Below, piece by piece: positions 1 through 64,000 of a DNA stretch of 64,000 bases (position 1 is the stretch's first letter; every line of letters begins with the position of its first letter). Both the position numbers and the translations under genes were made by a program. The notes under the pieces were generated by a model. The model searched no databases and was not told the origin of the DNA. It worked only from the letters and a program-made list of their open reading frames with translations. Source of the DNA: a virus; IMG/VR virus record IMGVR_UViG_3300034283_001774, positions 1 through 64,000 of that record; one strand, 5' to 3'.

Positions 1-2181
1 GCAAGATATTTTCAAATTTATAATACTGCTGCACCCTTGGGTACTGATATTCACTTTAAAGGTAACGCAGATTTCAACTACTTTGGTGACGATAGCAATT
101 ACTTAAAAATAGATGATAGTGCACAAATAGTTTCTATTGTTGGTGTAAATGGTGTGGAGATAACTGGTTCATTAAATGTAAGTGGTAGTATAAGTGCATC
201 GGTTAAAGTAGATACTCCTAATATTAATCTTAAAGGTGGAAACATTTCATTTGATACAAATGGGGCAGGTATTTTACATACTGGACAATTTAACATAACA
301 ACTGTATTTGAGGATAATGAGTTAGCAAAAACATGGACGTTTAATCAATATGGAACGCTAACAACTCCAGGTGATATAGTTGTAACTGGTTCATTAAATG
401 TAAGTTCATCCTTTACCGCATCTTTAAGAGAAGGATATGTTTGGGTTGGTGATAATACTGGAAAAAACACATTACAAATAGCAACATCTTCATTTGGTGT
501 AGGTGGAGGAGCTGATATAACTTTATTAAATAATTACACTGGTTCTTCTATTGGAATTGATGGTGGGTTGATGGCATATACGGCATCATTAAAATCAGTA
601 GCATTGGTTAGTGGTTCATTGATAGCATCATCATCATATAGTATGGTATCGGACAATGCAAGAACAATGTTATTATATTCACTTACGCAAGATTTTGAAT
701 CGTATTTACTATTCTCAAATGCAGTTGCAGTAAATTCAGCTACAATTGCTGGTAACAATAATATAAGATATAATTCTTCAACAAATACATTAAGGGTAGG
801 AACGGTATCGGCAACTAAATATTTAGGTGGTGTTGTTAGTGGTAGTGCTCAATTAACTGAATTAAATACATACACTGGTTCTAACGATAGTGTGATAAGT
901 GCAATACTACAAACAACCGCATCTTTAAATACATACACTGGTTCTAACGATAGTGTGATAAGTAGAATACTACAAACATCTGCATCGCTAAACTCAAAGA
1001 CAGGTTCATACGCAACAACTGGTTCAAACATTTTTGTTGGCAATCAAACTATAAGTGGTTCATTAATAGTAACTGCATCGGCTAATCTTAGTGGTTCGGT
1101 TGTTATCAATCAAATAACATATCCAACTCTAAACTTTGCAGATAGTCAACATGGTGTAGAAGTTCCAACATTGGGAGTAAATAATGTACTTACAATGGAA
1201 GTTCCAAAAACCATTTATGAATATGTTAAAAACGATAGTGGTACAACTTTATTAAAAGGAACACCGGTTCATTCAACTGGAACTGTTGGATTTAATACTT
1301 TGGTAATCGCAGCATCCGCATCGGTTGCATCAACAATGCCCGCAACTTACATCTTAGCACAAGATTTAGATGATGAGGAAGAAGGATTGGGTATTGCAAT
1401 TGGAGCAATTCAAGGAGTGAATACAACTGGATTAACTGCTGGAGACCCGTTATGGGTTGGGGCAAATGGTGGTTGGACACAAACAAAACCAACGGGTTCT
1501 AATCTTATTCAAAACTTAGGTATTGTAACTAAAGTTGGTGTAAATGGTGGTGGTGTTGTATTGGGAGCTGGTAGAAGTAATGATGTTCCTAATATACAAG
1601 AGGGGTATTTTTGGGTAGGTAATAAGGATTCAGTAGCAACTCCAATTCCAACATCTTCATTTGCAGTGACGGGTTCAAACTTATTTATAGGAAATCAAAC
1701 TATAACTGGTTCATTAATTGTATCAGCATCAACAAACTTAACTGGTTCGGTAACTATAAACCAAAGTAGAATTGATAACGGATGGACAGCATATACACCA
1801 GAGTGGACAGCAGCATCTGTAAACCCTGTAATTAACAATGGAACAATAGAAGGATACTACAAAGTAATTGGAAAGACTTGTTTCGTAAGAGGTAATATTG
1901 CTATGGGTAGTACAACAACATTTGGTACTGGGGAGTGGTATGTATCAATGCCATTTACGGCATCACATGCAGATGCTATCTTAATGACAGTAACTTTATT
2001 AGATAATGGTTCTAATTGGTACAACGCTACAATGGCAGGAGCAAGAGCAGGATTTAATCACAAAGCACCTATGCAATATCAAAATGTAGCTGGAACTGCT
2101 AGTGATGTAAATGCAACTGGACCATTTACTTGGGCAACAAGTGATAGATTTATTTGGAACGGAAGTTACGAAATAGCATAA
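1..2181 (+). CDS. Tail fibre protein, 5' end outside window
   Basis: The reading frame is open from base 1, so the N-terminus is missing; the TTG at 37 is only an internal codon. The visible 726 residues are rich in Ser/Thr/Gly and carry many copies of a TGSLxVSGS-type beta repeat that also fills the giant fibres downstream, so the protein is probably a trimeric tail fibre. A distinct globular segment (about bases 1150-1620, containing KNDSGTTLLKGTPVHSTG) interrupts the repeats. The C-terminal part from about base 1780 starts WTAYTPEWTAASVNP and contains a GKTCFVRGNIAMGSTTTFG segment, a pattern I recognise from the tips of many phage fibres, where receptor binding usually resides. A tandem 63-base duplication lies at 862-987. 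Role as a fibre is confident from composition; receptor and exact fibre type are unknown. Confidence 0.75.
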   Translation, partial: ARYFQIYNTAAPLGTDIHFKGNADFNYFGDDSNYLKIDDSAQIVSIVGVNGVEITGSLNVSGSISASVKVDTPNINLKGGNISFDTNGAGILHTGQFNITTVFEDNELAKTWTFNQYGTLTTPGDIVVTGSLNVSSSFTASLREGYVWVGDNTGKNTLQIATSSFGVGGGADITLLNNYTGSSIGIDGGLMAYTASLKSVALVSGSLIASSSYSMVSDNARTMLLYSLTQDFESYLLFSNAVAVNSATIAGNNNIRYNSSTNTLRVGTVSATKYLGGVVSGSAQLTELNTYTGSNDSVISAILQTTASLNTYTGSNDSVISRILQTSASLNSKTGSYATTGSNIFVGNQTISGSLIVTASANLSGSVVINQITYPTLNFADSQHGVEVPTLGVNNVLTMEVPKTIYEYVKNDSGTTLLKGTPVHSTGTVGFNTLVIAASASVASTMPATYILAQDLDDEEEGLGIAIGAIQGVNTTGLTAGDPLWVGANGGWTQTKPTGSNLIQNLGIVTKVGVNGGGVVLGAGRSNDVPNIQEGYFWVGNKDSVATPIPTSSFAVTGSNLFIGNQTITGSLIVSASTNLTGSVTINQSRIDNGWTAYTPEWTAASVNPVINNGTIEGYYKVIGKTCFVRGNIAMGSTTTFGTGEWYVSMPFTASHADAILMTVTLLDNGSNWYNATMAGARAGFNHKAPMQYQNVAGTASDVNATGPFTWATSDRFIWNGSYEIA
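862..987 (+). repeat. 63-bp tandem duplication in fibre gene
   Basis: Two adjacent 63-base units (862-924 and 925-987) encode near-identical 21-residue segments containing NTYTGSNDSVIS. They differ at only a few bases near the end of each unit. The exact codon-multiple length keeps the frame, as expected for repeat expansion within a beta-structured fibre shaft. Confidence 0.9.
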
Positions 2182-2182
2182 T

Positions 2183-2353
2183 ATGAATATTGCATTTAAT
2201 GGTTTAAGATTATTTGGTAGATTTACAACTTCCATATTAAGTAGTGAACCTGTGACTGGGGATGTGGCATTTGTGAAAGTATATAATGGAGCATTGACAT
2301 TAGCAGATATCCAAACACTACATGCTGCATATAAATCAAGAGTTGGATACTAA
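2183..2353 (+). CDS. Small ORF resembling the C-terminal end of a LamG-like domain
   Basis: A 56-residue ORF starts one base after the stop of the preceding fibre gene and is in a different frame. Its second half, KVYNGALTLADIQTLHAAY followed by KSRVGY, matches the typical last strand of LamG/concanavalin-like phage domains (YNRALS-EI-NY-A-K-RFGY pattern, from memory). A full LamG domain is about 150-200 residues, so this is either a small independent protein or the leftover end of a domain broken by deletion or frameshift. No strong ribosome-binding site is visible; translation could be coupled to the upstream stop codon. Function unknown. Confidence 0.5.
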   Translation: MNIAFNGLRLFGRFTTSILSSEPVTGDVAFVKVYNGALTLADIQTLHAAYKSRVGY

Positions 2354-2375
2354 ACACTATTCTTTTCATTTCTAA

Positions 2376-2384
2376 TATTTATAG
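2376..2384 (+). promoter_or_regulatory. Candidate late promoter motif TATTTATAG
   Basis: The motif lies in the 56-base gap before the neck gene, ending about 26 bases before its ATG. The same octamer TATTTATA recurs in other gaps of the window at a similar distance. It is the reverse complement of the T4 late promoter box TATAAATA, but its role here is inferred only from recurrence. Confidence 0.45.
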
Positions 2385-2409
2385 GTAACGATTAAAATAA
2401 GTACTTATA

Positions 2410-3576
2410 ATGGCATTAGAAACATTAATATATCCTGGTTCATCTTCGTTCTTTCCGGGACAAACTCCCTTTGGAATATACGATGATGATTATATCTTTC
2501 AAGAAGAAGCTCCAAAGGTGGCACTGTGGTGTGCTAGAAGATTGGGGTATCCTATTCAAAATATAGAACTTTTAGATGAAAATTTTTACGCTTGTTTGGA
2601 AGAAGCCGTATCGGAATATGGTGCGCAAGTAAACCAATTCAACATTCGTAATAATTTGGATACTTTAAGGGGAAAATCTAAAAGTACAAATCTTTCAAGC
2701 AAATTAGTTCAGGGTTCAAATCTACCAACTTTAATTGGTATTTCTGATGCGTATGGAACTTTAGCCGGAGTTGGTGGAAATACCGATATTAAGAAAGGGT
2801 ACATAGAATTACAGGCCGGACAACAAGAATATGATTTAGATACTCTTTGGAGTGCGGTTTCTGAAAGTGGAAAGCGTATTGAAATTGTTAAAGTATTTCA
2901 CGACCCGGTACCTGCAATTAATAGATTCTTTGACCCATATTCGGTAAGTGGACAAGGTACGTTAAACCTTATTGATGAATTTGGATTTGGTTCTTACTCT
3001 CCAGCAGCACAATTTATATTAATGCCAATATTTGAAGATATGTTGAGAATTCAAGCAATTGAATTTAATGACCAATTCAGAAAATCGGCATTTACTTTTA
3101 ATATTGTAAATGGTAAAATTAGAGTATTCCCAAGACCAACTACACAGCATATTAATCTTTATGGAAAATTGCATTTTGATTATTTTGTAAGAGATGAATT
3201 TGTGACCAACTCTACAAACGTAACACCGGATGTGATTTCTGATTATTCTGATATTCCTTATGATTTTATGGAATACGGTGGTATTAATGATGTGGGTAAA
3301 CAATGGATTAGAAAATATACACTTGCATTGGTAAAAGAAATGTTAGGTGCTGTGAGAGAAAAATATTCACAAATTCCAATACCTGGAGCAGAAATTCAAT
3401 TAGATGGAGCTGCATTAAGAAGTGAAGCTCAAACGGAAAAAGAATCTCTTATGACACAATTAAGAGAAACTTTGGAAGAATTAAGTAGAACAAAGCAGTT
3501 TGAAAATAGAAACACGGAAGCTACTGCACATCAAGAAATGTTACGAAAAGTACCTTTAGCAATTTATATAGGTTAA
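2410..3576 (+). CDS. Neck protein, T4 gp13-like
   Basis: A 388-residue soluble protein at the head of a tight cluster of neck genes. Residues about 30-65 read EEAPKVALWCARRLGYPI followed by an acidic helix with LEEAVSEYGAQ, a pattern like the N-terminus of T4-type gp13 (helix, Leu-Gly-hydrophobic, Glu-Glu-Ala). The C-terminus has a charged helical stretch (about 315-375). gp13 in T4 forms the neck ring joining portal and tail. Its place immediately before gp14-like and gp15-like genes, as in T4, is the main support. It is longer than T4 gp13 (309 aa). Alternative: an unrelated head-closure or portal-adaptor protein. The ATG follows an A-rich leader without a clear Shine-Dalgarno. Confidence 0.6.
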   Translation: MALETLIYPGSSSFFPGQTPFGIYDDDYIFQEEAPKVALWCARRLGYPIQNIELLDENFYACLEEAVSEYGAQVNQFNIRNNLDTLRGKSKSTNLSSKLVQGSNLPTLIGISDAYGTLAGVGGNTDIKKGYIELQAGQQEYDLDTLWSAVSESGKRIEIVKVFHDPVPAINRFFDPYSVSGQGTLNLIDEFGFGSYSPAAQFILMPIFEDMLRIQAIEFNDQFRKSAFTFNIVNGKIRVFPRPTTQHINLYGKLHFDYFVRDEFVTNSTNVTPDVISDYSDIPYDFMEYGGINDVGKQWIRKYTLALVKEMLGAVREKYSQIPIPGAEIQLDGAALRSEAQTEKESLMTQLRETLEELSRTKQFENRNTEATAHQEMLRKVPLAIYIG

Positions 3577-3580
3577 TATT

Positions 3581-4036
3581 ATGGCGAGATTTGCATTATC
3601 AAGAGATATAAGGTTCTTTGAGAGCATAGCCAGAGAATTGGTTGATGTTGTTGTTGAAACTAGTGTGGTTTTATATAAACTAATCATAGAAGATAGTAAA
3701 ACTAATTTATACGGAGAATCTTTAAATAAAACATACTATCAAGGATTAGAGTGTACTGCTATGATTGAAAGAGAAAGTGCAACTACCGAGTATGAAGGAT
3801 TCGGGCCAGATAAAAATCAATTGGTAGAATTTCGTTTTAACCGATTTACGTTAGAAGATAAAGGATTTTATCCTGAAGTTGGTGATATTATTTTTCATAA
3901 TAATGGATATTTTGAAATTGATAATGTTAGAGAAGACCAATTAATTGGTGGACAAGTTGATAATAAATTTTCAATTATTTGTTCTACGTTTATGAGCAGA
4001 AGAAGTAATATCCAAACTGAAATGAGAACTGTATAA
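3581..4036 (+). CDS. Neck protein, T4 gp14-like
   Basis: A 151-residue protein four bases after the gp13-like gene. The segment GFYPEVGDIIFHNNGYFEID resembles the gp14 signature in which a PKVGDL-type turn is followed by a strand ending in phenylalanine-glutamate-isoleucine. In T4, gp14 (256 aa) is the second neck ring protein; here the protein is much shorter, so only the core domain may be present. Its stop codon overlaps the next ATG (TAATG), indicating translational coupling with the gp15-like gene. Identification rests on motif plus gene order and should be confirmed by profile comparison. Confidence 0.58.
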   Translation: MARFALSRDIRFFESIARELVDVVVETSVVLYKLIIEDSKTNLYGESLNKTYYQGLECTAMIERESATTEYEGFGPDKNQLVEFRFNRFTLEDKGFYPEVGDIIFHNNGYFEIDNVREDQLIGGQVDNKFSIICSTFMSRRSNIQTEMRTV

Positions 4037-5094
4037 TGGAAAAAAGAGAAACAAATAGGGCCAAACAATTATCAATAGATAAACAATTCCAAAAAGGAGT
4101 TAAGATTATAGATGTTGATTCTGCAATAGCTGATTATATGTCTAAAGTTATTATTCCAAATTTGGAAGAAAATGGAAATTTGTTAAAAGTTCCTTTAATT
4201 TATGGTAATGCGGAAAGATGGGAAGGAGCAAGAAAGCAGGGGTATTTAAGAGATGCGAGAGGCAGAATTCAAATCCCAATGATAATGTTCAGAAGAAGTA
4301 GTATTCAAAAGAATGAATCTATGCCAGTTTTCAAAGAGGCGGGAACAATACAATATGCTAAAAAATATTCTGCAAAAAATAGGTATGATAGATTTTCAAT
4401 AATGACCGGTGCTCAACCTGTTTATGAAATTTATAGTGTATCAATTCCATCATATGTAACTATACAATATGAAATGGTAATTTGGACATCCTTTACTGAA
4501 CATATGAACGTGTTGGTTGAAGCATTTCAAAATCAAAGTGAAAGATATTGGGGAATGGAAGATGGTTTTAAATTTAAAAGTTCAATTAGTTCTTTTGAAA
4601 CTTCACAAGAAGTTGCACAAGGAGCTGAAAGAGTTATTAGAACTTCATTTACTACAACTGTAAACGCATATCTTTTACCTGAAATTGTTGATAACAAACC
4701 AACTATGAATAAATCATTTAGTCCAAAAAGAGTTGTTTGGGGAGTTGAAACAGACCTTTCTGGTGGAAAATTTGCAGGATTAAATGTGTATCAAGAATAT
4801 GCAGATGTTGTAAATTTTATTGCAATAAGAGGTCATCAACAAGCTGTGTTTGTTAATTCTACAACTGCTAAATTGATAAATGTAAAACAACCAGTTTTAC
4901 CAAATGAGTTGATTGGTGTATTTGATATTGTCAATTGGTTTAGAGTTTATCTAAATGGTGATTTTATATCTCCAACATATTACACATATTCTTATGATGG
5001 TAATACTAAAGAAATTACATTTACATTTACGTTAGCATATCCAATAGAAGTTGCCGATGAAATTTTAATAACTGGTAAATTCCAAGAGCTATGA
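4036..5094 (+). CDS. 15: Tail sheath stabiliser/completion protein, T4 gp15-like
   Basis: A 352-residue protein. Residues about 50-65 (LLKVPLIYGNAERW) match the KFIRVPITYAS-type strand of T4 gp15. Further on are an MIMFRRSSI strand, a YEIYSVSIPSYVTIQYEMVIW strand region and a long segment ending RTSFTTTVNAYLLPE, all in the same order as gp15. gp15 hexamers cap the tail and stabilise the sheath before head joining. The protein is about 80 residues longer than T4 gp15 (272 aa). The excess is a C-terminal domain (about 285-352) with FRVYLNGDFISPTYYTYSY and ending ILITGKFQEL, which recurs in the two genes that follow. Start overlaps the upstream stop; the stop overlaps the next ATG. Confidence 0.72.
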   Translation: MEKRETNRAKQLSIDKQFQKGVKIIDVDSAIADYMSKVIIPNLEENGNLLKVPLIYGNAERWEGARKQGYLRDARGRIQIPMIMFRRSSIQKNESMPVFKEAGTIQYAKKYSAKNRYDRFSIMTGAQPVYEIYSVSIPSYVTIQYEMVIWTSFTEHMNVLVEAFQNQSERYWGMEDGFKFKSSISSFETSQEVAQGAERVIRTSFTTTVNAYLLPEIVDNKPTMNKSFSPKRVVWGVETDLSGGKFAGLNVYQEYADVVNFIAIRGHQQAVFVNSTTAKLINVKQPVLPNELIGVFDIVNWFRVYLNGDFISPTYYTYSYDGNTKEITFTFTLAYPIEVADEILITGKFQEL

Positions 5095-5447
5095 ACATAA
5101 AATTATTAAAAAATATAATGAAAGAAGTGAATGAGCCAAATGAATATGAATTTTTTTCATATGATTTGTCACATCCTTACTATTGGATTTATAAACTTGA
5201 TAATGTTAGAATTAAAACTTTATATGAACCACTTACCAAGTTTAGAAAATCAACCGCGAGATATGATATTTTTATAAATGGTTTATTTATTAGAGAAGCG
5301 GATTATATTTTAGAACCAGAGGGAAATGGATTATTTTTAAAATTCATTAGAAGTCAGTTTCCAGAATTTGACCGTTTTGGAAATCCATATGCTTTAATTG
5401 AATCGGATGAAGTAAAAATAACCGGTGATGTAGAAATTATTAAATAA
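5091..5447 (+). CDS. Small structural protein sharing the gp15-like C-terminal domain
   Basis: A 118-residue protein of unknown function, overlapping its neighbours by four bases upstream and one base downstream (ATGA, TAATG). Its second half (YDIFINGLFIREADYILE, then a hydrophobic strand and VKITGDVEIIK at the end) has the same layout as the last 70 residues of the gp15-like protein and of the next gene: a strand ending in Asn-Gly, a Tyr-rich turn, an extended strand, and a D/E-x-(I/V)-x-I-x-G ending. The first half, with an aromatic-rich YDLSHPYYWIYKLDNVRI segment, is unique. By context it is probably a minor neck, tail or fibre-attachment component. Confidence 0.6.
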   Translation: MNIKLLKNIMKEVNEPNEYEFFSYDLSHPYYWIYKLDNVRIKTLYEPLTKFRKSTARYDIFINGLFIREADYILEPEGNGLFLKFIRSQFPEFDRFGNPYALIESDEVKITGDVEIIK

Positions 5448-5833
5448 TGGCGAGAAAAGTACCAAATATCAACAAATCAAATATTCTTCAAAAAAGAGAT
5501 AGATTGGCATTTAAACAATTTGTTTTAGATGTTAATATTGATACATTCATATATTCATTTAGTCCAGATTATATAAATTTAGATGAAAGTGGACAACTAT
5601 TTACATTATATCTTTTAGATAAAAAGTTTAATATAGATATTTTGGAAATAGATAGTGTGAAAGATTATATTGATGTATATTTATTTGGAGTAAAACAACC
5701 TCAAGATAGATATGAAATTCGTGTAGATGAAAATAATATAGAGGTTACATTTATTGTTCCTATAACATTAGCTCCTGCTTCCGTTGTGGCAACTGATTTT
5801 GAAATAAAAGGTAAAATATCTGATATACTATAA
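5447..5833 (+). CDS. Small structural protein, paralogous C-terminal domain
   Basis: A 128-residue protein, start and stop both in one-base TAATG overlaps with neighbours. Residues about 70-128 (YIDVYLFGVKQPQDRYEIR, then IEVTFIVPI, then FEIKGKISDIL at the end) repeat the layout seen in the two preceding genes. It is directly followed by the first giant fibre gene, which begins with the same MAR start. A plausible role is an adaptor between neck or tail and fibres, but nothing in the sequence proves it. Confidence 0.6.
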   Translation: MARKVPNINKSNILQKRDRLAFKQFVLDVNIDTFIYSFSPDYINLDESGQLFTLYLLDKKFNIDILEIDSVKDYIDVYLFGVKQPQDRYEIRVDENNIEVTFIVPITLAPASVVATDFEIKGKISDIL

Positions 5834-8800
5834 TGGCAAGACTGATACCACGTAAACAAATTGAAGAACAACAGGATATAAGTAGTTCACTTAACATTAG
5901 ACAAAACGTTAATGTTGGAAACGATGCCATTATATCTGGCTCATTATTCGTATCTAAAAGTTTCTTTTTAGGAACAGAAACGGGTTCTAAAAGTGAAATA
6001 ACTGGTTCGGTTTTTTTAACTGGCTCATTAACAATTGATGGACAATTAAAAGTTGCGGCACCTGAAACTGTTCTTGCGGTTACCGCATCGAACACTTTAT
6101 TGGCAGTTGATACTCAACGATATGCTGGTATTCTTGCAAAAGATTTTGGTGCTAACGTTCCAACTCTTTATGTATCTTCTACCGATGGTGATGATACAAA
6201 CGATGGTAGAAGTATTCAATATCCACTTCGTACAATTAAAAGAGCGGCTTCATTGGCATCTCCGGGGTATGATGGTAGATATGGATTTGATACTGGTTCA
6301 ATATTCAATGGATATGTAATCAAGGTACAGGCTGGAACGTATTTAGAGGATAATCCTGTGATTCTTCCTAAAAACACAACCATTTGGGGTGCCGGTTTGC
6401 GTATCACCAAGATTAACGCGAAAAACCCCACAGAAGACCTTTTCTATGTAAACTCTGGATGTTATATTGCAGAGGTAACGATGGGTGGTTTGAGATTATT
6501 TCCAGACCAAATAAATCCTGAAAAAGGATTTGCGGTGGCGTTTCAACCTGGAGCATTTATTACAACTTCTCCATATGTTCAGAACTGTTCACAAATTTCA
6601 AACCAAGAAAATTCATTCACCGAACTTTATGAGGATATTCCACCAGGCGGCGGAGGTCTTTATGTTAATGGTGATGTAATTGATCCAGATTCTCCACTAG
6701 CTTCAATGGTATTGGATGCTTATACGCAGATTTCTCCAAATGGTGTAGGATGTTTGGTAAATGGTAGAGGTTTCATTCAGTTGGTATCTTTCTTTAATAA
6801 CTTCTCATATTATTCTATTAGAGTAAATAATGGTGGACATGCTACCCTAAACAACTCAAACATTTCGTTTGGTTTGTATGGTATGTATGCATCCGGTTCT
6901 CGTTTTATTTCTGGTAGTGGTGGTAATATTGCTGCTAGAGATTCTGTTAGAGGAACTTGGAGTTGTGTTGTAGATGTATTAAATAAAGGATTGGAAAACG
7001 GATTACCTACAATAACAAAATTAAATACCGATGAAGGTATTCGTTTAACTTCTCCGGCATTATATACACAAAGTAGAGTATCTGCTGGAACTTCATTATC
7101 AACTGCTGCGGCGGAAGAAATATCGGCTGATTATAAATTAATAAGTGCAATTGTTGATAGTGGGGTATCAAACTTTCCAACTTTATTGGCAAAGAGTTCT
7201 ATAAAAGGATATGGATTTGATTCTCCTTATAATATTTTAGGAGCAGAGCAAATAACATCATCTATATCGGCATCAAATGCGGATTTAGTTCAAATAAGTG
7301 CATCTTATGCCGCTATTTTGAGTATATTGGCAAATGGTACGGGTTCGTTTAATTTTAGACCAAACACAAGTGCAAGTAGACAAATAGGTAATGATGTTAT
7401 ACAACCAATAGGGAGTGTAGCAACAAACTATACTTCATCGGTAAGTGCATCGTTTAACAATATAATTAATATTATTAAATCAGGCCTTTCTGCTAAACCA
7501 ACGTTTATCTCAAATACAAGTGCTAGTATTAAAGCTGGTAATACCGAACAAGTAATGCTTGGTGTGACATCATCATTAGCAACAATAAATTCGGTAAGTG
7601 CCAGTTTCAGTATTGTTTATAACATTTTAGCAAATGGTACTGGTAGTAATATTTTACCAATACCAGAGAATCACCAAAAATCATTTGTAATAACAAATAC
7701 AAATAGTTCTTCATTTGATTTTGAAGGAATTGGTAGTAATCCTACATTAACTTTATTTAGAGGAGAAACCTACAAATTCAATGTAGATGCAATAGAAACA
7801 TTTGGTGGAATTGAATATCCATTTTGGATTAGAACACAACAAATAGAAGGTATTAGTGAGAAATTTGATTATAATATTGGCATGGTTAATAATGGTGATA
7901 GTAGAGGTACAATAACCTTTACAGTACCATATAATGCACCAAATAAATTATATTATGTATCACAGAATAGAAGTTCTATGGGTGGTGAAATTAACATAGT
8001 AAATTCATCTACAACCCCATTTGAATTAATTAGAAATACATTAACATATCCAGCCACAATACAAAGTGGTTCAATAGCTAAAACTGCTATTGATATCATA
8101 ACTGCATACGAAATATTAGTAAATAATAAAGAATTTATTAAAGATGAAGTTATTCAATTTGTATCTTCTTCTTGGAGTGAATTTTACTATCCAGAAGAAA
8201 CTTGTAAAAGAGATGTTGGATATATTATTGATGGTGTAGCAAAAGACCTACTTTTTGGGGGTAATGAAGAAAGTATTAGAAATGGTTTATTCTATTATCA
8301 ATTTCCATCCGAAGCAACTACAACACAATTAGGACCAACATTAACTGCAGTTAAGCACGCAGCGGGTGTTGCATTAAATTTGATTAGAGGTAGGGTATAT
8401 GTAGAACCAAACAATGAAGTAGTGGATGTTTGGGATACAATCAGGGATAATAGAACATTTATACAAAATGAAGTTATAACTTATCTATCATCATCTTGGT
8501 CTAATTTTTATTACAACGAAGTAAAGTGTAGACGTGATACTGGTTATATATTAGATGCGGTAGCAACTGATGTAAAATATGGTGGTAATGAAAGAGGTAT
8601 AACTGCCGGTGAATACTATTATTTATATCCTTCATTGGCAATTGTACAAGGAGATGGAGATGGTGTTGGGCAATTAGGACAAACGGTGGATGGTATAAGA
8701 TATGCTAGTGGATTAGTTGATAATCTATTAAAAGGAAAAACATTTACATCACCTAATGCATCAACTTTATCTGCATATAATAATCTGATAAATAATAAAG

Positions 8801-11800
8801 AATTAATTCAAAACGAAACAATTCAATTTATTAATGTTGCATTTCCAAATTTAAAATATAATCAAGCAACTTGTAGGAGAGATGTTGGTTATATTGTTGA
8901 TAATGTGGCAACTGATTTACTTTATGGTGGTCTTGAAAGAGGTGTGATTGCGGGTAGATATTATTACGATTTCCCATCACAGGCTACGAGAACACAAAAA
9001 TCATCAACTATTGCGGGTATTCGATATGCAAAAATTATTGGAGATACTATTGTTCAAAATCAAATATTAGATACACCTCGTATTGTTTATAATGATGAGA
9101 GAAACTTTAGATTATCCGGACTAACAAATATAACATCATCTTTTGGTGGTGGTACTATTGAACAAACTTCGGTTGGTAATTCATTTTCAATTATAGAAGG
9201 AATTGTGGCAAGAGGATTGGGTTCAATTAAATCATTATTGGCACAGAATACTGGATTAAATTGGAATAAATACAATCCAATAAATGTAACTACCGGTTCT
9301 CAAATAACTTCATCTTATACAACACCAGATGAAGTGGATAAAATTGGTAAGAGTTTTGATATTGTAAATACGATTATTGGTGGTGGATTAGCAGCAGAGC
9401 CTTTATTCACATCGTCTCAAGCAAATGCAATTGCCGTAACTGGTACACCACAAATAACTGCTTCATTGGCAGTTAGTGGTTCTGTTGGAAATTCAATATC
9501 CGAATCAATTGCATATGTAGCAACTATAATAACAAATGGTACTGGTTCATTAGGTACATTAGTTTCAAATCTAAACTCAAATATAAAAGTAACCAATACA
9601 CCACAATACATAACTGGTTCTGGTTATTATGGAACATCTACTGAAAGTACACAATTAAGTTCTTCAATAAAAGTAATCACCGATATATTAGAAGGTGGGT
9701 TATCTTTTGTACCTACTCTTATATCAAATGTAAGTGCAAGTATTAAAGTAACAAATACACCACAATACATTTCAGCATCTTATTCGGCAAGTGTAAACGA
9801 TGTAAACTTTATATCAGCATCAATATCAATAGTAACAAAGATAATTGAAGGTGGAGAGTTTTCAGCACCTACATTCCAACCATATACAAATAGAATAACA
9901 TCATCTAATAGTGTAGCTGTATATGAGATACTTAAAAACAATATTCCATTTATTCAAAATGAAACTATTGCATATTTAAGTTCTTCTTGGGCTGGGTTTG
10001 AATATGATGAAACTAAATGTAAACGTGATTTAGGATTTATATTGAGTGGTTCTGCGGAAGATTTAATATGGAACGCAAATTCAGCATCTATATTTAACGG
10101 ATTATTTTATTGGGAATATCCATCGCAAGCACAAGGAGCTCAACTACAACAAACATTGGATGGTATCAACTACGCAAGCCGTTTAGCACAAAAAGTAATT
10201 CAAAATATAGAATTCACTACGGTAAGTGCTAACTCTTTAAATGCGGCATCATTGTTAGTAAACAATAAAACATTCATACAGGATGAAACAATTGCGTATT
10301 TGAGTTCATCTTGGAGTGAACATCCGTATAATGAATTAACTTGTAAAAGAGATGTTGGGTACATAATAGATGCAATCAGAACTGACTTGGTTTATGGTGG
10401 TAACGAAAGAAGTAGAAATGCTGGTATATTCTATTATTTATATCCATCCGAAGCAACGGGTTCTCAATTACTTCCAACGTTAGATGGTATCAACTATGCA
10501 GGTAGAATGATACAAAAGATTGTTACTGGTTCGGTATTTGTTTCAGCGGATGGAAATAAAGTAAATGCAAGTAATTTAATATTAAGAAATAAAAACTTAA
10601 TTGCAAACGAAGTTGTAGCTTATGTATCTTCATCTTGGAGTACCGCAGAATATAATCAGGCTAAATGTTTAAGAGATACTAAATATATTTTAGATGCTGT
10701 AAGAACTGACTTGGTATATGGTGGTAACGAAAGAACTAGATTTGCAGGAGAATACTATTATAGATACCCATCAGCAGCAATTGTAGGTGGAGTACCTTCG
10801 GCAACACAACAATTAGACACAACTATAACTGGAGTAAATTACGCAAATCAATTAGTACAAAATATAATTACGAATGTTGTTTTATCGGCACCACCTACAT
10901 CAGTATTAAATGCGGCAAGTTTATTAAAAACTAATAGAGCATTTTTACAACAAAATACCGTTGATTACGCAAACGAAACATATCCTAATTTAGATTATAT
11001 TGAAAGTAAATGTTATAGAGATGCTGGATTTATTGTAGATGCTGTAATTACTGATTTGGTTTATGGTGGTAATGAAAGAAGTATAACTGCTGGACGATTC
11101 TATTATTTATATCCATCTCAAGCTACCGGTGTTCAATCCGAAGAAACAATTGATTCACTAAACTTCACAAAAGGTTTAGCAAAATTAGTAGCAATTGGTG
11201 GAAAAGAAATAGAAGATGGTTTTGATATTGTATCTAAAGTAATTGAAAGTGGAAGTAATACAGCACCTAATGTGGTGTTAAATACTATTGCTGGAATTAA
11301 AGCAACTAACGCTCAACAAATTACATCATCTATATCAGTAGTAACAAACGATAAATCTATTGTATCAGCTTCATTTGGTAATATACTTAATATCGTATCA
11401 AACGGAACTGGTTCAATACCAACAACTATTGTTAAAAATACAAATAGAGGTATAAACTTTATTGGTGGTACACAAATAACATCATCAATAACTCCTTCTA
11501 ATTCTGAAAAGGCAAAAGTAACTACTGGATTTGATATCGTACTTGATATTGTAGAAAATGGCACAGGTTCAATTCCAACTATTGTAACAAATGTAAATTC
11601 TTTAATTAAACGAACTACTACAAATAGTTACATAACAACCGCATCAATATCATCCACATATCTTACATCTTCAAATAATAATTTTAATATTGTTTTGGAT
11701 ATTGTTGAAAATGGAACTGGTTCTTTACCTACGTTGATAAAAAATGTTGACGGGTTAGTAAAAATAACAGATACAAATCAATATACATCTTCGGTAATTA

Positions 11801-14800
11801 TATCATCTTCGTTGGCAAGAAATATATCTGCAAGTTTTGATACAATTATAAACATATTAGAAAATGGTACTGGTTCATTACCTACTATTACTTCAAATGT
11901 AAATAATATTAAAGTAACCGATGCTACTCAATATTTAGGAGGAACACCGGCAACACAAACGCAAGCTAATGCAATATCTGCATCAATTTCTATTGTAACA
12001 AATATAATAGCAAATGGAACGGGTTCATTACCGATTGTAACTTTATATACATCATCAATATCATCTTCAAATGTAATAGCGGCTTATACTATTCTAAAAA
12101 ATAATTTAGATTTCATAGTATCGGAAAGTATTGCATATTTAAGTTCTTCTTGGTCAACTGCATCTTACGATGAAAGTAAATGTAAACGTGACTTAGGATT
12201 TATATTGAGTGGTTCAGCTGAAGACTTATTATTTAATGCAAATTCAGCATCGGTATTCAATGGTGTTTATTATTATCAATTCCCATCTCAAGCGCAGGGT
12301 GCACAATTAAACCAAACATTGGATGGTATCAACTACGCAAGCCGTTTAGCACAAAAAATAGTATTAAATACTTTATTTGTAACTCAATCGGCGCAAATTA
12401 AAGATGCGTATAGTTTATTAGTTAATAATAAAGAACTTATTAAGAATGAAGTAATACCTTACATAAGTTCATCTTGGAGTACACATCAATACGTTGAATC
12501 AACTTGTAAAAGAGATATAGTACATATTATAGATGCAGTTTCTACTGACTTATTATATGGTGGAAATGAAAGAACAATAAATGCTGGAGTATTCTATTAT
12601 AAATACCCATCTGAAGCAACTGGTTCACAAATACAAGAGACTGTTACTGGTATTGAATATGCTAGAGATATTGCATTCAAAATTTTAAGAGGAAATACAT
12701 TTACTAAAGTATCTCAAAATAAATTACAAGCAAAAGAATTAATTTATAATAATAGAGAATTTATACAAAACGAAGTTATAAGTTATGTATCTGCTAGTTG
12801 GAGTACAACATCTTACAATGAATTAACTTGTAAGAGAGATGTGGGCCATATTTTAGACGCGGTAACAACCGATATAGTTTATGGCGGTAATCAGAGAAGT
12901 ATAAATGCCGGTGTATTCTATTATGAATATCCATCACAAGCAACAACATCTCAATTAGGGGCAACATTAAGTGGAATCAAACATGCGAAAGGTTTAACTG
13001 ATAAGATATTAAAGAATTCAACATTTGCATCAGCATCTAATTCAAATCTTTCAGCATACGAATTGATATTCAATAATAAATCATTTATACAAGATGAAAC
13101 TATTGCATATCTATCTTCTTCTTGGAGTACATTCCCTTATAACCAAACTACTTGTAAGAGAGATATTGGTTATATATTAGACGCAGTAGCAACTGATATT
13201 CTTTACGGTGGAAACGAAAGAGTGGCTGAGGCAGGAGAGTATTATTACTTATATCCTTCATTGGCAACCGTAGGTAACGATGGTGATACCGGTGGACAAT
13301 TGAATCAAACTTTAGATGGTATTAAATACGCTAAAGGAATTACTGAAAAGATTGTAGCAAATATATTATTACAATCTCCAACAACATCTGAATTAACTGG
13401 ATTTAATTTATTAACGGATAATAAGAAGTTTATACAAAGTGAATCAATCGCTTACTTATCTTCGTCTTGGAGTGGTGATGATGGATTCTCTTATAACGAA
13501 ACTACTTGTAAGAGAGATATTGGATATATTATAGATGCAGTAAGAACTGACCTTTTATATGGTGGAAACGAAAGAAGTTCTAAAGCAGGTGAGTACTATT
13601 ATCTATACCCATCTGCAGCAATTCTGACTGGTTCTATTTCACCAACTACCGAAACTCAAAAAGGACCTACACTTGATGGAATACAATATGTAGCTGGTAC
13701 TGCACAAAATGTAATATCAAATAAAGTATTGATAGCACCAACTGGATTTGTAACATCATCGGTTAATTTATTAAGACAGAACAAAAGATTTATACAAAAC
13801 GAAACTGTACAATACATAGATGCATTCTTCCCTAATTTAGTTTATTTAAGAGAAAAATGTAGACGTGATGTAGGATATATTTTAGATGCAGTTATAACTG
13901 ATACTTTCTACGGTGGAAATCAAAGAAGTGTTATAGCTGGACAATATTATTATTTATATCCATCTTTAGCAACAAAGAGTACGCAAGTTAGAGAAACTGT
14001 GGAAGGTGTTGAATACGCTAAAGTATTAGCTAAAGCAATAGCACAAAATATTAAATTAAATTCACCGGCATTAACAACAAATACCGATGGAAATATTAAA
14101 GTAACTGATACAACACAATATACAACACCGTTGAGTGCAAGTATAAACGAAGTAAATCAAATTAGTTCATCATTTGCGTTAGTTACTAATATTATTGAAA
14201 ATGGATTATCTACAATACCAACTATCGTTGAAAATGGCAATGGTTTAATCAAAATAACTAATACTACTCAATACTCATCATCAATATCGGCAAGTGGAGC
14301 TGAATTGGATATTATCACATCATCATTTAAGCATGTGGCTGATATTATTGAAAATGGTGTTGCATTTGTACCGGATTCATTGGCAAGAAACTATAATTAT
14401 GGATTTGAATTATCTACACCAACTTTATTACATATAAGTTCACAAGAACAAATAATTGGAACTGGTTCATATGATTTGGCAATTCAAATTACAAATGTAA
14501 GTTCTTCTTATGGTACTGTTGTAGACGTTCTTAAAAATGGAGTAAGTGTATTACCTACATTAGTAGCAAGTACATCTTCATCATTAAAAGTAACAAATGC
14601 AAATCCTATAAGACAAGACATATCCGCATCATCGTTTGATACTAATAAGATTGCAAGTGGATTTGATTTGATACTAAATGTAATTGAAAATGGAACATCA
14701 GTTCTGCCAACAATTGTATCAAATACATCTGCAAGTATTAAAGTAACTGATACTCCACAATTAATAAGTGGAAGTGCGGCAGGAAGATTGCAAGGTAAAT

Positions 14801-17800
14801 TGATATCAGCATCATTATCATTAGTAATCGATGTGTTATTAAATAATGGTACGAGCTCAATTGCATATAGACCATCAACATTCCCGATAGCAAATACAAA
14901 TGCAAAGATAAATTCAGCATATAACTTATTAGTAAGTAACTCTAAATTTATAGTTGATGAAACTATTGCGTATATGAGTTCATCTTGGAGTGGGTTTGAA
15001 TATACACAAAGTAAATGTGAAAGAGATTTGACTGGAATCCTTAGTGGTTCTGCATTTGACCTTTTATATGGTGGTAATTCGGCATCATTGTTTAATGGTA
15101 AGTTCTATTTTGATTTCCCATCACAAGCAACTGGTTCACAATTAGACCAAACAATCACTGCAATTAAATACGCAAGTGGATTGGCAGAGAAGGTGGTGTT
15201 GAACATTCCGTTTACACACATATCGGCATCAATTAACCAACCAACATCAGCATCTTGGAATTCATTAAGAGCTAACAAAGGATTTATACAAAGTGAATCA
15301 ATTGCGTATCTATCTTCTTCTTGGGGTGATTTTGATTATAATGAAATAACTTGTAAAAGAGATATTGGATACATTATAGATGCAGTAGCAACTGACCTTT
15401 TATATGGCGGAAACGAAAGAAGTGTTGTAGCTGGAAGATATTATTATGATTTCCCATCACAAGCTACCGATTCACAATTAGAACCAACATTAACTGGTGT
15501 AAGATACGCAAAAGGAACAGCTATGAATGTAGTTGTTAATAAAGAGATATTTACATCATCATTAGAAGTTCAATATACTTATGATTTAATAAAGGCTAAC
15601 AAACGATTCATACAAAGTGAAAGTATCGCATTTGTAAATGTTAAATACCCTAATTTAGATTATAGTGAAAGTAAATGTTATAGAGATTTAGGATATATTA
15701 TCGATGGTGTGGCAACTGATTTACTTTATGGTGGAAATGAAAGAAGTAGAAAGAATGCAGATTACTATTATGAATTCCCATCTCAAGCTAATGGGTCTGG
15801 TTCGCAAGTTGTAGAAACGGTAGAGGCAATTAAGTACGCAGCTAGAATAACAACGGCATCTATTAGTAGTATATTGATAGGGACACCTTCTGTTATACCT
15901 AATACGTTAGCAAATATTAAAGTAACCAACGCTCAACAATTTATAACATCATCGTTATTTGGAACTATTACCGAAGCTAATGCAATATCGGCATCTATTT
16001 CTATTGTAACAGATATAGTAAGAAATGGTACTGGTTCATTACCAACTTTAATTCCATATACAACTGCATCCGTTGATACTAATGTAATATACGCATATAA
16101 TTTATTAAAAGCAAATATTGGATTCATAGTATCGGAAAGTATTGCATATTTGAGTTCATCTTGGTCAACCGCATCTTATGACGAGAGTAAATGTAGACGT
16201 GATTTAGGGTTTATATTGAGTGGTTCTGCCGAAGACTTATTATTTAATGCAAATTCCGCATCAATATTCAATGGAGTGTTCTATTACTTATATCCATCTC
16301 AAGCACAAGGTGCACAACTAAACCAAACATTGGATGGTATTAACTATGCTAGCCGTTTGGCACAAAATATAGTACAAAATGTAACTTATGTAACCGCATC
16401 GGCAAATGTATCAGCATCATACGAATTGATACGAAACAATAGAGAGTTTATTCAAAACGAAACTATCGCGTACATATCTTCTTCTTGGAGCACAGCATCT
16501 TATGATGAGGTAACTTGTAAGAGAGATGTTGGACATATCATAGATGCAGTTTCTACCGATTTATTATATGGTGGTAATGAAAGAAGTACAAATGCTGGGG
16601 TGTTCTATTACTTATATCCATCTCAAGCACAAGGTTCACAATTACAACCAACATTAACTGGTGTTAATTACGCAGGACAAACTTCTAAAAATGTAGCTAC
16701 ATCATTAACTTATGTAACTGCATCACAAATAATATCAGCATCGGTTAATTTGTTAAGAAATAACAGAGAGTTTATACAAAATGAAACCCTAGCTTACTTA
16801 ACTGCTAGCTGGAGTACATTTGAGTATGATAAAGATAAATGTAAGAGAGATGTTGGCTATATATTAGATGGTGTTACTACCGATTTATTATATGGTGGTA
16901 ATGAGAGAACTGTATTGAATGGAGAGTTCTATTATCTATATCCATCTTTAGCAATTGTTGAAGGAGATGGTGATGGACTTGGTCAATTAGGACAAACAGT
17001 TGATGGTATAAACTACGCAAGTAGATTGGCACAAAAAGTTGCGCAAAACATAGTATTTGTAACTGCATCATTAGAGGCATCTGCATCATTTGACCTATTA
17101 AGAAAGAATAAAGCATTTGTAGCAGAAGAAACAATTAAATATGTATCTTCATCTTGGAGTAGTGTATATTACAATGAAACTACTTGTAAGAGAGATGTTG
17201 GATACCTAATAGATGCAGCGGCAACTGATGTACTTTATGGTGGACAAGAAAGAAGTTTGATAGCAGGACAGTATTATTACTTATATCCTTCTAACGCTAT
17301 TAACGCAGGTGTTCCATCAACTAAAAACCAATTAGACCCAACGCTTACTGGTATCAGATACGCTGGAAAGGTATCTAAAAAGGTAATAACCAATCCAACA
17401 TATTTAGTACCTTCGGCATCTTTACTAACAACCGCTAAATTGTTGACAGATAATAAAGAATTGATACAAAAGGAAACTATAACATTCTTAAGTTCTTCTT
17501 GGAGTAATTTGAAATATAACGAAGTAAGTTGTTCTAGAGATTTAGGGTTTATTATAGATGCAATTAGAACTGACTTAGTGTATGGTGGTAATGAAAGAAG
17601 TATTGAAGCGGGTTCTTACTATTATAAATTCCCATCAGTAGCAATAGTGGATAGTTATGGTGATAATAATGGACAAAAGAAACAAACGGTAGATGGTATT
17701 AACTTCGCAAGAGGACTTTCTGAAAAGATAGTTGCAAATACTTTATTAAGTTATTTAGCACCATCAACTAAAAGAAGACAGGCGGCAGAAAGATTAAAAC

Positions 17801-18387
17801 TTGGTAAGGAAGAATTAAAACAACGAGCAATTGGATATACAAATGGAGCATTTCCATATTTAGTATATAATGAGGCTAGTTGTTCACGTGATACTGGATT
17901 TATTGTAGATGCGTGTGTTACTGACTTATTATATGGTGGAAATGAGAGAGGAATTAGAGCAGCATCTTCATACTACGATGGTCAATATGGAAGTGCAATT
18001 GCAGTGACTAGAGACCAGTTATTAGAAACTCTTGAAACTAATAGATATTTAAGAACAAGAGCAGAGTTTATAGCAGCGGGTGCACCATTAGAAGCATTTG
18101 GTTCATTGATTGTGGCAACTGGTATTGACTACTCTTATAATGGTAGTGGTGTGACGTTTAAAGCACTTCCTCCAAATCAGGGTGGTAGTGGTGTGGCAAA
18201 TCCGGCGTTTGAAATTACCGAATTGGGTGGTGGTAGAATATTCTTCACTTCCGGTAACCAAGATGGTGACTTTAGAATTGGTACTGGCCTAAGTATTAAT
18301 CAAGCAACTGGTACTCTTGTGGGTAGAACATTTAGTAAATCTCTATTCTCATTAGTAACTCCGTTCTCATTGGCACTACAAATATAA
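5833..18387 (+). CDS. Giant structural protein with beta-helix head and 22 CxRD repeats
   Basis: A 4184-residue ORF without interruption. Residues 1-90 are TGSL-type fibre repeats. Residues about 110-360 look like a pectate-lyase-type right-handed beta helix: YVSSTDGDDTNDGRSIQYPL is the typical opening and GYVIKVQAGTYLEDNPVIL the first rungs. Residues about 616-727 resemble a cupredoxin-like domain that has lost its metal ligands (YVSQNRSSMGG where the next fibre has YTCQFHSAMQG). Residues about 758-4056 are 22 copies of an 85-130-residue module around C-(K/R)-R-D-x-G-(Y/F)-I-(I/L)-D-A-x-x-T-D-L-x-Y-G-G-N-E-R, interspersed with NGTGSLPT-type linkers. The C-terminus (GGGRIFFTSGNQDGDFRIG) resembles the end of large structural proteins in T4-like marine phages. 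Probably a very long virion appendage; no catalytic residues identified. Confidence 0.78.
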   Translation: MARLIPRKQIEEQQDISSSLNIRQNVNVGNDAIISGSLFVSKSFFLGTETGSKSEITGSVFLTGSLTIDGQLKVAAPETVLAVTASNTLLAVDTQRYAGILAKDFGANVPTLYVSSTDGDDTNDGRSIQYPLRTIKRAASLASPGYDGRYGFDTGSIFNGYVIKVQAGTYLEDNPVILPKNTTIWGAGLRITKINAKNPTEDLFYVNSGCYIAEVTMGGLRLFPDQINPEKGFAVAFQPGAFITTSPYVQNCSQISNQENSFTELYEDIPPGGGGLYVNGDVIDPDSPLASMVLDAYTQISPNGVGCLVNGRGFIQLVSFFNNFSYYSIRVNNGGHATLNNSNISFGLYGMYASGSRFISGSGGNIAARDSVRGTWSCVVDVLNKGLENGLPTITKLNTDEGIRLTSPALYTQSRVSAGTSLSTAAAEEISADYKLISAIVDSGVSNFPTLLAKSSIKGYGFDSPYNILGAEQITSSISASNADLVQISASYAAILSILANGTGSFNFRPNTSASRQIGNDVIQPIGSVATNYTSSVSASFNNIINIIKSGLSAKPTFISNTSASIKAGNTEQVMLGVTSSLATINSVSASFSIVYNILANGTGSNILPIPENHQKSFVITNTNSSSFDFEGIGSNPTLTLFRGETYKFNVDAIETFGGIEYPFWIRTQQIEGISEKFDYNIGMVNNGDSRGTITFTVPYNAPNKLYYVSQNRSSMGGEINIVNSSTTPFELIRNTLTYPATIQSGSIAKTAIDIITAYEILVNNKEFIKDEVIQFVSSSWSEFYYPEETCKRDVGYIIDGVAKDLLFGGNEESIRNGLFYYQFPSEATTTQLGPTLTAVKHAAGVALNLIRGRVYVEPNNEVVDVWDTIRDNRTFIQNEVITYLSSSWSNFYYNEVKCRRDTGYILDAVATDVKYGGNERGITAGEYYYLYPSLAIVQGDGDGVGQLGQTVDGIRYASGLVDNLLKGKTFTSPNASTLSAYNNLINNKELIQNETIQFINVAFPNLKYNQATCRRDVGYIVDNVATDLLYGGLERGVIAGRYYYDFPSQATRTQKSSTIAGIRYAKIIGDTIVQNQILDTPRIVYNDERNFRLSGLTNITSSFGGGTIEQTSVGNSFSIIEGIVARGLGSIKSLLAQNTGLNWNKYNPINVTTGSQITSSYTTPDEVDKIGKSFDIVNTIIGGGLAAEPLFTSSQANAIAVTGTPQITASLAVSGSVGNSISESIAYVATIITNGTGSLGTLVSNLNSNIKVTNTPQYITGSGYYGTSTESTQLSSSIKVITDILEGGLSFVPTLISNVSASIKVTNTPQYISASYSASVNDVNFISASISIVTKIIEGGEFSAPTFQPYTNRITSSNSVAVYEILKNNIPFIQNETIAYLSSSWAGFEYDETKCKRDLGFILSGSAEDLIWNANSASIFNGLFYWEYPSQAQGAQLQQTLDGINYASRLAQKVIQNIEFTTVSANSLNAASLLVNNKTFIQDETIAYLSSSWSEHPYNELTCKRDVGYIIDAIRTDLVYGGNERSRNAGIFYYLYPSEATGSQLLPTLDGINYAGRMIQKIVTGSVFVSADGNKVNASNLILRNKNLIANEVVAYVSSSWSTAEYNQAKCLRDTKYILDAVRTDLVYGGNERTRFAGEYYYRYPSAAIVGGVPSATQQLDTTITGVNYANQLVQNIITNVVLSAPPTSVLNAASLLKTNRAFLQQNTVDYANETYPNLDYIESKCYRDAGFIVDAVITDLVYGGNERSITAGRFYYLYPSQATGVQSEETIDSLNFTKGLAKLVAIGGKEIEDGFDIVSKVIESGSNTAPNVVLNTIAGIKATNAQQITSSISVVTNDKSIVSASFGNILNIVSNGTGSIPTTIVKNTNRGINFIGGTQITSSITPSNSEKAKVTTGFDIVLDIVENGTGSIPTIVTNVNSLIKRTTTNSYITTASISSTYLTSSNNNFNIVLDIVENGTGSLPTLIKNVDGLVKITDTNQYTSSVIISSSLARNISASFDTIINILENGTGSLPTITSNVNNIKVTDATQYLGGTPATQTQANAISASISIVTNIIANGTGSLPIVTLYTSSISSSNVIAAYTILKNNLDFIVSESIAYLSSSWSTASYDESKCKRDLGFILSGSAEDLLFNANSASVFNGVYYYQFPSQAQGAQLNQTLDGINYASRLAQKIVLNTLFVTQSAQIKDAYSLLVNNKELIKNEVIPYISSSWSTHQYVESTCKRDIVHIIDAVSTDLLYGGNERTINAGVFYYKYPSEATGSQIQETVTGIEYARDIAFKILRGNTFTKVSQNKLQAKELIYNNREFIQNEVISYVSASWSTTSYNELTCKRDVGHILDAVTTDIVYGGNQRSINAGVFYYEYPSQATTSQLGATLSGIKHAKGLTDKILKNSTFASASNSNLSAYELIFNNKSFIQDETIAYLSSSWSTFPYNQTTCKRDIGYILDAVATDILYGGNERVAEAGEYYYLYPSLATVGNDGDTGGQLNQTLDGIKYAKGITEKIVANILLQSPTTSELTGFNLLTDNKKFIQSESIAYLSSSWSGDDGFSYNETTCKRDIGYIIDAVRTDLLYGGNERSSKAGEYYYLYPSAAILTGSISPTTETQKGPTLDGIQYVAGTAQNVISNKVLIAPTGFVTSSVNLLRQNKRFIQNETVQYIDAFFPNLVYLREKCRRDVGYILDAVITDTFYGGNQRSVIAGQYYYLYPSLATKSTQVRETVEGVEYAKVLAKAIAQNIKLNSPALTTNTDGNIKVTDTTQYTTPLSASINEVNQISSSFALVTNIIENGLSTIPTIVENGNGLIKITNTTQYSSSISASGAELDIITSSFKHVADIIENGVAFVPDSLARNYNYGFELSTPTLLHISSQEQIIGTGSYDLAIQITNVSSSYGTVVDVLKNGVSVLPTLVASTSSSLKVTNANPIRQDISASSFDTNKIASGFDLILNVIENGTSVLPTIVSNTSASIKVTDTPQLISGSAAGRLQGKLISASLSLVIDVLLNNGTSSIAYRPSTFPIANTNAKINSAYNLLVSNSKFIVDETIAYMSSSWSGFEYTQSKCERDLTGILSGSAFDLLYGGNSASLFNGKFYFDFPSQATGSQLDQTITAIKYASGLAEKVVLNIPFTHISASINQPTSASWNSLRANKGFIQSESIAYLSSSWGDFDYNEITCKRDIGYIIDAVATDLLYGGNERSVVAGRYYYDFPSQATDSQLEPTLTGVRYAKGTAMNVVVNKEIFTSSLEVQYTYDLIKANKRFIQSESIAFVNVKYPNLDYSESKCYRDLGYIIDGVATDLLYGGNERSRKNADYYYEFPSQANGSGSQVVETVEAIKYAARITTASISSILIGTPSVIPNTLANIKVTNAQQFITSSLFGTITEANAISASISIVTDIVRNGTGSLPTLIPYTTASVDTNVIYAYNLLKANIGFIVSESIAYLSSSWSTASYDESKCRRDLGFILSGSAEDLLFNANSASIFNGVFYYLYPSQAQGAQLNQTLDGINYASRLAQNIVQNVTYVTASANVSASYELIRNNREFIQNETIAYISSSWSTASYDEVTCKRDVGHIIDAVSTDLLYGGNERSTNAGVFYYLYPSQAQGSQLQPTLTGVNYAGQTSKNVATSLTYVTASQIISASVNLLRNNREFIQNETLAYLTASWSTFEYDKDKCKRDVGYILDGVTTDLLYGGNERTVLNGEFYYLYPSLAIVEGDGDGLGQLGQTVDGINYASRLAQKVAQNIVFVTASLEASASFDLLRKNKAFVAEETIKYVSSSWSSVYYNETTCKRDVGYLIDAAATDVLYGGQERSLIAGQYYYLYPSNAINAGVPSTKNQLDPTLTGIRYAGKVSKKVITNPTYLVPSASLLTTAKLLTDNKELIQKETITFLSSSWSNLKYNEVSCSRDLGFIIDAIRTDLVYGGNERSIEAGSYYYKFPSVAIVDSYGDNNGQKKQTVDGINFARGLSEKIVANTLLSYLAPSTKRRQAAERLKLGKEELKQRAIGYTNGAFPYLVYNEASCSRDTGFIVDACVTDLLYGGNERGIRAASSYYDGQYGSAIAVTRDQLLETLETNRYLRTRAEFIAAGAPLEAFGSLIVATGIDYSYNGSGVTFKALPPNQGGSGVANPAFEITELGGGRIFFTSGNQDGDFRIGTGLSINQATGTLVGRTFSKSLFSLVTPFSLALQI
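8104..18006 (+). repeat. 22 tandem/interspersed CxRD-YGGNER protein modules
   Basis: I counted 22 copies of a module with the order: helix (NNKxFIQNETIAYLSSSWS), an aromatic, then TCKRDVGYIIDAVATDLLYG, GGNERS, a YYYLYPSxA strand, a Gln-Leu turn and a DGIxYAxxLAxKV helix. Four copies (about 10013, 12170, 15010, 16190) belong to a subtype with GFILSGSAEDL and NANSAS or GGNSAS in place of GGNER. These begin each supra-repeat block, so the array seems to have grown by duplication of multi-module blocks. Each module holds one conserved Cys and an Arg-Asp pair. Confidence 0.9.
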
Positions 18388-18411
18388 AAAGAAAATAAAA
18401 AATAAAAAGAA

Positions 18412-19329
18412 ATGGCAGAAGTTTTTGTACCCTTAAATCGGTTTCAGTCAGTAGTATCGGGATTGACCGGAGAACAAGATGAAATATATGCAACTCCTCT
18501 TGGGGTATCATCTATTGTACTATCTTGTCAAATTACAAACAATAGTTTAGTAACACAACCCGTTACTATATTAGTAACATCTAATAGAGAATTGCCTGTT
18601 CCACAATTTGTTGACATATATAGTGGTAGTGCGTTTATTAGTGCTTCTGTTTCATTATCAGAATATAGTGGTAGTTTTGCCAGTGCATCTTTGTTATTAA
18701 ATGCTAATAGACAATTTTTAAGAAAGGAAATAGCGGCATATACTTCTAATCAAAATAGTTTATCAGAAACACCATTTACTTTTATATCATCATACTTTGA
18801 ACAAAATACTTTAGATGATGTAGATGCGATAAAATATGATATAGTTAATAACACAACAATCAGAACAAATAAAGCAGCAAAAGCATATTTTGATAAAAAT
18901 GGAGTATCTGCGATTGCAACAACTGAATATTCTGCATCTATATTTGCTTTAGATTATTTAAAAGTATTATCTAATCAAATTATAAAAAACCAATCAACAA
19001 CCGGTTCGGCTGATTCTCCATTATTATTTCAAAATGCAGTTACTCAATCTATATTAAGTGGATTTACAAATGGAACTGAAGCGGGAATTTCGGCATCTAT
19101 ATATTTGGTTAATAGTTTAGTGGACGTTATTAAAGCAACCATTGAAAATCCAGTATTTACCGAACAACCACCTGTTGAATTGGTAACAAATGTGACAATA
19201 CCAGTAGCAGATTCACTTTCACCGGTAGTTTCTGGTAAATTAGTATTAGAAGAAGGTTATGGATTTATAGTTTCCGGCTCAACTAAGCTATCAGTAGTTC
19301 TATCTCTACTTGAATCTGCTAATGAATAA
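18412..19329 (+). CDS. Structural protein following the giant fibre
   Basis: A 305-residue protein 24 bases after the giant gene, with an A-rich leader (AAAAATAAAAAGAA) and no strong Shine-Dalgarno. The N-terminus MAEVFVPLNRFQSVVSGLTG and the C-terminal strand pattern LSPVVSGKLVLEEGYGFIV, ending in SVVLSLLESANE, resemble a conserved small virion protein I remember from T4-like marine phages, though those are usually shorter. The middle (about 85-250) is helical and includes LLLNANRQFLRKEIAAYTS, which echoes the helix at the start of the CxRD modules in the upstream protein, suggesting a shared origin. Role unknown; probably fibre attachment or capping. Confidence 0.6.
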   Translation: MAEVFVPLNRFQSVVSGLTGEQDEIYATPLGVSSIVLSCQITNNSLVTQPVTILVTSNRELPVPQFVDIYSGSAFISASVSLSEYSGSFASASLLLNANRQFLRKEIAAYTSNQNSLSETPFTFISSYFEQNTLDDVDAIKYDIVNNTTIRTNKAAKAYFDKNGVSAIATTEYSASIFALDYLKVLSNQIIKNQSTTGSADSPLLFQNAVTQSILSGFTNGTEAGISASIYLVNSLVDVIKATIENPVFTEQPPVELVTNVTIPVADSLSPVVSGKLVLEEGYGFIVSGSTKLSVVLSLLESANE

Positions 19330-19348
19330 CGATAATATTATCTATTAA

Positions 19349-19378
19349 TATTTATAGGTGATTTTTTTGATATTTATA
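19349..19378 (+). promoter_or_regulatory. Two candidate late promoter motifs (TATTTATA)
   Basis: The 68-base gap before the second giant fibre holds TATTTATAGG at 19349-19358 and TATTTATAAT at 19371-19380, separated by a T7 run. A perfect 12-base palindrome GATAATATTATC lies just upstream. Two copies of the motif at one gene is unique in this window and could reflect high expression or alternative starts. Confidence 0.42.
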
Positions 19379-19397
19379 ATAAAGCTGGAAAGTACGA

Positions 19398-22300
19398 ATG
19401 GCAATTAGTAATCTATTATCAGGTAGGGTAAGGGTAGTATCCCCAAAAAACGTAACACAAGACAGGTATCAATTTATTGATTTATCTCAAGTTGAACCAA
19501 ATTTGGGTGTTCCAAATTTTAGTGCTTCACTTTCTGGTTCACCAGCTATTGTAGTTTCAGATGACCAAGGTAATAGAGGATTCGTAAGAAGTTTAGATTT
19601 AGATAGAGTAACGGGACAATTTACAGGTTCTTTTACTGGTAGTGCTGAATCATTAAGTGGTAGTTTTACGGGTTCTTATACTGGTTCATTCTCTGGTTCT
19701 TATTTTGGCGATGGTGCTGGTTTATTTAATTTACCTGACACAATACGTTTAGCTAGTGGTTCTGCAACTGCATCAATTTCTCCTAATTTTGGATTACAAA
19801 TAAATGTTGATACAACAATTGCAGAAAATTTATATGTATCAAAATCAATATATGCTGAACAATTAGTTGTTAGTATAATTTCATCATCTGTAATATATTC
19901 ATCTGGTTCAAATAAATTTGGTGATGAATTAAGTGATAAACAAGAATTTACAGGTTCGGTTGAAATTGGAAATTATTTAAGATTTAATGAAGCAACCGGT
20001 TCTTCAATATCTTCATCATTTACGGGCTCATTTTTTGGAGACGGTAGAGATTTAAGAAATGTACAATCTGCAATTGAATCTGCAATATTAGCAAGTGGCT
20101 CGGTGACAGCATCGGTTCTTGGTGATATTTTAATAATAAACGCACAAAGTGCATCATTTTTAGGTGGTGTGCAAATTACAGGTAGTTTACGTTTAACTAC
20201 TGGATCCGTTATAGTAGAATCTGGTTCTATATTTTCATTAACGGCCACTATAAATCAATTTACTGCATCTTCTGCAACAGGCTCATTTACTGGTTCATTC
20301 TCTGGAGATGGTAAAGGCCTATTTAATTTACCCGAAGCTACAAAATTAGCAAGCGGTTCGGTAACGGCATCCGTTTCTCCTGTATTTGGATTTAGGGTTG
20401 AATCGGAAGCAAATGGTTCTGAATTTACTGGTAGTATAAAATTAGCATCCGGTTCATTCTTTAGTGGTTCTGGTAGATTTCTATTTGATATTCCAGAATC
20501 CGCACTTTCTTTTGCACCTTTTAGAATTGCAAGTGGTAGTGTAACTGCATCTGTTTCACCTAATTTTGGATTTAGAGTAGAATCTGTAGATAGGGGTTCA
20601 CAATTTACCGGAAGTGTTGATATAAGTGGTTCGGTAAACGTCAATGGTGCCGTAACCGCATCTTTCTTTGTGGGCGATGGTAGTAAATTAACAAACGTAC
20701 CATCTCTTGTTGCACCTAGAATTGCAAGTGGTTCTGCAACCGCATCAATATCACCTGATAAGGGATTAGAAGTTAATACATCTGCTACAATAGCGGGTTA
20801 TTTAGTAGTAACTGGTTCGGTTTCGGCATCTCAATTTAGTGGTAGTGGTAGAGGGTTATTTGATATTCCTCGTTCTGCGTTATCTGAAGAAGTATTTCGT
20901 ATAGCAAGTGGTAGTGTAACCGCATCTGTTAGTCCTGATGAAGGATTTAGAGTAATATCACCGGATAGTGGTTCTCAATTTACCGGTTCTTTAATTGTAA
21001 GTGGTAATATATCACTAACTTCTGGTTCATCGTTTAGTGGTAGTGGTGAAAGATTATTTAACATCCCTAGAACAGCTTTAGCACCCGATGCATTGATTTC
21101 AAATTTAATTGCAAGTGGTAGTGTAACTGCATCTGTAACCGATGTGGATGGATTCGTTGTAAAATCAGTTGCAAGTGGTTCTACTTTTAGTGGTAGTGTT
21201 TTCTTATCATCTGGTTCATTCTTTAGTGGTAGTGGTGAGAAGTTATTTAATATTCCTCGTTCAGCTATTTCTAATTTAGATGTTAATTTAATTTTCTCTG
21301 GTTCTGCAACCGCATCTATTGACCCGGTAAAGGGATTTAATGTAAACGTTTATAGTAAGTTTAGTGGAAGTATGATTGTTTCATCTTCAAACTATGCAAT
21401 TCCAAGTCAATCGTTAAACACCGTATTTGATGTAACAAATAATGGATTTAGTGCATATGTGTTTAGTAACGCAATAAGTGCATCAAATCCAACATTAACA
21501 TTAGTAAGAGGTGTTACATATACCTTTAATATAAATGCAAGTGGGCATCCGTTTTGGATAAAATCTGGAAGTATTCAAACCGGAACGGATGGTGCATACA
21601 ACACTGGTGTTACGAATAATGGAACTGATAGTGGAACTATTATATTTAGTTTAGATGAATTAACACCTAGTAATTTATACTACACTTGTCAGTTTCATAG
21701 TGCAATGCAAGGGGCTATCAATGTTGTGAATGCAATTGAAATACCTGCCGAAATTACATTTATTGGAAAAACTAATATAACAGGAAGTTTAGGGGTAAGT
21801 GGTAGCGTATTTTTAGGAAGTGGTTCATTCTTCTCTGGTAGTGGTAGAGGATTATTTGATATTCCGCAATCGGCATTTACCGGTGATGCATATAGAATTG
21901 CAAGTGGTAGTGTAACTGCATCGGTTTCTCCTGATTATGGATTTAGAGTTGAATCTTTACAAAGAGGTAGTGATATAACCGGTAGTGTTAGAGTATCTGG
22001 TTCACTTACTGCGGAAAGAATATTTTCACCTGAATTTAGCGGTTCTTTTGAAGGTGATGGTAGTAGATTAAGAAATGTACCATCAATAGAAGGAACGAGA
22101 ATTGTATCTGGATCTGTAACTGCATCTGTTTCTCCTGTATATGGATTTAGATTAGAAGGGGCTAATAGAGCAGAATTTTCATCATCAATATTAGTAAGTG
22201 GAAGTGTAGAAATATCATCTGGCTCATCTTTTAGTGGTAGTGGAGAAAGATTATTTAATATACCGAGAACAGCACTTGCTCCTGATGCATTATTTAGTGA

Positions 22301-25300
22301 GAAAATTGTTAGTGGTAGTGTAACCGCTTCGGTGGCTCCAAATCAAGGATTCGTAGTAACTTCAATAGAAAGTGGTTCTACATTTTATGGAGAGGTAAGA
22401 GTAATAACTGGTTCGTCTTTTAGTGGTAGTGGTAAAAAATTATTTGATATACCTGTAGCGGCATTATCTGATTTAGATACTTCTAAAATCTTTAGTGGCT
22501 CAGCAACAGCATCTATTTCTCCTGATAAAGGGTTTTTAGTAAATACCGGTGTAACCGTTAGAGATTATTTAATTGTAACGGGTTCAACTGATATAAAATC
22601 TAATTTAGTTGTAACTGGTTCTTTAAAAGTAAATCAATCATCATTATTTAAATCAGGTGTTTCTGCATCGGTATTTAGTGGTAGTGGTGCTGGATTAACC
22701 GATATACCATTCTCAGCATTATCTCAAGAAATATTTAGAATTGCATCTGGTTCGGTAACCGCTTCGGCATTGCCTGATTTTGGATTTATTGTTGAATCTA
22801 CTTTGTTGGGTTCTCAATTTACCGGCTCAATTAATATAAGTGGTAGTGTATTTGCACATGGAAATATAGAACTACAAAGTGGTTCATCGTTTAGTGGTTC
22901 TGGTAGAAATTTATTTGATATACCTGAATCGGCTTTATCATTTGCTCCAAATAAAATAGCAAGTGGTAGTGTAACTGCATCAGTTTCACCTGTATTTGGT
23001 TTTAGAGTACAATCTGCGGATAGTGGTTCTGAATTTACCGGAAGCGTTGATATAACTGGAAGCCTTTTAGTAAGAGGTGATGTAACTTCAACAAGTGGTT
23101 CTTATTTTATTGGTGATGGTAGATTCCTTAATAATATTACATTAGCTAATTTAGCAATTGATTCAACAAAAATCTTTAGTGGTAGTGCAACGGCATCTAT
23201 TTCACCTAACAACGGATTTGAAGTAAATGTTCATTCTAGAATTGATGGTAGTTTTGTAGTATCATCTTCGGCAAGACCATTGCCTACCGAATTAATAGAT
23301 AACACAATATATGTAACAAACGATGGGAGTAGTGCATATGTTGTAAGTAATGGATTAATATCCGGTTCAAATCCAACATTAACATTGGTAAGAGGTGTAG
23401 AATATACATTTAATGTTAATGCAGTAGGACATCCTTTATGGATTAAATTTATAAATTCAACCGGTACATCTAATAATGTAAGTCAAAGTATTACGAATAA
23501 TGGTGATGATAGTGGGGATATTGTATTCACTCCGTATTCTGGTTCACCTAATATTCTATATTACAATTGCCAATTGCATTCATCAATGGTAGGGCAACTT
23601 AATATAGTTGATTTTTTAGAAATAGCACCTGAAATAACATTCATAGGAAATACACAAATTACAGGTAGTTTAAATACATCTGGACCTGTTTCATCTTCAA
23701 TGTTTAGTGGTAGTGGTAAAGGATTATTTGATATACCTCGTTCCGCATTATCGGAAGAAGTATTCCGTATTGCAACTGGTAGTATCACTGCATCGGTAAC
23801 TCCTGAATTTGGATTTTTAGTTCAATCGGTAAGTAGTGGTTCTACATTTAGTGGAAGCATCTTTATGGCGAGTGGTTCATTTATCAGTTCATCTGGTAGA
23901 TTGTTATTTGATATACCACGTTCTGCATTAACTGAAGATGCATTAATATCTGCAGAAATTAAATCTGGTTCAGTAACGGCTTCGGTAAGTCCAGTTGATG
24001 GTTTTAAAGTTAAAACACCATTTACATCTTCTTTAGTATTTGATAACGTATTTAATGTAATAAATAATGGAAGTGGTGAGTATGTATTTAGCGGAGCAGC
24101 AAGTGGTTCAAATCCCACAATTACATTGCATAGAAATTATGAATATATTTTTAATATAAATGCAAGTGGGCATCCATTTTGGATTAATGAAACATCTGGT
24201 ACTGGTGATACTAATTTTTATAATAGTTGGGTTACTAATAATGGTGAAGATGTTGGACAAATAACATTCTTGGTTTCTGGAAGTGCACCAAATACGTTAT
24301 ATTATAATTGCCAATTCCATTCATCAATGGCGGGTGTTATAAATATAGTAGATGGTAATCCAAATTTGATATTTGATACACAAATTGGGTCTAGGTTTAC
24401 TGGTTCGGTAGATATAAGTGGAAGTTTATATATTAATGAGATTGCAAGTGGTGGTTTATTTTTAAGTTCCGGTTCTTCATATTATGGAGAAGGTACTTAT
24501 CTACGAAATATCCCTCGTTCCGCATTAACCGAAGATGCATTAATATCTACCGAAATCAAATCCGGTTCAGTAACCGCATCAGTAAGTCCAGTTGATGGAT
24601 TTAGAGTAATAACTCCATTTACCGGTGGGCTAGTTGGTTCTCAATTCACTGGCTCGGTTGAAGTTAGTGGAAGTATCAGAGCAACTGAATTCTTATTTGG
24701 AGATGGTAGATTTATTACAAACGTAGTAGCGGCCGCAGCTCCATTGATAGCAAGTGGTTCTGCAACTGCATCGGTACAAAGTGGTAATGTATTTATAATA
24801 ACAACGGCGGCAACCGGTTCTCAAATTGGTTCTCAATTCACCGGTTCAATTGAAGTTAGTGGAAGCATCAGAGCAACGGATTTCTTGTTTGGGGACGGTA
24901 GATTTATTACCAATGTAGTAGCAACAGCTGCACCTTTAATAGCAAGTGGTTCTGCAACTGCATCGGTACAAAGTGGTAATAATTTTATTGTAAGAACCGC
25001 TGCAACTGGTTCTGACATTGGTTCTCAATTTACTGGTAGTGTTTCTATTAGTGGTTCATTGACCGCAGATGATTTAACTGCAAGAGGATTTGTATTTGGT
25101 GATGGTAGATTTTTAACAAATGTACAAGCAGCCGCAGCTCCATTGATAGCAAGTGGTTCGGCAACGGCATCGGTAGCTAGTGGTGATAAGTTTATAGTAA
25201 ATGCTAGTAGTGGTTCACAATTCACCGGTTCGGTATCAATTACCGGTTCATTAACTGCATCTTTATTTATTGGAGATGGTGGTGGATTATTTAACATCCC

Positions 25301-28300
25301 ACCTGATGCGATTGAAAACTTAGAGTTGGCTAAAATTAACTCTGGTTCTGGTGTAGCAATTATTGACCCAACTAAATTAGATGTAAACGTACCAATTACG
25401 GCAGCAAGATACGATGGTGATGGTAGTGGATTATTTAATATCCCTGCCGAAGCATTAGAAGATTTACAATTAGATAGAATTATATCTGGATCTGTTGAAG
25501 CTGTAATTTCTCCAAACAAAGGATTGGAAATAAATACATCCGTTAGAATATTCTCTGGTTCATTAGCAGTGAGTGGTGGAATATTTGTAACTGGTTCTGA
25601 TGTTGTACTTCAATCCGGTAGTAGATATGTTGGTGATGGTAGTGGATTAAGAAATATCAATATTGCTAATTTAGCATTTGAAACGGCTATATTAAAATCC
25701 GGATCTGTATTCGCTGAAATATCTCCTGATTTAGGATTCAGAGTAAGTACATCGGCATCAATAGATGGTGATTTGGATGTTGTATATGATATAACTGCAC
25801 ATAACATATCTGCAAGTGGTACAATATTTGCACCAACTATTAGTGGTTCGTTCTTGGGTACATATAATTTTCAAGGAGTAGGACCTACTGCAAGTGCTGA
25901 ATACGATATTTTACGATATGATGAAGATAGAGGATATTTTGTACCTCAACCTGAAACATCATTAACTGAAACTGTATCGTTTAGTAATGTAAGCGATTTG
26001 ACAATTGTACACAACTTAGGAATTTTATATCCTATGGTTCAAGTGTACGCAACTGGTTCGGAAGACCAAATTATACCTGGCACTGTTAAATCAATTGATG
26101 AAGATACAATCCAAATTAAATTTGCTGGATTAACTTCCGGACATGTTGTGATTGGTAGTGGTGGCTCATTGATTAATGGTACAATTCCTGGTGATAGAGT
26201 ATTTGGTGAAGTTCTTTCTGCATCATATGCACGTAGAGCTGAAGTTGCTGTATCCGTTCAAGGATTTGATTCAGCATCACTTGCATCATTATCGGCTTCA
26301 TTGGGAGATTCATCACAATATGTGAGAAACAATCAAACATCATCAATGGCAGTGTTTAGTGCTGTAAGTTCTTCTTACGCATTAACCGCATCTTTTGCAT
26401 TAAACGGTGGTGGTGGTGGAACTGAATTATTTATTTATCATACCAGTTCGTTGGTAAAATCTCAAACTGCAAAGATAAACTTTAGTGGTTCTGGGGTAGA
26501 TGTGATTTCATCTGGTTCTGATGGCGTATTAGTAACAATCAACGGTGGAGCGGCTCAAACTTCACTTACGGCATCTTATATATTATCAACCGGTGTAGAT
26601 GGGCCGTTAGGAATGGATAGTATTTCTTATTCTGTAAACGCATTAACTGCTTCATTTGCACTTAATTCTGCAAATACTGACACATCTTCATTCTTAAACA
26701 TCAATACAAATCAAACAATAAACGCATCACTTACAATTAGTGGAAGTTTAGGTGTTAGTGGTAGTATAATGCTTGGTGGAATCGTATCGGCATCATATGA
26801 TGAGGTTGTAACGTGGGACCCAATAACTAAAAAATTAGGATATAGAAACGTAGCAGCTGCGGTTGGTTCATCTGGAACAGGTGGTTCATCTGGTTCTTCT
26901 GGTTCATCCGGATTAACGGGAACATCTGGTACATCTGGAAGTTCCGGTTCATCTGGTAGTTCGGGAAGTAGTGGAAGTTCTGGTATAGATGGTTCATCTG
27001 GTTCATCTGGTAGTTCAGGAAGCAGTGGAAGTTCTGGAACAACAGGAACATCTGGAAGTTCTGGTTCATCTGGAAGTTCAGGCTCATCTGGTAGTTCTGG
27101 AAGTAGTGGAACATCTGGTTCATCTGGTTCTTCTGGAACATCGGGTAGTAGCGGCACGAGCGGCACATCTGGTACTTCCGGTTCAGATGGTAGTTCTGGT
27201 TCATCTGGAACATCCGGTTCATCTGGTTCATCGGGAACTTCGGGAAGCAGTGGCACATCTGGCACATCTGGTTCATCGGGTAGTTCAGGAACATCTGGTA
27301 GTAGTGGTACATCCGGTTCATCTGGAAGTGGTGGTTCATCTGGTAGCTCTGGTTCAACTGGTTCTGCAGGAACTTCTGGTACTTCTGGTACATCTGGTTC
27401 ATCTGGAAGTTCTGGTTCATCTGGAACATCCGGGTCATCGGGAACATCTGGTAGCTCTGGAACCTCTGGTACATCGGGTAGTAGTGGTACATCCGCATCA
27501 TCTGGTAGTGGCGGTACTGCCGGCACATCAGGAAGTTCTGGAACCTCTGGCACAAGCGGCACATCTGGAACTTCTGGTTCATCTGGTAGTGGAGGCACAT
27601 CGGGAAGTAGTGGTACATCGGCATCTTCTGGTACTGGTGGTACTGCGGGTTCATCTGGTACATCAGGAACCTCTGGCTCATCTGGTAGTGCTGGTTCAGC
27701 AGGAACATCGGGAAGCTCTGGAACATCCGGGTCATCTGGTTCCGATGGTAGTGGTGGTTCATCTGGTACAACTGGTACTTCTGGTAGTTCTGGTACAACT
27801 GGTTCAGCAGGTTCATCTGGTACATCGGGAAGCTCTGGTACATCCGGAGAAGATGGTTCATCAGGAACTTCTGGAAGTAGTGGTTCATCTGGTTCGGCAG
27901 GAACTTCTGGTACGAACGGCTCTGCAGGTACATCTGGTAGCTCTGGTTCAAGTGGAAGTTCAGGAAGTAGTGGTAGTGCCGGTTCATCTGGTTCATCTGG
28001 AAGCAGTGGCTCATCTGGTACAACTGGTTCTGATGGAACATCTGGAAGTAGTGGCTCATCTGGTACATCTGGTACTGATGGCACATCTGGAAGTAGTGGT
28101 TCAAGTGGAAGTAGTGGTTCATCTGGTACAACTGGCTCATCTGGTTCATCTGGAAGCAGTGGAAGTAGTGGAAGTTCAGGAGCAGATGGCACTTCAGGTA
28201 CATCTGGTTCAACTGGTACTGCAGGTTCATCGGGTAGTTCTGGTACCGATGGTTCATTTGGTACATCTGGAAGTTCTGGTTCATCCGGTACATCTGCAAC

Positions 28301-30587
28301 TTCTGGAAGCAGTGGAAGTAGTGGTTCATCTGGTAGTTCTGGAAGCAGTGGCTCATCTGGTACATCAGGAAGTTCTGGTTTAGATGGAACATATTTTGGA
28401 AGTTCGGGAACATCCGGGTCATCTGGTAGTTCTGGAACATCAGCAACATCTGGCACTTCTGGTTCTTCTGGAACAAGTGGTGTAGATGGAACATTCTTTG
28501 GAAGTAGTGGTAGTTCGGGTTCAACTGGCACATCTGGTACCGATGGTACATCCGGTGAAACAGGAACATCTGGAACATCTGGTGAAAGCGGCACATCCGG
28601 TACAAGCGGATTGGATGGAACATTCTTTGGAAGTTCTGGTACAACGGGTACATCAGGAAGTAGCGGCTCATCTGGTTCATCTGGTATATCGGGTACCGAT
28701 GGTACTTCTGGAACAAGTGGAAAAGATGGAACATTCTTTGGTTCTTCTGGTACATCTGGACAAGATGGCACTTCGGGTACATCAGGAAGTAGTGGTTCAT
28801 CTGGCTCATCTGGACAAGATGGTACTTCGGGTACATCTGGTTTAGACGGAACATTCTTTGGTTCTCATGGTACATCAGGTACATCTGGAGAAAGTGGTTC
28901 AGCAGGAAGTTCTGGAAGTAGTGGTACTTCTGGTGAAAGTGGTACTAGTGGCACCGGAGGCTCATCTGGTTCATCTGGTACTTCGGCAGAAGGTTCATCT
29001 GGTTCTTCTGGTACTTCTGGAGAAAGTGGCACATCGGGTACATCAGGTTCCGATGGTACATCTGGTTCTTCTGGTACATCTGGTGAAAGTGGTACATCTG
29101 GTAAAGATGGAACTTTCTTTGGTTCTTCTGGAACATCAGGTAGTAGTGGCACATCGGGTTCATCTGGTTCAACTGGCTCATCGGGAAGTGCAGGAACGGG
29201 TGGTACTTCTGGTGTAAGTGGTACATCGGGTAGTTCTGGTAAAGATGGAACATACTTTGGTTCATCTGGAACTTCTGGTTCATCTGGAGAAAGCGGCACA
29301 TCGGGTAGTTCTGGAATAAGTGGAACTGACGGTAGCGCGGGTTCTTCTGGTTCATCTGGAACTTCTGGTAAAGATGGAACATTCTTTGGTTCATCAGGAA
29401 CTTCTGGAGAAAGTGGAACTGCAGGTACATCTGGACAAAGTGGCACATCGGGTACATCCGGGTCATCTGGTACATCTGGTTCTTCCGGATTTGATGGAAC
29501 TTATTTCGGTTCATCTGGAACATCGGGTATAAGTGGTACTTCTGGTACATCTGGAGAAAGCGGCACATCTGGTGTGAGTGGAACTACGGGTACATCTGGT
29601 TCATCTGGTAAAGATGGTACGTTATTTGGAAGTAGTGGTACTTCTGGAGTATCTGGTACATCTGGTGTGAGTGGCTCATCTGGAACTTCTGGATTAGGTA
29701 CGAATGGTACATCTGGAACTTCTGGATTTGATGGAACATATTTTGGTAGTAGTGGTACATCTGGTAAAGATGGTACAAACGCAACCGGTGAAGCAGGAAC
29801 ATCTGGTACATCGGGTACAACACCTCCGGGCTTTACATCGGGAACATCTGGTGAAACTGGTACATCTGGTACATCGGGTACAACGCCTCCGGGCTTCACA
29901 TCCGGTACATCGGGTAGTTCTGGAGAAAGTGGTACTGCTGGTACATCGGGTACAACTCCTCCTGGCTTCACATCTGGAACATCAGGAACTTCTGGAATAA
30001 GTGGCACAGCCGGTACATCTGGTACAACACCTCCAGGATTTACATCTGGTACATCCGGACAAAGTGGTACATCTGGTACATCTGCACCTGGATTTACATC
30101 GGGTACATCTGGTACATCTGGTTTCCCATTATCTGGTAATACCGAAGATGGTATATTAACTTACAACGCTGTTGCATTTGGAGCAAATGTTGAATCAAAT
30201 TTAACATTTAATGGTAGTACATTAACTGTAACTGGTAATGTAATATCAACAACATCTATTGCGGCAAATACATTTAGAGAAACATATTCTGACCAAGGAA
30301 CCGGTGGAAGTGTAACATTAGACCTTTCAACTGGTAACAACTTCAGAAGACAATTTAATGGTAATGCGAGTGTTGCATTTAGTAACGCACCTGCTTCAAA
30401 CGCATTTGGATTTACATTAGTTACTGTAAATGCGGGAGCATACACAATAACTTGGCCAGTAAATGTTGATTGGGCGGGTGGAAGTGCACCAACACTAACT
30501 TCTGTTGGAACTGATATTTTAGTATTCTATACTTATGATGGTGGTACTACATATTATGGATTTGTAAGTGGTAAAAATTTTAGTTAA
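19398..30587 (+). CDS. Giant collagen-like tail fibre with cupredoxin-like domains
   Basis: A 3729-residue ORF. Residues about 1-2120 contain about 24 copies of a beta module (FSGSGRGLFDIPxSAL, then RIASGSVTASVSPxxGFRV, then GSxFTGSVxxSGS). Within this are three cupredoxin-like domains at about residues 673-780, 1300-1405 and 1550-1650, each with one His, then Cys-x2-His-x2-Met about 46 residues later. Residues 2490-3575 are a Gly-x-y collagen-like tract made of GSS, GTS and GSA triplets with no Pro, broken by 11 DGT(F/Y)FGSSG-type inserts and ending in four GTTPPGFTSG units. The last about 150 residues form a globular tip (FTLVTVNAGAYTITWPVNVD). Most likely a long adhesive fibre. Length is far above ordinary phage fibres, but the frame is uninterrupted throughout. 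Confidence 0.8.
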   Translation: MAISNLLSGRVRVVSPKNVTQDRYQFIDLSQVEPNLGVPNFSASLSGSPAIVVSDDQGNRGFVRSLDLDRVTGQFTGSFTGSAESLSGSFTGSYTGSFSGSYFGDGAGLFNLPDTIRLASGSATASISPNFGLQINVDTTIAENLYVSKSIYAEQLVVSIISSSVIYSSGSNKFGDELSDKQEFTGSVEIGNYLRFNEATGSSISSSFTGSFFGDGRDLRNVQSAIESAILASGSVTASVLGDILIINAQSASFLGGVQITGSLRLTTGSVIVESGSIFSLTATINQFTASSATGSFTGSFSGDGKGLFNLPEATKLASGSVTASVSPVFGFRVESEANGSEFTGSIKLASGSFFSGSGRFLFDIPESALSFAPFRIASGSVTASVSPNFGFRVESVDRGSQFTGSVDISGSVNVNGAVTASFFVGDGSKLTNVPSLVAPRIASGSATASISPDKGLEVNTSATIAGYLVVTGSVSASQFSGSGRGLFDIPRSALSEEVFRIASGSVTASVSPDEGFRVISPDSGSQFTGSLIVSGNISLTSGSSFSGSGERLFNIPRTALAPDALISNLIASGSVTASVTDVDGFVVKSVASGSTFSGSVFLSSGSFFSGSGEKLFNIPRSAISNLDVNLIFSGSATASIDPVKGFNVNVYSKFSGSMIVSSSNYAIPSQSLNTVFDVTNNGFSAYVFSNAISASNPTLTLVRGVTYTFNINASGHPFWIKSGSIQTGTDGAYNTGVTNNGTDSGTIIFSLDELTPSNLYYTCQFHSAMQGAINVVNAIEIPAEITFIGKTNITGSLGVSGSVFLGSGSFFSGSGRGLFDIPQSAFTGDAYRIASGSVTASVSPDYGFRVESLQRGSDITGSVRVSGSLTAERIFSPEFSGSFEGDGSRLRNVPSIEGTRIVSGSVTASVSPVYGFRLEGANRAEFSSSILVSGSVEISSGSSFSGSGERLFNIPRTALAPDALFSEKIVSGSVTASVAPNQGFVVTSIESGSTFYGEVRVITGSSFSGSGKKLFDIPVAALSDLDTSKIFSGSATASISPDKGFLVNTGVTVRDYLIVTGSTDIKSNLVVTGSLKVNQSSLFKSGVSASVFSGSGAGLTDIPFSALSQEIFRIASGSVTASALPDFGFIVESTLLGSQFTGSINISGSVFAHGNIELQSGSSFSGSGRNLFDIPESALSFAPNKIASGSVTASVSPVFGFRVQSADSGSEFTGSVDITGSLLVRGDVTSTSGSYFIGDGRFLNNITLANLAIDSTKIFSGSATASISPNNGFEVNVHSRIDGSFVVSSSARPLPTELIDNTIYVTNDGSSAYVVSNGLISGSNPTLTLVRGVEYTFNVNAVGHPLWIKFINSTGTSNNVSQSITNNGDDSGDIVFTPYSGSPNILYYNCQLHSSMVGQLNIVDFLEIAPEITFIGNTQITGSLNTSGPVSSSMFSGSGKGLFDIPRSALSEEVFRIATGSITASVTPEFGFLVQSVSSGSTFSGSIFMASGSFISSSGRLLFDIPRSALTEDALISAEIKSGSVTASVSPVDGFKVKTPFTSSLVFDNVFNVINNGSGEYVFSGAASGSNPTITLHRNYEYIFNINASGHPFWINETSGTGDTNFYNSWVTNNGEDVGQITFLVSGSAPNTLYYNCQFHSSMAGVINIVDGNPNLIFDTQIGSRFTGSVDISGSLYINEIASGGLFLSSGSSYYGEGTYLRNIPRSALTEDALISTEIKSGSVTASVSPVDGFRVITPFTGGLVGSQFTGSVEVSGSIRATEFLFGDGRFITNVVAAAAPLIASGSATASVQSGNVFIITTAATGSQIGSQFTGSIEVSGSIRATDFLFGDGRFITNVVATAAPLIASGSATASVQSGNNFIVRTAATGSDIGSQFTGSVSISGSLTADDLTARGFVFGDGRFLTNVQAAAAPLIASGSATASVASGDKFIVNASSGSQFTGSVSITGSLTASLFIGDGGGLFNIPPDAIENLELAKINSGSGVAIIDPTKLDVNVPITAARYDGDGSGLFNIPAEALEDLQLDRIISGSVEAVISPNKGLEINTSVRIFSGSLAVSGGIFVTGSDVVLQSGSRYVGDGSGLRNINIANLAFETAILKSGSVFAEISPDLGFRVSTSASIDGDLDVVYDITAHNISASGTIFAPTISGSFLGTYNFQGVGPTASAEYDILRYDEDRGYFVPQPETSLTETVSFSNVSDLTIVHNLGILYPMVQVYATGSEDQIIPGTVKSIDEDTIQIKFAGLTSGHVVIGSGGSLINGTIPGDRVFGEVLSASYARRAEVAVSVQGFDSASLASLSASLGDSSQYVRNNQTSSMAVFSAVSSSYALTASFALNGGGGGTELFIYHTSSLVKSQTAKINFSGSGVDVISSGSDGVLVTINGGAAQTSLTASYILSTGVDGPLGMDSISYSVNALTASFALNSANTDTSSFLNINTNQTINASLTISGSLGVSGSIMLGGIVSASYDEVVTWDPITKKLGYRNVAAAVGSSGTGGSSGSSGSSGLTGTSGTSGSSGSSGSSGSSGSSGIDGSSGSSGSSGSSGSSGTTGTSGSSGSSGSSGSSGSSGSSGTSGSSGSSGTSGSSGTSGTSGTSGSDGSSGSSGTSGSSGSSGTSGSSGTSGTSGSSGSSGTSGSSGTSGSSGSGGSSGSSGSTGSAGTSGTSGTSGSSGSSGSSGTSGSSGTSGSSGTSGTSGSSGTSASSGSGGTAGTSGSSGTSGTSGTSGTSGSSGSGGTSGSSGTSASSGTGGTAGSSGTSGTSGSSGSAGSAGTSGSSGTSGSSGSDGSGGSSGTTGTSGSSGTTGSAGSSGTSGSSGTSGEDGSSGTSGSSGSSGSAGTSGTNGSAGTSGSSGSSGSSGSSGSAGSSGSSGSSGSSGTTGSDGTSGSSGSSGTSGTDGTSGSSGSSGSSGSSGTTGSSGSSGSSGSSGSSGADGTSGTSGSTGTAGSSGSSGTDGSFGTSGSSGSSGTSATSGSSGSSGSSGSSGSSGSSGTSGSSGLDGTYFGSSGTSGSSGSSGTSATSGTSGSSGTSGVDGTFFGSSGSSGSTGTSGTDGTSGETGTSGTSGESGTSGTSGLDGTFFGSSGTTGTSGSSGSSGSSGISGTDGTSGTSGKDGTFFGSSGTSGQDGTSGTSGSSGSSGSSGQDGTSGTSGLDGTFFGSHGTSGTSGESGSAGSSGSSGTSGESGTSGTGGSSGSSGTSAEGSSGSSGTSGESGTSGTSGSDGTSGSSGTSGESGTSGKDGTFFGSSGTSGSSGTSGSSGSTGSSGSAGTGGTSGVSGTSGSSGKDGTYFGSSGTSGSSGESGTSGSSGISGTDGSAGSSGSSGTSGKDGTFFGSSGTSGESGTAGTSGQSGTSGTSGSSGTSGSSGFDGTYFGSSGTSGISGTSGTSGESGTSGVSGTTGTSGSSGKDGTLFGSSGTSGVSGTSGVSGSSGTSGLGTNGTSGTSGFDGTYFGSSGTSGKDGTNATGEAGTSGTSGTTPPGFTSGTSGETGTSGTSGTTPPGFTSGTSGSSGESGTAGTSGTTPPGFTSGTSGTSGISGTAGTSGTTPPGFTSGTSGQSGTSGTSAPGFTSGTSGTSGFPLSGNTEDGILTYNAVAFGANVESNLTFNGSTLTVTGNVISTTSIAANTFRETYSDQGTGGSVTLDLSTGNNFRRQFNGNASVAFSNAPASNAFGFTLVTVNAGAYTITWPVNVDWAGGSAPTLTSVGTDILVFYTYDGGTTYYGFVSGKNFS
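21421..21731 (+). other. Cupredoxin-like domain 1 (ligands intact)
   Basis: Inside the second giant fibre. A strand NPTLTLVRGVTYTFNINASG is followed by HPFWI (His717) and later LYYTCQFHSAMQG (Cys764, His767, Met770). The order His, Cys-x2-His-x2-Met is that of type-1 copper proteins such as amicyanin. Copper binding is inferred, not shown. Confidence 0.6.
23301..23612 (+). other. Cupredoxin-like domain 2 (ligands intact)
   Basis: Second copy in the same fibre: GHPLWI (His1345) and YYNCQLHSSMVGQ (Cys1391, His1394, Met1397). The His-to-Cys spacing is 46 residues, one less than in domain 1. The surrounding strands are the same, including VTNDGSSAYVV at the start. Confidence 0.6.
24043..24352 (+). 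other. Cupredoxin-like domain 3 (ligands intact)
   Basis: Third copy: GHPFWI (His1592) and YYNCQFHSSMAGV (Cys1638, His1641, Met1644), again with 46 residues between His and Cys. Three of three copies in this protein keep all four ligand positions while the rest of the domain varies, which argues for selection on metal binding or on a structural role of these residues. Confidence 0.6.
24636..25211 (+). repeat. Three 192-bp tandem units in fibre gene
   Basis: The string GGTTCTCAATT starts at 24636, 24828 and 25020, exactly 192 bases apart, and a further related start (GGTTCACAATT) is at 25212. Units 1 and 2 are nearly identical (GSxxVSGSIRATxFLFGDGR, then FITNV and APLIASGSATASVQSGN); unit 3 is more diverged. 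The length equals 64 codons, so the frame is kept. Confidence 0.88.
26865..30122 (+). repeat. Collagen-like Gly-Ser/Thr-Ser tract (about 1086 aa)
   Basis: The DNA is made of 9-base units such as GGTTCATCT, GGAAGTAGT and GGTACATCT. Synonymous codons are mixed, so the DNA repeat is imperfect while the protein triplet (Gly-x-y) is strict. Low complexity creates long false ORFs on the other frames and strand. Inserts with a conserved DGTFFGS core recur about every 20-40 residues in the second half. Confidence 0.95.
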
Positions 30588-30592
30588 TAGTT

Positions 30593-31492
30593 ATGGGAAT
30601 TTTTAGAAGATTGATAACATCAGCGGAAGGGGGACAAGAGTTCCCATTCATTATCAGAATTACTACAACATCTGCTAATACCGTTTTTACTTTACCTATT
30701 GCCGATTATGCTGGATTCACTCCTACCTTTAATGTAAATTGGGGAGATGGAAATTCTAATACAATAACATCTTCTACTGATGTGGATAAAACGCATACAT
30801 ACGTTAGTGCCGGTACATATGATATTAGTATAAATGGGTTTATGCCATCTTTTAAAGTTAATAATAACACTTCAATTCGTCCTCTTATTGTTGCATTGAT
30901 TCAATGGGGTACGGTTGGACTGAGAGCGATAGATTTTTATGGTTGTTCTAATTTAACTACAATACCTGGTAGTGCTTCATTAAGTGGAGTAGGTGGTTAT
31001 ACCGGATTGGCAGAGGTTATTACATTTGCCAGTTTTATGAGAAATACAGGATTGACATCAATACCTTCTGATTTATTTGCGTATTCTCCAAATGCAACTA
31101 CTTTTACCGATACTTTTACAAATACACCAATTACATCAATACCTACTGGATTATTTGACGAAAATACATCAGCTACAAACTTTGCAGCATGTTTTAGTAC
31201 ATGTACTTCATTGAGCACGGTACCATCAACTCTTTTTGATTTGAATGTAAATGCAATTAGTTTTGCTTCAACTTTTAGAAACTGTTATGCTATAACTCAA
31301 CCTTTACAATTTACTTATAATACTTCGGTTAGTACTTTTGTAAACGTATATAATATGGCAACAACGGCTAATGCAATGACAGGAACTGCGCCGGAATTAT
31401 GGAATAGAGTTCCTACTCCATTTGGAACTGATGCTTTTAGAAATTGTATAAACTTATCAAATTACGCTTCAATACCTACAATTTGGAAATAA
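30593..31492 (+). CDS. PKD domain plus BspA-like (DUF285-type) repeat protein
   Basis: A 299-residue protein, five bases after the giant fibre stop. Residues about 45-85 form a PKD-like beta sandwich: FNVNWGDGNSNTI followed by THTYVSAGTYDISI, the classic WGDG and H-Y-G-Y pattern. Residues about 110-299 contain repeated units such as NLTTIPGSA, GLTSIPSDLFAYSPNATTF, PITSIPTGLFDENTSATNF and SLSTVPSTLFDLNVNAISF, typical of BspA-like DUF285 surface proteins. In bacteria these bind host surfaces or matrix. There is no signal peptide, so a virion-associated fibre tip or adhesin is likely. The pairing with the next gene, a fibre-chaperone-like protein, supports that. Confidence 0.68.
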   Translation: MGIFRRLITSAEGGQEFPFIIRITTTSANTVFTLPIADYAGFTPTFNVNWGDGNSNTITSSTDVDKTHTYVSAGTYDISINGFMPSFKVNNNTSIRPLIVALIQWGTVGLRAIDFYGCSNLTTIPGSASLSGVGGYTGLAEVITFASFMRNTGLTSIPSDLFAYSPNATTFTDTFTNTPITSIPTGLFDENTSATNFAACFSTCTSLSTVPSTLFDLNVNAISFASTFRNCYAITQPLQFTYNTSVSTFVNVYNMATTANAMTGTAPELWNRVPTPFGTDAFRNCINLSNYASIPTIWK

Positions 31493-31493
31493 T

Positions 31494-31937
31494 ATGTATT
31501 TAAGAATTATAAATAGCGAAATTCAATATCCGTATTCTATTGAAAATTTAAAAACGGATAATAAAAATGTAACGTTCCCATCGGAACTTACTGAAAATGA
31601 TTTATTATCATGGGATATGTACGAAGTAAGACAGACTCCTAAACCAAATAACTACACAAAAATAGTGTCCGAAGAAACTCCTATATTAATTGAAGGAGTT
31701 TATTATCAAAATTGGGTAGCAACCGATGCAAGCCAGGAATTAATCAATACGAGAATAGAAGAAAAATGGGCTGAAGTTAGAGATATTAGAAATCAACTAT
31801 TATTAGAGTGTGATTGGACTCAATTATCGGACATACCAACTGAAATCAAATCAGTTTGGACAGAATACAGACAAAATTTAAGAGATATATCAACCCAAAT
31901 AGACCCGTTTAATATTGAATGGCCAATTAAACCTTAA
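31494..31937 (+). CDS. Phage tail fibre assembly chaperone-like protein
   Basis: A 147-residue protein one base after the BspA-like gene. The C-terminal half (WAEVRDIRNQLLLECDWTQL, then IPTEIKSVWTEYRQNLRDIS, ending IEWPIKP) is the hallmark of the phage tail assembly chaperone family with a W-x2-VR-x2-R-x2-L-x3-DWTQ signature (Phage_tail_APC type). The N-terminal half is beta-rich. Such proteins usually sit directly after the fibre they help fold, so the BspA-like protein or the giant collagen-like fibre is the probable client. Confidence 0.75.
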   Translation: MYLRIINSEIQYPYSIENLKTDNKNVTFPSELTENDLLSWDMYEVRQTPKPNNYTKIVSEETPILIEGVYYQNWVATDASQELINTRIEEKWAEVRDIRNQLLLECDWTQLSDIPTEIKSVWTEYRQNLRDISTQIDPFNIEWPIKP

Positions 31938-31953
31938 AAGACGGATTCGTTTA

Positions 31954-31961
31954 TATTTATA
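31954..31961 (+). promoter_or_regulatory. Candidate late promoter motif TATTTATA
   Basis: Located in the 49-base gap after the chaperone gene, with 25 bases between the motif and the ATG at 31987. Same octamer and spacing as at 2376, 45422, 46441 and 63109. Confidence 0.42.
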
Positions 31962-31986
31962 CCTATAACAAAAGTAAGCAGGTAAA

Positions 31987-32268
31987 ATGGTAATACACAA
32001 TCCCATATTTTCGGGTTCAATTTCACAAGATAGAAATTTCGCTTTTGCGGATTTAAGCGGTTCGTTTACAGGTTCATTGACAGGTTCTTTTAAAGGAACT
32101 ATTGATGTACAACAGGCATCATTTGATAACTTAATTGTAAATAACCGATTATCTATAAGCGGCTCGGTAATTATGACGGGTTCTATGAACCTAACTGCGG
32201 GTGGATATTTAGTAGATGGAGTAAATGTACTAGATACATCTTTAGCATATGCTATTGCTTTAGGATAA
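31987..32268 (+). CDS. Small fibre-repeat protein
   Basis: A 93-residue protein made almost entirely of fibre-type beta repeats (FSGSISQDRNFAFADLSG, FTGSLTGSFKGT, LSISGSVIMTGSMNL), ending DTSLAYAIALG. It is first in a short unit leading to the third giant fibre and follows a candidate promoter. It may act as a short fibre segment or a capping or connecting piece. No enzyme motif. The ATG follows AAGCAGGTAAA, a weak Shine-Dalgarno-like GCAGG. Confidence 0.6.
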   Translation: MVIHNPIFSGSISQDRNFAFADLSGSFTGSLTGSFKGTIDVQQASFDNLIVNNRLSISGSVIMTGSMNLTAGGYLVDGVNVLDTSLAYAIALG

Positions 32269-32280
32269 AATAAAATATAG

Positions 32281-32613
32281 ATGGCAAACGTATTTAAAAA
32301 TAGTATTACAGGTTCAATTGGAACAACCAATACAACGGTGTATTCAGTTCCAGTAGCAACCACTACTACTATTATCGGAGTAAATGTTGCAAATGTGGCA
32401 GCACAAAATATATCAGTAAGTGTAAGATTGACAGATACTTCTGCAACCAAAACTGTATATTTAGTAAAAGATGCACTAATTACACAAGGTTCATCGGTAG
32501 TTCTTGTAGGTGGCGAACAAAAAATAGTTATGGAATCAACAGATACTTTAGCAGTAGTATCATCGGCAGCGTCATCTGCGGATGTAATTATTTCGGCGTT
32601 AGAGTTATCATAA
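32281..32613 (+). CDS. Small conserved beta-rich structural protein
   Basis: A 110-residue protein, 12 bases after its neighbour. The pattern TTVYSVPVATTTTIIGVNVA, then ISVSVRLT, then YLVKDALITQGSSVVLVGG, then SADVIISALEL resembles a small conserved phage protein I remember beside fibre genes in marine myoviruses; its role is not known to me. It looks like a single beta sandwich and may decorate the fibre or virion surface. Confidence 0.6.
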   Translation: MANVFKNSITGSIGTTNTTVYSVPVATTTTIIGVNVANVAAQNISVSVRLTDTSATKTVYLVKDALITQGSSVVLVGGEQKIVMESTDTLAVVSSAASSADVIISALELS

Positions 32614-32630
32614 AAAAGTAAATTAGGTAG

Positions 32631-35600
32631 ATGAGTAGTTTTATAGGTATTGACCCAAATGGATTAAATCAAGTAAGTTCTAGCGTAATATCACTTTATG
32701 TTAGTGGAAGCCCTGTTATAAATGCTTCTCCAAATTCAATTAGTATCATAAATGGGATACCTTTTTCTGCTTCTAAAATTGAAACATTAATAATTGATAC
32801 TCCATCTTCGGAATCACTTACAATTAATGCAAATACATTAATAACAGGCTCAATATCAGCATCAATATTTAGAGGTGATGGTAGTGGGTTATTTAATATA
32901 CAAGCCGATTCAATTGGCGATATCAATAGAATAAAATCAGGTTCTGCAATTGCACAAATTTCACCTAATAACGGATTGGTAGTAAATGTACCAACAAATA
33001 TAAGTGGTGGATTAACTTTAACTGGAAATGCAAATGTAACCGGAAATGCTAATATAATTGGTAATATTAATGTTAGTGGTAAAATCACATCAACTGAAAT
33101 AAGCACAACATTAATTTCATCTTCTGTAATATATTCATCTGGTTCAAATAAATTTGGTGATGCAACTTCTGATAAGCATGAATTTACTGGAAGTGTAGCA
33201 ATTAGTGGTTCTATATTTGTTGGAACTCCTGATACAATACCAACCGATAACACAACAAATGAGGTGTTGGTATTAAACACAACTACTGGTAGAATTAGTA
33301 GAAGATTTGCAGCAGCAACATCAGGTACTTCAGGTACTTCTGGTACAAGTGGTAGCTCTGGTTCAACTGGTTCAGCAGGTTCATCGGGAACTTCAGGTTC
33401 ATCTGGAAGCAGTGGTTCATCTGGAAGCAGTGGCACATCTGGTTCTTCTGGAACTTCGGGTAGTAGTGGCACATCTGGCTCATCTGGCTCATCTGGAAGT
33501 AGTGGAAGTAGCGGAAGTAGTGGTTCATCAGGTTCTTCTGGAACATCGGGAAGTGGTGGTTCTTCTGGTTCTTCTGGTACATCTGGTAGTGGAGGCTCAT
33601 CGGGAAGTTCTGGTTCATCTGGAAGCAGTGGCACATCGGGTTCTTCTGGTACATCCGGTTCATCTGGAAGTAGTGGAGTATCCGGTAAAGATGGTTCTTC
33701 TGGTACATCTGGTAAAGATGGTACATCTGGTATAAGTGGCTCATCGGGTAGTTCTGGTACTTCCGGAACTTCAGGAAGTGGAGGTTCAGCCGGTTCATCG
33801 GGAAGTTCTGGTATATCTGGAGGAACGGGAACACCTGGTACATCAGGTTCTTCTGGTACATCTGGTACATCTGGTAAAGATGGTACATCTGGTTCATCGG
33901 GTTCATCTGGAACATCGGGAAGTGGGGGTTCATCTGGTTTAACTGGAGCCGGTGGTGGAAGTGGTTCATCTGGTTCATCAGGAAGTAGTGGCTCATCTGG
34001 TTCTTCTGGTTCATCAGGAAGTAGTGGAACATCTGGAAGTTCTGGTTCTAGTGGATTGGGTGGAGCTAGTGGAAGTAGTGGTTCATCTGGAAGCAGTGGC
34101 ACATCTGGTTCATCTGGTTCATCGGGAACTTCTGGTTCATCTGGAACAAGTTCAAGTGGTGGAACGGCTGGTACATCTGGAAGTAGTGGTACATCTGGTT
34201 CTTCGGGAAGTTCTGGTAGTTCTGGACAAAGTGGTTCAAGTGGAAGTTCAGGAAGTAGTGGTAAAGATGGCGCAGTTGGAACATCTGGTTCTTCAGGTTC
34301 ATCTGGTACATCAGGCTCTTCTGGTTCATCTGGACAAAGTGGTTCAAGTGGAAGTTCTGGAAGTAGTGGTTCATCTGGAGTATCCGGTACAAGTGGTAGC
34401 TCTGGTACCTCTGGTTCATCTGGAACAAGAGGCAGTGGTGGTTCATCTGGAAGTAGTGGAACATCTGGAAGTTCTGGTTCATCTGGCGTATCTGGAAGTA
34501 GTGGAAGTAGTGGAAGTAGTGGCACATCTGGAAGTAGTGGAAGTAGTGGCACATCTGGAAGTAGTGGAAGTAGTGGTTCATCTGGAAGTAGTGGGTCATC
34601 TGGAACATCTGGAAGCTCTGGTACACAAGGTACTTCGGGTTCTTCTGGTTTATTGGCATTAACTGGTACAACTGATAATGGTGTAATTACATTAAATGGT
34701 ACTGCACCAAACGGAACTGTTGAAAGTAATCTAACTTTTAATGGAACTTTATTAACCGTTACTGGTAATGCAATTATTACTGGTGATTTGACAGTTAGTG
34801 GTACAACAACTACGATTAATACTGAAACAATCCTATTAGCGGATAATATTATAACTCTTAATTCAAACTTCACAACGGGTACACCAACTGAAAATGCGGG
34901 TATTGAAGTTAGAAGAGGTTCATCATCAACTGTATCATTCTATTGGGATGAATCAAATGATAGATGGACAGCTGATAATACTTTATCGGTAAGTGGAAAC
35001 GTAGTTCTTACTGGTACAATTGATACTGGACAAGGTGCAACCGAAGTTTATTTAATGAATCAGAATATAAGAACAACTGATTCTCCAACTTTTGCTGGAC
35101 TTACACTTAATGGTGATTTAACTTTATCTTACACATATCCACGAATTAATTTAACGGATACTAATAATGATTCCGATTATTCTATTATAAATGCAGATGG
35201 TTCGTTTGTTCTTTATGATGTAACAAATAATGCAAATAGATTTACAATATCAAATACAGGCCTTTTAACTCATAGAAGTATAACGGGTGGTACTGCTGGT
35301 AGTACTGTAGCTAGTCATATTAAAAACTTCTCATTAGGCGGTGGAACTTACAATAGTGCGTGGAATAGTGGTAATTCCGTGATGTTGTATATTGAAGGAT
35401 ATTCAAATGATGCCGGTGATAGTGTTTATCCAGTTTATATTGAAGATGAAAATAATATAGTTGATTTTTATTTATTCTCTGGAACTGACCAAAGCTTGGG
35501 TACAAAACAGGCTTACATAGCAGGTAACACTGGTATAGGTACTGCACCAAATAACTCATATAGATTAAATGTTGGTGGTTCAATTAATATACCAAATGAC

Positions 35601-38600
35601 GGATTATTATCTGTAAATAATGAACCAAACACTTGGGGAGCAAGATTTAGAACAACCACTTCTACTACGAATTTAGGAGCACAACTTAAAAATATTATTT
35701 GGACAGGTGGGGGTACTAATGAAGGATTTGCCGTAAGTGGAGTTGGTACTGGTGGAGCTGCATTAGAAGTTAGAAACGATGGTATTGTTTGGGCAAAGAG
35801 TTCGGTATATTCAAATGCAGCCGGTAATGGTGGGGCATTTTATTTATCGGATACTGCAGCTGGTATTTATAGAGATAACACCTATGATGTAACCGTTATA
35901 CAAAATAATTCATCTGGTAATATATTAAACTTAGCAAGTGCCGGTGATGTTCGTGTAAGTATTGACTCTAATAATAATGATACCGGTGTAAGATTTATAG
36001 TTGGTAATAATGCAATTAAATCAACAAATGAATTATTCTCTGTAAACGAAAGTGGTACAGCATTTGCATCATCTGATTTTAGAGCACCAATATTTTATGA
36101 TTCAGATAATACATCATATTACACAAACCCGCTATCAACTTCTAGATATAACGCATTACAGGTAAATAAAACTTACCAAAACGAACAATTTATTGATGTA
36201 CCTGGTACATTTAATGGTAATAGAAGATGGGTAAGATTTAGTATTAGTAGATTTAATAGTGGTGGTTCTCCTGTCAGACTTTCGATATCTCGTGCAATTA
36301 CTGATAATAGTTCAAACCCGTATGGTGGTTGTACTGCAGAATTTGTAATCAATTCAAGAGAATGGCATAGTGGACAAGAGAATATGTGGTATTTTTATAC
36401 TGAACATGGTTCTTACAACGCTAACCAAAATCCTTATGGATATTATATCTATCAAGCTGGTCCAAGAGATTTAGCAAGTGGTGGATATTGGTTCTATATG
36501 TTATTATTAGATGGTGTACGATATAGAATGTCTGTATCTGCGGACATGAACTTTAATAACGATAATATTGGTTCAATTGAATATAGTGTAGCTGATCCGG
36601 GTGGAGTTCCAAGAGTTCCATTAGGTTCTGGTGTAATTGGTAACAATACAACTTATAATCAAACTACATCTACATATGCGATGCATGGTATTATGTATGA
36701 TTATGATGATAGAAACTATTATATTGACCCAAATAGTACATCAAGAATTAGAAGAACTAATTTAGTGGCAAGTGGTACGAGTTGGGATGATGGGTTAAAT
36801 CTTTATTCATCAGATGAAAGTAATAGATGGAATTTATTAGTTGATAATGGAGCAAGTGATTATTTAAGATTTGCGTATAATAACAGTGAAGATTTTAGAT
36901 TACAACCGGATGCTACTATTTCGTATAACTCAATGTACGCACCAATTTATTATGATTTAGATGATTCAACATATTATATGAATCCTGCAAATGGTGGATT
37001 TGTACTACAAGGTGGTTCATCTAATAGAGTTAAGTTTTATACAAATGATAGTGGATTTAGAGTTCAAAATGCAGAAGGTAATGGTGTTAGTGATGTGAGA
37101 TTGGGAGCTGCTTGGGGAGCACCTGGTGTTTACTCATCTACATACTTAATGTTGGGTGCTGAAAGTTATGTTGAGTTCAGAATTGGAAACTCACAAAAAG
37201 GATATATGGATAGTTCGTCTAACCTATACTCCTTTGGCTCAGTTCGTTCTCCAATTTATTATGATTACACATCTACTGCATATTATTTAGACCCGGCATC
37301 TACATCTAATCTGAATGAAGTTTACGCTTATTCTTATAGAGGTAATGGTAACGTTGGTGGAACGGGTAATGCATCTTGGCATCCAAATGGTATCTATTCA
37401 GCCGGATATAACTGGTTGTATGGTGGTATAAATGGCGGTGGTAATTCTGCTACAAATTTTAGTGATGTAAGAGCAAGTATATTTTATGATTACGATGATA
37501 CTGGATATTTCTTAAACCCAGCTTCAACTGCAACATCTTTAAGAATTCAAGGTGGTATTAAACAAAGAAACTTAGTTGGTAGACCATATGCGGTATGGGG
37601 TGCAGGTGGTGGTGCAACTGGTGCTGTAATTATTAAATTCCCTGGTGGAAGTGGTAACTATGGTATGATTCACGCAGTTATTGACATTTATGAATATAAT
37701 GGAAATGCTGCAGCAACTGTAATTGTTGGTGGACATAACTGGAATGGTGCTTGGTATAACTATAACGCAAACGTAGTTGGTTATACTGATAAGCCTGTAA
37801 GGGTTGGTTTTAAAGATGGTAGATATTGTATTGTAATTGGTAATGGTTCATCATCATGGTCTTATGGACAAGTTGTTCTTCGTAAAATACAAAATGGTGC
37901 ATATTACGATGGGGTGATGGATGTTGCGGAAGGATATAGTGCAAATATTGAATCGGATTCTTATTCTTGGATTTCAGGAGACCTTCAAATATTAAGAAGT
38001 AGATACATTTATGGTGTTGATTACGTTCAAGCTCCAATATTCTATGATACAAACTCTACATACTTTGGAGATTTCAGTTCGGAGATAAGAATGCCTTACT
38101 ACAATGGTGGTACAATGAGATTCAGAACGAATACACATTGGGATTCTGTTTCTGGTATCGATTTGATAGGTGTAGCTGGAGAATTCCGTATGAGTTCGGA
38201 TAGTGGTAACTTAAACCTTAGAGTTGATGGTTGGATTATAGGATATGATTATATTCAATCATTGGGAGCCGTTTATGGTACGATATATTATGACCAAAAT
38301 AATAGTGGATATTATGCAGACCCTGCATCTACTAATAACTTCAATCAAACGGAGCAAAATGGTAGAATGTGGTATAGCAACTATTTAGTAAGCCGTAATA
38401 GAGGTGGTATGATGGGTGATTACAATTCTACTGGTACCGCTGATAAAGTAATTTGGACAATTGGCGAAAGCTGGCCATTAGGAAATATGTATGGTTTGGC
38501 GTATGATTATGGAAGTGGATATGGCCATCATTTAGCATTAAGAGATAATGGTGCAACTTACTCTCGTTTCGGATTTGCCGGTGGTGCATTTATAGGTGGT

Positions 38601-41600
38601 ACTGTATCCGTTGGTGGAGCAATGTATGCACCTATTTACTATGATTCAAACGATGGTGGTTATTATGGTGACTTTGCATCGACATCTCGTACAAACTATA
38701 TTGTTGGTAATAGAATTAAATTAGTAAACAACGTAAATAATGACCCTCGTTGGGACTTCTCAGCATATGTAGTTGAAGCACAACACTGGTATGGTAACAA
38801 CTCATCTATGACAATGTATATGGGTGAGGGTAGTAATACAATTCAAGTACCGGGTAGTGGTGGTATAAGACCTGTAATTATTTACGATTATAATAATGCA
38901 GGATACTATCTTAATATGGATGGTACATCTAATTTATACGCAGTTACAGATTATACTCGTAGAGCGGCATTTAATTTAGGTAGAGAAAGAGGAAATCGTA
39001 GAGATATTACAAGTGATACAAACCACTGGACTGGTACAAATGGATGGGGAACATCTTATGGAACTTGGGCAAGTGCTTGGGAAGGTGGATTTAGTGGTTG
39101 GGATATTTGGGGTGGTGGCACTGACCACCCGCAAGGTGGTGGATATGTTCACGCTCAAGGTATCGTATCCGGACAACACTATGCAACCGGTGGTGGTGGT
39201 ACTGCTTATGGTTGGATGATGGTAGGAGCACACGATGCTGGAAGCCGTTGGTGGTTAAGAGGTAAGTGGGGTGGTACAACATATCCTTGGTATGAAATTG
39301 TATTATATGGAAGAAACGTTGGTGGTGGTGACCTTTATGCCGGTTATTGGTATGATGGAAACAACACTGGATATTATATAGACCCGAATGGTTCTTCGCA
39401 AATGAGTGCGGTTTATTCAGATAACTGGTTTAGAGCACAAGGATGTGCCGGATTCTATTTCCAATCGTATGGACGTGGATTATGGTCACCAGAGTGTGAG
39501 GGTAATCCTTATGGACACGTAGCAACAAACGGCGGTGGTAGAAACGGATGGGGTGGATATGGTATATTTAGCCGTTATACCTTAATGAGTACCGGTGGTG
39601 ATAACGTTGGTATGCATGACACTGCTAGAGGTTGGGTTTGGTATATGGAAGGTGGAAGGCTTCAAATGCATTGGGCTGGAAACCGTAGAATGGTAACTGA
39701 ATCGCATGGTGTTTACTTTGATGCAGATGCTAGAGCTTCTATATTCTATGACCACGATACTGGATACTATTTTGATGGTAATGGTACATCCAATATGAAT
39801 AGATTTACCGATAGAACAAAAGCTTCTATGGGTAATACCGCAAAATATAATTCACCTCGTTGGGATTTCACTGGTGATAGTAACTATTGGGTTGGTTCAA
39901 TGGGTTGGGGTACAACTGACCTTAACTCCGTTTGGAACTGGGGTAGTGGATTCTTTGATAGCTGGGGTAACCCTGGTAACCAACCAGCGGGTACATCTCA
40001 CTGGACTGGTATTCAAACGGCTCACTACACTTGTGGATATGGTTGTGGATATGGTTGGCAAATGGTTGGTGGACCTATTAGTGGATTATGGTTTAGAAAT
40101 GTTTGGTCTTCACCTTCTGGTTGGAGAAAAATAGCAATGTATGGCCTAAATGAATATTCTAATGATTTCTACGCTACAATCGTATATGATAGTAATAATA
40201 CAGGATTCTATTCAGACCCTAATGGTACTTCTGCATTAAGTAGAATTACTGTAGATTCTGAAATTATATCTAGAAATGGTTGTGGTAGAATTTACTTACC
40301 TGGAAATTTACACATAGATTCATATTGTGGATATGACATTTATATGCAGTATTACACCAATAGACCAACCAGATATTATGGATATATTGAAATGAATGGA
40401 TATGGTGGGTATGGATTTGGTGAAATTTATTCTAATATCTATTATGATAGAAATGATTCTGGATATAGATTAGACCCTAATGGTACATCTCAACTTCACT
40501 ATGTATTAGCAAATAACTGGTTCAGACCACAAGGATGTACCGGTGTATATTGGGAATCGTATGGTAGAGGTATTTGGTCACCGGAGTGTGAGGGTAACCC
40601 TTATGGACATATTGCAACTTATGGTGGTGGCAGAAATGGTTGGTATGGATATGGTGTGGGTAGTAGATATACTCTAATGAGTACACTGGGTGATAATATC
40701 GGTTTACATGATAGTGCTAGAGGTTGGATTTGGTATATGAGTGGTGCTGAATTGAATATGTACTATGCAGGTTCCAGAAGAATGGTAACAACCGGATGGG
40801 GTGTATATGTAGACCAATATTTGGAAGCAGGTGGTTCATTGAGAGCACCAATTTTCTATGATAACCAAGATACTGGATACTATTTAGACCAACACAATAC
40901 CGATAACCAAGGTTTAAGAATCAGAGGTGGTACACTTCACGGACCTAACTGGTGGTGGGGAGCTTATTTAAGAGTTGGTGCTAACAACCATATAGGTGAT
41001 TGGGCACAAATGTTCACATCAAACGGTAACTTACATATTGATGCTAGACCAGGATATCCAATGTACCTTAACTGGCACACCGGTAATACTGTTTTAGTAA
41101 ATTCCGATATACAAGCAAGAATTTACTATGATTTAGATGATACTGGATACTACTTTGGTTCTAGTGCAGGTGATGGTAGATTTAGATACACAAATACTAA
41201 TGGTGGATTCTCTCAGTCAAATAACCAATTCCAATTTAATGTAAATAGAGGTTATTATATGAACGATACTGCCAACTTACAGGCATATTCGGAAGGTAAT
41301 AACTCTGCATTCTTATCTTGGCATAAGACCGGTGTATTTGCAACTAATATGGGATTGGATGGTGATAACTGGATTCGTATTGGTGGCTGGTCAATGTCAA
41401 ATAACAGATGGCAGTTAAACGCTAGCGGTGACATGTATGCAGCTGGTAACGTTGTTGCATATTCATCGGATGAAAGATTGAAAGAAAATATTACTACAAT
41501 TAGTGATGCATTGGGAATGTTGAAGCAATTAAGAGGTGTTTATTTTGATTGGAAAGAGATGGTTGATTCGTTAGGGTTTAATCCAATTGATAGACATGAT

Positions 41601-41840
41601 ATTGGAGTAATTGCGCAAGAAGTTGAAAAGGTAATACCACAAGCAATTAAACCGGCACCATTTGATGCGTTAGGAGATGGTAAATCTATAAGTGGAGAAC
41701 ACTATAAGACAGTTCAATTAGAAAAGATTGTTCCTGTACTTATACAATCGGTTAAAGAACAACAAGAAATTATAGAAAATCAAAATAAACAAATTGAAGA
41801 ACTGAAAACAATAGTTTATAAAATTTTAAATAAAAACTAA
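32631..41840 (+). CDS. Giant tail fibre with collagen-like tract and S74 chaperone tail
   Basis: A 3069-residue ORF. Residues 1-230 are fibre beta repeats. Residues 232-673 are a Gly-x-y tract (GSS/GTS, rare KDG inserts). Residues about 680-1140 are TVTGNAIITGDLTVSG-type fibre domains. Residues about 1150-2850 contain 15 copies of an (A/S)-x-I-x-YD-x-(D/N)-x-TGYY-x-(D/N)P motif linking varied globular domains rich in Trp, Tyr and Gly, two of which are duplicated in alternating order (39021-40820). The end (residues 2946-3069) is an intramolecular chaperone of the endosialidase/S74 type with SSDERLKENI. Such domains trimerise the fibre and then cut themselves off. This is probably the receptor-binding long fibre. 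Confidence 0.85.
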   Translation: MSSFIGIDPNGLNQVSSSVISLYVSGSPVINASPNSISIINGIPFSASKIETLIIDTPSSESLTINANTLITGSISASIFRGDGSGLFNIQADSIGDINRIKSGSAIAQISPNNGLVVNVPTNISGGLTLTGNANVTGNANIIGNINVSGKITSTEISTTLISSSVIYSSGSNKFGDATSDKHEFTGSVAISGSIFVGTPDTIPTDNTTNEVLVLNTTTGRISRRFAAATSGTSGTSGTSGSSGSTGSAGSSGTSGSSGSSGSSGSSGTSGSSGTSGSSGTSGSSGSSGSSGSSGSSGSSGSSGTSGSGGSSGSSGTSGSGGSSGSSGSSGSSGTSGSSGTSGSSGSSGVSGKDGSSGTSGKDGTSGISGSSGSSGTSGTSGSGGSAGSSGSSGISGGTGTPGTSGSSGTSGTSGKDGTSGSSGSSGTSGSGGSSGLTGAGGGSGSSGSSGSSGSSGSSGSSGSSGTSGSSGSSGLGGASGSSGSSGSSGTSGSSGSSGTSGSSGTSSSGGTAGTSGSSGTSGSSGSSGSSGQSGSSGSSGSSGKDGAVGTSGSSGSSGTSGSSGSSGQSGSSGSSGSSGSSGVSGTSGSSGTSGSSGTRGSGGSSGSSGTSGSSGSSGVSGSSGSSGSSGTSGSSGSSGTSGSSGSSGSSGSSGSSGTSGSSGTQGTSGSSGLLALTGTTDNGVITLNGTAPNGTVESNLTFNGTLLTVTGNAIITGDLTVSGTTTTINTETILLADNIITLNSNFTTGTPTENAGIEVRRGSSSTVSFYWDESNDRWTADNTLSVSGNVVLTGTIDTGQGATEVYLMNQNIRTTDSPTFAGLTLNGDLTLSYTYPRINLTDTNNDSDYSIINADGSFVLYDVTNNANRFTISNTGLLTHRSITGGTAGSTVASHIKNFSLGGGTYNSAWNSGNSVMLYIEGYSNDAGDSVYPVYIEDENNIVDFYLFSGTDQSLGTKQAYIAGNTGIGTAPNNSYRLNVGGSINIPNDGLLSVNNEPNTWGARFRTTTSTTNLGAQLKNIIWTGGGTNEGFAVSGVGTGGAALEVRNDGIVWAKSSVYSNAAGNGGAFYLSDTAAGIYRDNTYDVTVIQNNSSGNILNLASAGDVRVSIDSNNNDTGVRFIVGNNAIKSTNELFSVNESGTAFASSDFRAPIFYDSDNTSYYTNPLSTSRYNALQVNKTYQNEQFIDVPGTFNGNRRWVRFSISRFNSGGSPVRLSISRAITDNSSNPYGGCTAEFVINSREWHSGQENMWYFYTEHGSYNANQNPYGYYIYQAGPRDLASGGYWFYMLLLDGVRYRMSVSADMNFNNDNIGSIEYSVADPGGVPRVPLGSGVIGNNTTYNQTTSTYAMHGIMYDYDDRNYYIDPNSTSRIRRTNLVASGTSWDDGLNLYSSDESNRWNLLVDNGASDYLRFAYNNSEDFRLQPDATISYNSMYAPIYYDLDDSTYYMNPANGGFVLQGGSSNRVKFYTNDSGFRVQNAEGNGVSDVRLGAAWGAPGVYSSTYLMLGAESYVEFRIGNSQKGYMDSSSNLYSFGSVRSPIYYDYTSTAYYLDPASTSNLNEVYAYSYRGNGNVGGTGNASWHPNGIYSAGYNWLYGGINGGGNSATNFSDVRASIFYDYDDTGYFLNPASTATSLRIQGGIKQRNLVGRPYAVWGAGGGATGAVIIKFPGGSGNYGMIHAVIDIYEYNGNAAATVIVGGHNWNGAWYNYNANVVGYTDKPVRVGFKDGRYCIVIGNGSSSWSYGQVVLRKIQNGAYYDGVMDVAEGYSANIESDSYSWISGDLQILRSRYIYGVDYVQAPIFYDTNSTYFGDFSSEIRMPYYNGGTMRFRTNTHWDSVSGIDLIGVAGEFRMSSDSGNLNLRVDGWIIGYDYIQSLGAVYGTIYYDQNNSGYYADPASTNNFNQTEQNGRMWYSNYLVSRNRGGMMGDYNSTGTADKVIWTIGESWPLGNMYGLAYDYGSGYGHHLALRDNGATYSRFGFAGGAFIGGTVSVGGAMYAPIYYDSNDGGYYGDFASTSRTNYIVGNRIKLVNNVNNDPRWDFSAYVVEAQHWYGNNSSMTMYMGEGSNTIQVPGSGGIRPVIIYDYNNAGYYLNMDGTSNLYAVTDYTRRAAFNLGRERGNRRDITSDTNHWTGTNGWGTSYGTWASAWEGGFSGWDIWGGGTDHPQGGGYVHAQGIVSGQHYATGGGGTAYGWMMVGAHDAGSRWWLRGKWGGTTYPWYEIVLYGRNVGGGDLYAGYWYDGNNTGYYIDPNGSSQMSAVYSDNWFRAQGCAGFYFQSYGRGLWSPECEGNPYGHVATNGGGRNGWGGYGIFSRYTLMSTGGDNVGMHDTARGWVWYMEGGRLQMHWAGNRRMVTESHGVYFDADARASIFYDHDTGYYFDGNGTSNMNRFTDRTKASMGNTAKYNSPRWDFTGDSNYWVGSMGWGTTDLNSVWNWGSGFFDSWGNPGNQPAGTSHWTGIQTAHYTCGYGCGYGWQMVGGPISGLWFRNVWSSPSGWRKIAMYGLNEYSNDFYATIVYDSNNTGFYSDPNGTSALSRITVDSEIISRNGCGRIYLPGNLHIDSYCGYDIYMQYYTNRPTRYYGYIEMNGYGGYGFGEIYSNIYYDRNDSGYRLDPNGTSQLHYVLANNWFRPQGCTGVYWESYGRGIWSPECEGNPYGHIATYGGGRNGWYGYGVGSRYTLMSTLGDNIGLHDSARGWIWYMSGAELNMYYAGSRRMVTTGWGVYVDQYLEAGGSLRAPIFYDNQDTGYYLDQHNTDNQGLRIRGGTLHGPNWWWGAYLRVGANNHIGDWAQMFTSNGNLHIDARPGYPMYLNWHTGNTVLVNSDIQARIYYDLDDTGYYFGSSAGDGRFRYTNTNGGFSQSNNQFQFNVNRGYYMNDTANLQAYSEGNNSAFLSWHKTGVFATNMGLDGDNWIRIGGWSMSNNRWQLNASGDMYAAGNVVAYSSDERLKENITTISDALGMLKQLRGVYFDWKEMVDSLGFNPIDRHDIGVIAQEVEKVIPQAIKPAPFDALGDGKSISGEHYKTVQLEKIVPVLIQSVKEQQEIIENQNKQIEELKTIVYKILNKN
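33324..34649 (+). repeat. Collagen-like Gly-Ser/Thr-Ser tract (about 442 aa)
   Basis: Same 9-base unit composition as the longer tract at 26865-30122, with strict Gly every third residue. The two tracts share DNA words such as GGTTCATCTGGAAGCAGTGG, so recombination between the two fibre genes is possible. Confidence 0.95.
36076..41180 (+). repeat. 15 copies of the YD-TGYY-DP fibre linker motif
   Basis: Copies include APIFYDSDNTSYYTNP, APIYYDLDDSTYYMNP, SPIYYDYTSTAYYLDP, ASIFYDYDDTGYFLNP, GTIYYDQNNSGYYADP, ATIVYDSNNTGFYSDP and ARIYYDLDDTGYYFG. They come every 60-150 residues and separate unlike domains, as a repeated interdomain beta element of a trimeric fibre would. Most are followed by an (N/S)GTS or AST turn. 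Confidence 0.88.
39021..40820 (+). repeat. Duplicated A-B-A-B domain pair in fibre tip region
   Basis: Domain A (about 39021-39320) starts NHWTGTNGWGTSYG and recurs at about 39881-40152 as NYWVGSMGWGTTDL. Domain B (about 39420-39735) has NWFRAQGCAGFYFQSYGRG and WSPECEGNPYGH and recurs at about 40511-40820 as NWFRPQGCTGVYWESYGRG and WSPECEGNPYGH. B copies are much better conserved than A copies. The high Trp/Tyr/Gly content and paired cysteines fit ligand-binding domains. Confidence 0.8.
41466..41837 (+). other. S74 intramolecular chaperone domain
   Basis: The last 124 residues of the third giant fibre carry the S74 signature SDERLKENI (Ser2946, Asp2947), an Asp-Ile-Gly-Val-Ile-Ala-Gln-Glu-Val-Glu strand and a C-terminal coiled coil (IQSVKEQQEIIENQNKQIEE). 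In known members, cleavage occurs just before the conserved Ser after trimer folding, so the mature fibre would end near residue 2945. Confidence 0.88.
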
Positions 41841-41867
41841 ATTGGTTACTTTTTTTAAAAACACATA

Positions 41868-41876
41868 TATTTATAG
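41868..41876 (+). promoter_or_regulatory. Candidate late promoter motif TATTTATAG
   Basis: Between the third giant fibre and the next small gene, 16 bases before the ATG at 41892. Identical to the motif at 63109 for ten bases (TATTTATAGA). The shorter spacing leaves little room for a leader. Confidence 0.4.
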
Positions 41877-41891
41877 ATAAAATAGTAAGCT

Positions 41892-42317
41892 ATGGGATAT
41901 ACACAAAGTTGGTCATTAAAGGGCCTAAGAAAACAAAATCACGAAGGTCTTGAAGGCGTTATTATTGGAACTAACTGGGAAGTAGTAGTTACCGATGATG
42001 ACGGATATAGTGCAAAATTCACTGGAGCAACTCCATTTAAAGCAGCGGAAGTTAATGTAAGTACTTTTACGGCATATAATGAATTGACAGAAGAGCAAGT
42101 ATTAGGATGGATAAAAAATCACGTTAGTGGTTCAAATACAGCAACAAATTATTGGGACCATATAATTGGTAGAATCCAAAAAGATATAGATGGTCAACGA
42201 AATGTTGTACAAATCGTTAATGAAACCGAATTACCTTGGTATTCAGGTTCATTATCTGGTTCAGTAACTCCAGACCCATTATCTGGACAAGCATTATACG
42301 CAGCTCAAGCTGATTAG
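41892..42317 (+). CDS. Conserved small virion protein (DUF7936-like)
   Basis: A 141-residue protein between the fibre block and the sheath gene. Features: an N-terminal beta domain with GTNWEVVVTDDDGYSAKFTG, an ATPF turn, the signature LTEEQVLGWIK, then IIGRIQKDIDGQR and a Pro-rich end with ELPWYSGSL. I recall the same order (GATPF, FTxxxxLTEEQVLGWI, IQKQID, LPW) in small proteins of T4-like cyanophages. Function is not known; the position suggests a virion or fibre accessory protein. A strong terminator follows directly. Confidence 0.65.
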   Translation: MGYTQSWSLKGLRKQNHEGLEGVIIGTNWEVVVTDDDGYSAKFTGATPFKAAEVNVSTFTAYNELTEEQVLGWIKNHVSGSNTATNYWDHIIGRIQKDIDGQRNVVQIVNETELPWYSGSLSGSVTPDPLSGQALYAAQAD

Positions 42318-42339
42318 TAGATTAATTTAAAAATAGTAT

Positions 42340-42385
42340 ATACCCAAAGCACTTTAACTAATAAAATTGTGTTTTGGGTATTTTC
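42340..42385 (+). terminator. Intrinsic terminator
   Basis: ATACCCAAAGCAC (42340-42352) pairs with GTGTTTTGGGTAT (42369-42381) with a single G-T wobble, followed by TTTTC. It sits 23 bases after the stop of the preceding gene and just before a TATTTATA motif. Confidence 0.82.
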
Positions 42386-42389
42386 ATTA

Positions 42390-42397
42390 TATTTATA
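42390..42397 (+). promoter_or_regulatory. Candidate late promoter motif TATTTATA
   Basis: Directly downstream of the terminator at 42340-42385 and 56 bases before the sheath ATG. The longer leader before sheath, with a clear GGAG ribosome-binding site, fits a highly expressed gene. Confidence 0.42.
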
Positions 42398-42453
42398 TGT
42401 GTATTGTTATAAAAAAATAATACCAACAATCAAAATCAAATCGGAGAAATAAA

Positions 42454-44790
42454 ATGGCAGAAAGAATTGTATCACCTGGTGTATTCACAAGAGAAAATGA
42501 CCTGTCCTTCTTAGCACAGGGAGTAGGTGAAATTGGTGGCGCATTTATAGGACCTTTCAAACAAGGACCTGTATATGTACCAACTGTAGTAAGAACTCAA
42601 TCAGAGTTTGAAACTATTTTTGGAACACCTGATGGAACTTATTATACTGAATACGCAGTACAAAATTATTTAAGAGAAGCGGGTTCAGCAACAATTGTAA
42701 GAGTTGGTGGAATCGGTGGTTATTTCCAAACATCACCAATTGCAATTAAAGCATCTGGTTCATTTGGAGAAAAAATCGTTGCAACTCTACATTCAACAAG
42801 AGTTGGAGATGAGACTGTGGGTTTCCCAAGTTCAGTTCTAACAAATGATGGTAGAGCGGCGTTTTCTGGTTCTTTCTTACTATCTGGCTCTGGTATTGGT
42901 TTGGTTTCTGCATCTGTATTACCATCATCTCAAAATGATATTAGAGATGTATTTGGTGAATCTGCATTTGGTTCTAAACATGCATATTCATACACTTATT
43001 TTGAAAATGTAGCAAGTGAATATGATACCGATGGTGGTGGTGCACAAGGTGTTGTAATTAGTGTAGTACAATTACCAACACAAGATTTTACTAACGATGC
43101 AACTGTAGCATCTACTCCTTGGATTGTATCACAAAAAGATAATAACGATATAAGATATGACCTTTTCCGTTTCCATACAATTGGACATGGTAATGTTTAT
43201 AATAAGAAATACAAAATTGGTATTTCAAATGTAAGAGCAGCTGGTGAAGATGGTTCAACTGATTATGCTGTATTCTCTGTAACGCTTAGAACATATGGTG
43301 ATACTGATAAGAGAAAGAGTGTAAGTGAAACATGGAATAATGTAAATTTAGACCCATCATCTCCTAGATATATTGCTAGAGTAATCGGTGACAGATATTT
43401 TGAAACTGATGCAAATGGTAAAATTACTGAATTTGGTGATTACACAAACAAATCACTTCATATAAGAGTTGAAGTTGCTAAAGAGGGTTCATTCCCTATT
43501 TCAGCAGCACCATTTGGACATGGAGCATATGAATTACCAATCAAAACTACTGCAAGTGATAGTTTAATCCCTGCAGTTACATATCAGACTGGTTCTGCTA
43601 ATAACACATCATCATCTCCAGTTTATTTCTCTGGATTTGATTATGAAACAACTGGTGTTGTTATCGATAACACTCAATATTTAAAACCAATTCCTAAAAA
43701 TGCAACAAATGGTGCAAATACATTGTTTGCATTTGATTCGCAATTAACTTATAAGATGACCGGTTCAGCAGCTGTTGATATGGTTAAAAGACAATTTTTA
43801 GTAGCATTCCAGGGTGGATTTGATGGTGTTAATCCAACAATTCCTATCGCTAAAGCTGGTGATAAAGACCTAAATGGTAATGATATATGGGGTGCATCTA
43901 ATAACCAAGGCTTCAATTGTGGAGCATCAACTACATCTGGTTCAATCGGATATACTAAAGCAATCAACGCTTTATCTAATCCTGATGAATATGATATTAA
44001 TTTAGTTGCGGCACCTGGTATCAATAGAGAATTACATCCTGCAATCACACAAAGAATAATTGATATGTGTGAAGACAGACAAGATTGTTTCTATATTGCT
44101 GATTTTACTGATTATGATTCATCAATAACAACCGCAACTGAACAAGCAAACGCAGTTGATTCAAACTACGCAGCTTGTTACTATCCTTGGTTAAAAACAA
44201 TTGATGTTAATACCAATAAAATGACAACTGTTCCACCATCAGTATTATTACCTGCAGTATTTGCAAGTAGTGATAGATTATCTGCAGAATGGTTTGCACC
44301 TGCTGGTTTAAATAGAGGTGGTATTATCGGTGCTGTGAGTGTATTGAATAGACTTACACACGCTGAAAGAGATACTCTATATGAGAACAAAGTAAACCCA
44401 ATCGCTTCATTCCCTGGACAAGGTATTGTAGCATTCGGACAAAAAACATTGCAAGATAAAGCATCGGCATTAGATAGAATCAACGTAAGAAGATTATTGA
44501 TTGCTGTGAAGAAATTTATTGCATCTACATCTAGATATTTAGTATTTGAACAAAATACTTCTGAAACGAGAAGCAGATTTATCAATACTGTAACTCCTTA
44601 TTTGGAATCAATTCAACAAAGACAAGGCTTATACGCTTTCAACGTTGTAATGGATGACACAAATAACACACCGGATGTAATTGATAGAAACATATTAGCA
44701 GGAGCTATCTTCCTTCAACCAACTAAGACCGCGGAATTCATCGTAATTGATTTCAACATCTTACCAACTGGAGCAAGTTTCTCAGCATAA
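42454..44790 (+). CDS. 18: Tail sheath protein, T4 gp18-like
   Basis: A 778-residue contractile sheath subunit. The N-terminus MAERIVSPGVFTRENDLSF is the classical sheath start (SPGV-x-x-x-E), followed by GGAFIGPFKQGP and an SEFETIFGTPDGTYYT segment. The C-terminal third has the conserved core (LNRLTHAERDTLYENKVNPI, then RRLLIAVKKFIASTSRYLVF), ending EFIVIDFNILPTG. Sheath hexamers stack around the tube and contract on infection. It is longer than T4 gp18 (659 aa), with the extra length in the middle surface domains. The start has one of the few clear Shine-Dalgarno sequences here (GGAGAAATAAAATG), consistent with high expression. The tube gene follows after 54 bases. Confidence 0.95.
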   Translation: MAERIVSPGVFTRENDLSFLAQGVGEIGGAFIGPFKQGPVYVPTVVRTQSEFETIFGTPDGTYYTEYAVQNYLREAGSATIVRVGGIGGYFQTSPIAIKASGSFGEKIVATLHSTRVGDETVGFPSSVLTNDGRAAFSGSFLLSGSGIGLVSASVLPSSQNDIRDVFGESAFGSKHAYSYTYFENVASEYDTDGGGAQGVVISVVQLPTQDFTNDATVASTPWIVSQKDNNDIRYDLFRFHTIGHGNVYNKKYKIGISNVRAAGEDGSTDYAVFSVTLRTYGDTDKRKSVSETWNNVNLDPSSPRYIARVIGDRYFETDANGKITEFGDYTNKSLHIRVEVAKEGSFPISAAPFGHGAYELPIKTTASDSLIPAVTYQTGSANNTSSSPVYFSGFDYETTGVVIDNTQYLKPIPKNATNGANTLFAFDSQLTYKMTGSAAVDMVKRQFLVAFQGGFDGVNPTIPIAKAGDKDLNGNDIWGASNNQGFNCGASTTSGSIGYTKAINALSNPDEYDINLVAAPGINRELHPAITQRIIDMCEDRQDCFYIADFTDYDSSITTATEQANAVDSNYAACYYPWLKTIDVNTNKMTTVPPSVLLPAVFASSDRLSAEWFAPAGLNRGGIIGAVSVLNRLTHAERDTLYENKVNPIASFPGQGIVAFGQKTLQDKASALDRINVRRLLIAVKKFIASTSRYLVFEQNTSETRSRFINTVTPYLESIQQRQGLYAFNVVMDDTNNTPDVIDRNILAGAIFLQPTKTAEFIVIDFNILPTGASFSA

Positions 44791-44844
44791 TATTGGAAAG
44801 CAGTAAATTGAATATTTATTAATATAAATTAAAAGGAAAGAAAA

Positions 44845-45348
44845 ATGGCAGATGATTTAATATTATCGTATGATAAAATGACTTTCGCTCAGTTTGAGCC
44901 AAAGATGAAGAATCGTTACTATATGGAAATGGCAGATACTGGCATTCCAGCATATATGGTAAAGGCGGCAAATAGACCAGAAATTCAGTTTCAAACTGTA
45001 AAGATTGACCACATTAACGTTTATAGAAAACTTAAAGGTAAAGGTGAGTGGCAAGATTTAACTATCACACTTTATGACCCAATTGTACCATCAGCGGCAC
45101 AATATGTAATGGAGTGGGTACGTTTATCACATGAATCTATTACCGGTAGAGATGGATACGCTGAATTCTATAAGAAAAATCTTAACTTCTATATGTTAGG
45201 ACCTGTTGGTGATAAGATTGAAAAATGGACTATTATGGGTGCATTTATTTCAAGAGCGGCATTTGGTGAACTTGATTTCTCAAGCGAAAACGAACCTGCA
45301 ACAATTGAATTAACTCTTACATATGATTACGCTATATTAGAATACTAA
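44845..45348 (+). CDS. 19: Tail tube protein, T4 gp19-like
   Basis: A 167-residue protein, almost the length of T4 gp19 (163 aa), directly after the sheath gene as in T4. Features include an FAQFEPKMKNRYYMEM start, VYRKLKGKGEWQDLTITLYD strands and a C-terminal ATIELTLTYDYAILEY strand, the usual tube-protein end. It polymerises into the inner tube. The start is preceded by AAAAGGAAAGAAAA, a good ribosome-binding site. A terminator follows the stop by 20 bases. Confidence 0.93.
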   Translation: MADDLILSYDKMTFAQFEPKMKNRYYMEMADTGIPAYMVKAANRPEIQFQTVKIDHINVYRKLKGKGEWQDLTITLYDPIVPSAAQYVMEWVRLSHESITGRDGYAEFYKKNLNFYMLGPVGDKIEKWTIMGAFISRAAFGELDFSSENEPATIELTLTYDYAILEY

Positions 45349-45367
45349 TAATCAATTTAGATATAAT

Positions 45368-45398
45368 AAAGGGATACTCAAAAGGTATCCCTTTTTTT
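45368..45398 (+). terminator. Intrinsic terminator after tail tube gene
   Basis: AAAGGGATAC (45368-45377) pairs perfectly with GTATCCCTTT (45385-45394) around a 7-base loop, ending in a T run. It separates sheath/tube from the chaperone/tape-measure unit. Confidence 0.93.
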
Positions 45399-45421
45399 AT
45401 TTCAAATTTTTTAAATTTATG

Positions 45422-45429
45422 TATTTATA
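45422..45429 (+). promoter_or_regulatory. Candidate late promoter motif TATTTATA
   Basis: Lies 27 bases before the ATG of the gp26-like gene and 24 bases after the tube terminator, so it begins a new transcription unit. Confidence 0.45.
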
Positions 45430-45456
45430 TATACAAACAAAATAAAACACAAAGTT

Positions 45457-46221
45457 ATGAGTGAAAAGCAATTTGATTTTCCAACACAGGTAATTGAACT
45501 TCCGTCTAAAGGAAAACTTTACCCAAAAACAAACCCATTATCCTCTGGTAATATTACAATAAAGTATATGACAGCGAAGGAAGAGGATATTCTTTCATCT
45601 GCAAATTTAATTAAAAAAGGTATTGTTTTAGATAAACTTTTTGAATCAATTATAGTAGATAACGTTAATATTGATGATATTCTAATTGGTGATAAAAACG
45701 CAATTGTTCTTGCAACAAGACTTTTAGGTTATGGACCTAATTATAAAATATCATTTTATTCTAATAAACTTAATAAAACAGTTGAAACAACCGTAGATAT
45801 ATCGGAAATTAGAACAAAGGATATTGATGTATCAGATGTTCAAAATATCAATGAATTTGAATTTACAACACCTATTGGTAAAAATAAATTAACATTTAAA
45901 TTACTTACACATGGTGATGAAAGAGCGATTGATAAAGATATTCAGGCATTAGAAAAACTAAATAAGGATACATCTTTTGAAATTACAACGAGATTACGTT
46001 ATATGATTAAATCGGTTGATGGTAATTCGGATATTGGTAGAATTAATAAATTCATCAATAATGAATTTTTAGCTAGAGATAGTAAAGCATTTAGAGATTA
46101 TGTTAAGAAGATTTCACCAGATATGAATATGGTATTTAAATATATCCACGAAGATGGTGAGGTGGAGGAGGCGCCTATTCCAATGGGAGTAGGGTTTTTT
46201 TGGCCTTCCGAGGAATCATAG
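45457..46221 (+). CDS. Tail assembly chaperone / T4 gp26-like baseplate protein
   Basis: A 254-residue protein. The opening IELPSKGKLYPKTNPLSSG followed by ITIKYMTAKEEDILSS is the signature of the T4 gp26-like family (Pfam T4_baseplate). Position between tube and tape measure is the standard location of a tail assembly chaperone in tailed phages. The gene ends in MGVGFFWPSEES, where the Phe-Phe codons lie in a T7 run (46195-46201). A second frame opens exactly there and encodes a 65-75-residue extension, so two products are predicted: this short form and a frameshifted long form. In T4, gene 26 is followed by gene 51, which fits the two-part arrangement. Confidence 0.78.
   Translation: MSEKQFDFPTQVIELPSKGKLYPKTNPLSSGNITIKYMTAKEEDILSSANLIKKGIVLDKLFESIIVDNVNIDDILIGDKNAIVLATRLLGYGPNYKISFYSNKLNKTVETTVDISEIRTKDIDVSDVQNINEFEFTTPIGKNKLTFKLLTHGDERAIDKDIQALEKLNKDTSFEITTRLRYMIKSVDGNSDIGRINKFINNEFLARDSKAFRDYVKKISPDMNMVFKYIHEDGEVEEAPIPMGVGFFWPSEES
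46192..46221 (+). promoter_or_regulatory. Predicted programmed frameshift site (GGGTTTTTTTGG)
   Basis: The zero frame reads GGG TTT TTT TGG and stops at 46219. The +1/-2 frame has a stop at 46190-46192 and then stays open to 46415. A shift can therefore occur only between 46193 and 46221, and the T7 run lies at the start of that window. A Phe-tRNA can re-pair with TTT after moving one base forward or two back. Confidence 0.68.
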
Positions 46222-46417
46222 TGTACACCTACATACTCAAATTTTTGAAATGGTTGAGTATAGTAATGGGTTTACGATGATGGAACTTTATAAAATGCCA
46301 ACTTATTTAAGAATGTTTTATTACGATAAGTTGGTAGAATCCAAGAAAAAAGAAGCAGAAGATGCTAAACAAGCACAAAAAGGTAATACATCTTCAAAAG
46401 TTAGGATTAAGAGATAG
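46193..46417 (+). CDS. Frameshift extension of the tail chaperone (T-like domain)
   Basis: The open frame reads GFFGLPRNHSVHLHTQIFEM, then VEYSNGFTMMELYKMPTYLR, then MFYYDKLVESKKKEAEDA and a basic end (SSKVRIKR). The Y-x-MP-x-(Y/W)-LR-x-FYY segment resembles the C-terminal part of long tail-chaperone products, which in lambda recruits the tape measure. There is an internal ATG at 46250, but it has no ribosome-binding site (preceded by AAATTTTTGAA), so frameshift expression is favoured over independent translation. The alternative is a separate 55-residue protein from ATG 46250, comparable to T4 gene 51 following gene 26. The terminator hairpin overlaps its stop codon. Confidence 0.65.
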   Translation, partial: GFFGLPRNHSVHLHTQIFEMVEYSNGFTMMELYKMPTYLRMFYYDKLVESKKKEAEDAKQAQKGNTSSKVRIKR

Positions 46418-46433
46418 TCCTAACTTTTTCTTT
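46400..46433 (+). terminator. Intrinsic terminator after chaperone extension
   Basis: GTTAGGA (46400-46406) pairs with TCCTAAC (46418-46424), followed by TTTTTCTTTT. The stop codon of the frameshifted frame (46415-46417) lies in the loop, which itself supports that frame being translated to its end here. Confidence 0.88.
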
Positions 46434-46440
46434 TAGTAGA

Positions 46441-46449
46441 TATTTATAG
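46441..46449 (+). promoter_or_regulatory. Candidate late promoter motif TATTTATAG
   Basis: Immediately after the terminator and 27 bases before the ATG at 46476; the same terminator-then-motif order is found at 42340-42397 and 45368-45429. Confidence 0.45.
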
Positions 46450-46475
46450 TTTGAATAAGTGTAAATAAACGTAAA

Positions 46476-46709
46476 ATGGGAAAAAAATACAAAATATCAG
46501 AAAACAACTTACAAGAGTTTTGGGGATTGTTTACTAATAAGAAAACACCGGAAAAATTACAAGCAATTGTTAATAATGACCCAGTTCTTAAAAAACTTCA
46601 ATCTGATTTAAGAAATATACACGATAAAGCTACCGATTATTTGGATACAGTAAAAAAAGAAGAACCGGAAATTTATCAGTATTTACAAAAAAACGGATTT
46701 ATAAAATAA
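46476..46709 (+). CDS. Small hypothetical protein before tape measure
   Basis: A 77-residue, charged, helical protein (KYKISENNLQEFWGLF, KTPEKLQAIVNNDPVLKKLQ, EEPEIYQYLQKNGFIK). No family recognised with certainty. It is first in the unit carrying the tape measure and baseplate genes and is separated from the tape measure by only 10 bases, so a role in tail assembly is likely. The leader GTAAATAAACGTAAA is A-rich, as usual here. Confidence 0.6.
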   Translation: MGKKYKISENNLQEFWGLFTNKKTPEKLQAIVNNDPVLKKLQSDLRNIHDKATDYLDTVKKEEPEIYQYLQKNGFIK

Positions 46710-46719
46710 AAGTTTGTAA

Positions 46720-49125
46720 ATGGCAGATGTAAGAAATTTATCGGCTCAAGAGTTGGAAAGACAAAATCAACTACTAAAAGAGCGAGACCAAATTGAACAG
46801 CGAATAGAAGAGCGAAATAAAAGAATAGCTGTTGCTGGACAAGAAGAAATTAAACGCCTTAAAAAAAGAAATGAGGAAGATAAAACTCATGCCAAAAACT
46901 TAAACGAAGAATTAAAAACTTTAAAAGAAGTTGAAGATAAAGCCAAAGATTATACAGACCTTTGGGAAGAAGCGGCAGAAAAACAAGAAGATTTTTGGAA
47001 AACCTCAAATGATTTTGCATCTGCGTTTGCTAAAATGACACCAGAGGTTAAAAAATACCTAACAGATTCTAATACGGGTGGTAATCAATTTGCGGCAATC
47101 ACTGCTAGAATTTTAAGTTTAAAAAAGCAAGAAATTAATGCAGAGGGCGATGAGTTAGAAGCAATACAAGAGAGAAGAAAAGCATTAGAAGGTATAAGAA
47201 GTACTCAAATAGATGCGGCAGAAGCTTTGGCAACTGAAAAAGAAAACGTATTTGGTATAACCGATTCACAAAGAAGGAGACAAGAATTTCAGGCATCTAT
47301 TCTTGGAATGAATGAAGAAGATAGAAAACTATCCGAACAAATATTTGAATCAAACGAAAATTTATTAAAACAACAGGAACGATTAGTTGAACTACAAAAG
47401 CAACAAGACCAATTAGTAGGTGCATTGCCAGAAGGACTACAATCGGCGTTAACCGTTGTAAAAGATTTAATAAAAGGAATTGCAGCCGGATTAGGTCCTA
47501 TTGTTATATTGGGGGCCGTATTAGCCGCTGCATTAAGCGAATTTACTGCAATTGAAGAAGCTGCCGGTAAATTTAGAGAAGATACTGGATTAACAAAATC
47601 TAATACAAAAGAAATAGCTGAACAGGCAAAAACTATTAGAGCTGACTTTGCTGCATTAGGAGTAACCGCGGAAGATTATTACGATACAATTAAAGCAGTA
47701 ACCGAAGAATTTGGTGATACAGCTAGATTTTCCAATGCAACAGTCGCATCGATTGTAGTTTTAAACAAAAACTTTTCAGTTGCTCAAAAAGATGCTGCTG
47801 CCGTAAATATGGTATTCCAGAGTATGGCGGGGCTAAGTGCTGAAACTGCACAAAACGTTTCAATGCAATTGGCTGACCTTGCAAATATGGCAGGGGTTGC
47901 ACCATCTCAGGTATTTGCAGATATTGCTGAATCTGCCGAAGAAGCAAATCTATATTTTAGAGATGATGTAAATGCTCTTTATAAATCGGCAATAGAAGCT
48001 AGAAGATTAGGAACAAATTTAAAAGGTGTTCTCAAAACGGCAGAAGGTCTTTTAGATTTTGAAACCGGTATAGAAAAAGAATTAGTTGCAGCTACATTTG
48101 TTAGTGGGCAGTTTAATTTATCACGTGCTAGAGCTTTAGCATATTCAGGAAAAGAAATTGAAGCACAACAAGAAGTTTTAAGACAATTGCAAAGGAGTGG
48201 TGATTTTAGAGATAAAGATATGTTCACTCAAAAAGCTTTGGCAGATGCAACGAATATGACTGTGGGTGAAATTACAAAGCAATTAACTATACAGGATAGA
48301 TTAAATAGTGCAACTGCCGAACAAAAGAAACTTGTATCCGAAGCAATGGATAAAGGTTTAGATATTACTGCACTTAATGAAGACCAACTTGCTTCCAAAG
48401 TAAAAGAATTGGAAAAACAAGAAGAAATTGTTGATAAAGTAAAACAATTAGAAAATTCATTTCAAAGTGTAGTTGCACAAGTGGGTGGTGCATTAATGCC
48501 AATATTAGAAGCTTTAGCACCGGTATTACAGGCCGTACTTGCACCGATAACATGGGCAGCGGAAGGTATTAAAATGGTAGTTGATGGTTTAAAGCAAGGT
48601 AGTATTGCGGCATATGTGTTAGTTGGTGTTTTAGCTAAACTGTATATAAAATCAATAGCTAGTGCAATAGCAGCTATTTTTACCGGCTTTGGTGCTATGG
48701 GACCATTTGGAGTTGCTTTAGCGGGACTGGCTGTAGCAGGCTTATTATCAAAAATAAATCAAGCGAAACAAGTTGGTGATATGGCGATTGATGCTGGGAA
48801 TAGTGGTGGAAAAGCGAGAATCACAACAGCGGAAGGTGGAATATTTGAACCATCCGGAAATGACCAAATTGCAGTAGGACCTGGTGTATTAAACCGATTA
48901 GAAAGCCAAAATAGAATGGCAAATGCCGGTGGAGTACAAACTGGTGGACTGAATGCAAATAGTGGTGTAACACTTTTAATAAATGAAGTGAAAAAATTAA
49001 GAGAAGATATGGGGTCTGGTAAGATTAAAGCAAACGCATTCTTGGATGGTATGAAAATCACATCAGGTATAACAAATGTATCTGAAAATTCTACGAGAAA
49101 CAATTTTAGTTACGGACAACGATAA
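46720..49125 (+). CDS. Tail tape measure protein
   Basis: An 801-residue protein. Residues 1-110 are a long charged coiled coil (ELERQNQLLKERDQIEQRIE). A hydrophobic segment at about 241-275 (GIAAGLGPIVILGAVLAAAL) and a larger one at about 590-680 (LMPILEALAPVLQAVLAPI and AMGPFGVALAGLAVAGLL) are typical of tape measures, which sit in the tube and may insert into the host membrane. It follows the tail chaperone and precedes baseplate genes, the expected position. At roughly 0.15 nm per residue it would give a tail of about 120 nm; that is an estimate from general knowledge. The C-terminus has TTAEGGIFEPSGNDQIAVG, common at the ends of such proteins. Confidence 0.82.
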   Translation: MADVRNLSAQELERQNQLLKERDQIEQRIEERNKRIAVAGQEEIKRLKKRNEEDKTHAKNLNEELKTLKEVEDKAKDYTDLWEEAAEKQEDFWKTSNDFASAFAKMTPEVKKYLTDSNTGGNQFAAITARILSLKKQEINAEGDELEAIQERRKALEGIRSTQIDAAEALATEKENVFGITDSQRRRQEFQASILGMNEEDRKLSEQIFESNENLLKQQERLVELQKQQDQLVGALPEGLQSALTVVKDLIKGIAAGLGPIVILGAVLAAALSEFTAIEEAAGKFREDTGLTKSNTKEIAEQAKTIRADFAALGVTAEDYYDTIKAVTEEFGDTARFSNATVASIVVLNKNFSVAQKDAAAVNMVFQSMAGLSAETAQNVSMQLADLANMAGVAPSQVFADIAESAEEANLYFRDDVNALYKSAIEARRLGTNLKGVLKTAEGLLDFETGIEKELVAATFVSGQFNLSRARALAYSGKEIEAQQEVLRQLQRSGDFRDKDMFTQKALADATNMTVGEITKQLTIQDRLNSATAEQKKLVSEAMDKGLDITALNEDQLASKVKELEKQEEIVDKVKQLENSFQSVVAQVGGALMPILEALAPVLQAVLAPITWAAEGIKMVVDGLKQGSIAAYVLVGVLAKLYIKSIASAIAAIFTGFGAMGPFGVALAGLAVAGLLSKINQAKQVGDMAIDAGNSGGKARITTAEGGIFEPSGNDQIAVGPGVLNRLESQNRMANAGGVQTGGLNANSGVTLLINEVKKLREDMGSGKIKANAFLDGMKITSGITNVSENSTRNNFSYGQR

Positions 49126-49144
49126 GAAAAAATAAATAGAAATA

Positions 49145-51103
49145 ATGCCAACTTTAGAAGAATTATTTAAAAATAAAGTAATAACCGAAGGACCGAATAC
49201 AGGAAAAACTGCGGAAGATGCATATGCTATTAGAAACAGCAAAGATTTACCTATACAATCTTCAAATTTTTTATTAAGAGCAATTAATAAAAATACAAAT
49301 CCTAGTCTTTTGGGTGGTGTTATTAAAAGTTTTGATTTTATCGGTAAAATAAACGAAAGAAGAAAAAAGTTTAGTGTTACGGAAGGTGAATCATTTGTAG
49401 AGCAAGAACAGGTAGGTTTACAACAATTTGCAATCACTGCAAGACCTTTAATTTATGGTGGGGATATTTTTAGAATTCTAAATAAAAGAACAACAAGTTT
49501 AAGTTATATTAAACAAAAAGCAAATTTAAACAATGGACTTTCTGGTATTACCGATACTATTGCAAATGCAGCGGGTAATATGGCAAATGATTATATTAAT
49601 AATTTATTTGCTGGTAAAAAAGGAAAAGATGCAAGACCACCTGCACCGGATATAACTGCACTGGGAACGCAATTAGCGGTAAATGTGGCCGGTGGATTAT
49701 TGGGTTCGGTTTTACCAATGCCAATGGTCCCTTCAAAAGTTGCAGAAGAATTGCAAACAAGAGGAAAGGCGGGTAGTGGCAATAAAGCAACCAATTTTAA
49801 TAGGGAATATAATAGAGATAAGGCCATAACAACATTAGCAAATTCATCAAAAGTTCCGGGATTCTTTGCAAATCTTTTAAAAGAAAATAAAAACATATTA
49901 TCTCAAACTGGAGGAGTTATTCAATCTACGGTAGCGGGAATCGCATCAGGACTTGTAAAATCCGGTGTAAGGTCATTAATAAATTTAGGAGTAAATGCTG
50001 TAACAAAAAAGAAAATTGCAGCAAATAAATTACAAGCTGCCAGTGGTGTTCCTGGCAAAACACCATTAGGAAGAGAAGATACTCCTTGGTCAAGTTATAA
50101 TCCATATGGAAAATCCGCGGATTATGAAACTACTAGACCATTAAGTGAGCAAACTACACTTAAAGCGATTTTTTTACAAAGAGTAGCTGAAGCATTAAAA
50201 GCAGACCCAAATATAAAATTACCAGCATCTTCACCCGCTACACCTCAAAAACAAGCGGATGAAGACCTGTTAAATTTTATAAATACTGAACCAGCATCAA
50301 AGAGCAGTGACAAAACTATTATTGCTAATTCAAGAGATGCTAAAAGAGGAATGTCAACAAAAGGTGATGTAATAAATTTATCGGATGATGTGGTTTATAG
50401 TGGTATTGAAGTTGTTGATTCAAATACCAATAACTCTTTTGATGATTTTGATTTTATTCCTTTAAAATTTTATTCGGTTGGATTGGATAAAACGGTTCAA
50501 TTTAGATGTACGGTAACCGATTTTACTGAAACTTTTACACCATCTTGGGAGACTCATAAATTTATAGGAAATCCATTTCCATTTTATACCTATGATAGTA
50601 TTGAAAGAACTTGTACTTTTAGTTTTAGAGTTTTTTCTTTGAATTTAGTTGAGCATATGAATGTTTGGAAAAAACTTGATTTTTTAGGAAAACTAACCAT
50701 GCCACAAGAATTCAAAGGAGCATCTGGAGCAGTTGTTCCACCTATTATTAAATTTACATTAGGTGATTTGTATGTTGCAAAACCGGCAATTATTGATAAC
50801 CTTTCTTTTGCAATTAATCAGGATAGTCCTTGGGAAATCGGATTAAATGAAAAAATAGCAAATGGTACGCAAATGTTACCTATTCCAAATATTGGGGGAT
50901 ATGCTGCTTTTATTGAAAATCAATTGACATCAAAAAATCATAAACTTCCAATGATGATGGATATTGAAGTATCGCTTAAATTCTTAGAATCAAGACAGAC
51001 AATTGAAACTTCAAATCTATATGGTTACGAATTACCTGCAATATACGAAAGTAAAGACCAAAAAACAGGTAAACCGGTTCCACCTAACTATACAAAAGTT
51101 TAA
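49145..51103 (+). CDS. Baseplate tail-tube initiator/cap-like protein (gp48/gp54 type)
   Basis: A 652-residue protein, 19 bases after the tape measure. The C-terminal 200 residues look like a tube-type beta barrel: KTVQFRCTVTDFTETFTPSW, FIGNPFPFYTYDSIERTCTF, LVEHMNVWKKLDFLGKLTMP and a final MMMDIEVSLKFLESRQT strand. This is the arrangement expected of a baseplate protein that nucleates the tail tube, as T4 gp48 and gp54 do, and the position after the tape measure is the same as in T4 (29-48-54). The N-terminal 430 residues are less ordered and have small-residue-rich hydrophobic patches (about 140-200 and 255-280). Confidence 0.6.
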   Translation: MPTLEELFKNKVITEGPNTGKTAEDAYAIRNSKDLPIQSSNFLLRAINKNTNPSLLGGVIKSFDFIGKINERRKKFSVTEGESFVEQEQVGLQQFAITARPLIYGGDIFRILNKRTTSLSYIKQKANLNNGLSGITDTIANAAGNMANDYINNLFAGKKGKDARPPAPDITALGTQLAVNVAGGLLGSVLPMPMVPSKVAEELQTRGKAGSGNKATNFNREYNRDKAITTLANSSKVPGFFANLLKENKNILSQTGGVIQSTVAGIASGLVKSGVRSLINLGVNAVTKKKIAANKLQAASGVPGKTPLGREDTPWSSYNPYGKSADYETTRPLSEQTTLKAIFLQRVAEALKADPNIKLPASSPATPQKQADEDLLNFINTEPASKSSDKTIIANSRDAKRGMSTKGDVINLSDDVVYSGIEVVDSNTNNSFDDFDFIPLKFYSVGLDKTVQFRCTVTDFTETFTPSWETHKFIGNPFPFYTYDSIERTCTFSFRVFSLNLVEHMNVWKKLDFLGKLTMPQEFKGASGAVVPPIIKFTLGDLYVAKPAIIDNLSFAINQDSPWEIGLNEKIANGTQMLPIPNIGGYAAFIENQLTSKNHKLPMMMDIEVSLKFLESRQTIETSNLYGYELPAIYESKDQKTGKPVPPNYTKV

Positions 51104-51106
51104 TAA

Positions 51107-52768
51107 ATGAGTGTATATAGTACAGCGCCTGTAAAAAATGATAAAGGTGGTGAAAAGCCCGCAAATAAAACCACAACCACCACCAATCCGAATGGGACGA
51201 CCACTCAAAAAATTCCATACGGGGTAGTATCGGATTTTTATTATCAAAATAGAGGTAAATTATTTGATTCAGAATCTGGACAATATTTAAGTGCTGCTGA
51301 TTTTCATAAAAAAATGATATCAGGAGCTGCAGGAGTAGTATATAATACATTGTTATTAATAACGGTTGAGGGAAAGGTTGCTCAAATTAGTTTAAACGCC
51401 GGAAGAATAACTGCATCAACAGTTAGTTTAGCAGCGGATGATGTGAATGTTTTAAGTTCATTGGGAATAAGTGTAGTTGCGACCGTACTTAAACCATCGT
51501 TTGCTTCATATAAATTTACAAATCCTGCACTTGATAATACATCTAAAAAACTTTTAAGCTCCGTTGACCCCACGGAAAGACTTGTAGGAGAAGCAATACA
51601 AGGATGGACAAATTTTGGTGTTGGTCTACATAAAAAATATCACCATTTACCGGCCATAAAGTTTGGAACACCGGATGTTAAAGGTCACGTTCCGATGCAA
51701 ATTACTTACCCGTTTGTGGGATTACAATTAGTTGAAGCAGGTGGTACAAAAAAAATAGCAAAAAGTATAGTACCTGGATACAAACAACATTACGAACCAT
51801 GGGCTAATGGACATGGTGAGCTCAATCAATCTCACATTGAAACAAATAACTATAATCCAACAAATCCAGAAAATGTCGCATCAACGAATAATGTTGCAAC
51901 AAATTTTGGAATACAAAGAGCTACGGTATTACAAAAAAATCTGGTAGATAATGTACGTTTAGCACCGAGATTATTAGGACCTAAACCCAAAAGTGAACTA
52001 CAACAACTAGAAGGATTTATAGCGGAATTTGATACTAAAAAGGCAAAAGATGTATGGATTCAAAAATTAGATAGAATATTTCAACCTGAAGCATATGCAA
52101 GTTATGATAAAGCGATAACAGCATTAAAACAACTTAAGGCTAAAGAAAAAAAATCAGGTTTTGAAAAAGTAACAAGTGGAGTTGTAGATTTAGTATATGA
52201 AGTAGTTATAAAAGATATTGTAAAATCAATAGCAAAGATTGGAAAGGGGTATTCTGGATCACAAAAATTAGCTTCCGGGATAGATTATAACAATACAGTT
52301 ATTAATCAGTTAGCAAAGTATAAAACCGATTTGGAAGCGGCAGGTGGTCAATTTATAATTGAACCAAATGGAAATTTTATGGTTAAAACACCTGTGAAAA
52401 AGGAACAACAGGCAGAATTAACTACTACCCAACTTGTTATAACAACAAGTGCTAATAGCGGAACAACTGGTACTAGCTCAACCATCACTACAATAAATTA
52501 TGCTAATTATACTAACTTAAAAAATAACGAGGCCGCTATTAGAGAACTTGTAAAAGATGCTAATCGGACAGCAGCGACCGAAGCATATGTCAATTTTAAA
52601 AATGAAAATAAAGAATTGGTAAAAGGAAAATGGAATAAAGATATTCTTCCATTGTTTTATACAGCAAATCCAAAATATGCACCAAAAGAATTCAATCGTC
52701 AAAGGGGGTTGCGTTCCGGTGATGCAGCACGTGACAAGATTTTTCAAGGTGCGGATTTGAAGAGATAA
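51107..52768 (+). CDS. Baseplate-region protein of unknown function
   Basis: A 553-residue protein starting three bases after its neighbour's stop. I do not recognise the family. It begins with a low-complexity KTTTTTNPNGTTTQKIPYG linker, then an alpha/beta region (about 45-150), a segment with HKKYHHLPAIKFGTPDVKG and PWANGHGELNQSHIE (about 180-250, His-rich but without a recognisable metal motif), a charged helical part (about 290-400) and a basic C-terminus (QRGLRSGDAARDKIFQ). By position it belongs to the baseplate or hub. A tail-associated hydrolase cannot be excluded, but no catalytic motif is evident. Confidence 0.55.
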   Translation: MSVYSTAPVKNDKGGEKPANKTTTTTNPNGTTTQKIPYGVVSDFYYQNRGKLFDSESGQYLSAADFHKKMISGAAGVVYNTLLLITVEGKVAQISLNAGRITASTVSLAADDVNVLSSLGISVVATVLKPSFASYKFTNPALDNTSKKLLSSVDPTERLVGEAIQGWTNFGVGLHKKYHHLPAIKFGTPDVKGHVPMQITYPFVGLQLVEAGGTKKIAKSIVPGYKQHYEPWANGHGELNQSHIETNNYNPTNPENVASTNNVATNFGIQRATVLQKNLVDNVRLAPRLLGPKPKSELQQLEGFIAEFDTKKAKDVWIQKLDRIFQPEAYASYDKAITALKQLKAKEKKSGFEKVTSGVVDLVYEVVIKDIVKSIAKIGKGYSGSQKLASGIDYNNTVINQLAKYKTDLEAAGGQFIIEPNGNFMVKTPVKKEQQAELTTTQLVITTSANSGTTGTSSTITTINYANYTNLKNNEAAIRELVKDANRTAATEAYVNFKNENKELVKGKWNKDILPLFYTANPKYAPKEFNRQRGLRSGDAARDKIFQGADLKR

Positions 52769-52792
52769 TTATGATTTTTAATACTTAATTAT

Positions 52793-53077
52793 ATGAGATA
52801 TAGAAATAATTTAATAAAAAAAACAATAGACGGAAAAGAAGTTTATTTACCAAGAGTTTTGCCAGATATTTCAGAATCACCAACCGATATATATGTGGCA
52901 ACCGAAACCGGTGATAGACTGGATTCTTTGGCATACACTTTTTACAAAGATTCAAATTTATGGTGGATTATAGCTGCGGCAAATAAAATTCATAATGCTC
53001 CTATTGGATTTCCTGATGGGACAATATTAAGAATACCGTTAGCATATCAGGCCATACTTTCTCAAATGGGTTATTAA
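52793..53077 (+). CDS. Baseplate LysM-like wedge protein, T4 gp53 or gpX type
   Basis: A 94-residue protein. The segment DRLDSLAYTFYKDSNLWWII followed by AAANKI and a PDGTILRIP turn is the LysM-like fold signature of tail protein X and T4 gp53 (G-D-x-L-D-x-L-A-x-x-x-Y, WW-x-I-A-x-x-N, G-x-x-L-x-IP). These proteins strengthen the baseplate near the tube. The length is that of a single LysM-like domain with a short N-terminal arm, nearer to gpX than to the longer T4 gp53 (196 aa). Confidence 0.78.
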   Translation: MRYRNNLIKKTIDGKEVYLPRVLPDISESPTDIYVATETGDRLDSLAYTFYKDSNLWWIIAAANKIHNAPIGFPDGTILRIPLAYQAILSQMGY

Positions 53078-53095
53078 AAATAAAATATATACAAT

Positions 53096-55807
53096 ATGTC
53101 ATATCCAGTATTTGGTAGTATTGATACCGATATCTATAACAACATACAAACATCAGGTAAAGCACCAACCGGGGGAAGTGTAGATATAACACAGGCTTCA
53201 ACCGAATTGGTGCCGTGGGTTCGTATTATATCAGCAACCGATAGATTACAAGCGGGAAAATCTGGTTCTTTTGGATTGATACTTTCTTCAAATCCAGATG
53301 TACCAATGTTTGCGGACTACCTTTCATTTACAAAAAATGCAAGTAATCAAATTACTGCGGTAAACCAAACACCGAGTTTATATGGGGGAAGATATACAAG
53401 TGGTATGCTTGGTGTGGATTTTAGTGGAAAGGCTATTTATCCGTATCTAACCCCATGGACAGGAGACCTTGTATTAAGACCTGGACCGTTGGTAACTGCT
53501 ATGGATATAAAGGAAGGTAAAGACCAAATATCAAGACATTGTACTTTAACTGTTAAATGTTTTTCACTTGCGCAGGCCGAACTTTTACAAGAATATTTAA
53601 TGGAACCGGGGCATACCCTCTTTGTTGAATATGGATGGAACACCGATGCATCAATTGCGGAATGTATAGATACTGGCACTCCTGGAACAATCATATCTGA
53701 AGCAACCGATGTTGGATTGGATTATAATTTATTACAAAACAAACGAATAAGTTCATACGGTGATTATGATGCGTTTTATGGATTTATAGTGGGTGGTTCT
53801 TTGAGTTCGGAAAATGATATATTCAATTTAACAATTAATTTAAGAGGTGCACCAGGATTACCAATATTTTTACAAGGGCAGCACACTTATTTAGAATTGG
53901 ATAAAAGTACGAAACAGGTTAAAAATATACCAGCAACACAGACGTATTCAATAAATGATATTGATGAGGTTGCAACTGGTGCAGGTAGAGCTAAAACAAT
54001 GGGTGGTAGAAGGTATAAATGGATGTTTAACAAACTACCTGGAAATAGACAAACAGCTGAAGTTAAAGCTATAATTCAAAAGGTATATGATACTGACGAA
54101 TATGGTTGGTGGGATTTACTAAATTTTGATTATAAAGTTTCACAAGAAGTGGCTAATGCATTAGCTGATACATTTATTACTTCTATAAAAGAATTATTTG
54201 GTCAAAAAGAATTTAGTGTTGGTGGATTAACCGTTCCAAAAGATAAATTGATTTCTGAAAATCGATACATAAGATTTGGGGCTGCACTTGATATACTTAA
54301 TGCAAATAATGGATTGTGGGCATATAAAATGGGAACTCAATCGGTTACTTGTAGAGTAAATAATTATGGATTGATTGGAGCATTTCCAAATATGTTTTCT
54401 ACCAAACCAAGTAAATTAATAATACCTGGAAAAATGCCGGATTTTTATCAATATTATTGCAATCCAACTCCTGTATCAATTCAGGATATTTTAACAAAAA
54501 ATTTTATAGATAATCGTATAGATGGATATGCGTTTCAAGCGAGTTCTGGCAAATACGTGCCCACACTATTATCTTTTGTACAAGACGTGGACATACCTGG
54601 TACTATTACCGCAGGTGGTTATTATAATGGATTTTATGAAAAAGCTGGGTATTATGGAAAATTAGAAAATTTATACATAAATTTTAATGTATTTATAAAC
54701 GCATTAAAAAACTCATCAAATAAATCAATGAGAGATGTGTTGGTTGAAATGTGTAACGAAATGTCATCTGCTGTAAACTCATTTTGGAATTTACAAGTTA
54801 TTGAAATACCAATGGAGGGCGGTGTTAAATTGCAAATAATTGATGAAAACTGGAGAGGATATCTTGCCAATAAGAAAAAAACTGTAAAAGAATTTTTCCA
54901 TTCAGGAGAGCAATCAATCTTTTTAGAAGCAACTTTGGATATAGATATACCACAAGAAATGACAAACCAAATTGTTTTAAAAAGAGAAGATTATTCAAGT
55001 AATCCTGATTCACATGGATTGGATATGGGAGGATTATTTGGCAAATCAAAAGATAGATTTTTTGATGAAGTGGATTATAGAAAAACCACACTAACCACAG
55101 CATCATCTCCCAAAAAAGCTTCAACACCATCTCGTGCTCCAGCAGATGTACAAAAAGAAATTGATACATTATTAGCTAGTTTAGTTAAAACTAGTAAAAC
55201 ATCGGGATTACGAAGTGGGATTACAACTGTAACTGATACATATAAAGATTCCGCAGGTAATCTTGTTTATACCGAAACACGAACTGGTGGTATAGTGAGT
55301 TCAAATAAATATAATCGTGGTATATCGGAAGCGGACAAATTATTAGATTTACGAAAAGAACTTGCTACCCTAACGGCCGCGGCAAAGGATGTAGCAGAGA
55401 CGGCTTTGAGTACAAATTTGAATAAAATTGATGTTATACCAAATCCAATTACAAATATAATTGTACCAATGGCATTGAAACCCGCAGCAGGTTTTACGGA
55501 GTTTAATAAAAACTTTAAAATATATTGTTGCGATGATACTCAATTATTTGACATTATGAAAAATAATGCATTTGAAGCATATAGTGGTGTTGAAAAAACA
55601 TCACACCCACTACCGATAAAATATACTTTTAAAATTTTGGGAAAAAGCGGTTTAAGAAGAGGTGATACTTTTAATGTTATTGGTATTCCTAAAAAATATA
55701 GAGACTTTGGATTTTTCCAAATAACACAGGTAGAACAAACCGTTGAGGGTAACAGTTGGTACACAACCGTAATCGGACAATATTTTCAGCAATTAAAATC
55801 AGTATAA
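53096..55807 (+). CDS. Baseplate hub-type structural protein
   Basis: A 903-residue protein. N-terminal part: WVRIISATDRLQAGKSGSFG, then RPGPLVTAMDIKEGKDQISR and CTLTVKCFSLAQAELLQEYL with LFVEYGWNTD, a layout I associate with hub proteins (gp27/gpD-like beta barrels) of T4-like marine phages. The C-terminal part (LPIKYTFKILGKSGLRRGDT, then FNVIGIPKKYRD, FFQITQVEQTVEGNSWYTTV) is the typical end of a hub barrel domain where the membrane-facing spike attaches. A linker rich in Ser/Thr/Lys at about 665-760 joins them. It overlaps the next gene by one base (TAATG). No lysozyme domain is visible. Confidence 0.68.
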   Translation: MSYPVFGSIDTDIYNNIQTSGKAPTGGSVDITQASTELVPWVRIISATDRLQAGKSGSFGLILSSNPDVPMFADYLSFTKNASNQITAVNQTPSLYGGRYTSGMLGVDFSGKAIYPYLTPWTGDLVLRPGPLVTAMDIKEGKDQISRHCTLTVKCFSLAQAELLQEYLMEPGHTLFVEYGWNTDASIAECIDTGTPGTIISEATDVGLDYNLLQNKRISSYGDYDAFYGFIVGGSLSSENDIFNLTINLRGAPGLPIFLQGQHTYLELDKSTKQVKNIPATQTYSINDIDEVATGAGRAKTMGGRRYKWMFNKLPGNRQTAEVKAIIQKVYDTDEYGWWDLLNFDYKVSQEVANALADTFITSIKELFGQKEFSVGGLTVPKDKLISENRYIRFGAALDILNANNGLWAYKMGTQSVTCRVNNYGLIGAFPNMFSTKPSKLIIPGKMPDFYQYYCNPTPVSIQDILTKNFIDNRIDGYAFQASSGKYVPTLLSFVQDVDIPGTITAGGYYNGFYEKAGYYGKLENLYINFNVFINALKNSSNKSMRDVLVEMCNEMSSAVNSFWNLQVIEIPMEGGVKLQIIDENWRGYLANKKKTVKEFFHSGEQSIFLEATLDIDIPQEMTNQIVLKREDYSSNPDSHGLDMGGLFGKSKDRFFDEVDYRKTTLTTASSPKKASTPSRAPADVQKEIDTLLASLVKTSKTSGLRSGITTVTDTYKDSAGNLVYTETRTGGIVSSNKYNRGISEADKLLDLRKELATLTAAAKDVAETALSTNLNKIDVIPNPITNIIVPMALKPAAGFTEFNKNFKIYCCDDTQLFDIMKNNAFEAYSGVEKTSHPLPIKYTFKILGKSGLRRGDTFNVIGIPKKYRDFGFFQITQVEQTVEGNSWYTTVIGQYFQQLKSV

Positions 55808-56172
55808 TGGCAATAGATATTATTACATATGTTAGAGCTAAATCAACAAATGAAGATGAAATTACACAATTAGATATAAAGACACATGTCCCAACTCCGG
55901 ATGAAAATGATTATGCAGTAGGGTATATTGTTAGATACTTTTTACAAAAGGTAAACGATACGGACGCTACTATATATGAAATAAGTAATTACTTTCAGGA
56001 TGCAGTACAATCGAATGGGCTATATAAAATTCAATCTATAAAATGGAGAATTATCGGAACTCCACAAGATATTATGGATTCTAATAAAAAATCAATTTCT
56101 TTAGCATTAGAAAACATGCCAAAACTTTCACTATATCTTCCAAATCTTTTGCAGTTTGCAAAAATAAAATAA
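55807..56172 (+). CDS. Small conserved tail/baseplate protein
   Basis: A 121-residue protein; the ATG at 55807 overlaps the upstream stop and is preferred over earlier in-frame codons inside the hub gene. Features: DYAVGYIVRYFLQKVNDTDA, IYEISNYFQ, then IKWRIIGTPQD and the end MPKLSLYLPNLLQFAKIK. I recall the same GYI-RYF, LYxxxxxxWRI-G and NLLQF pattern in small virion proteins of T4-like phages, but no function is known to me. It closes the baseplate unit, and a host-type promoter begins at the base after its stop. Confidence 0.62.
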   Translation: MAIDIITYVRAKSTNEDEITQLDIKTHVPTPDENDYAVGYIVRYFLQKVNDTDATIYEISNYFQDAVQSNGLYKIQSIKWRIIGTPQDIMDSNKKSISLALENMPKLSLYLPNLLQFAKIK

Positions 56173-56204
56173 TTTGGTAATCTAAATTATTATTCGTATA
56201 TTTA
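56173..56204 (+). promoter_or_regulatory. Bacteroidota-type promoter for the tmRNA
   Basis: TTTG at 56173-56176, 20 bases, then TATATTTA at 56197-56204. This matches the Bacteroidota sigma-A consensus (TTTG at -33, TAnnTTTG at -7) except the last base. Transcription would start about 7-8 bases downstream, a few bases before the mature 5' end at 56216. Confidence 0.75.
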
Positions 56205-56215
56205 CATAATTATAT

Positions 56216-56602
56216 GGGGATGCCATGGATTTGATTGCGATGAGAATGGTAGTACCACACGTAGACAGAAGTGCTAGATGTCTTTAAATCTGTACAAAAC
56301 AATAACTGACGTAGAATTATCTACTTGGACCTTTGATGATGTAATGTCATTCATGGGTGCTGATTTAGCTGTAGCAGCCTAATCACCTCCCGTATCACTC
56401 ATGGGGTTTAAAAAAGAAGTGAACAAAAAGGAGCTCTACCTATCGGCTCTCTAAAACTGATAGGTTGGTGGAAAGCTGTACTAACCATACGGCCCCAATT
56501 ATTTTGGAAAGTAAATAAGATTAAACTTTATCCTAAACGTGTGACATGCTGGTATTATGATTACTTCGTAAGACAGGGGTTCGATTCCCCTCATCTCCAC
56601 CA
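56216..56602 (+). ncRNA. ssrA: Transfer-messenger RNA (tmRNA)
   Basis: A complete one-piece tmRNA of about 387 bases. The 5' end GGGGATG (56216-56222) pairs with CATCTCC (56592-56598) as a 7-bp acceptor stem with one G-T pair, followed by discriminator A and an encoded CCA. The T arm is AGGGG-TTCGATT-CCCCT. The 5' part ATGGATTTGATTGCGATGAG is the conserved D-region of tmRNA. An H-type pseudoknot is clear at 56431-56465: GAGC pairs with GCTC and ACCTATC with GATAGGT. A tag frame ends GCA GCC TAA at 56382. tmRNA with SmpB rescues stalled ribosomes and tags the product for proteolysis. Phage-encoded copies are known but rare. A tRNA-Ala alone is excluded by the separated acceptor halves and the tag frame. 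Confidence 0.94.
56308..56382 (+). other. Predicted tmRNA tag reading frame
   Basis: From the likely resume codon GAC at 56308 the frame runs 24 codons to TAA at 56380-56382. It encodes DVELSTWTFDDVMSFM followed by GADLAVAA. The Ala-Ala end and the upstream AATAACT (E. coli has AATAGTC before its resume codon) fit a tag; the exact resume codon is inferred. Most bacterial tags are 8-15 residues and end ALAA; this one is long and ends LAVAA. Confidence 0.65.
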
Positions 56603-56610
56603 TTTTTTTG

Positions 56611-56648
56611 AATCCTCAATTTACATTTGGTAATTTGGGGATTTTTTC
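56611..56648 (+). terminator. Terminator after tmRNA
   Basis: AATCCTCAATTT (56611-56622) pairs with AATTTGGGGATT (56632-56643) with one G-T pair and one mismatch, then a T run. It overlaps the promoter of the next unit, so termination and initiation share the same 45 bases. Confidence 0.8.
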
Positions 56649-56657
56649 GTATATTTG
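56626..56657 (+). promoter_or_regulatory. Bacteroidota-type promoter upstream of the polymerase unit
   Basis: TTTG at 56626-56629, exactly 20 bases, then TATATTTG at 56650-56657, a perfect match to the Bacteroidota housekeeping consensus. The TTTG box lies in the loop of the tmRNA terminator. The ATG of the first gene is at 56673, leaving a very short leader. Confidence 0.8.
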
Positions 56658-56672
56658 TATAAATTTGTTTAT

Positions 56673-56939
56673 ATGGGAAGGTGGCCAGAACCGGCAAAAG
56701 AAAAGCCTACAAAGTTTGAAATAACCTATAAAGATGATGATGGGTGTGAATCCGTATGGAAATATGATTTGAAAAAATTTCCAAATGGACCGATAGAGGT
56801 TACAAATAAGTTTCCGCCTCATTATGAGAAGGCGTTGAAAAAACAACAAAAGGAAGCTAAATTGGCAAAAAAGCAATCAACATTAGAAAAAGCAAAGGCT
56901 GCAAATAAGAATGATAAGGATAGTAGAAAATATTGGTGA
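56673..56939 (+). CDS. Small hypothetical basic protein before the polymerase
   Basis: An 88-residue protein; ATG 56673 is preferred over a TTG 18 bases earlier that lies within the promoter. The N-terminal half (PTKFEITYKDDDGCESVWKY) is probably a small beta sheet; the C-terminal half is a Lys/Glu/Ala-rich helix (YEKALKKQQKEAKLAKKQST). It overlaps the polymerase start by 29 bases, suggesting coupled translation. No family recognised. A DNA- or polymerase-associated role is only suggested by charge and location. Confidence 0.6.
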   Translation: MGRWPEPAKEKPTKFEITYKDDDGCESVWKYDLKKFPNGPIEVTNKFPPHYEKALKKQQKEAKLAKKQSTLEKAKAANKNDKDSRKYW

Positions 56940-58194
56940 GATTGATGAATTAAAGAGGATTTTGGAAACTGAACCATCGGTTTGGTATCCTATGTGGGTG
57001 GATAATGATAAACATCCACGAAACACACATATATCCTTTATTTTCGTAAGAACTTTGACAGACCGATATATTCTACCACATCAACATACAGACTCTCTAT
57101 CACTCTCTAAATCACTAATAGAGGGTATCTTAAATACAAAAGGGGATAAGTGGGTATTCCAAAAGAAAAAGCTACTACAATCGTTTCAAAATATAAGGGA
57201 AGGATTGAATGACATTGATACCGCTTATTTCTTAAAAACAGGTGAAACGATAGACTACCAACAACCACTACAACACCTGGTAGCTCCCTTATTACACAAA
57301 GGTTACAAAGAAGATGTCATTCAATCTATTCCCATTCTTAAACTTGCGGAAGCGATAGAACCGGAATTGAGAAAAACTTATAGACAAAAATCTAAAACTT
57401 ATAATTGGTACAACGATATCTTCTTACCCATCCTTTCAGAGATTGAGGGATATGGGGTTCGGGTCGATGAGAAAAAATTTATTGATAGATGGCCACAAGC
57501 CCAGAAACACTTAAAAGGAGATGTGGTATATACCGAATACAATCCATTCACCGTAACCGGTCGTCCATCCAATCGTCATGGCGGTGTGAACTATGCGGCA
57601 TTGAATAAATCGGATGGTAGTAGAGATGTGTTTGTATCGGATGGGATATTCTTACAAATGGATTATAATGCGTATCACCCTCGTCTTATCGGTAAGTTGA
57701 TTAAGTTCGAAATGCCGGATGGTAACGTACACCAATGGTTAGCTGACCAATATGGGTGTAGTGTTGATGAATCCAAAGGGGTTACGTTCCAATTATTGTA
57801 TGGTGGTATTGATGATGATTTCCGCCAAATTCCATATTTCAATGCCGTAGCTGATTATATTGATAACCTATGGATTGAAACACAAAAGCTGGGATACTTA
57901 CAAACACCACATCGTATTATTCCTTTGGAGTGGATTGAAGGGGCTAACCCACAAAAAGTATTTAACTATCTACTACAAGCGGTTGAGACTGAGATGAACG
58001 TAGATGTTATGGGAAAGGTATTGGGTTATATAAAGGGGAGTGATATAAAGTTTTGTTTATACACATACGATTCATTCCTTTTTGATGTTCCTACTGATGT
58101 GGATAAAGAATTGGTTAAAGGATTGAAGGAAATCATTGAAGGTAGTGGGTTTCCTGTAAAAGCAAGTTGGGGTTTAGATTACGGAAAGTTATAA
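56911..58194 (+). CDS. Compact family A DNA polymerase
   Basis: A 427-residue protein with the palm motifs of family A (Pol I-like) polymerases. Before motif A is TVTGRPSNRHGGVNYAALN (the T-x-TGR-x-S block). Motif A is LQMDYNAYHPRLIG with catalytic Asp251. Motif B is KGVTFQLLYGG starting at Lys289. Motif C is YTYDSFLF with Asp387 where Pol I has HDE, so the two metal-binding Asp residues are present but the Glu is replaced by Ser. Residues 1-110 may be a degenerate 3'-5' exonuclease-like domain lacking its acidic motifs; no 5' nuclease. T4 itself uses a family B enzyme, so this is a distinct replication solution or an accessory polymerase. Its start codon lies inside the previous gene. Confidence 0.82.
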   Translation: MIRIVENIGEIDELKRILETEPSVWYPMWVDNDKHPRNTHISFIFVRTLTDRYILPHQHTDSLSLSKSLIEGILNTKGDKWVFQKKKLLQSFQNIREGLNDIDTAYFLKTGETIDYQQPLQHLVAPLLHKGYKEDVIQSIPILKLAEAIEPELRKTYRQKSKTYNWYNDIFLPILSEIEGYGVRVDEKKFIDRWPQAQKHLKGDVVYTEYNPFTVTGRPSNRHGGVNYAALNKSDGSRDVFVSDGIFLQMDYNAYHPRLIGKLIKFEMPDGNVHQWLADQYGCSVDESKGVTFQLLYGGIDDDFRQIPYFNAVADYIDNLWIETQKLGYLQTPHRIIPLEWIEGANPQKVFNYLLQAVETEMNVDVMGKVLGYIKGSDIKFCLYTYDSFLFDVPTDVDKELVKGLKEIIEGSGFPVKASWGLDYGKL

Positions 58195-58200
58195 CAGTCA

Positions 58201-58208
58201 TATTTATA
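58201..58208 (+). promoter_or_regulatory. Candidate late promoter motif TATTTATA
   Basis: Six bases after the polymerase stop and 24 bases before the nuclease ATG, the usual spacing for this motif in the window. Confidence 0.4.
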
Positions 58209-58232
58209 TTATATACAAAAATATGCTATAAT

Positions 58233-58838
58233 ATGAAAAAATTGATGTTTCTTTTATCGTTTTTAATCGTTTCTTTGGTTTCAATTGGACAAGCGGATGT
58301 GAGAATTAAGAATGAAGTGTTTGAAGTACTTTATTCACAATCATTAGAACAACCCCTAGTGATTAAATATCGTTCAACTAATAGACCTACAAATGTGAAT
58401 AGAGGAGCTATGGATTTCTACAAAGAACCAACAATCAAAACATCAGATGGAGATGATTATAAAGCAAATGTTTATGATAAAGGACATGGAGCTCCTGCTG
58501 CATCATTTTCTGATAATATGGAAAATTTGAAGCAAACTTTTTCATATCTAAATTGTATAATGCAAAATCAATATCTTAATAGAGGTGAGTGGAGATTGTT
58601 AGAAGAACAAATTCGTAAGTGGGATGATGTAGAACCAATCACCGTTTTAATAAAAACTTTTTTTGATACTCCTGTTAAAAGAGTACCAACTGGGGCAGCA
58701 ATCCCATCATATTTACAAAAACATGTTTACTTTGAAAAATCAAATAAATGGAAATGTTTTGTATTTCTAAATGAAAAACCAAAATTTCATTGGGACGAGT
58801 TAGAAATGATATGTGAACCGGCTGACCACAAATTTTAA
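58233..58838 (+). CDS. Secreted DNA/RNA non-specific endonuclease (NUC family)
   Basis: A 201-residue protein; ATG 58233 is preferred over an upstream in-frame ATG inside the polymerase gene because it gives a clean signal peptide (MKKLMFLLSFLIVSLVSIGQ then Ala, no lipobox). The mature part has the beta-beta-alpha-metal nuclease signature YDKGHGAPAASFSDNMENL with catalytic His85 (DKGH instead of the usual DRGH) and, further on, YLNRGEWRLLEEQIRKW, the conserved Asn-containing helix. Family members cut DNA and RNA without sequence preference using Mg. Export to the periplasm or outside would keep it away from phage DNA inside the cell. It may degrade competing phage DNA, released host DNA or extracellular DNA; these are inferences. 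Confidence 0.83.
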   Translation: MKKLMFLLSFLIVSLVSIGQADVRIKNEVFEVLYSQSLEQPLVIKYRSTNRPTNVNRGAMDFYKEPTIKTSDGDDYKANVYDKGHGAPAASFSDNMENLKQTFSYLNCIMQNQYLNRGEWRLLEEQIRKWDDVEPITVLIKTFFDTPVKRVPTGAAIPSYLQKHVYFEKSNKWKCFVFLNEKPKFHWDELEMICEPADHKF

Positions 58839-58844
58839 TGAATT

Positions 58845-61800
58845 ATGAACGTATCTCAATTAATTAATGAAATTCTTACCGAATGGGCATACCGAGTAGA
58901 TGATGGAATGCCAAATCCAAAAAACCCAACCCATATAAAAGAGTTGGGTATTGTGCTTTCTGAAATGGGTCTATCTCATATCAAAAACCAATTGGTTGAA
59001 AATCTATTAACTGAAAAAGGAAAAACTCCAGAAAAGCATGTGGTAGAAGCGGATAAGCAATTTAAAAATCCTATTTTAAATAAAAGTATAAAATACAAAA
59101 ATACTAAAGGAGAAGATACCGAAGGATTGGTTGGTAACCTTTTGAGATTACCGGCTGAACATCCTGGTAGAAAAGCAGCGGAAAGAATGTTACCACCGGA
59201 AGGGTCAGAGGAAAGAGATACAATTAATAAAGATTTAGGTGGTGAAAACCAACCAGAAAAACCAGAAACACCAACTGATGATAAGGGTGGTGGGGAACAA
59301 CAACCAAAAGAAGACCCAATTCAAAAAGCGGCTCCAATGTTTGACCCTAAATTAGACCCTGCTATGGGAGTACGTTTAGATAAAGAAAAAGAAACTCTTG
59401 CTCAATTGGCAAAAGATGATGAAGAAAAGGATGCGGAAGCTGAAAAAGAAGTTAAACCAAAAGAGGAAACTGAATTTAATCCAATAGCAGCTGTAGATGT
59501 TCAAAGTGAAATACCAGAAGCCGATCCTGACACATTTGGTGGTGAATCTGATATACCAGATGGAATTGGCGAAAAAGAATTAGAACAATTTAATACTGAT
59601 ATAAAGAAAGTAAAAGATATTGTCGCCGATGCAAAGGCTAAAGGTGAAAAAGCACCAAACATTAACCTTTGTCAAATAACAGTGCCTGGTACTAACTTAT
59701 ATTGTGATGATAATTTAGGTATTCCAAGAGCAGAGATGCCACAATTTAAAGGTAAAGCAATTGAGGGTAGTAGAGCGGCTAATATGCCAGTTGATGCGAG
59801 TGGTGAAGTAGATACTGAACCTGTATTCAAAGAAATGTTGAAAGAAAAAGGAATTACCGTTTCACAAACCGAAGTTCCCGCTGATAAATTAAAAGCAACT
59901 CAATCTGAATTGGTTGGTGCTAAAGTGGTGGGAATGATGGGAGCATTGGAAGAAAATCCAGAACATGAAAAAATTACTGCACCAATTTATGTGAGTAGAG
60001 ATGGATATGTAATTGATGGTCATCATAGATGGGCAGCTATAGCGGCATATAACGCAGCACATTCAGATTCTCAAATACAAATGAAAGTTCAGGTAATTGA
60101 TATGGATATTAAAGATGCTATCCCAATGTGTAATAAATTTGCAGAAGATATGGGTATAGCAGCTAAAAAAGCAGATGCTAATAAGGAAACGCCAACCGAA
60201 CCAAAAGCTGCAGAAGTAAAACCAAATGAAACTGATCCTGAATCAAATGTAAAAACATTTAAAGGTGAATCATCTGGTAAAGAAATAAAAACAATTGAAT
60301 TTGAAGGTGGTGGATACCTTTTTGGAACCGTTCATAGAGACGAAAAAATGGTTGATGATATTGTAAATCAGGTAAAAGCAACCGTACCAAAAGAAAAGTG
60401 GAAAGATATTGTATTTGTTGGTGAAGGTGGTGCAACCGGTAATAGTGGTGAATTGGAGTTCAATGATGAAATGATACCTGCACAAGAAAAATTTAAAGAA
60501 ATGGGTGCGGGTGTGGATAGTTTTGATGGAGATGCATTAGATGTACACAAACCCGAATCTGAATTATATAAATCACAAGAGAAACAAACTGGCCTTTCAC
60601 AAAGTAAAATCAAAGCTGGTAATTGGGCTAGTATGATTGGACAAGGTGAGGGTACTGATACAATGGAGACATCTAAATTTTTAGATAATGAAGGTAAACA
60701 ATTCTTACAAGATGCAGCTAAAGAAGCTGGATTCCCACCAATACGAAATTGGGATAATCCATCTGAACAAGATAAAGATACACTATATAGATTATCATTT
60801 CCAGAAGACAATGGCGATAGAGAAACCGGAGTAAATGATATTCAGGTTGCATTTAATAAAGCAAGAGACCTTAATATTATTAAAAAACAAAAAGAATTAT
60901 CTGCACAAGGTAAAATACCGGTTGTAGTTGCAGGTGAGGGACATGCTGATTTAGTTGATGATATATGGAGACAAAAAAACAAAAACGAACAAATTCAAAT
61001 GAAAGAAGAATTATTACCATTAGTTGATAAAATGATTGGTCAAATTATTGAAGGATTTATTGAAGAAGCTAATCCGAAACCATCTCAAACACATCCTGGA
61101 TATTATCATAGAGGGGGTGGGTATTATTCTAAACAAGCTGATGGTGATATTACACATAAAACCGATGGTGGTGCTTTAAGAAAATTAACAGCAAAAGAAA
61201 AAGCAGATAAGAATAAAACAGCAGCTCCTAAACCAAAAGCACAAGTTGGTAAAACAATTGCTCCAAGTGGATTTAGACAAACCAAAGATTTAAAAAAATC
61301 AACTCCAAAGGCAGAACCAAAACCGGTAACTACGGATAATTCAACTCCATCGGTAGTTTCTAATGGATTAAATAATGGTAGTTTACAATCATTGAGAAGT
61401 GTAAATGCAAAATTGATTTCAGATAGAGATAAGGGAATAGCTGGAGCGGGTGGTCCTGTTGCATCATATGGAGAAGCTGCACTTACTACATTTGCAAACA
61501 AATTACAAGAAGTTGGTGGGTTTGAAGGATATGTAGCGGGAAATAAAAACGCAGTTGCTAAAAAAGTTGGTGAAATTAGCAAAAATAGAAAAGCATTTAA
61601 AAGTTCAATAGAAACCGTAGCTAGACAATTGGGATTTGTTTTACCAAAGGATGAAGCTAAAGTTTTAGAATATATTGGTGCAAGAATCGTATTTGGTGAT
61701 AATGAATTGGCTAGATTGAAAAAAGATAAAAATTCATTATGGTATAAAACCGGAAAACAAGGATTTGGACAAGATGAAGATGCGTTTAGAGCATGGGCTA

Positions 61801-63083
61801 GAGCGGATTTTGATGGAGCAATATCAACTAGAATATTAATTCAAGAACAATCTAAAATTGATACAAGCAAAGATTATATTGTTATACAATCAGACCCAAA
61901 GAAGGGTGGACATGATGATGGTATTATAAACCATTTGAATTCTAAATTAGAACAAGCGAAAGCAAAAGGTAATAAGGATGATATCGCACATTATCAAGCC
62001 GAGGTGTATGCGTTTACCAAATTAGGATTCCATGATACTATGGCAGTTGGATTTGATAAGAAAGGAAGAACAACTGTGTTCAGTATTACAAATAAAAAAC
62101 AAGATGACTTACAAGATATATGGGGTAATACAACTCCTGAATATGCTTTAAATTTAATTAAAGATTCTTTTGGACCTAAAGTATCTGGTACGGTTGTAAG
62201 TGTTATTGAAGATGGAATACTTAAAGTTTCAAATAGTAAAAAAGCAACAACAAGACTGTTTTCTACAATGAAATTAAATGATGATTTTGTTGCTGTATGT
62301 GATACACCACAAATGAAAAAATATATGGGACAATTGAAATCTCATAAAAAATTCAATCAATGGTTATCTGATAAAAAATATAATCCAACCGAAACAAAAG
62401 AGTGGTTGGTTCTTGCACAAAAATATGCAAAAGAAAACGATGATGCTCCATACGAACCATTTGGAAAATTTGTACATAAAGTTGGTGAGTTGGCGCAAGT
62501 TGGACCGTTTGTAAGAAAACATACTGAAATTAATTTTGAATCTTCTGCAGTTAAAAAAGCAGTTCAGAATAAAAACGATGAAAAAGAATTAACTGCAGCG
62601 GTGCATAGAGATGTAGTAGATTCAATAGCGGAAGCAGATAAAGTAGCTGGATATCCTAAAAAGGATGGTGTAAATGGTCCGCATACACAAGCATATCTTA
62701 CAACTGTAATGCATTCAATGCACTTTGATTTGATGGTTGAAAACTTTGATGGTAATTTAGGAGCTATCACAGGTATACGAGGTTCAGTTCCATCAGACTT
62801 TAGAGAGTGTTTAACGAAATTAAGTGGATTTAAAGGTGAAATCAAAACAAAAGAAGGAAGAGATTTACTAAATAAACACTTATTACAAAGATGTAAACTA
62901 AATCCACAAACAAGAGCTATTGAAATTACAAATGAAGAAGGTACTAGTGTTTTGGCAGAAGATACTTGGAGAACTGCCGGTACATCTCAAAAAGTAGAAA
63001 AGAAACTTGGTGGTGGTTTAAGAAGTTGTATTACTAACAGAATTGATAAAAGACAAGCTGATAAACGAGCAAAGGGTATGTAA
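58845..63083 (+). CDS. Large mosaic protein with ParB-like DGHHRW motif
   Basis: A 1412-residue protein six bases after the nuclease gene. Residues 1-60 (MNVSQLINEILTEWAYRVDD, GMPNPKNPTH) form a small N-terminal domain I have seen on other phage virion-associated proteins. Residues about 100-260 are acidic and low-complexity. Residues about 335-440 are ParB/Srx-like, with YVIDGHHRWAAI (Asp391, His393, His394). Residues about 485-720 have VFVGEGGATGNSG (Glu527) and VVVAGEGHADL (His700), somewhat like the TraB/EreA-type fold, but this is tentative. Residues about 735-800 have HPGYYHRGGGYYSKQADGDI and lead to a Lys/Pro linker. Residues about 840-1412 are an uncharacterised alpha-rich domain. Likely a virion or injected protein with several activities; none is proven. 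Confidence 0.6.
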   Translation: MNVSQLINEILTEWAYRVDDGMPNPKNPTHIKELGIVLSEMGLSHIKNQLVENLLTEKGKTPEKHVVEADKQFKNPILNKSIKYKNTKGEDTEGLVGNLLRLPAEHPGRKAAERMLPPEGSEERDTINKDLGGENQPEKPETPTDDKGGGEQQPKEDPIQKAAPMFDPKLDPAMGVRLDKEKETLAQLAKDDEEKDAEAEKEVKPKEETEFNPIAAVDVQSEIPEADPDTFGGESDIPDGIGEKELEQFNTDIKKVKDIVADAKAKGEKAPNINLCQITVPGTNLYCDDNLGIPRAEMPQFKGKAIEGSRAANMPVDASGEVDTEPVFKEMLKEKGITVSQTEVPADKLKATQSELVGAKVVGMMGALEENPEHEKITAPIYVSRDGYVIDGHHRWAAIAAYNAAHSDSQIQMKVQVIDMDIKDAIPMCNKFAEDMGIAAKKADANKETPTEPKAAEVKPNETDPESNVKTFKGESSGKEIKTIEFEGGGYLFGTVHRDEKMVDDIVNQVKATVPKEKWKDIVFVGEGGATGNSGELEFNDEMIPAQEKFKEMGAGVDSFDGDALDVHKPESELYKSQEKQTGLSQSKIKAGNWASMIGQGEGTDTMETSKFLDNEGKQFLQDAAKEAGFPPIRNWDNPSEQDKDTLYRLSFPEDNGDRETGVNDIQVAFNKARDLNIIKKQKELSAQGKIPVVVAGEGHADLVDDIWRQKNKNEQIQMKEELLPLVDKMIGQIIEGFIEEANPKPSQTHPGYYHRGGGYYSKQADGDITHKTDGGALRKLTAKEKADKNKTAAPKPKAQVGKTIAPSGFRQTKDLKKSTPKAEPKPVTTDNSTPSVVSNGLNNGSLQSLRSVNAKLISDRDKGIAGAGGPVASYGEAALTTFANKLQEVGGFEGYVAGNKNAVAKKVGEISKNRKAFKSSIETVARQLGFVLPKDEAKVLEYIGARIVFGDNELARLKKDKNSLWYKTGKQGFGQDEDAFRAWARADFDGAISTRILIQEQSKIDTSKDYIVIQSDPKKGGHDDGIINHLNSKLEQAKAKGNKDDIAHYQAEVYAFTKLGFHDTMAVGFDKKGRTTVFSITNKKQDDLQDIWGNTTPEYALNLIKDSFGPKVSGTVVSVIEDGILKVSNSKKATTRLFSTMKLNDDFVAVCDTPQMKKYMGQLKSHKKFNQWLSDKKYNPTETKEWLVLAQKYAKENDDAPYEPFGKFVHKVGELAQVGPFVRKHTEINFESSAVKKAVQNKNDEKELTAAVHRDVVDSIAEADKVAGYPKKDGVNGPHTQAYLTTVMHSMHFDLMVENFDGNLGAITGIRGSVPSDFRECLTKLSGFKGEIKTKEGRDLLNKHLLQRCKLNPQTRAIEITNEEGTSVLAEDTWRTAGTSQKVEKKLGGGLRSCITNRIDKRQADKRAKGM

Positions 63084-63106
63084 AAATACCCTTTCATCCG
63101 TTTTTT
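63071..63106 (+). terminator. Likely terminator after mosaic protein gene
   Basis: AAAGGGTAT (63071-63079) pairs perfectly with ATACCCTTT (63086-63094) around a 6-base loop; the stop codon lies in the loop and the T run (63101-63106) follows after six bases. The delayed T run makes termination less certain. Confidence 0.65.
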
Positions 63107-63108
63107 CA

Positions 63109-63117
63109 TATTTATAG
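63109..63117 (+). promoter_or_regulatory. Candidate late promoter motif TATTTATAG
   Basis: Directly after the hairpin and 27 bases before the ATG at 63145. It would drive a unit containing the endolysin, as expected for late expression. Confidence 0.47.
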
Positions 63118-63144
63118 ATGATATAAAAGAAAAGGGAAAAGCGG

Positions 63145-63573
63145 ATGAAAACACAGTTACTATGTACGTTTACAACGAAGGGTGAGTTACAGAATACATT
63201 ACAATTAATTAGAGAAACTTACCACATCGTTTATAATTACATTTATATTCTCCAAAATAAGGCGAATTTAGATGAATTATTTATCACGTACAATATTGAT
63301 ACAGCATTCCAACCGGATACTCCGTTGGAAAATACAATTTTAATACATAGAAAAAAAGAGTCTAACTCACTTTATACTATTAATGCTCTTAACGAATTAG
63401 TTAAAGAGGAAAATGGTGGAGTGTTAGATACTTCTTTTGTCATCAATTGGCAGAAGTTTAAAAATTCAATCATATTAACCAACGCCGAAGGTACTAAAAA
63501 AATTCAAACAAGAGTTTTTGAAGTAATTGACTTTGGTGAAGGAAAAGAGGTTATAACTGAAGAACGCAAATAA
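63145..63573 (+). CDS. Hypothetical protein upstream of endolysin
   Basis: A 142-residue cytosolic protein with a purine-rich leader (AAAGGGAAAAGCGG). Residues 1-45 (TFTTKGELQNTLQLIRETYH, IVYNYIYILQNK) and the later INALNELVKEENGGVLD and FVINWQKFKNSIILTN segments suggest an alpha/beta fold. I have the impression of having seen similar proteins in T4-like phages but cannot name a family. No membrane segment, so it is not a holin. It precedes the endolysin by seven bases. Confidence 0.6.
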   Translation: MKTQLLCTFTTKGELQNTLQLIRETYHIVYNYIYILQNKANLDELFITYNIDTAFQPDTPLENTILIHRKKESNSLYTINALNELVKEENGGVLDTSFVINWQKFKNSIILTNAEGTKKIQTRVFEVIDFGEGKEVITEERK

Positions 63574-63580
63574 TATTATT

Positions 63581-64000
63581 ATGTTATTAAAAAAAGGTGA
63601 TAACAACGAAAACGTAAAATTGATGCAGGAGAAATTAGGTATCTCTCCGGCAGTTACTAACTTTGGTCCTAAAACCGAAGCAGCAGTAAAAGAATTCCAA
63701 TCTAAACATGGACTTCCTGCAGATGGTATTGTAGGTGATGCAACTTGGGCTAAAATTATGGGAGAGGGAACTCCACCACCGGCACCAGCAGCACCAATAG
63801 CACCAGTAGGTGGGTTAAAATTGGATAAATTAAAAGGACACATTCCTGATGCAGTAATCGCTATGATTCCTGATACGGCAGCTAAGTTCCAAATTAATAC
63901 TCCATTAAGATTAGCACACTTCTTAGCACAATGTGGACATGAGAGTGGTGGATTTAGAGTAACACAAGAAAACCTAAACTATTCGGCTAAAGGATTGGCT
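63581..64000 (+). CDS. Endolysin: peptidoglycan-binding domain plus GH19 (3' end outside window)
   Basis: The first 140 residues are visible. Residues about 3-60 are a PG_binding_1 domain: LKKGDNNENVKLMQEKLGI, FGPKTEAAVKEFQSKHGLP and ADGIVGDATWAKI. A Pro/Ala linker (PPPAPAAPIAPVGG) follows. Residues from about 83 begin a glycoside hydrolase family 19 domain: RLAHFLAQCGHESGGFRVTQ, with Glu in HESGGF as the expected general acid, and ENLNYSAKGLA. GH19 endolysins cleave the peptidoglycan glycan chain at lysis. No signal peptide, so a holin elsewhere is expected. The gene runs off the right edge. Confidence 0.9.
   Translation, partial: MLLKKGDNNENVKLMQEKLGISPAVTNFGPKTEAAVKEFQSKHGLPADGIVGDATWAKIMGEGTPPPAPAAPIAPVGGLKLDKLKGHIPDAVIAMIPDTAAKFQINTPLRLAHFLAQCGHESGGFRVTQENLNYSAKGLA

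Follow-up and report, generated by a model that had tools for sequence, protein, structure and literature searches.

What does a phage do with a tmRNA gene of its own, and why should the peptide tag that it encodes be more than twice the length usual in its probable hosts? The gene in question lies on a virus contig from IMG/VR, 134,411 bases long, within the 64,000-nucleotide stretch of DNA analysed here, to which we refer as the window. Phage tmRNAs as such are already known, and by every feature testable here the locus is a member of the tmRNA family. What is new is its tag, a 24-residue peptide with a conserved insert, which an earlier note on this DNA had missed and which is the real point of interest. 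We consider it fairly probable that the gene yields a functional phage tmRNA whose tag contains a docking peptide, and that this peptide changes the fate of rescued chains compared with the host tag.

A complete one-piece tmRNA gene

ARAGORN reports a single RNA gene in the window, a tmRNA on the + strand with its tag frame at gene positions 93-167, and the covariance model RF00023 agrees on exactly the same boundaries, 56216-56602. The covariance match spans model positions 1-374 of 374 with 83.1 bits (E 9.5e-31), well above the gathering score of 47. The acceptor stem, T arm and encoded CCA are all present (Table 1), bearing out the full one-piece phage tmRNA that had been proposed in the earlier note. 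Both stems covary. Among 20 aligned tmRNA sequences the G3-U70 pair is kept in every one, the fifth pair of the acceptor stem is A-U in 15, G-C in 4 and broken in 1, and two pairs of the T arm have changed on both sides in 11 and 8 of the 20 sequences, respectively. Across the same alignment, RNAalifold found 17 of 50 pairs for which at least one sequence had changed on both sides with pairing kept, and placed just two 3-pair hairpins inside the tag.

The H-type pseudoknot PK1, which the earlier note called clear, is confirmed through its relatives and not through this sequence, in which it is weak: the best H-type score was 20.5 against 19.9 in shuffled sequence (scored on locus L028, whose letters there are identical to those of the window). 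PK1 recurs at the same place in relatives with other letters, S1 reading AGACA/TGTCT, AGTGG/CCACT, AGGAA/TTCCT or AGGCG/CGCCT. Over 35 representatives the mean score was 23.1 against 19.1 in shuffles, with 18 of the 35 scoring in the top tenth of their own shuffles.

Table 1. Position of the tmRNA gene, its parts and its neighbours in the window
Feature	Position	Strand	Evidence
138-aa ORF directly upstream of the tmRNA	55756..56172	+	no Pfam/PHROG match
Promoter of Bacteroidota type (TTGGTA, 17 nt, TATATTTA), with the 5' end of the tmRNA about 12 nt further on	56174..56204	+	
One-piece tmRNA gene (ssrA), CCA encoded	56216..56602	+	ARAGORN; RF00023
5' side of the acceptor stem (GGGGATG), paired to 56592-56598 with an alanine-type wobble, G3-U70	56216..56222	+	
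Pseudoknot PK1: S1 AGACA 56263-56267 / TGTCT 56279-56283; S2 GTGC 56271-56274 / GTAC 56292-56295	56263..56295	+	
Tag reading frame, resume codon GAC to TAA: DVELSTWTFDDVMSFMGADLAVAA	56308..56382	+	ARAGORN; codon-level conservation
Conserved tag insert, residues E3 to A18 (ELSTWTFDDVMSFMGA), possible capped mini-helix	56314..56361	+	
Host-like C-terminal end DLAVAA	56362..56379	+	
T arm AGGGG-TTCGATT-CCCCT	56575..56591	+	RF00023; both-sided changes
3' side of the acceptor stem (CATCTCC), followed by A and the encoded CCA	56592..56602	+	
Second copy of the tmRNA-type promoter, before the next gene	56627..56655	+	
427-aa ORF downstream of the tmRNA	56911..58194	+	PHROG 17 'DNA polymerase'

The phage, its probable host and the setting of the gene

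The phage is T4-like, as had been thought: its tail sheath matches PHROG 23 at 3.2e-74, and the record encodes a family-B DNA polymerase along with a RecA-family protein. A Shine-Dalgarno signal was seen at 6 of 95 starts compared with 5.8 in shuffles, and TTG-N-TAnnTTTG promoters are located in the intergenic gaps of the record; the lack of the former and the presence of the latter we take to be Bacteroidota-type expression signals. The nearest deposited sheaths are those of a Microcystis phage (47%), an uncultured 484-kb phage (43%) and Flavobacterium phage immuto (51% over half). Together these signals and the Flavobacterium phage sheath agree with the earlier suggestion of a Bacteroidota host, which we regard as probable, the counter-signs being an encoded bilin reductase and the polymerase, whose nearest relative among deposited phages belongs to a Microcystis phage (47.7%).

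No tRNA genes were identified in the phage record by ARAGORN. An smpB gene, for which the earlier note had suggested looking, was found neither in the record itself nor in any of 12 related records (which may be incomplete), so the phage presumably relies on host SmpB.

The promoter ahead of the tmRNA is not striking alone, since the site at 56174-56202 is one of three promoter-like sites in the stretch, against 2.5 when shuffled. Among relatives, TTG-N17-23-TAnnTTT was present in 50 of the 57 distinct upstream sequences, where shuffling gave a mean of 3.5 and a maximum of 10. The sequence CGTATATTT marks a shared promoter class that includes the one of the tmRNA, and occurs in 14 copies on the + strand of the phage's own record (G000) and 0 on the - strand; 10 copies lie in gaps, for example at 56195, 56648, 64440, 65418 and 77275.

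In 94 of 144 loci a homologue of the 138-aa ORF is found no more than 4 kb from the tmRNA, with 42-53% protein identity among the 12 nearest listed; for the 427-aa ORF the corresponding count is 62 of 144. The earlier note had placed the gene between baseplate and polymerase genes. Downstream, part of the 427-aa protein matches PHROG 17 'DNA polymerase' (3.6e-12), and the protein has no Pfam match, whereas the five upstream proteins tested gave no Pfam or PHROG match, leaving that placement tenuous, above all on the baseplate side.

Several other genes of the record deserve mention. Three giant ORFs of 4184, 3729 and 3069 residues are found upstream of the tail sheath (window positions 5833-18387, 19398-30587 and 32631-41840). 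A 396-aa RuBisCO-family protein is encoded at G000 98151-99341 (L048:14151-15341, + strand), with matches to PF00016 (6.1e-33), NCBIfam rubisco_III (1.6e-52) and, as best PDB match, the RuBisCO 3a13 (7.5e-37). It has KPK and KEDE stretches. RuBisCO carries a catalytic His-Arg where the phage protein reads FQ, and because of this replacement the latter is probably a RuBisCO-like protein. The bilin reductase is ferredoxin-dependent (PF05996, 1.6e-22), and among 70 proteins the record also encodes IscU or NifU, FolE, TerC or YkoY and a sulfotransferase domain.

The tag and its conserved insert

The window tag of 24 residues, DVELSTWTFDDVMSFMGADLAVAA, begins and ends in a host-like manner with some 14 residues between, and so resembles an extended host tag. 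Within the phage clade, tags range from 22 to 27 residues. The insert follows the motif E-x-S-x-[MWF]-T-[FY]-x-x-x-M-x-F-[VIM]-G and stands ahead of the host-like end, which is DYAVAA in most relatives as against DLAVAA in the window. Most phage tags end in VAA, YAA, LAA, IAA or MAA, which are of the ClpX type. The conserved places of the insert are rich in aromatic and large hydrophobic residues. AlphaFold2, given a 34-residue read-through frame, predicted at low confidence (mean pLDDT 66) that tag residues 9-16 are helical. Judging from the residues, T8-x-x-D11 could be a capping box and G17 could end the helix, in which case F9, V12, M13 and M16 would share one helix face.

Selection on the peptide among relatives

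Loci from scans with motifs outside the tag were pooled with those from tag scans and re-anchored by RNA motifs, either at the 5' end or in the 3' half, giving an RNA-anchored set of at least 133 loci. Tags were read from a first codon of the G-A, G-C or similar kind, to which G-G was added for the gene-anchored set described below. Among the matches listed, 129 of the 133 loci carry the motif tag, with lengths of 22-26 residues. As many contigs are near copies of each other, distinct sequences were counted, which amounted to 44 coding sequences and 29 peptides.

Over these 44 coding sequences the entropy of the tag at the first, second and third codon positions was 0.395, 0.381 and 0.921, and the pooled pN/pS was 0.40 (0.24-0.58 by bootstrap over codons). 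The E and S of the motif are invariant in all 44, while M, F and G are kept in 43, and changes of tag length come as whole codons, in frame. High third-position entropy, the pN/pS value and in-frame length changes all indicate that the peptide is translated and kept.

The four loci without the motif comprise two tmRNAs with other long tags (L056 and L119), a permuted tmRNA (L129) and one locus (L128) in which no RNA match was obtained. Within L119 the tmRNA lies at 6064-6414 (+; 73.6 bits) with the long frame GKNTSRVVSLGDNAQVEANMNKVFSLIREEVAVAA, and within L056 at 1405-1807 (-; 92.5 bits) with the long frame GNVLDKMAFSGLIRQEESVSVA. A further 13 loci were anchored solely by the 29-nt 3' end; these are tRNAs, other tmRNAs and unresolved cases, and two of them (L333 and L334) repeat L033 and L031. 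The motif frame is present in at least 193 loci.

Penetrance was measured with the downstream 427-aa protein as anchor, which is independent of both the RNA and the tag. Eighty of its 106 relatives were taken, and five with too little flank were set aside, leaving 75. A tmRNA is located within 2.5 kb of the anchor in 72 of these. In the other three, on contigs of 16-27 kb, no match was obtained near the anchor or elsewhere in these records. The 64 gene-anchored tags that could be read by script are all long, and the other eight, read by eye, have a long frame ending in FDYAVAA. The earlier note had described phage tmRNAs as known in only a small fraction of genomes; for this clade, on a sample of 80 of 106 relatives, that rarity is overstated.

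A peptide-only pattern, LS[DE][MW]TF[DE]xx[MI]xF, retrieved 15 stretches, and all 15 proved to be tmRNA genes, 11 by ARAGORN and 4 by RF00023 above the gathering score. Because the pattern fixes several residues, their conservation in these stretches is by construction, and the free evidence is that every one of the 15 is a tmRNA gene. Their tags include DNTELSDWTFDDMMSFIGADYAVAA, GNVELSEMTFEDAIEFVNEYDMAA and DNNTVELSDMTFDSLMAFIGSDEAIAA; in one (L637) the motif is kept and the frame extends past the usual end. These tmRNAs sit in the backbones of other phages. Among the matches listed, a gene related to one of the window phage's occurs in 9 of the 15 loci, but the tmRNA has other neighbours there; its distance from a polymerase relative in L641 is about 5 kb.

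Absence of the tag elsewhere

An exact search of 84,980 bacterial and archaeal genomes for the core tag pattern F-[VIM]-G-x-D-Y-A found no occurrence. The same pattern matches 92 of the 198 tag-study loci, and because it asks for D-Y-A it misses the DLAVAA tag of the window itself as well as EYAYAA variants. Retention of the insert over at least 193 loci, together with the lack of a core-pattern match in cellular genomes, indicates that the peptide itself matters to the phage. Two tags used as tblastn queries against 50,697 phage records found nothing up to an E of 10, while a 24-residue control query recovered its record at 2e-9. No PDB entry matched the tag, which thus has no known partner by sequence. 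Copying of the tag from a phage protein was ruled out, as the insert motif has no other occurrence in the six frames of the 134-kb record.

Long tags of other kinds are found in viruses. From a sample of 120 viral tmRNA stretches, 82 were called, and 18 of those 82 tags have at least 20 residues, mostly of other sequence among the matches listed, so tag length alone is not special. The conserved insert appears confined to this clade and the phages found by the peptide pattern. We found no description of it in the open-access literature (bioRxiv being outside the scope of the search).

Comparison with host ssrA genes

Host ssrA genes were sampled from Bacteroidota genomes as sets of 12, 39 further and 95 further loci, 146 in all; five genomes gave no ssrA match (1 of 13 named ones, 1 of 41 and 3 of 99). 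The 146 do not include L346, a second match in one Bacteroides genome. ARAGORN called a tmRNA in 144 of the 146 loci, and 141 of the 144 tags have 8-10 residues, the commonest being GENNYALAA (39 times). Host tags of 14, 15 and 33 residues and a 10-residue call, DQVDKLNSVP, look miscalled and were kept unrepaired in the counts. Most Bacteroidota tags end in ALAA, AMAA or RLAA, and the commonest phage ends differ from these.

A quick tree was built from tag-free alignments, with the host rows thinned to every second usable one. In it a branch (98) sets 30 of the 31 D-type phage rows off from the 70 host rows, and another branch (98) does the same for the four GN phage rows. One phage row, L644, stands among unresolved branches beside host rows in this tree, which has several long branches. 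The comparison with Bacteroidota ssrA that the earlier note had suggested thus separates most phage rows from host genes. An AU test kept a single origin of all 35 phage rows (p 0.955), the constrained tree scoring better than the free one; since one origin is not rejected, we make no claim that the tag was swapped as a module between backbones.

A possible role for the tag

The RNA and its frame, the selection on the peptide, the synteny and the promoter are shown by the analysis, whereas activity, reliance on host SmpB, the helix, docking and the partner are inferred. On this basis our preferred reading runs as follows. The tmRNA would be a near-core gene of a T4-like Bacteroidota phage clade, transcribed from its own promoter, and its product would be charged with alanine and work with host SmpB. 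During infection it would enter stalled ribosomes and add a tag of 22-27 residues, in which a host-like end of the DYAVAA type would be kept for AAA+ proteases. The insert before that end would most likely form a short capped helix and act as a docking peptide that directs rescued chains towards one protease, adaptor or phage partner in particular. The fate of tagged chains would thereby be altered with respect to the 8-10-residue tag of the host. It is plausible, as the earlier note supposed, that the phage takes over ribosome rescue or tagging during infection. E, S, M, F and G hardly vary while third positions are free, a pattern that fits a binding peptide better than a spacer; a conserved peptide could also serve another end, such as tuning degradation.

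We suggest more tentatively that a widespread phage group reprograms trans-translation, using a two-part tag of docking helix and degron that is read by a specific partner. Candidates for that partner would be a non-default host protease, an adaptor or a phage protein. If this were true, ribosome rescue in infection would become a targeted sorting signal of the phage. The phage tag could, moreover, yield a new degron for Bacteroidota.

A special case of docking would be that tagged chains are diverted from ClpXP and read by Lon or a different host protease instead. Such a switch has a precedent in Mesoplasma florum, the longer ssrA tag of which is recognised by its Lon according to the excerpted texts of PMC9382460 and PMC9097571, and the aromatic and large hydrophobic residues at the conserved places of the insert would suit it. 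However, Mollicutes are without active ClpXP in the available portion of PMC9382460, whereas most phage tags keep a ClpX-type end. As such, ClpXP has probably not been given up by the phage, and such a switch seems unlikely.

The insert might instead have no partner of its own and simply extend or improve the degron read by the usual protease, either as an initiation region or as a spacer. Tag length does vary from 22 to 27 residues, and unrelated long tags exist both in the viral sample (18 of 82, among the matches listed) and in L056 and L119. Yet a spacer need not hold E, S, M, F and G nearly fixed over 44 coding sequences, and part of that conservation is also seen in divergent backbones, though the search pattern fixed several residues there. 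We therefore find this explanation doubtful.

That the tag protects or parks phage proteins, an altered end (VAA, YAA) and the helix serving to stabilise or aggregate chains, would agree with commonest phage ends that are unlike those of most Bacteroidota. The end is still degron-like, however, and relatives with ALAA exist, such as DEMSTMTFDSLMEFVGANEYALAA and several among the tags found by the peptide pattern, making parking quite improbable.

A decoy that captures host SmpB and blocks host trans-translation would resemble the tag-less form of phage DS6A, a tmRNA-like molecule that inhibits tmRNA according to the excerpted PMC11915505 and PMC4131195, and a tag-less form of 112 nt is also present in LR756508. 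Retention of the whole mRNA-like part and selection on the peptide at the amino-acid level make a decoy very improbable here.

Since the extra stretch sits within a structured RNA, it could have been kept as RNA structure with the open frame incidental. Its third codon positions are more than twice as variable as the first two, its length changes are in frame and RNAalifold gives it just two short hairpins, and we hold this to be highly improbable.

Finally, although tmRNA genes are often integration sites of genomic islands (PMC11915505, in the part available), the idea that the phage merely captured a host ssrA, or retains a functionless remnant of an attachment site, is rejected as vanishingly unlikely, given that the gene is complete, has a promoter of its own and is kept in 72 of 75 loci, its separation from 70 host genes on the tree, and synteny that held while the upstream neighbour dropped to 42-53% identity (12 nearest listed).

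Comparison with known systems

The docking-peptide tag that we favour can be set beside several known systems. Phage tmRNAs have been noted in mycobacteriophages (Bxz1, Wildcat and others), Bacillus phage G, Melnitz, SAR11 myophages and huge phages, so far as the excerpted sources go. Like the present gene they are phage-encoded; they serve other hosts, and a conserved tag insert is not described for them in those excerpts. The tmRNA of Melnitz is given there as two-piece, in contrast to the one-piece form here. Some huge phages carry SmpB according to the accessible part of PMC7162821, whereas none was found in this phage. The RNA of phage DS6A is likewise a phage-encoded tmRNA relative touching on trans-translation, but in the portions of its sources at hand it has no tag and inhibits tmRNA, while the window RNA has a tag frame under selection.

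Other unusual tmRNAs were observed in the course of the analysis. The 484-kb phage LR756508.1 encodes, at 414804-414915 (L486), a 112-nt tmRNA-like RNA (RF00023, 58.2 bits) that is too short to contain a tag and resembles the DS6A form, as well as a full tmRNA at 92434-92880. The second tmRNA of Bacteroides sp. 224 (L346 1501-1879, on a 320-kb contig; RF00023, 78.9 bits, uncalled by ARAGORN) lies between tRNA genes, perhaps on a prophage or other mobile element, and its frame reads as a 34-residue tag of another sequence, GKNKIKAWGNKVSAKAANVINMFAQPAVRFSAAA. L031, L033 and L576 represent another phage group with a different long tag of about 35 residues from the resume site (ADEDMSDLLAEAEYIFNNADEFLGGVEEEYCALAA in L031), of which ARAGORN reports the last part alone.

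With the standard one-piece tmRNA of Bacteroidota, the phage gene shares an acceptor stem with G-U, the T arm, the pseudoknot, a TAACT-type resume site and a tag ending in A-A before the stop. It differs in carrying a tag of 22-27 residues with an insert, where host ssrA tags are of the GENNYALAA or ADDYSYAMAA type with about 9-10 residues, and in that the phage genes are set apart on the tag-free tree. Overall, the commonest tmRNA tag length is 10 in the excerpted text of PMC11915505. Mesoplasma florum, as far as the excerpted literature describes it, has a comparably long tag of 27 residues, parts of which are required for recognition and whose end is modified. It differs in being a cellular system, in bacteria without active ClpXP, with the end NYAFA, and reading by Lon is likened to the phage case by analogy alone. 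For a lengthened tag that has gained a new reader, M. florum would by that analogy be the best precedent.
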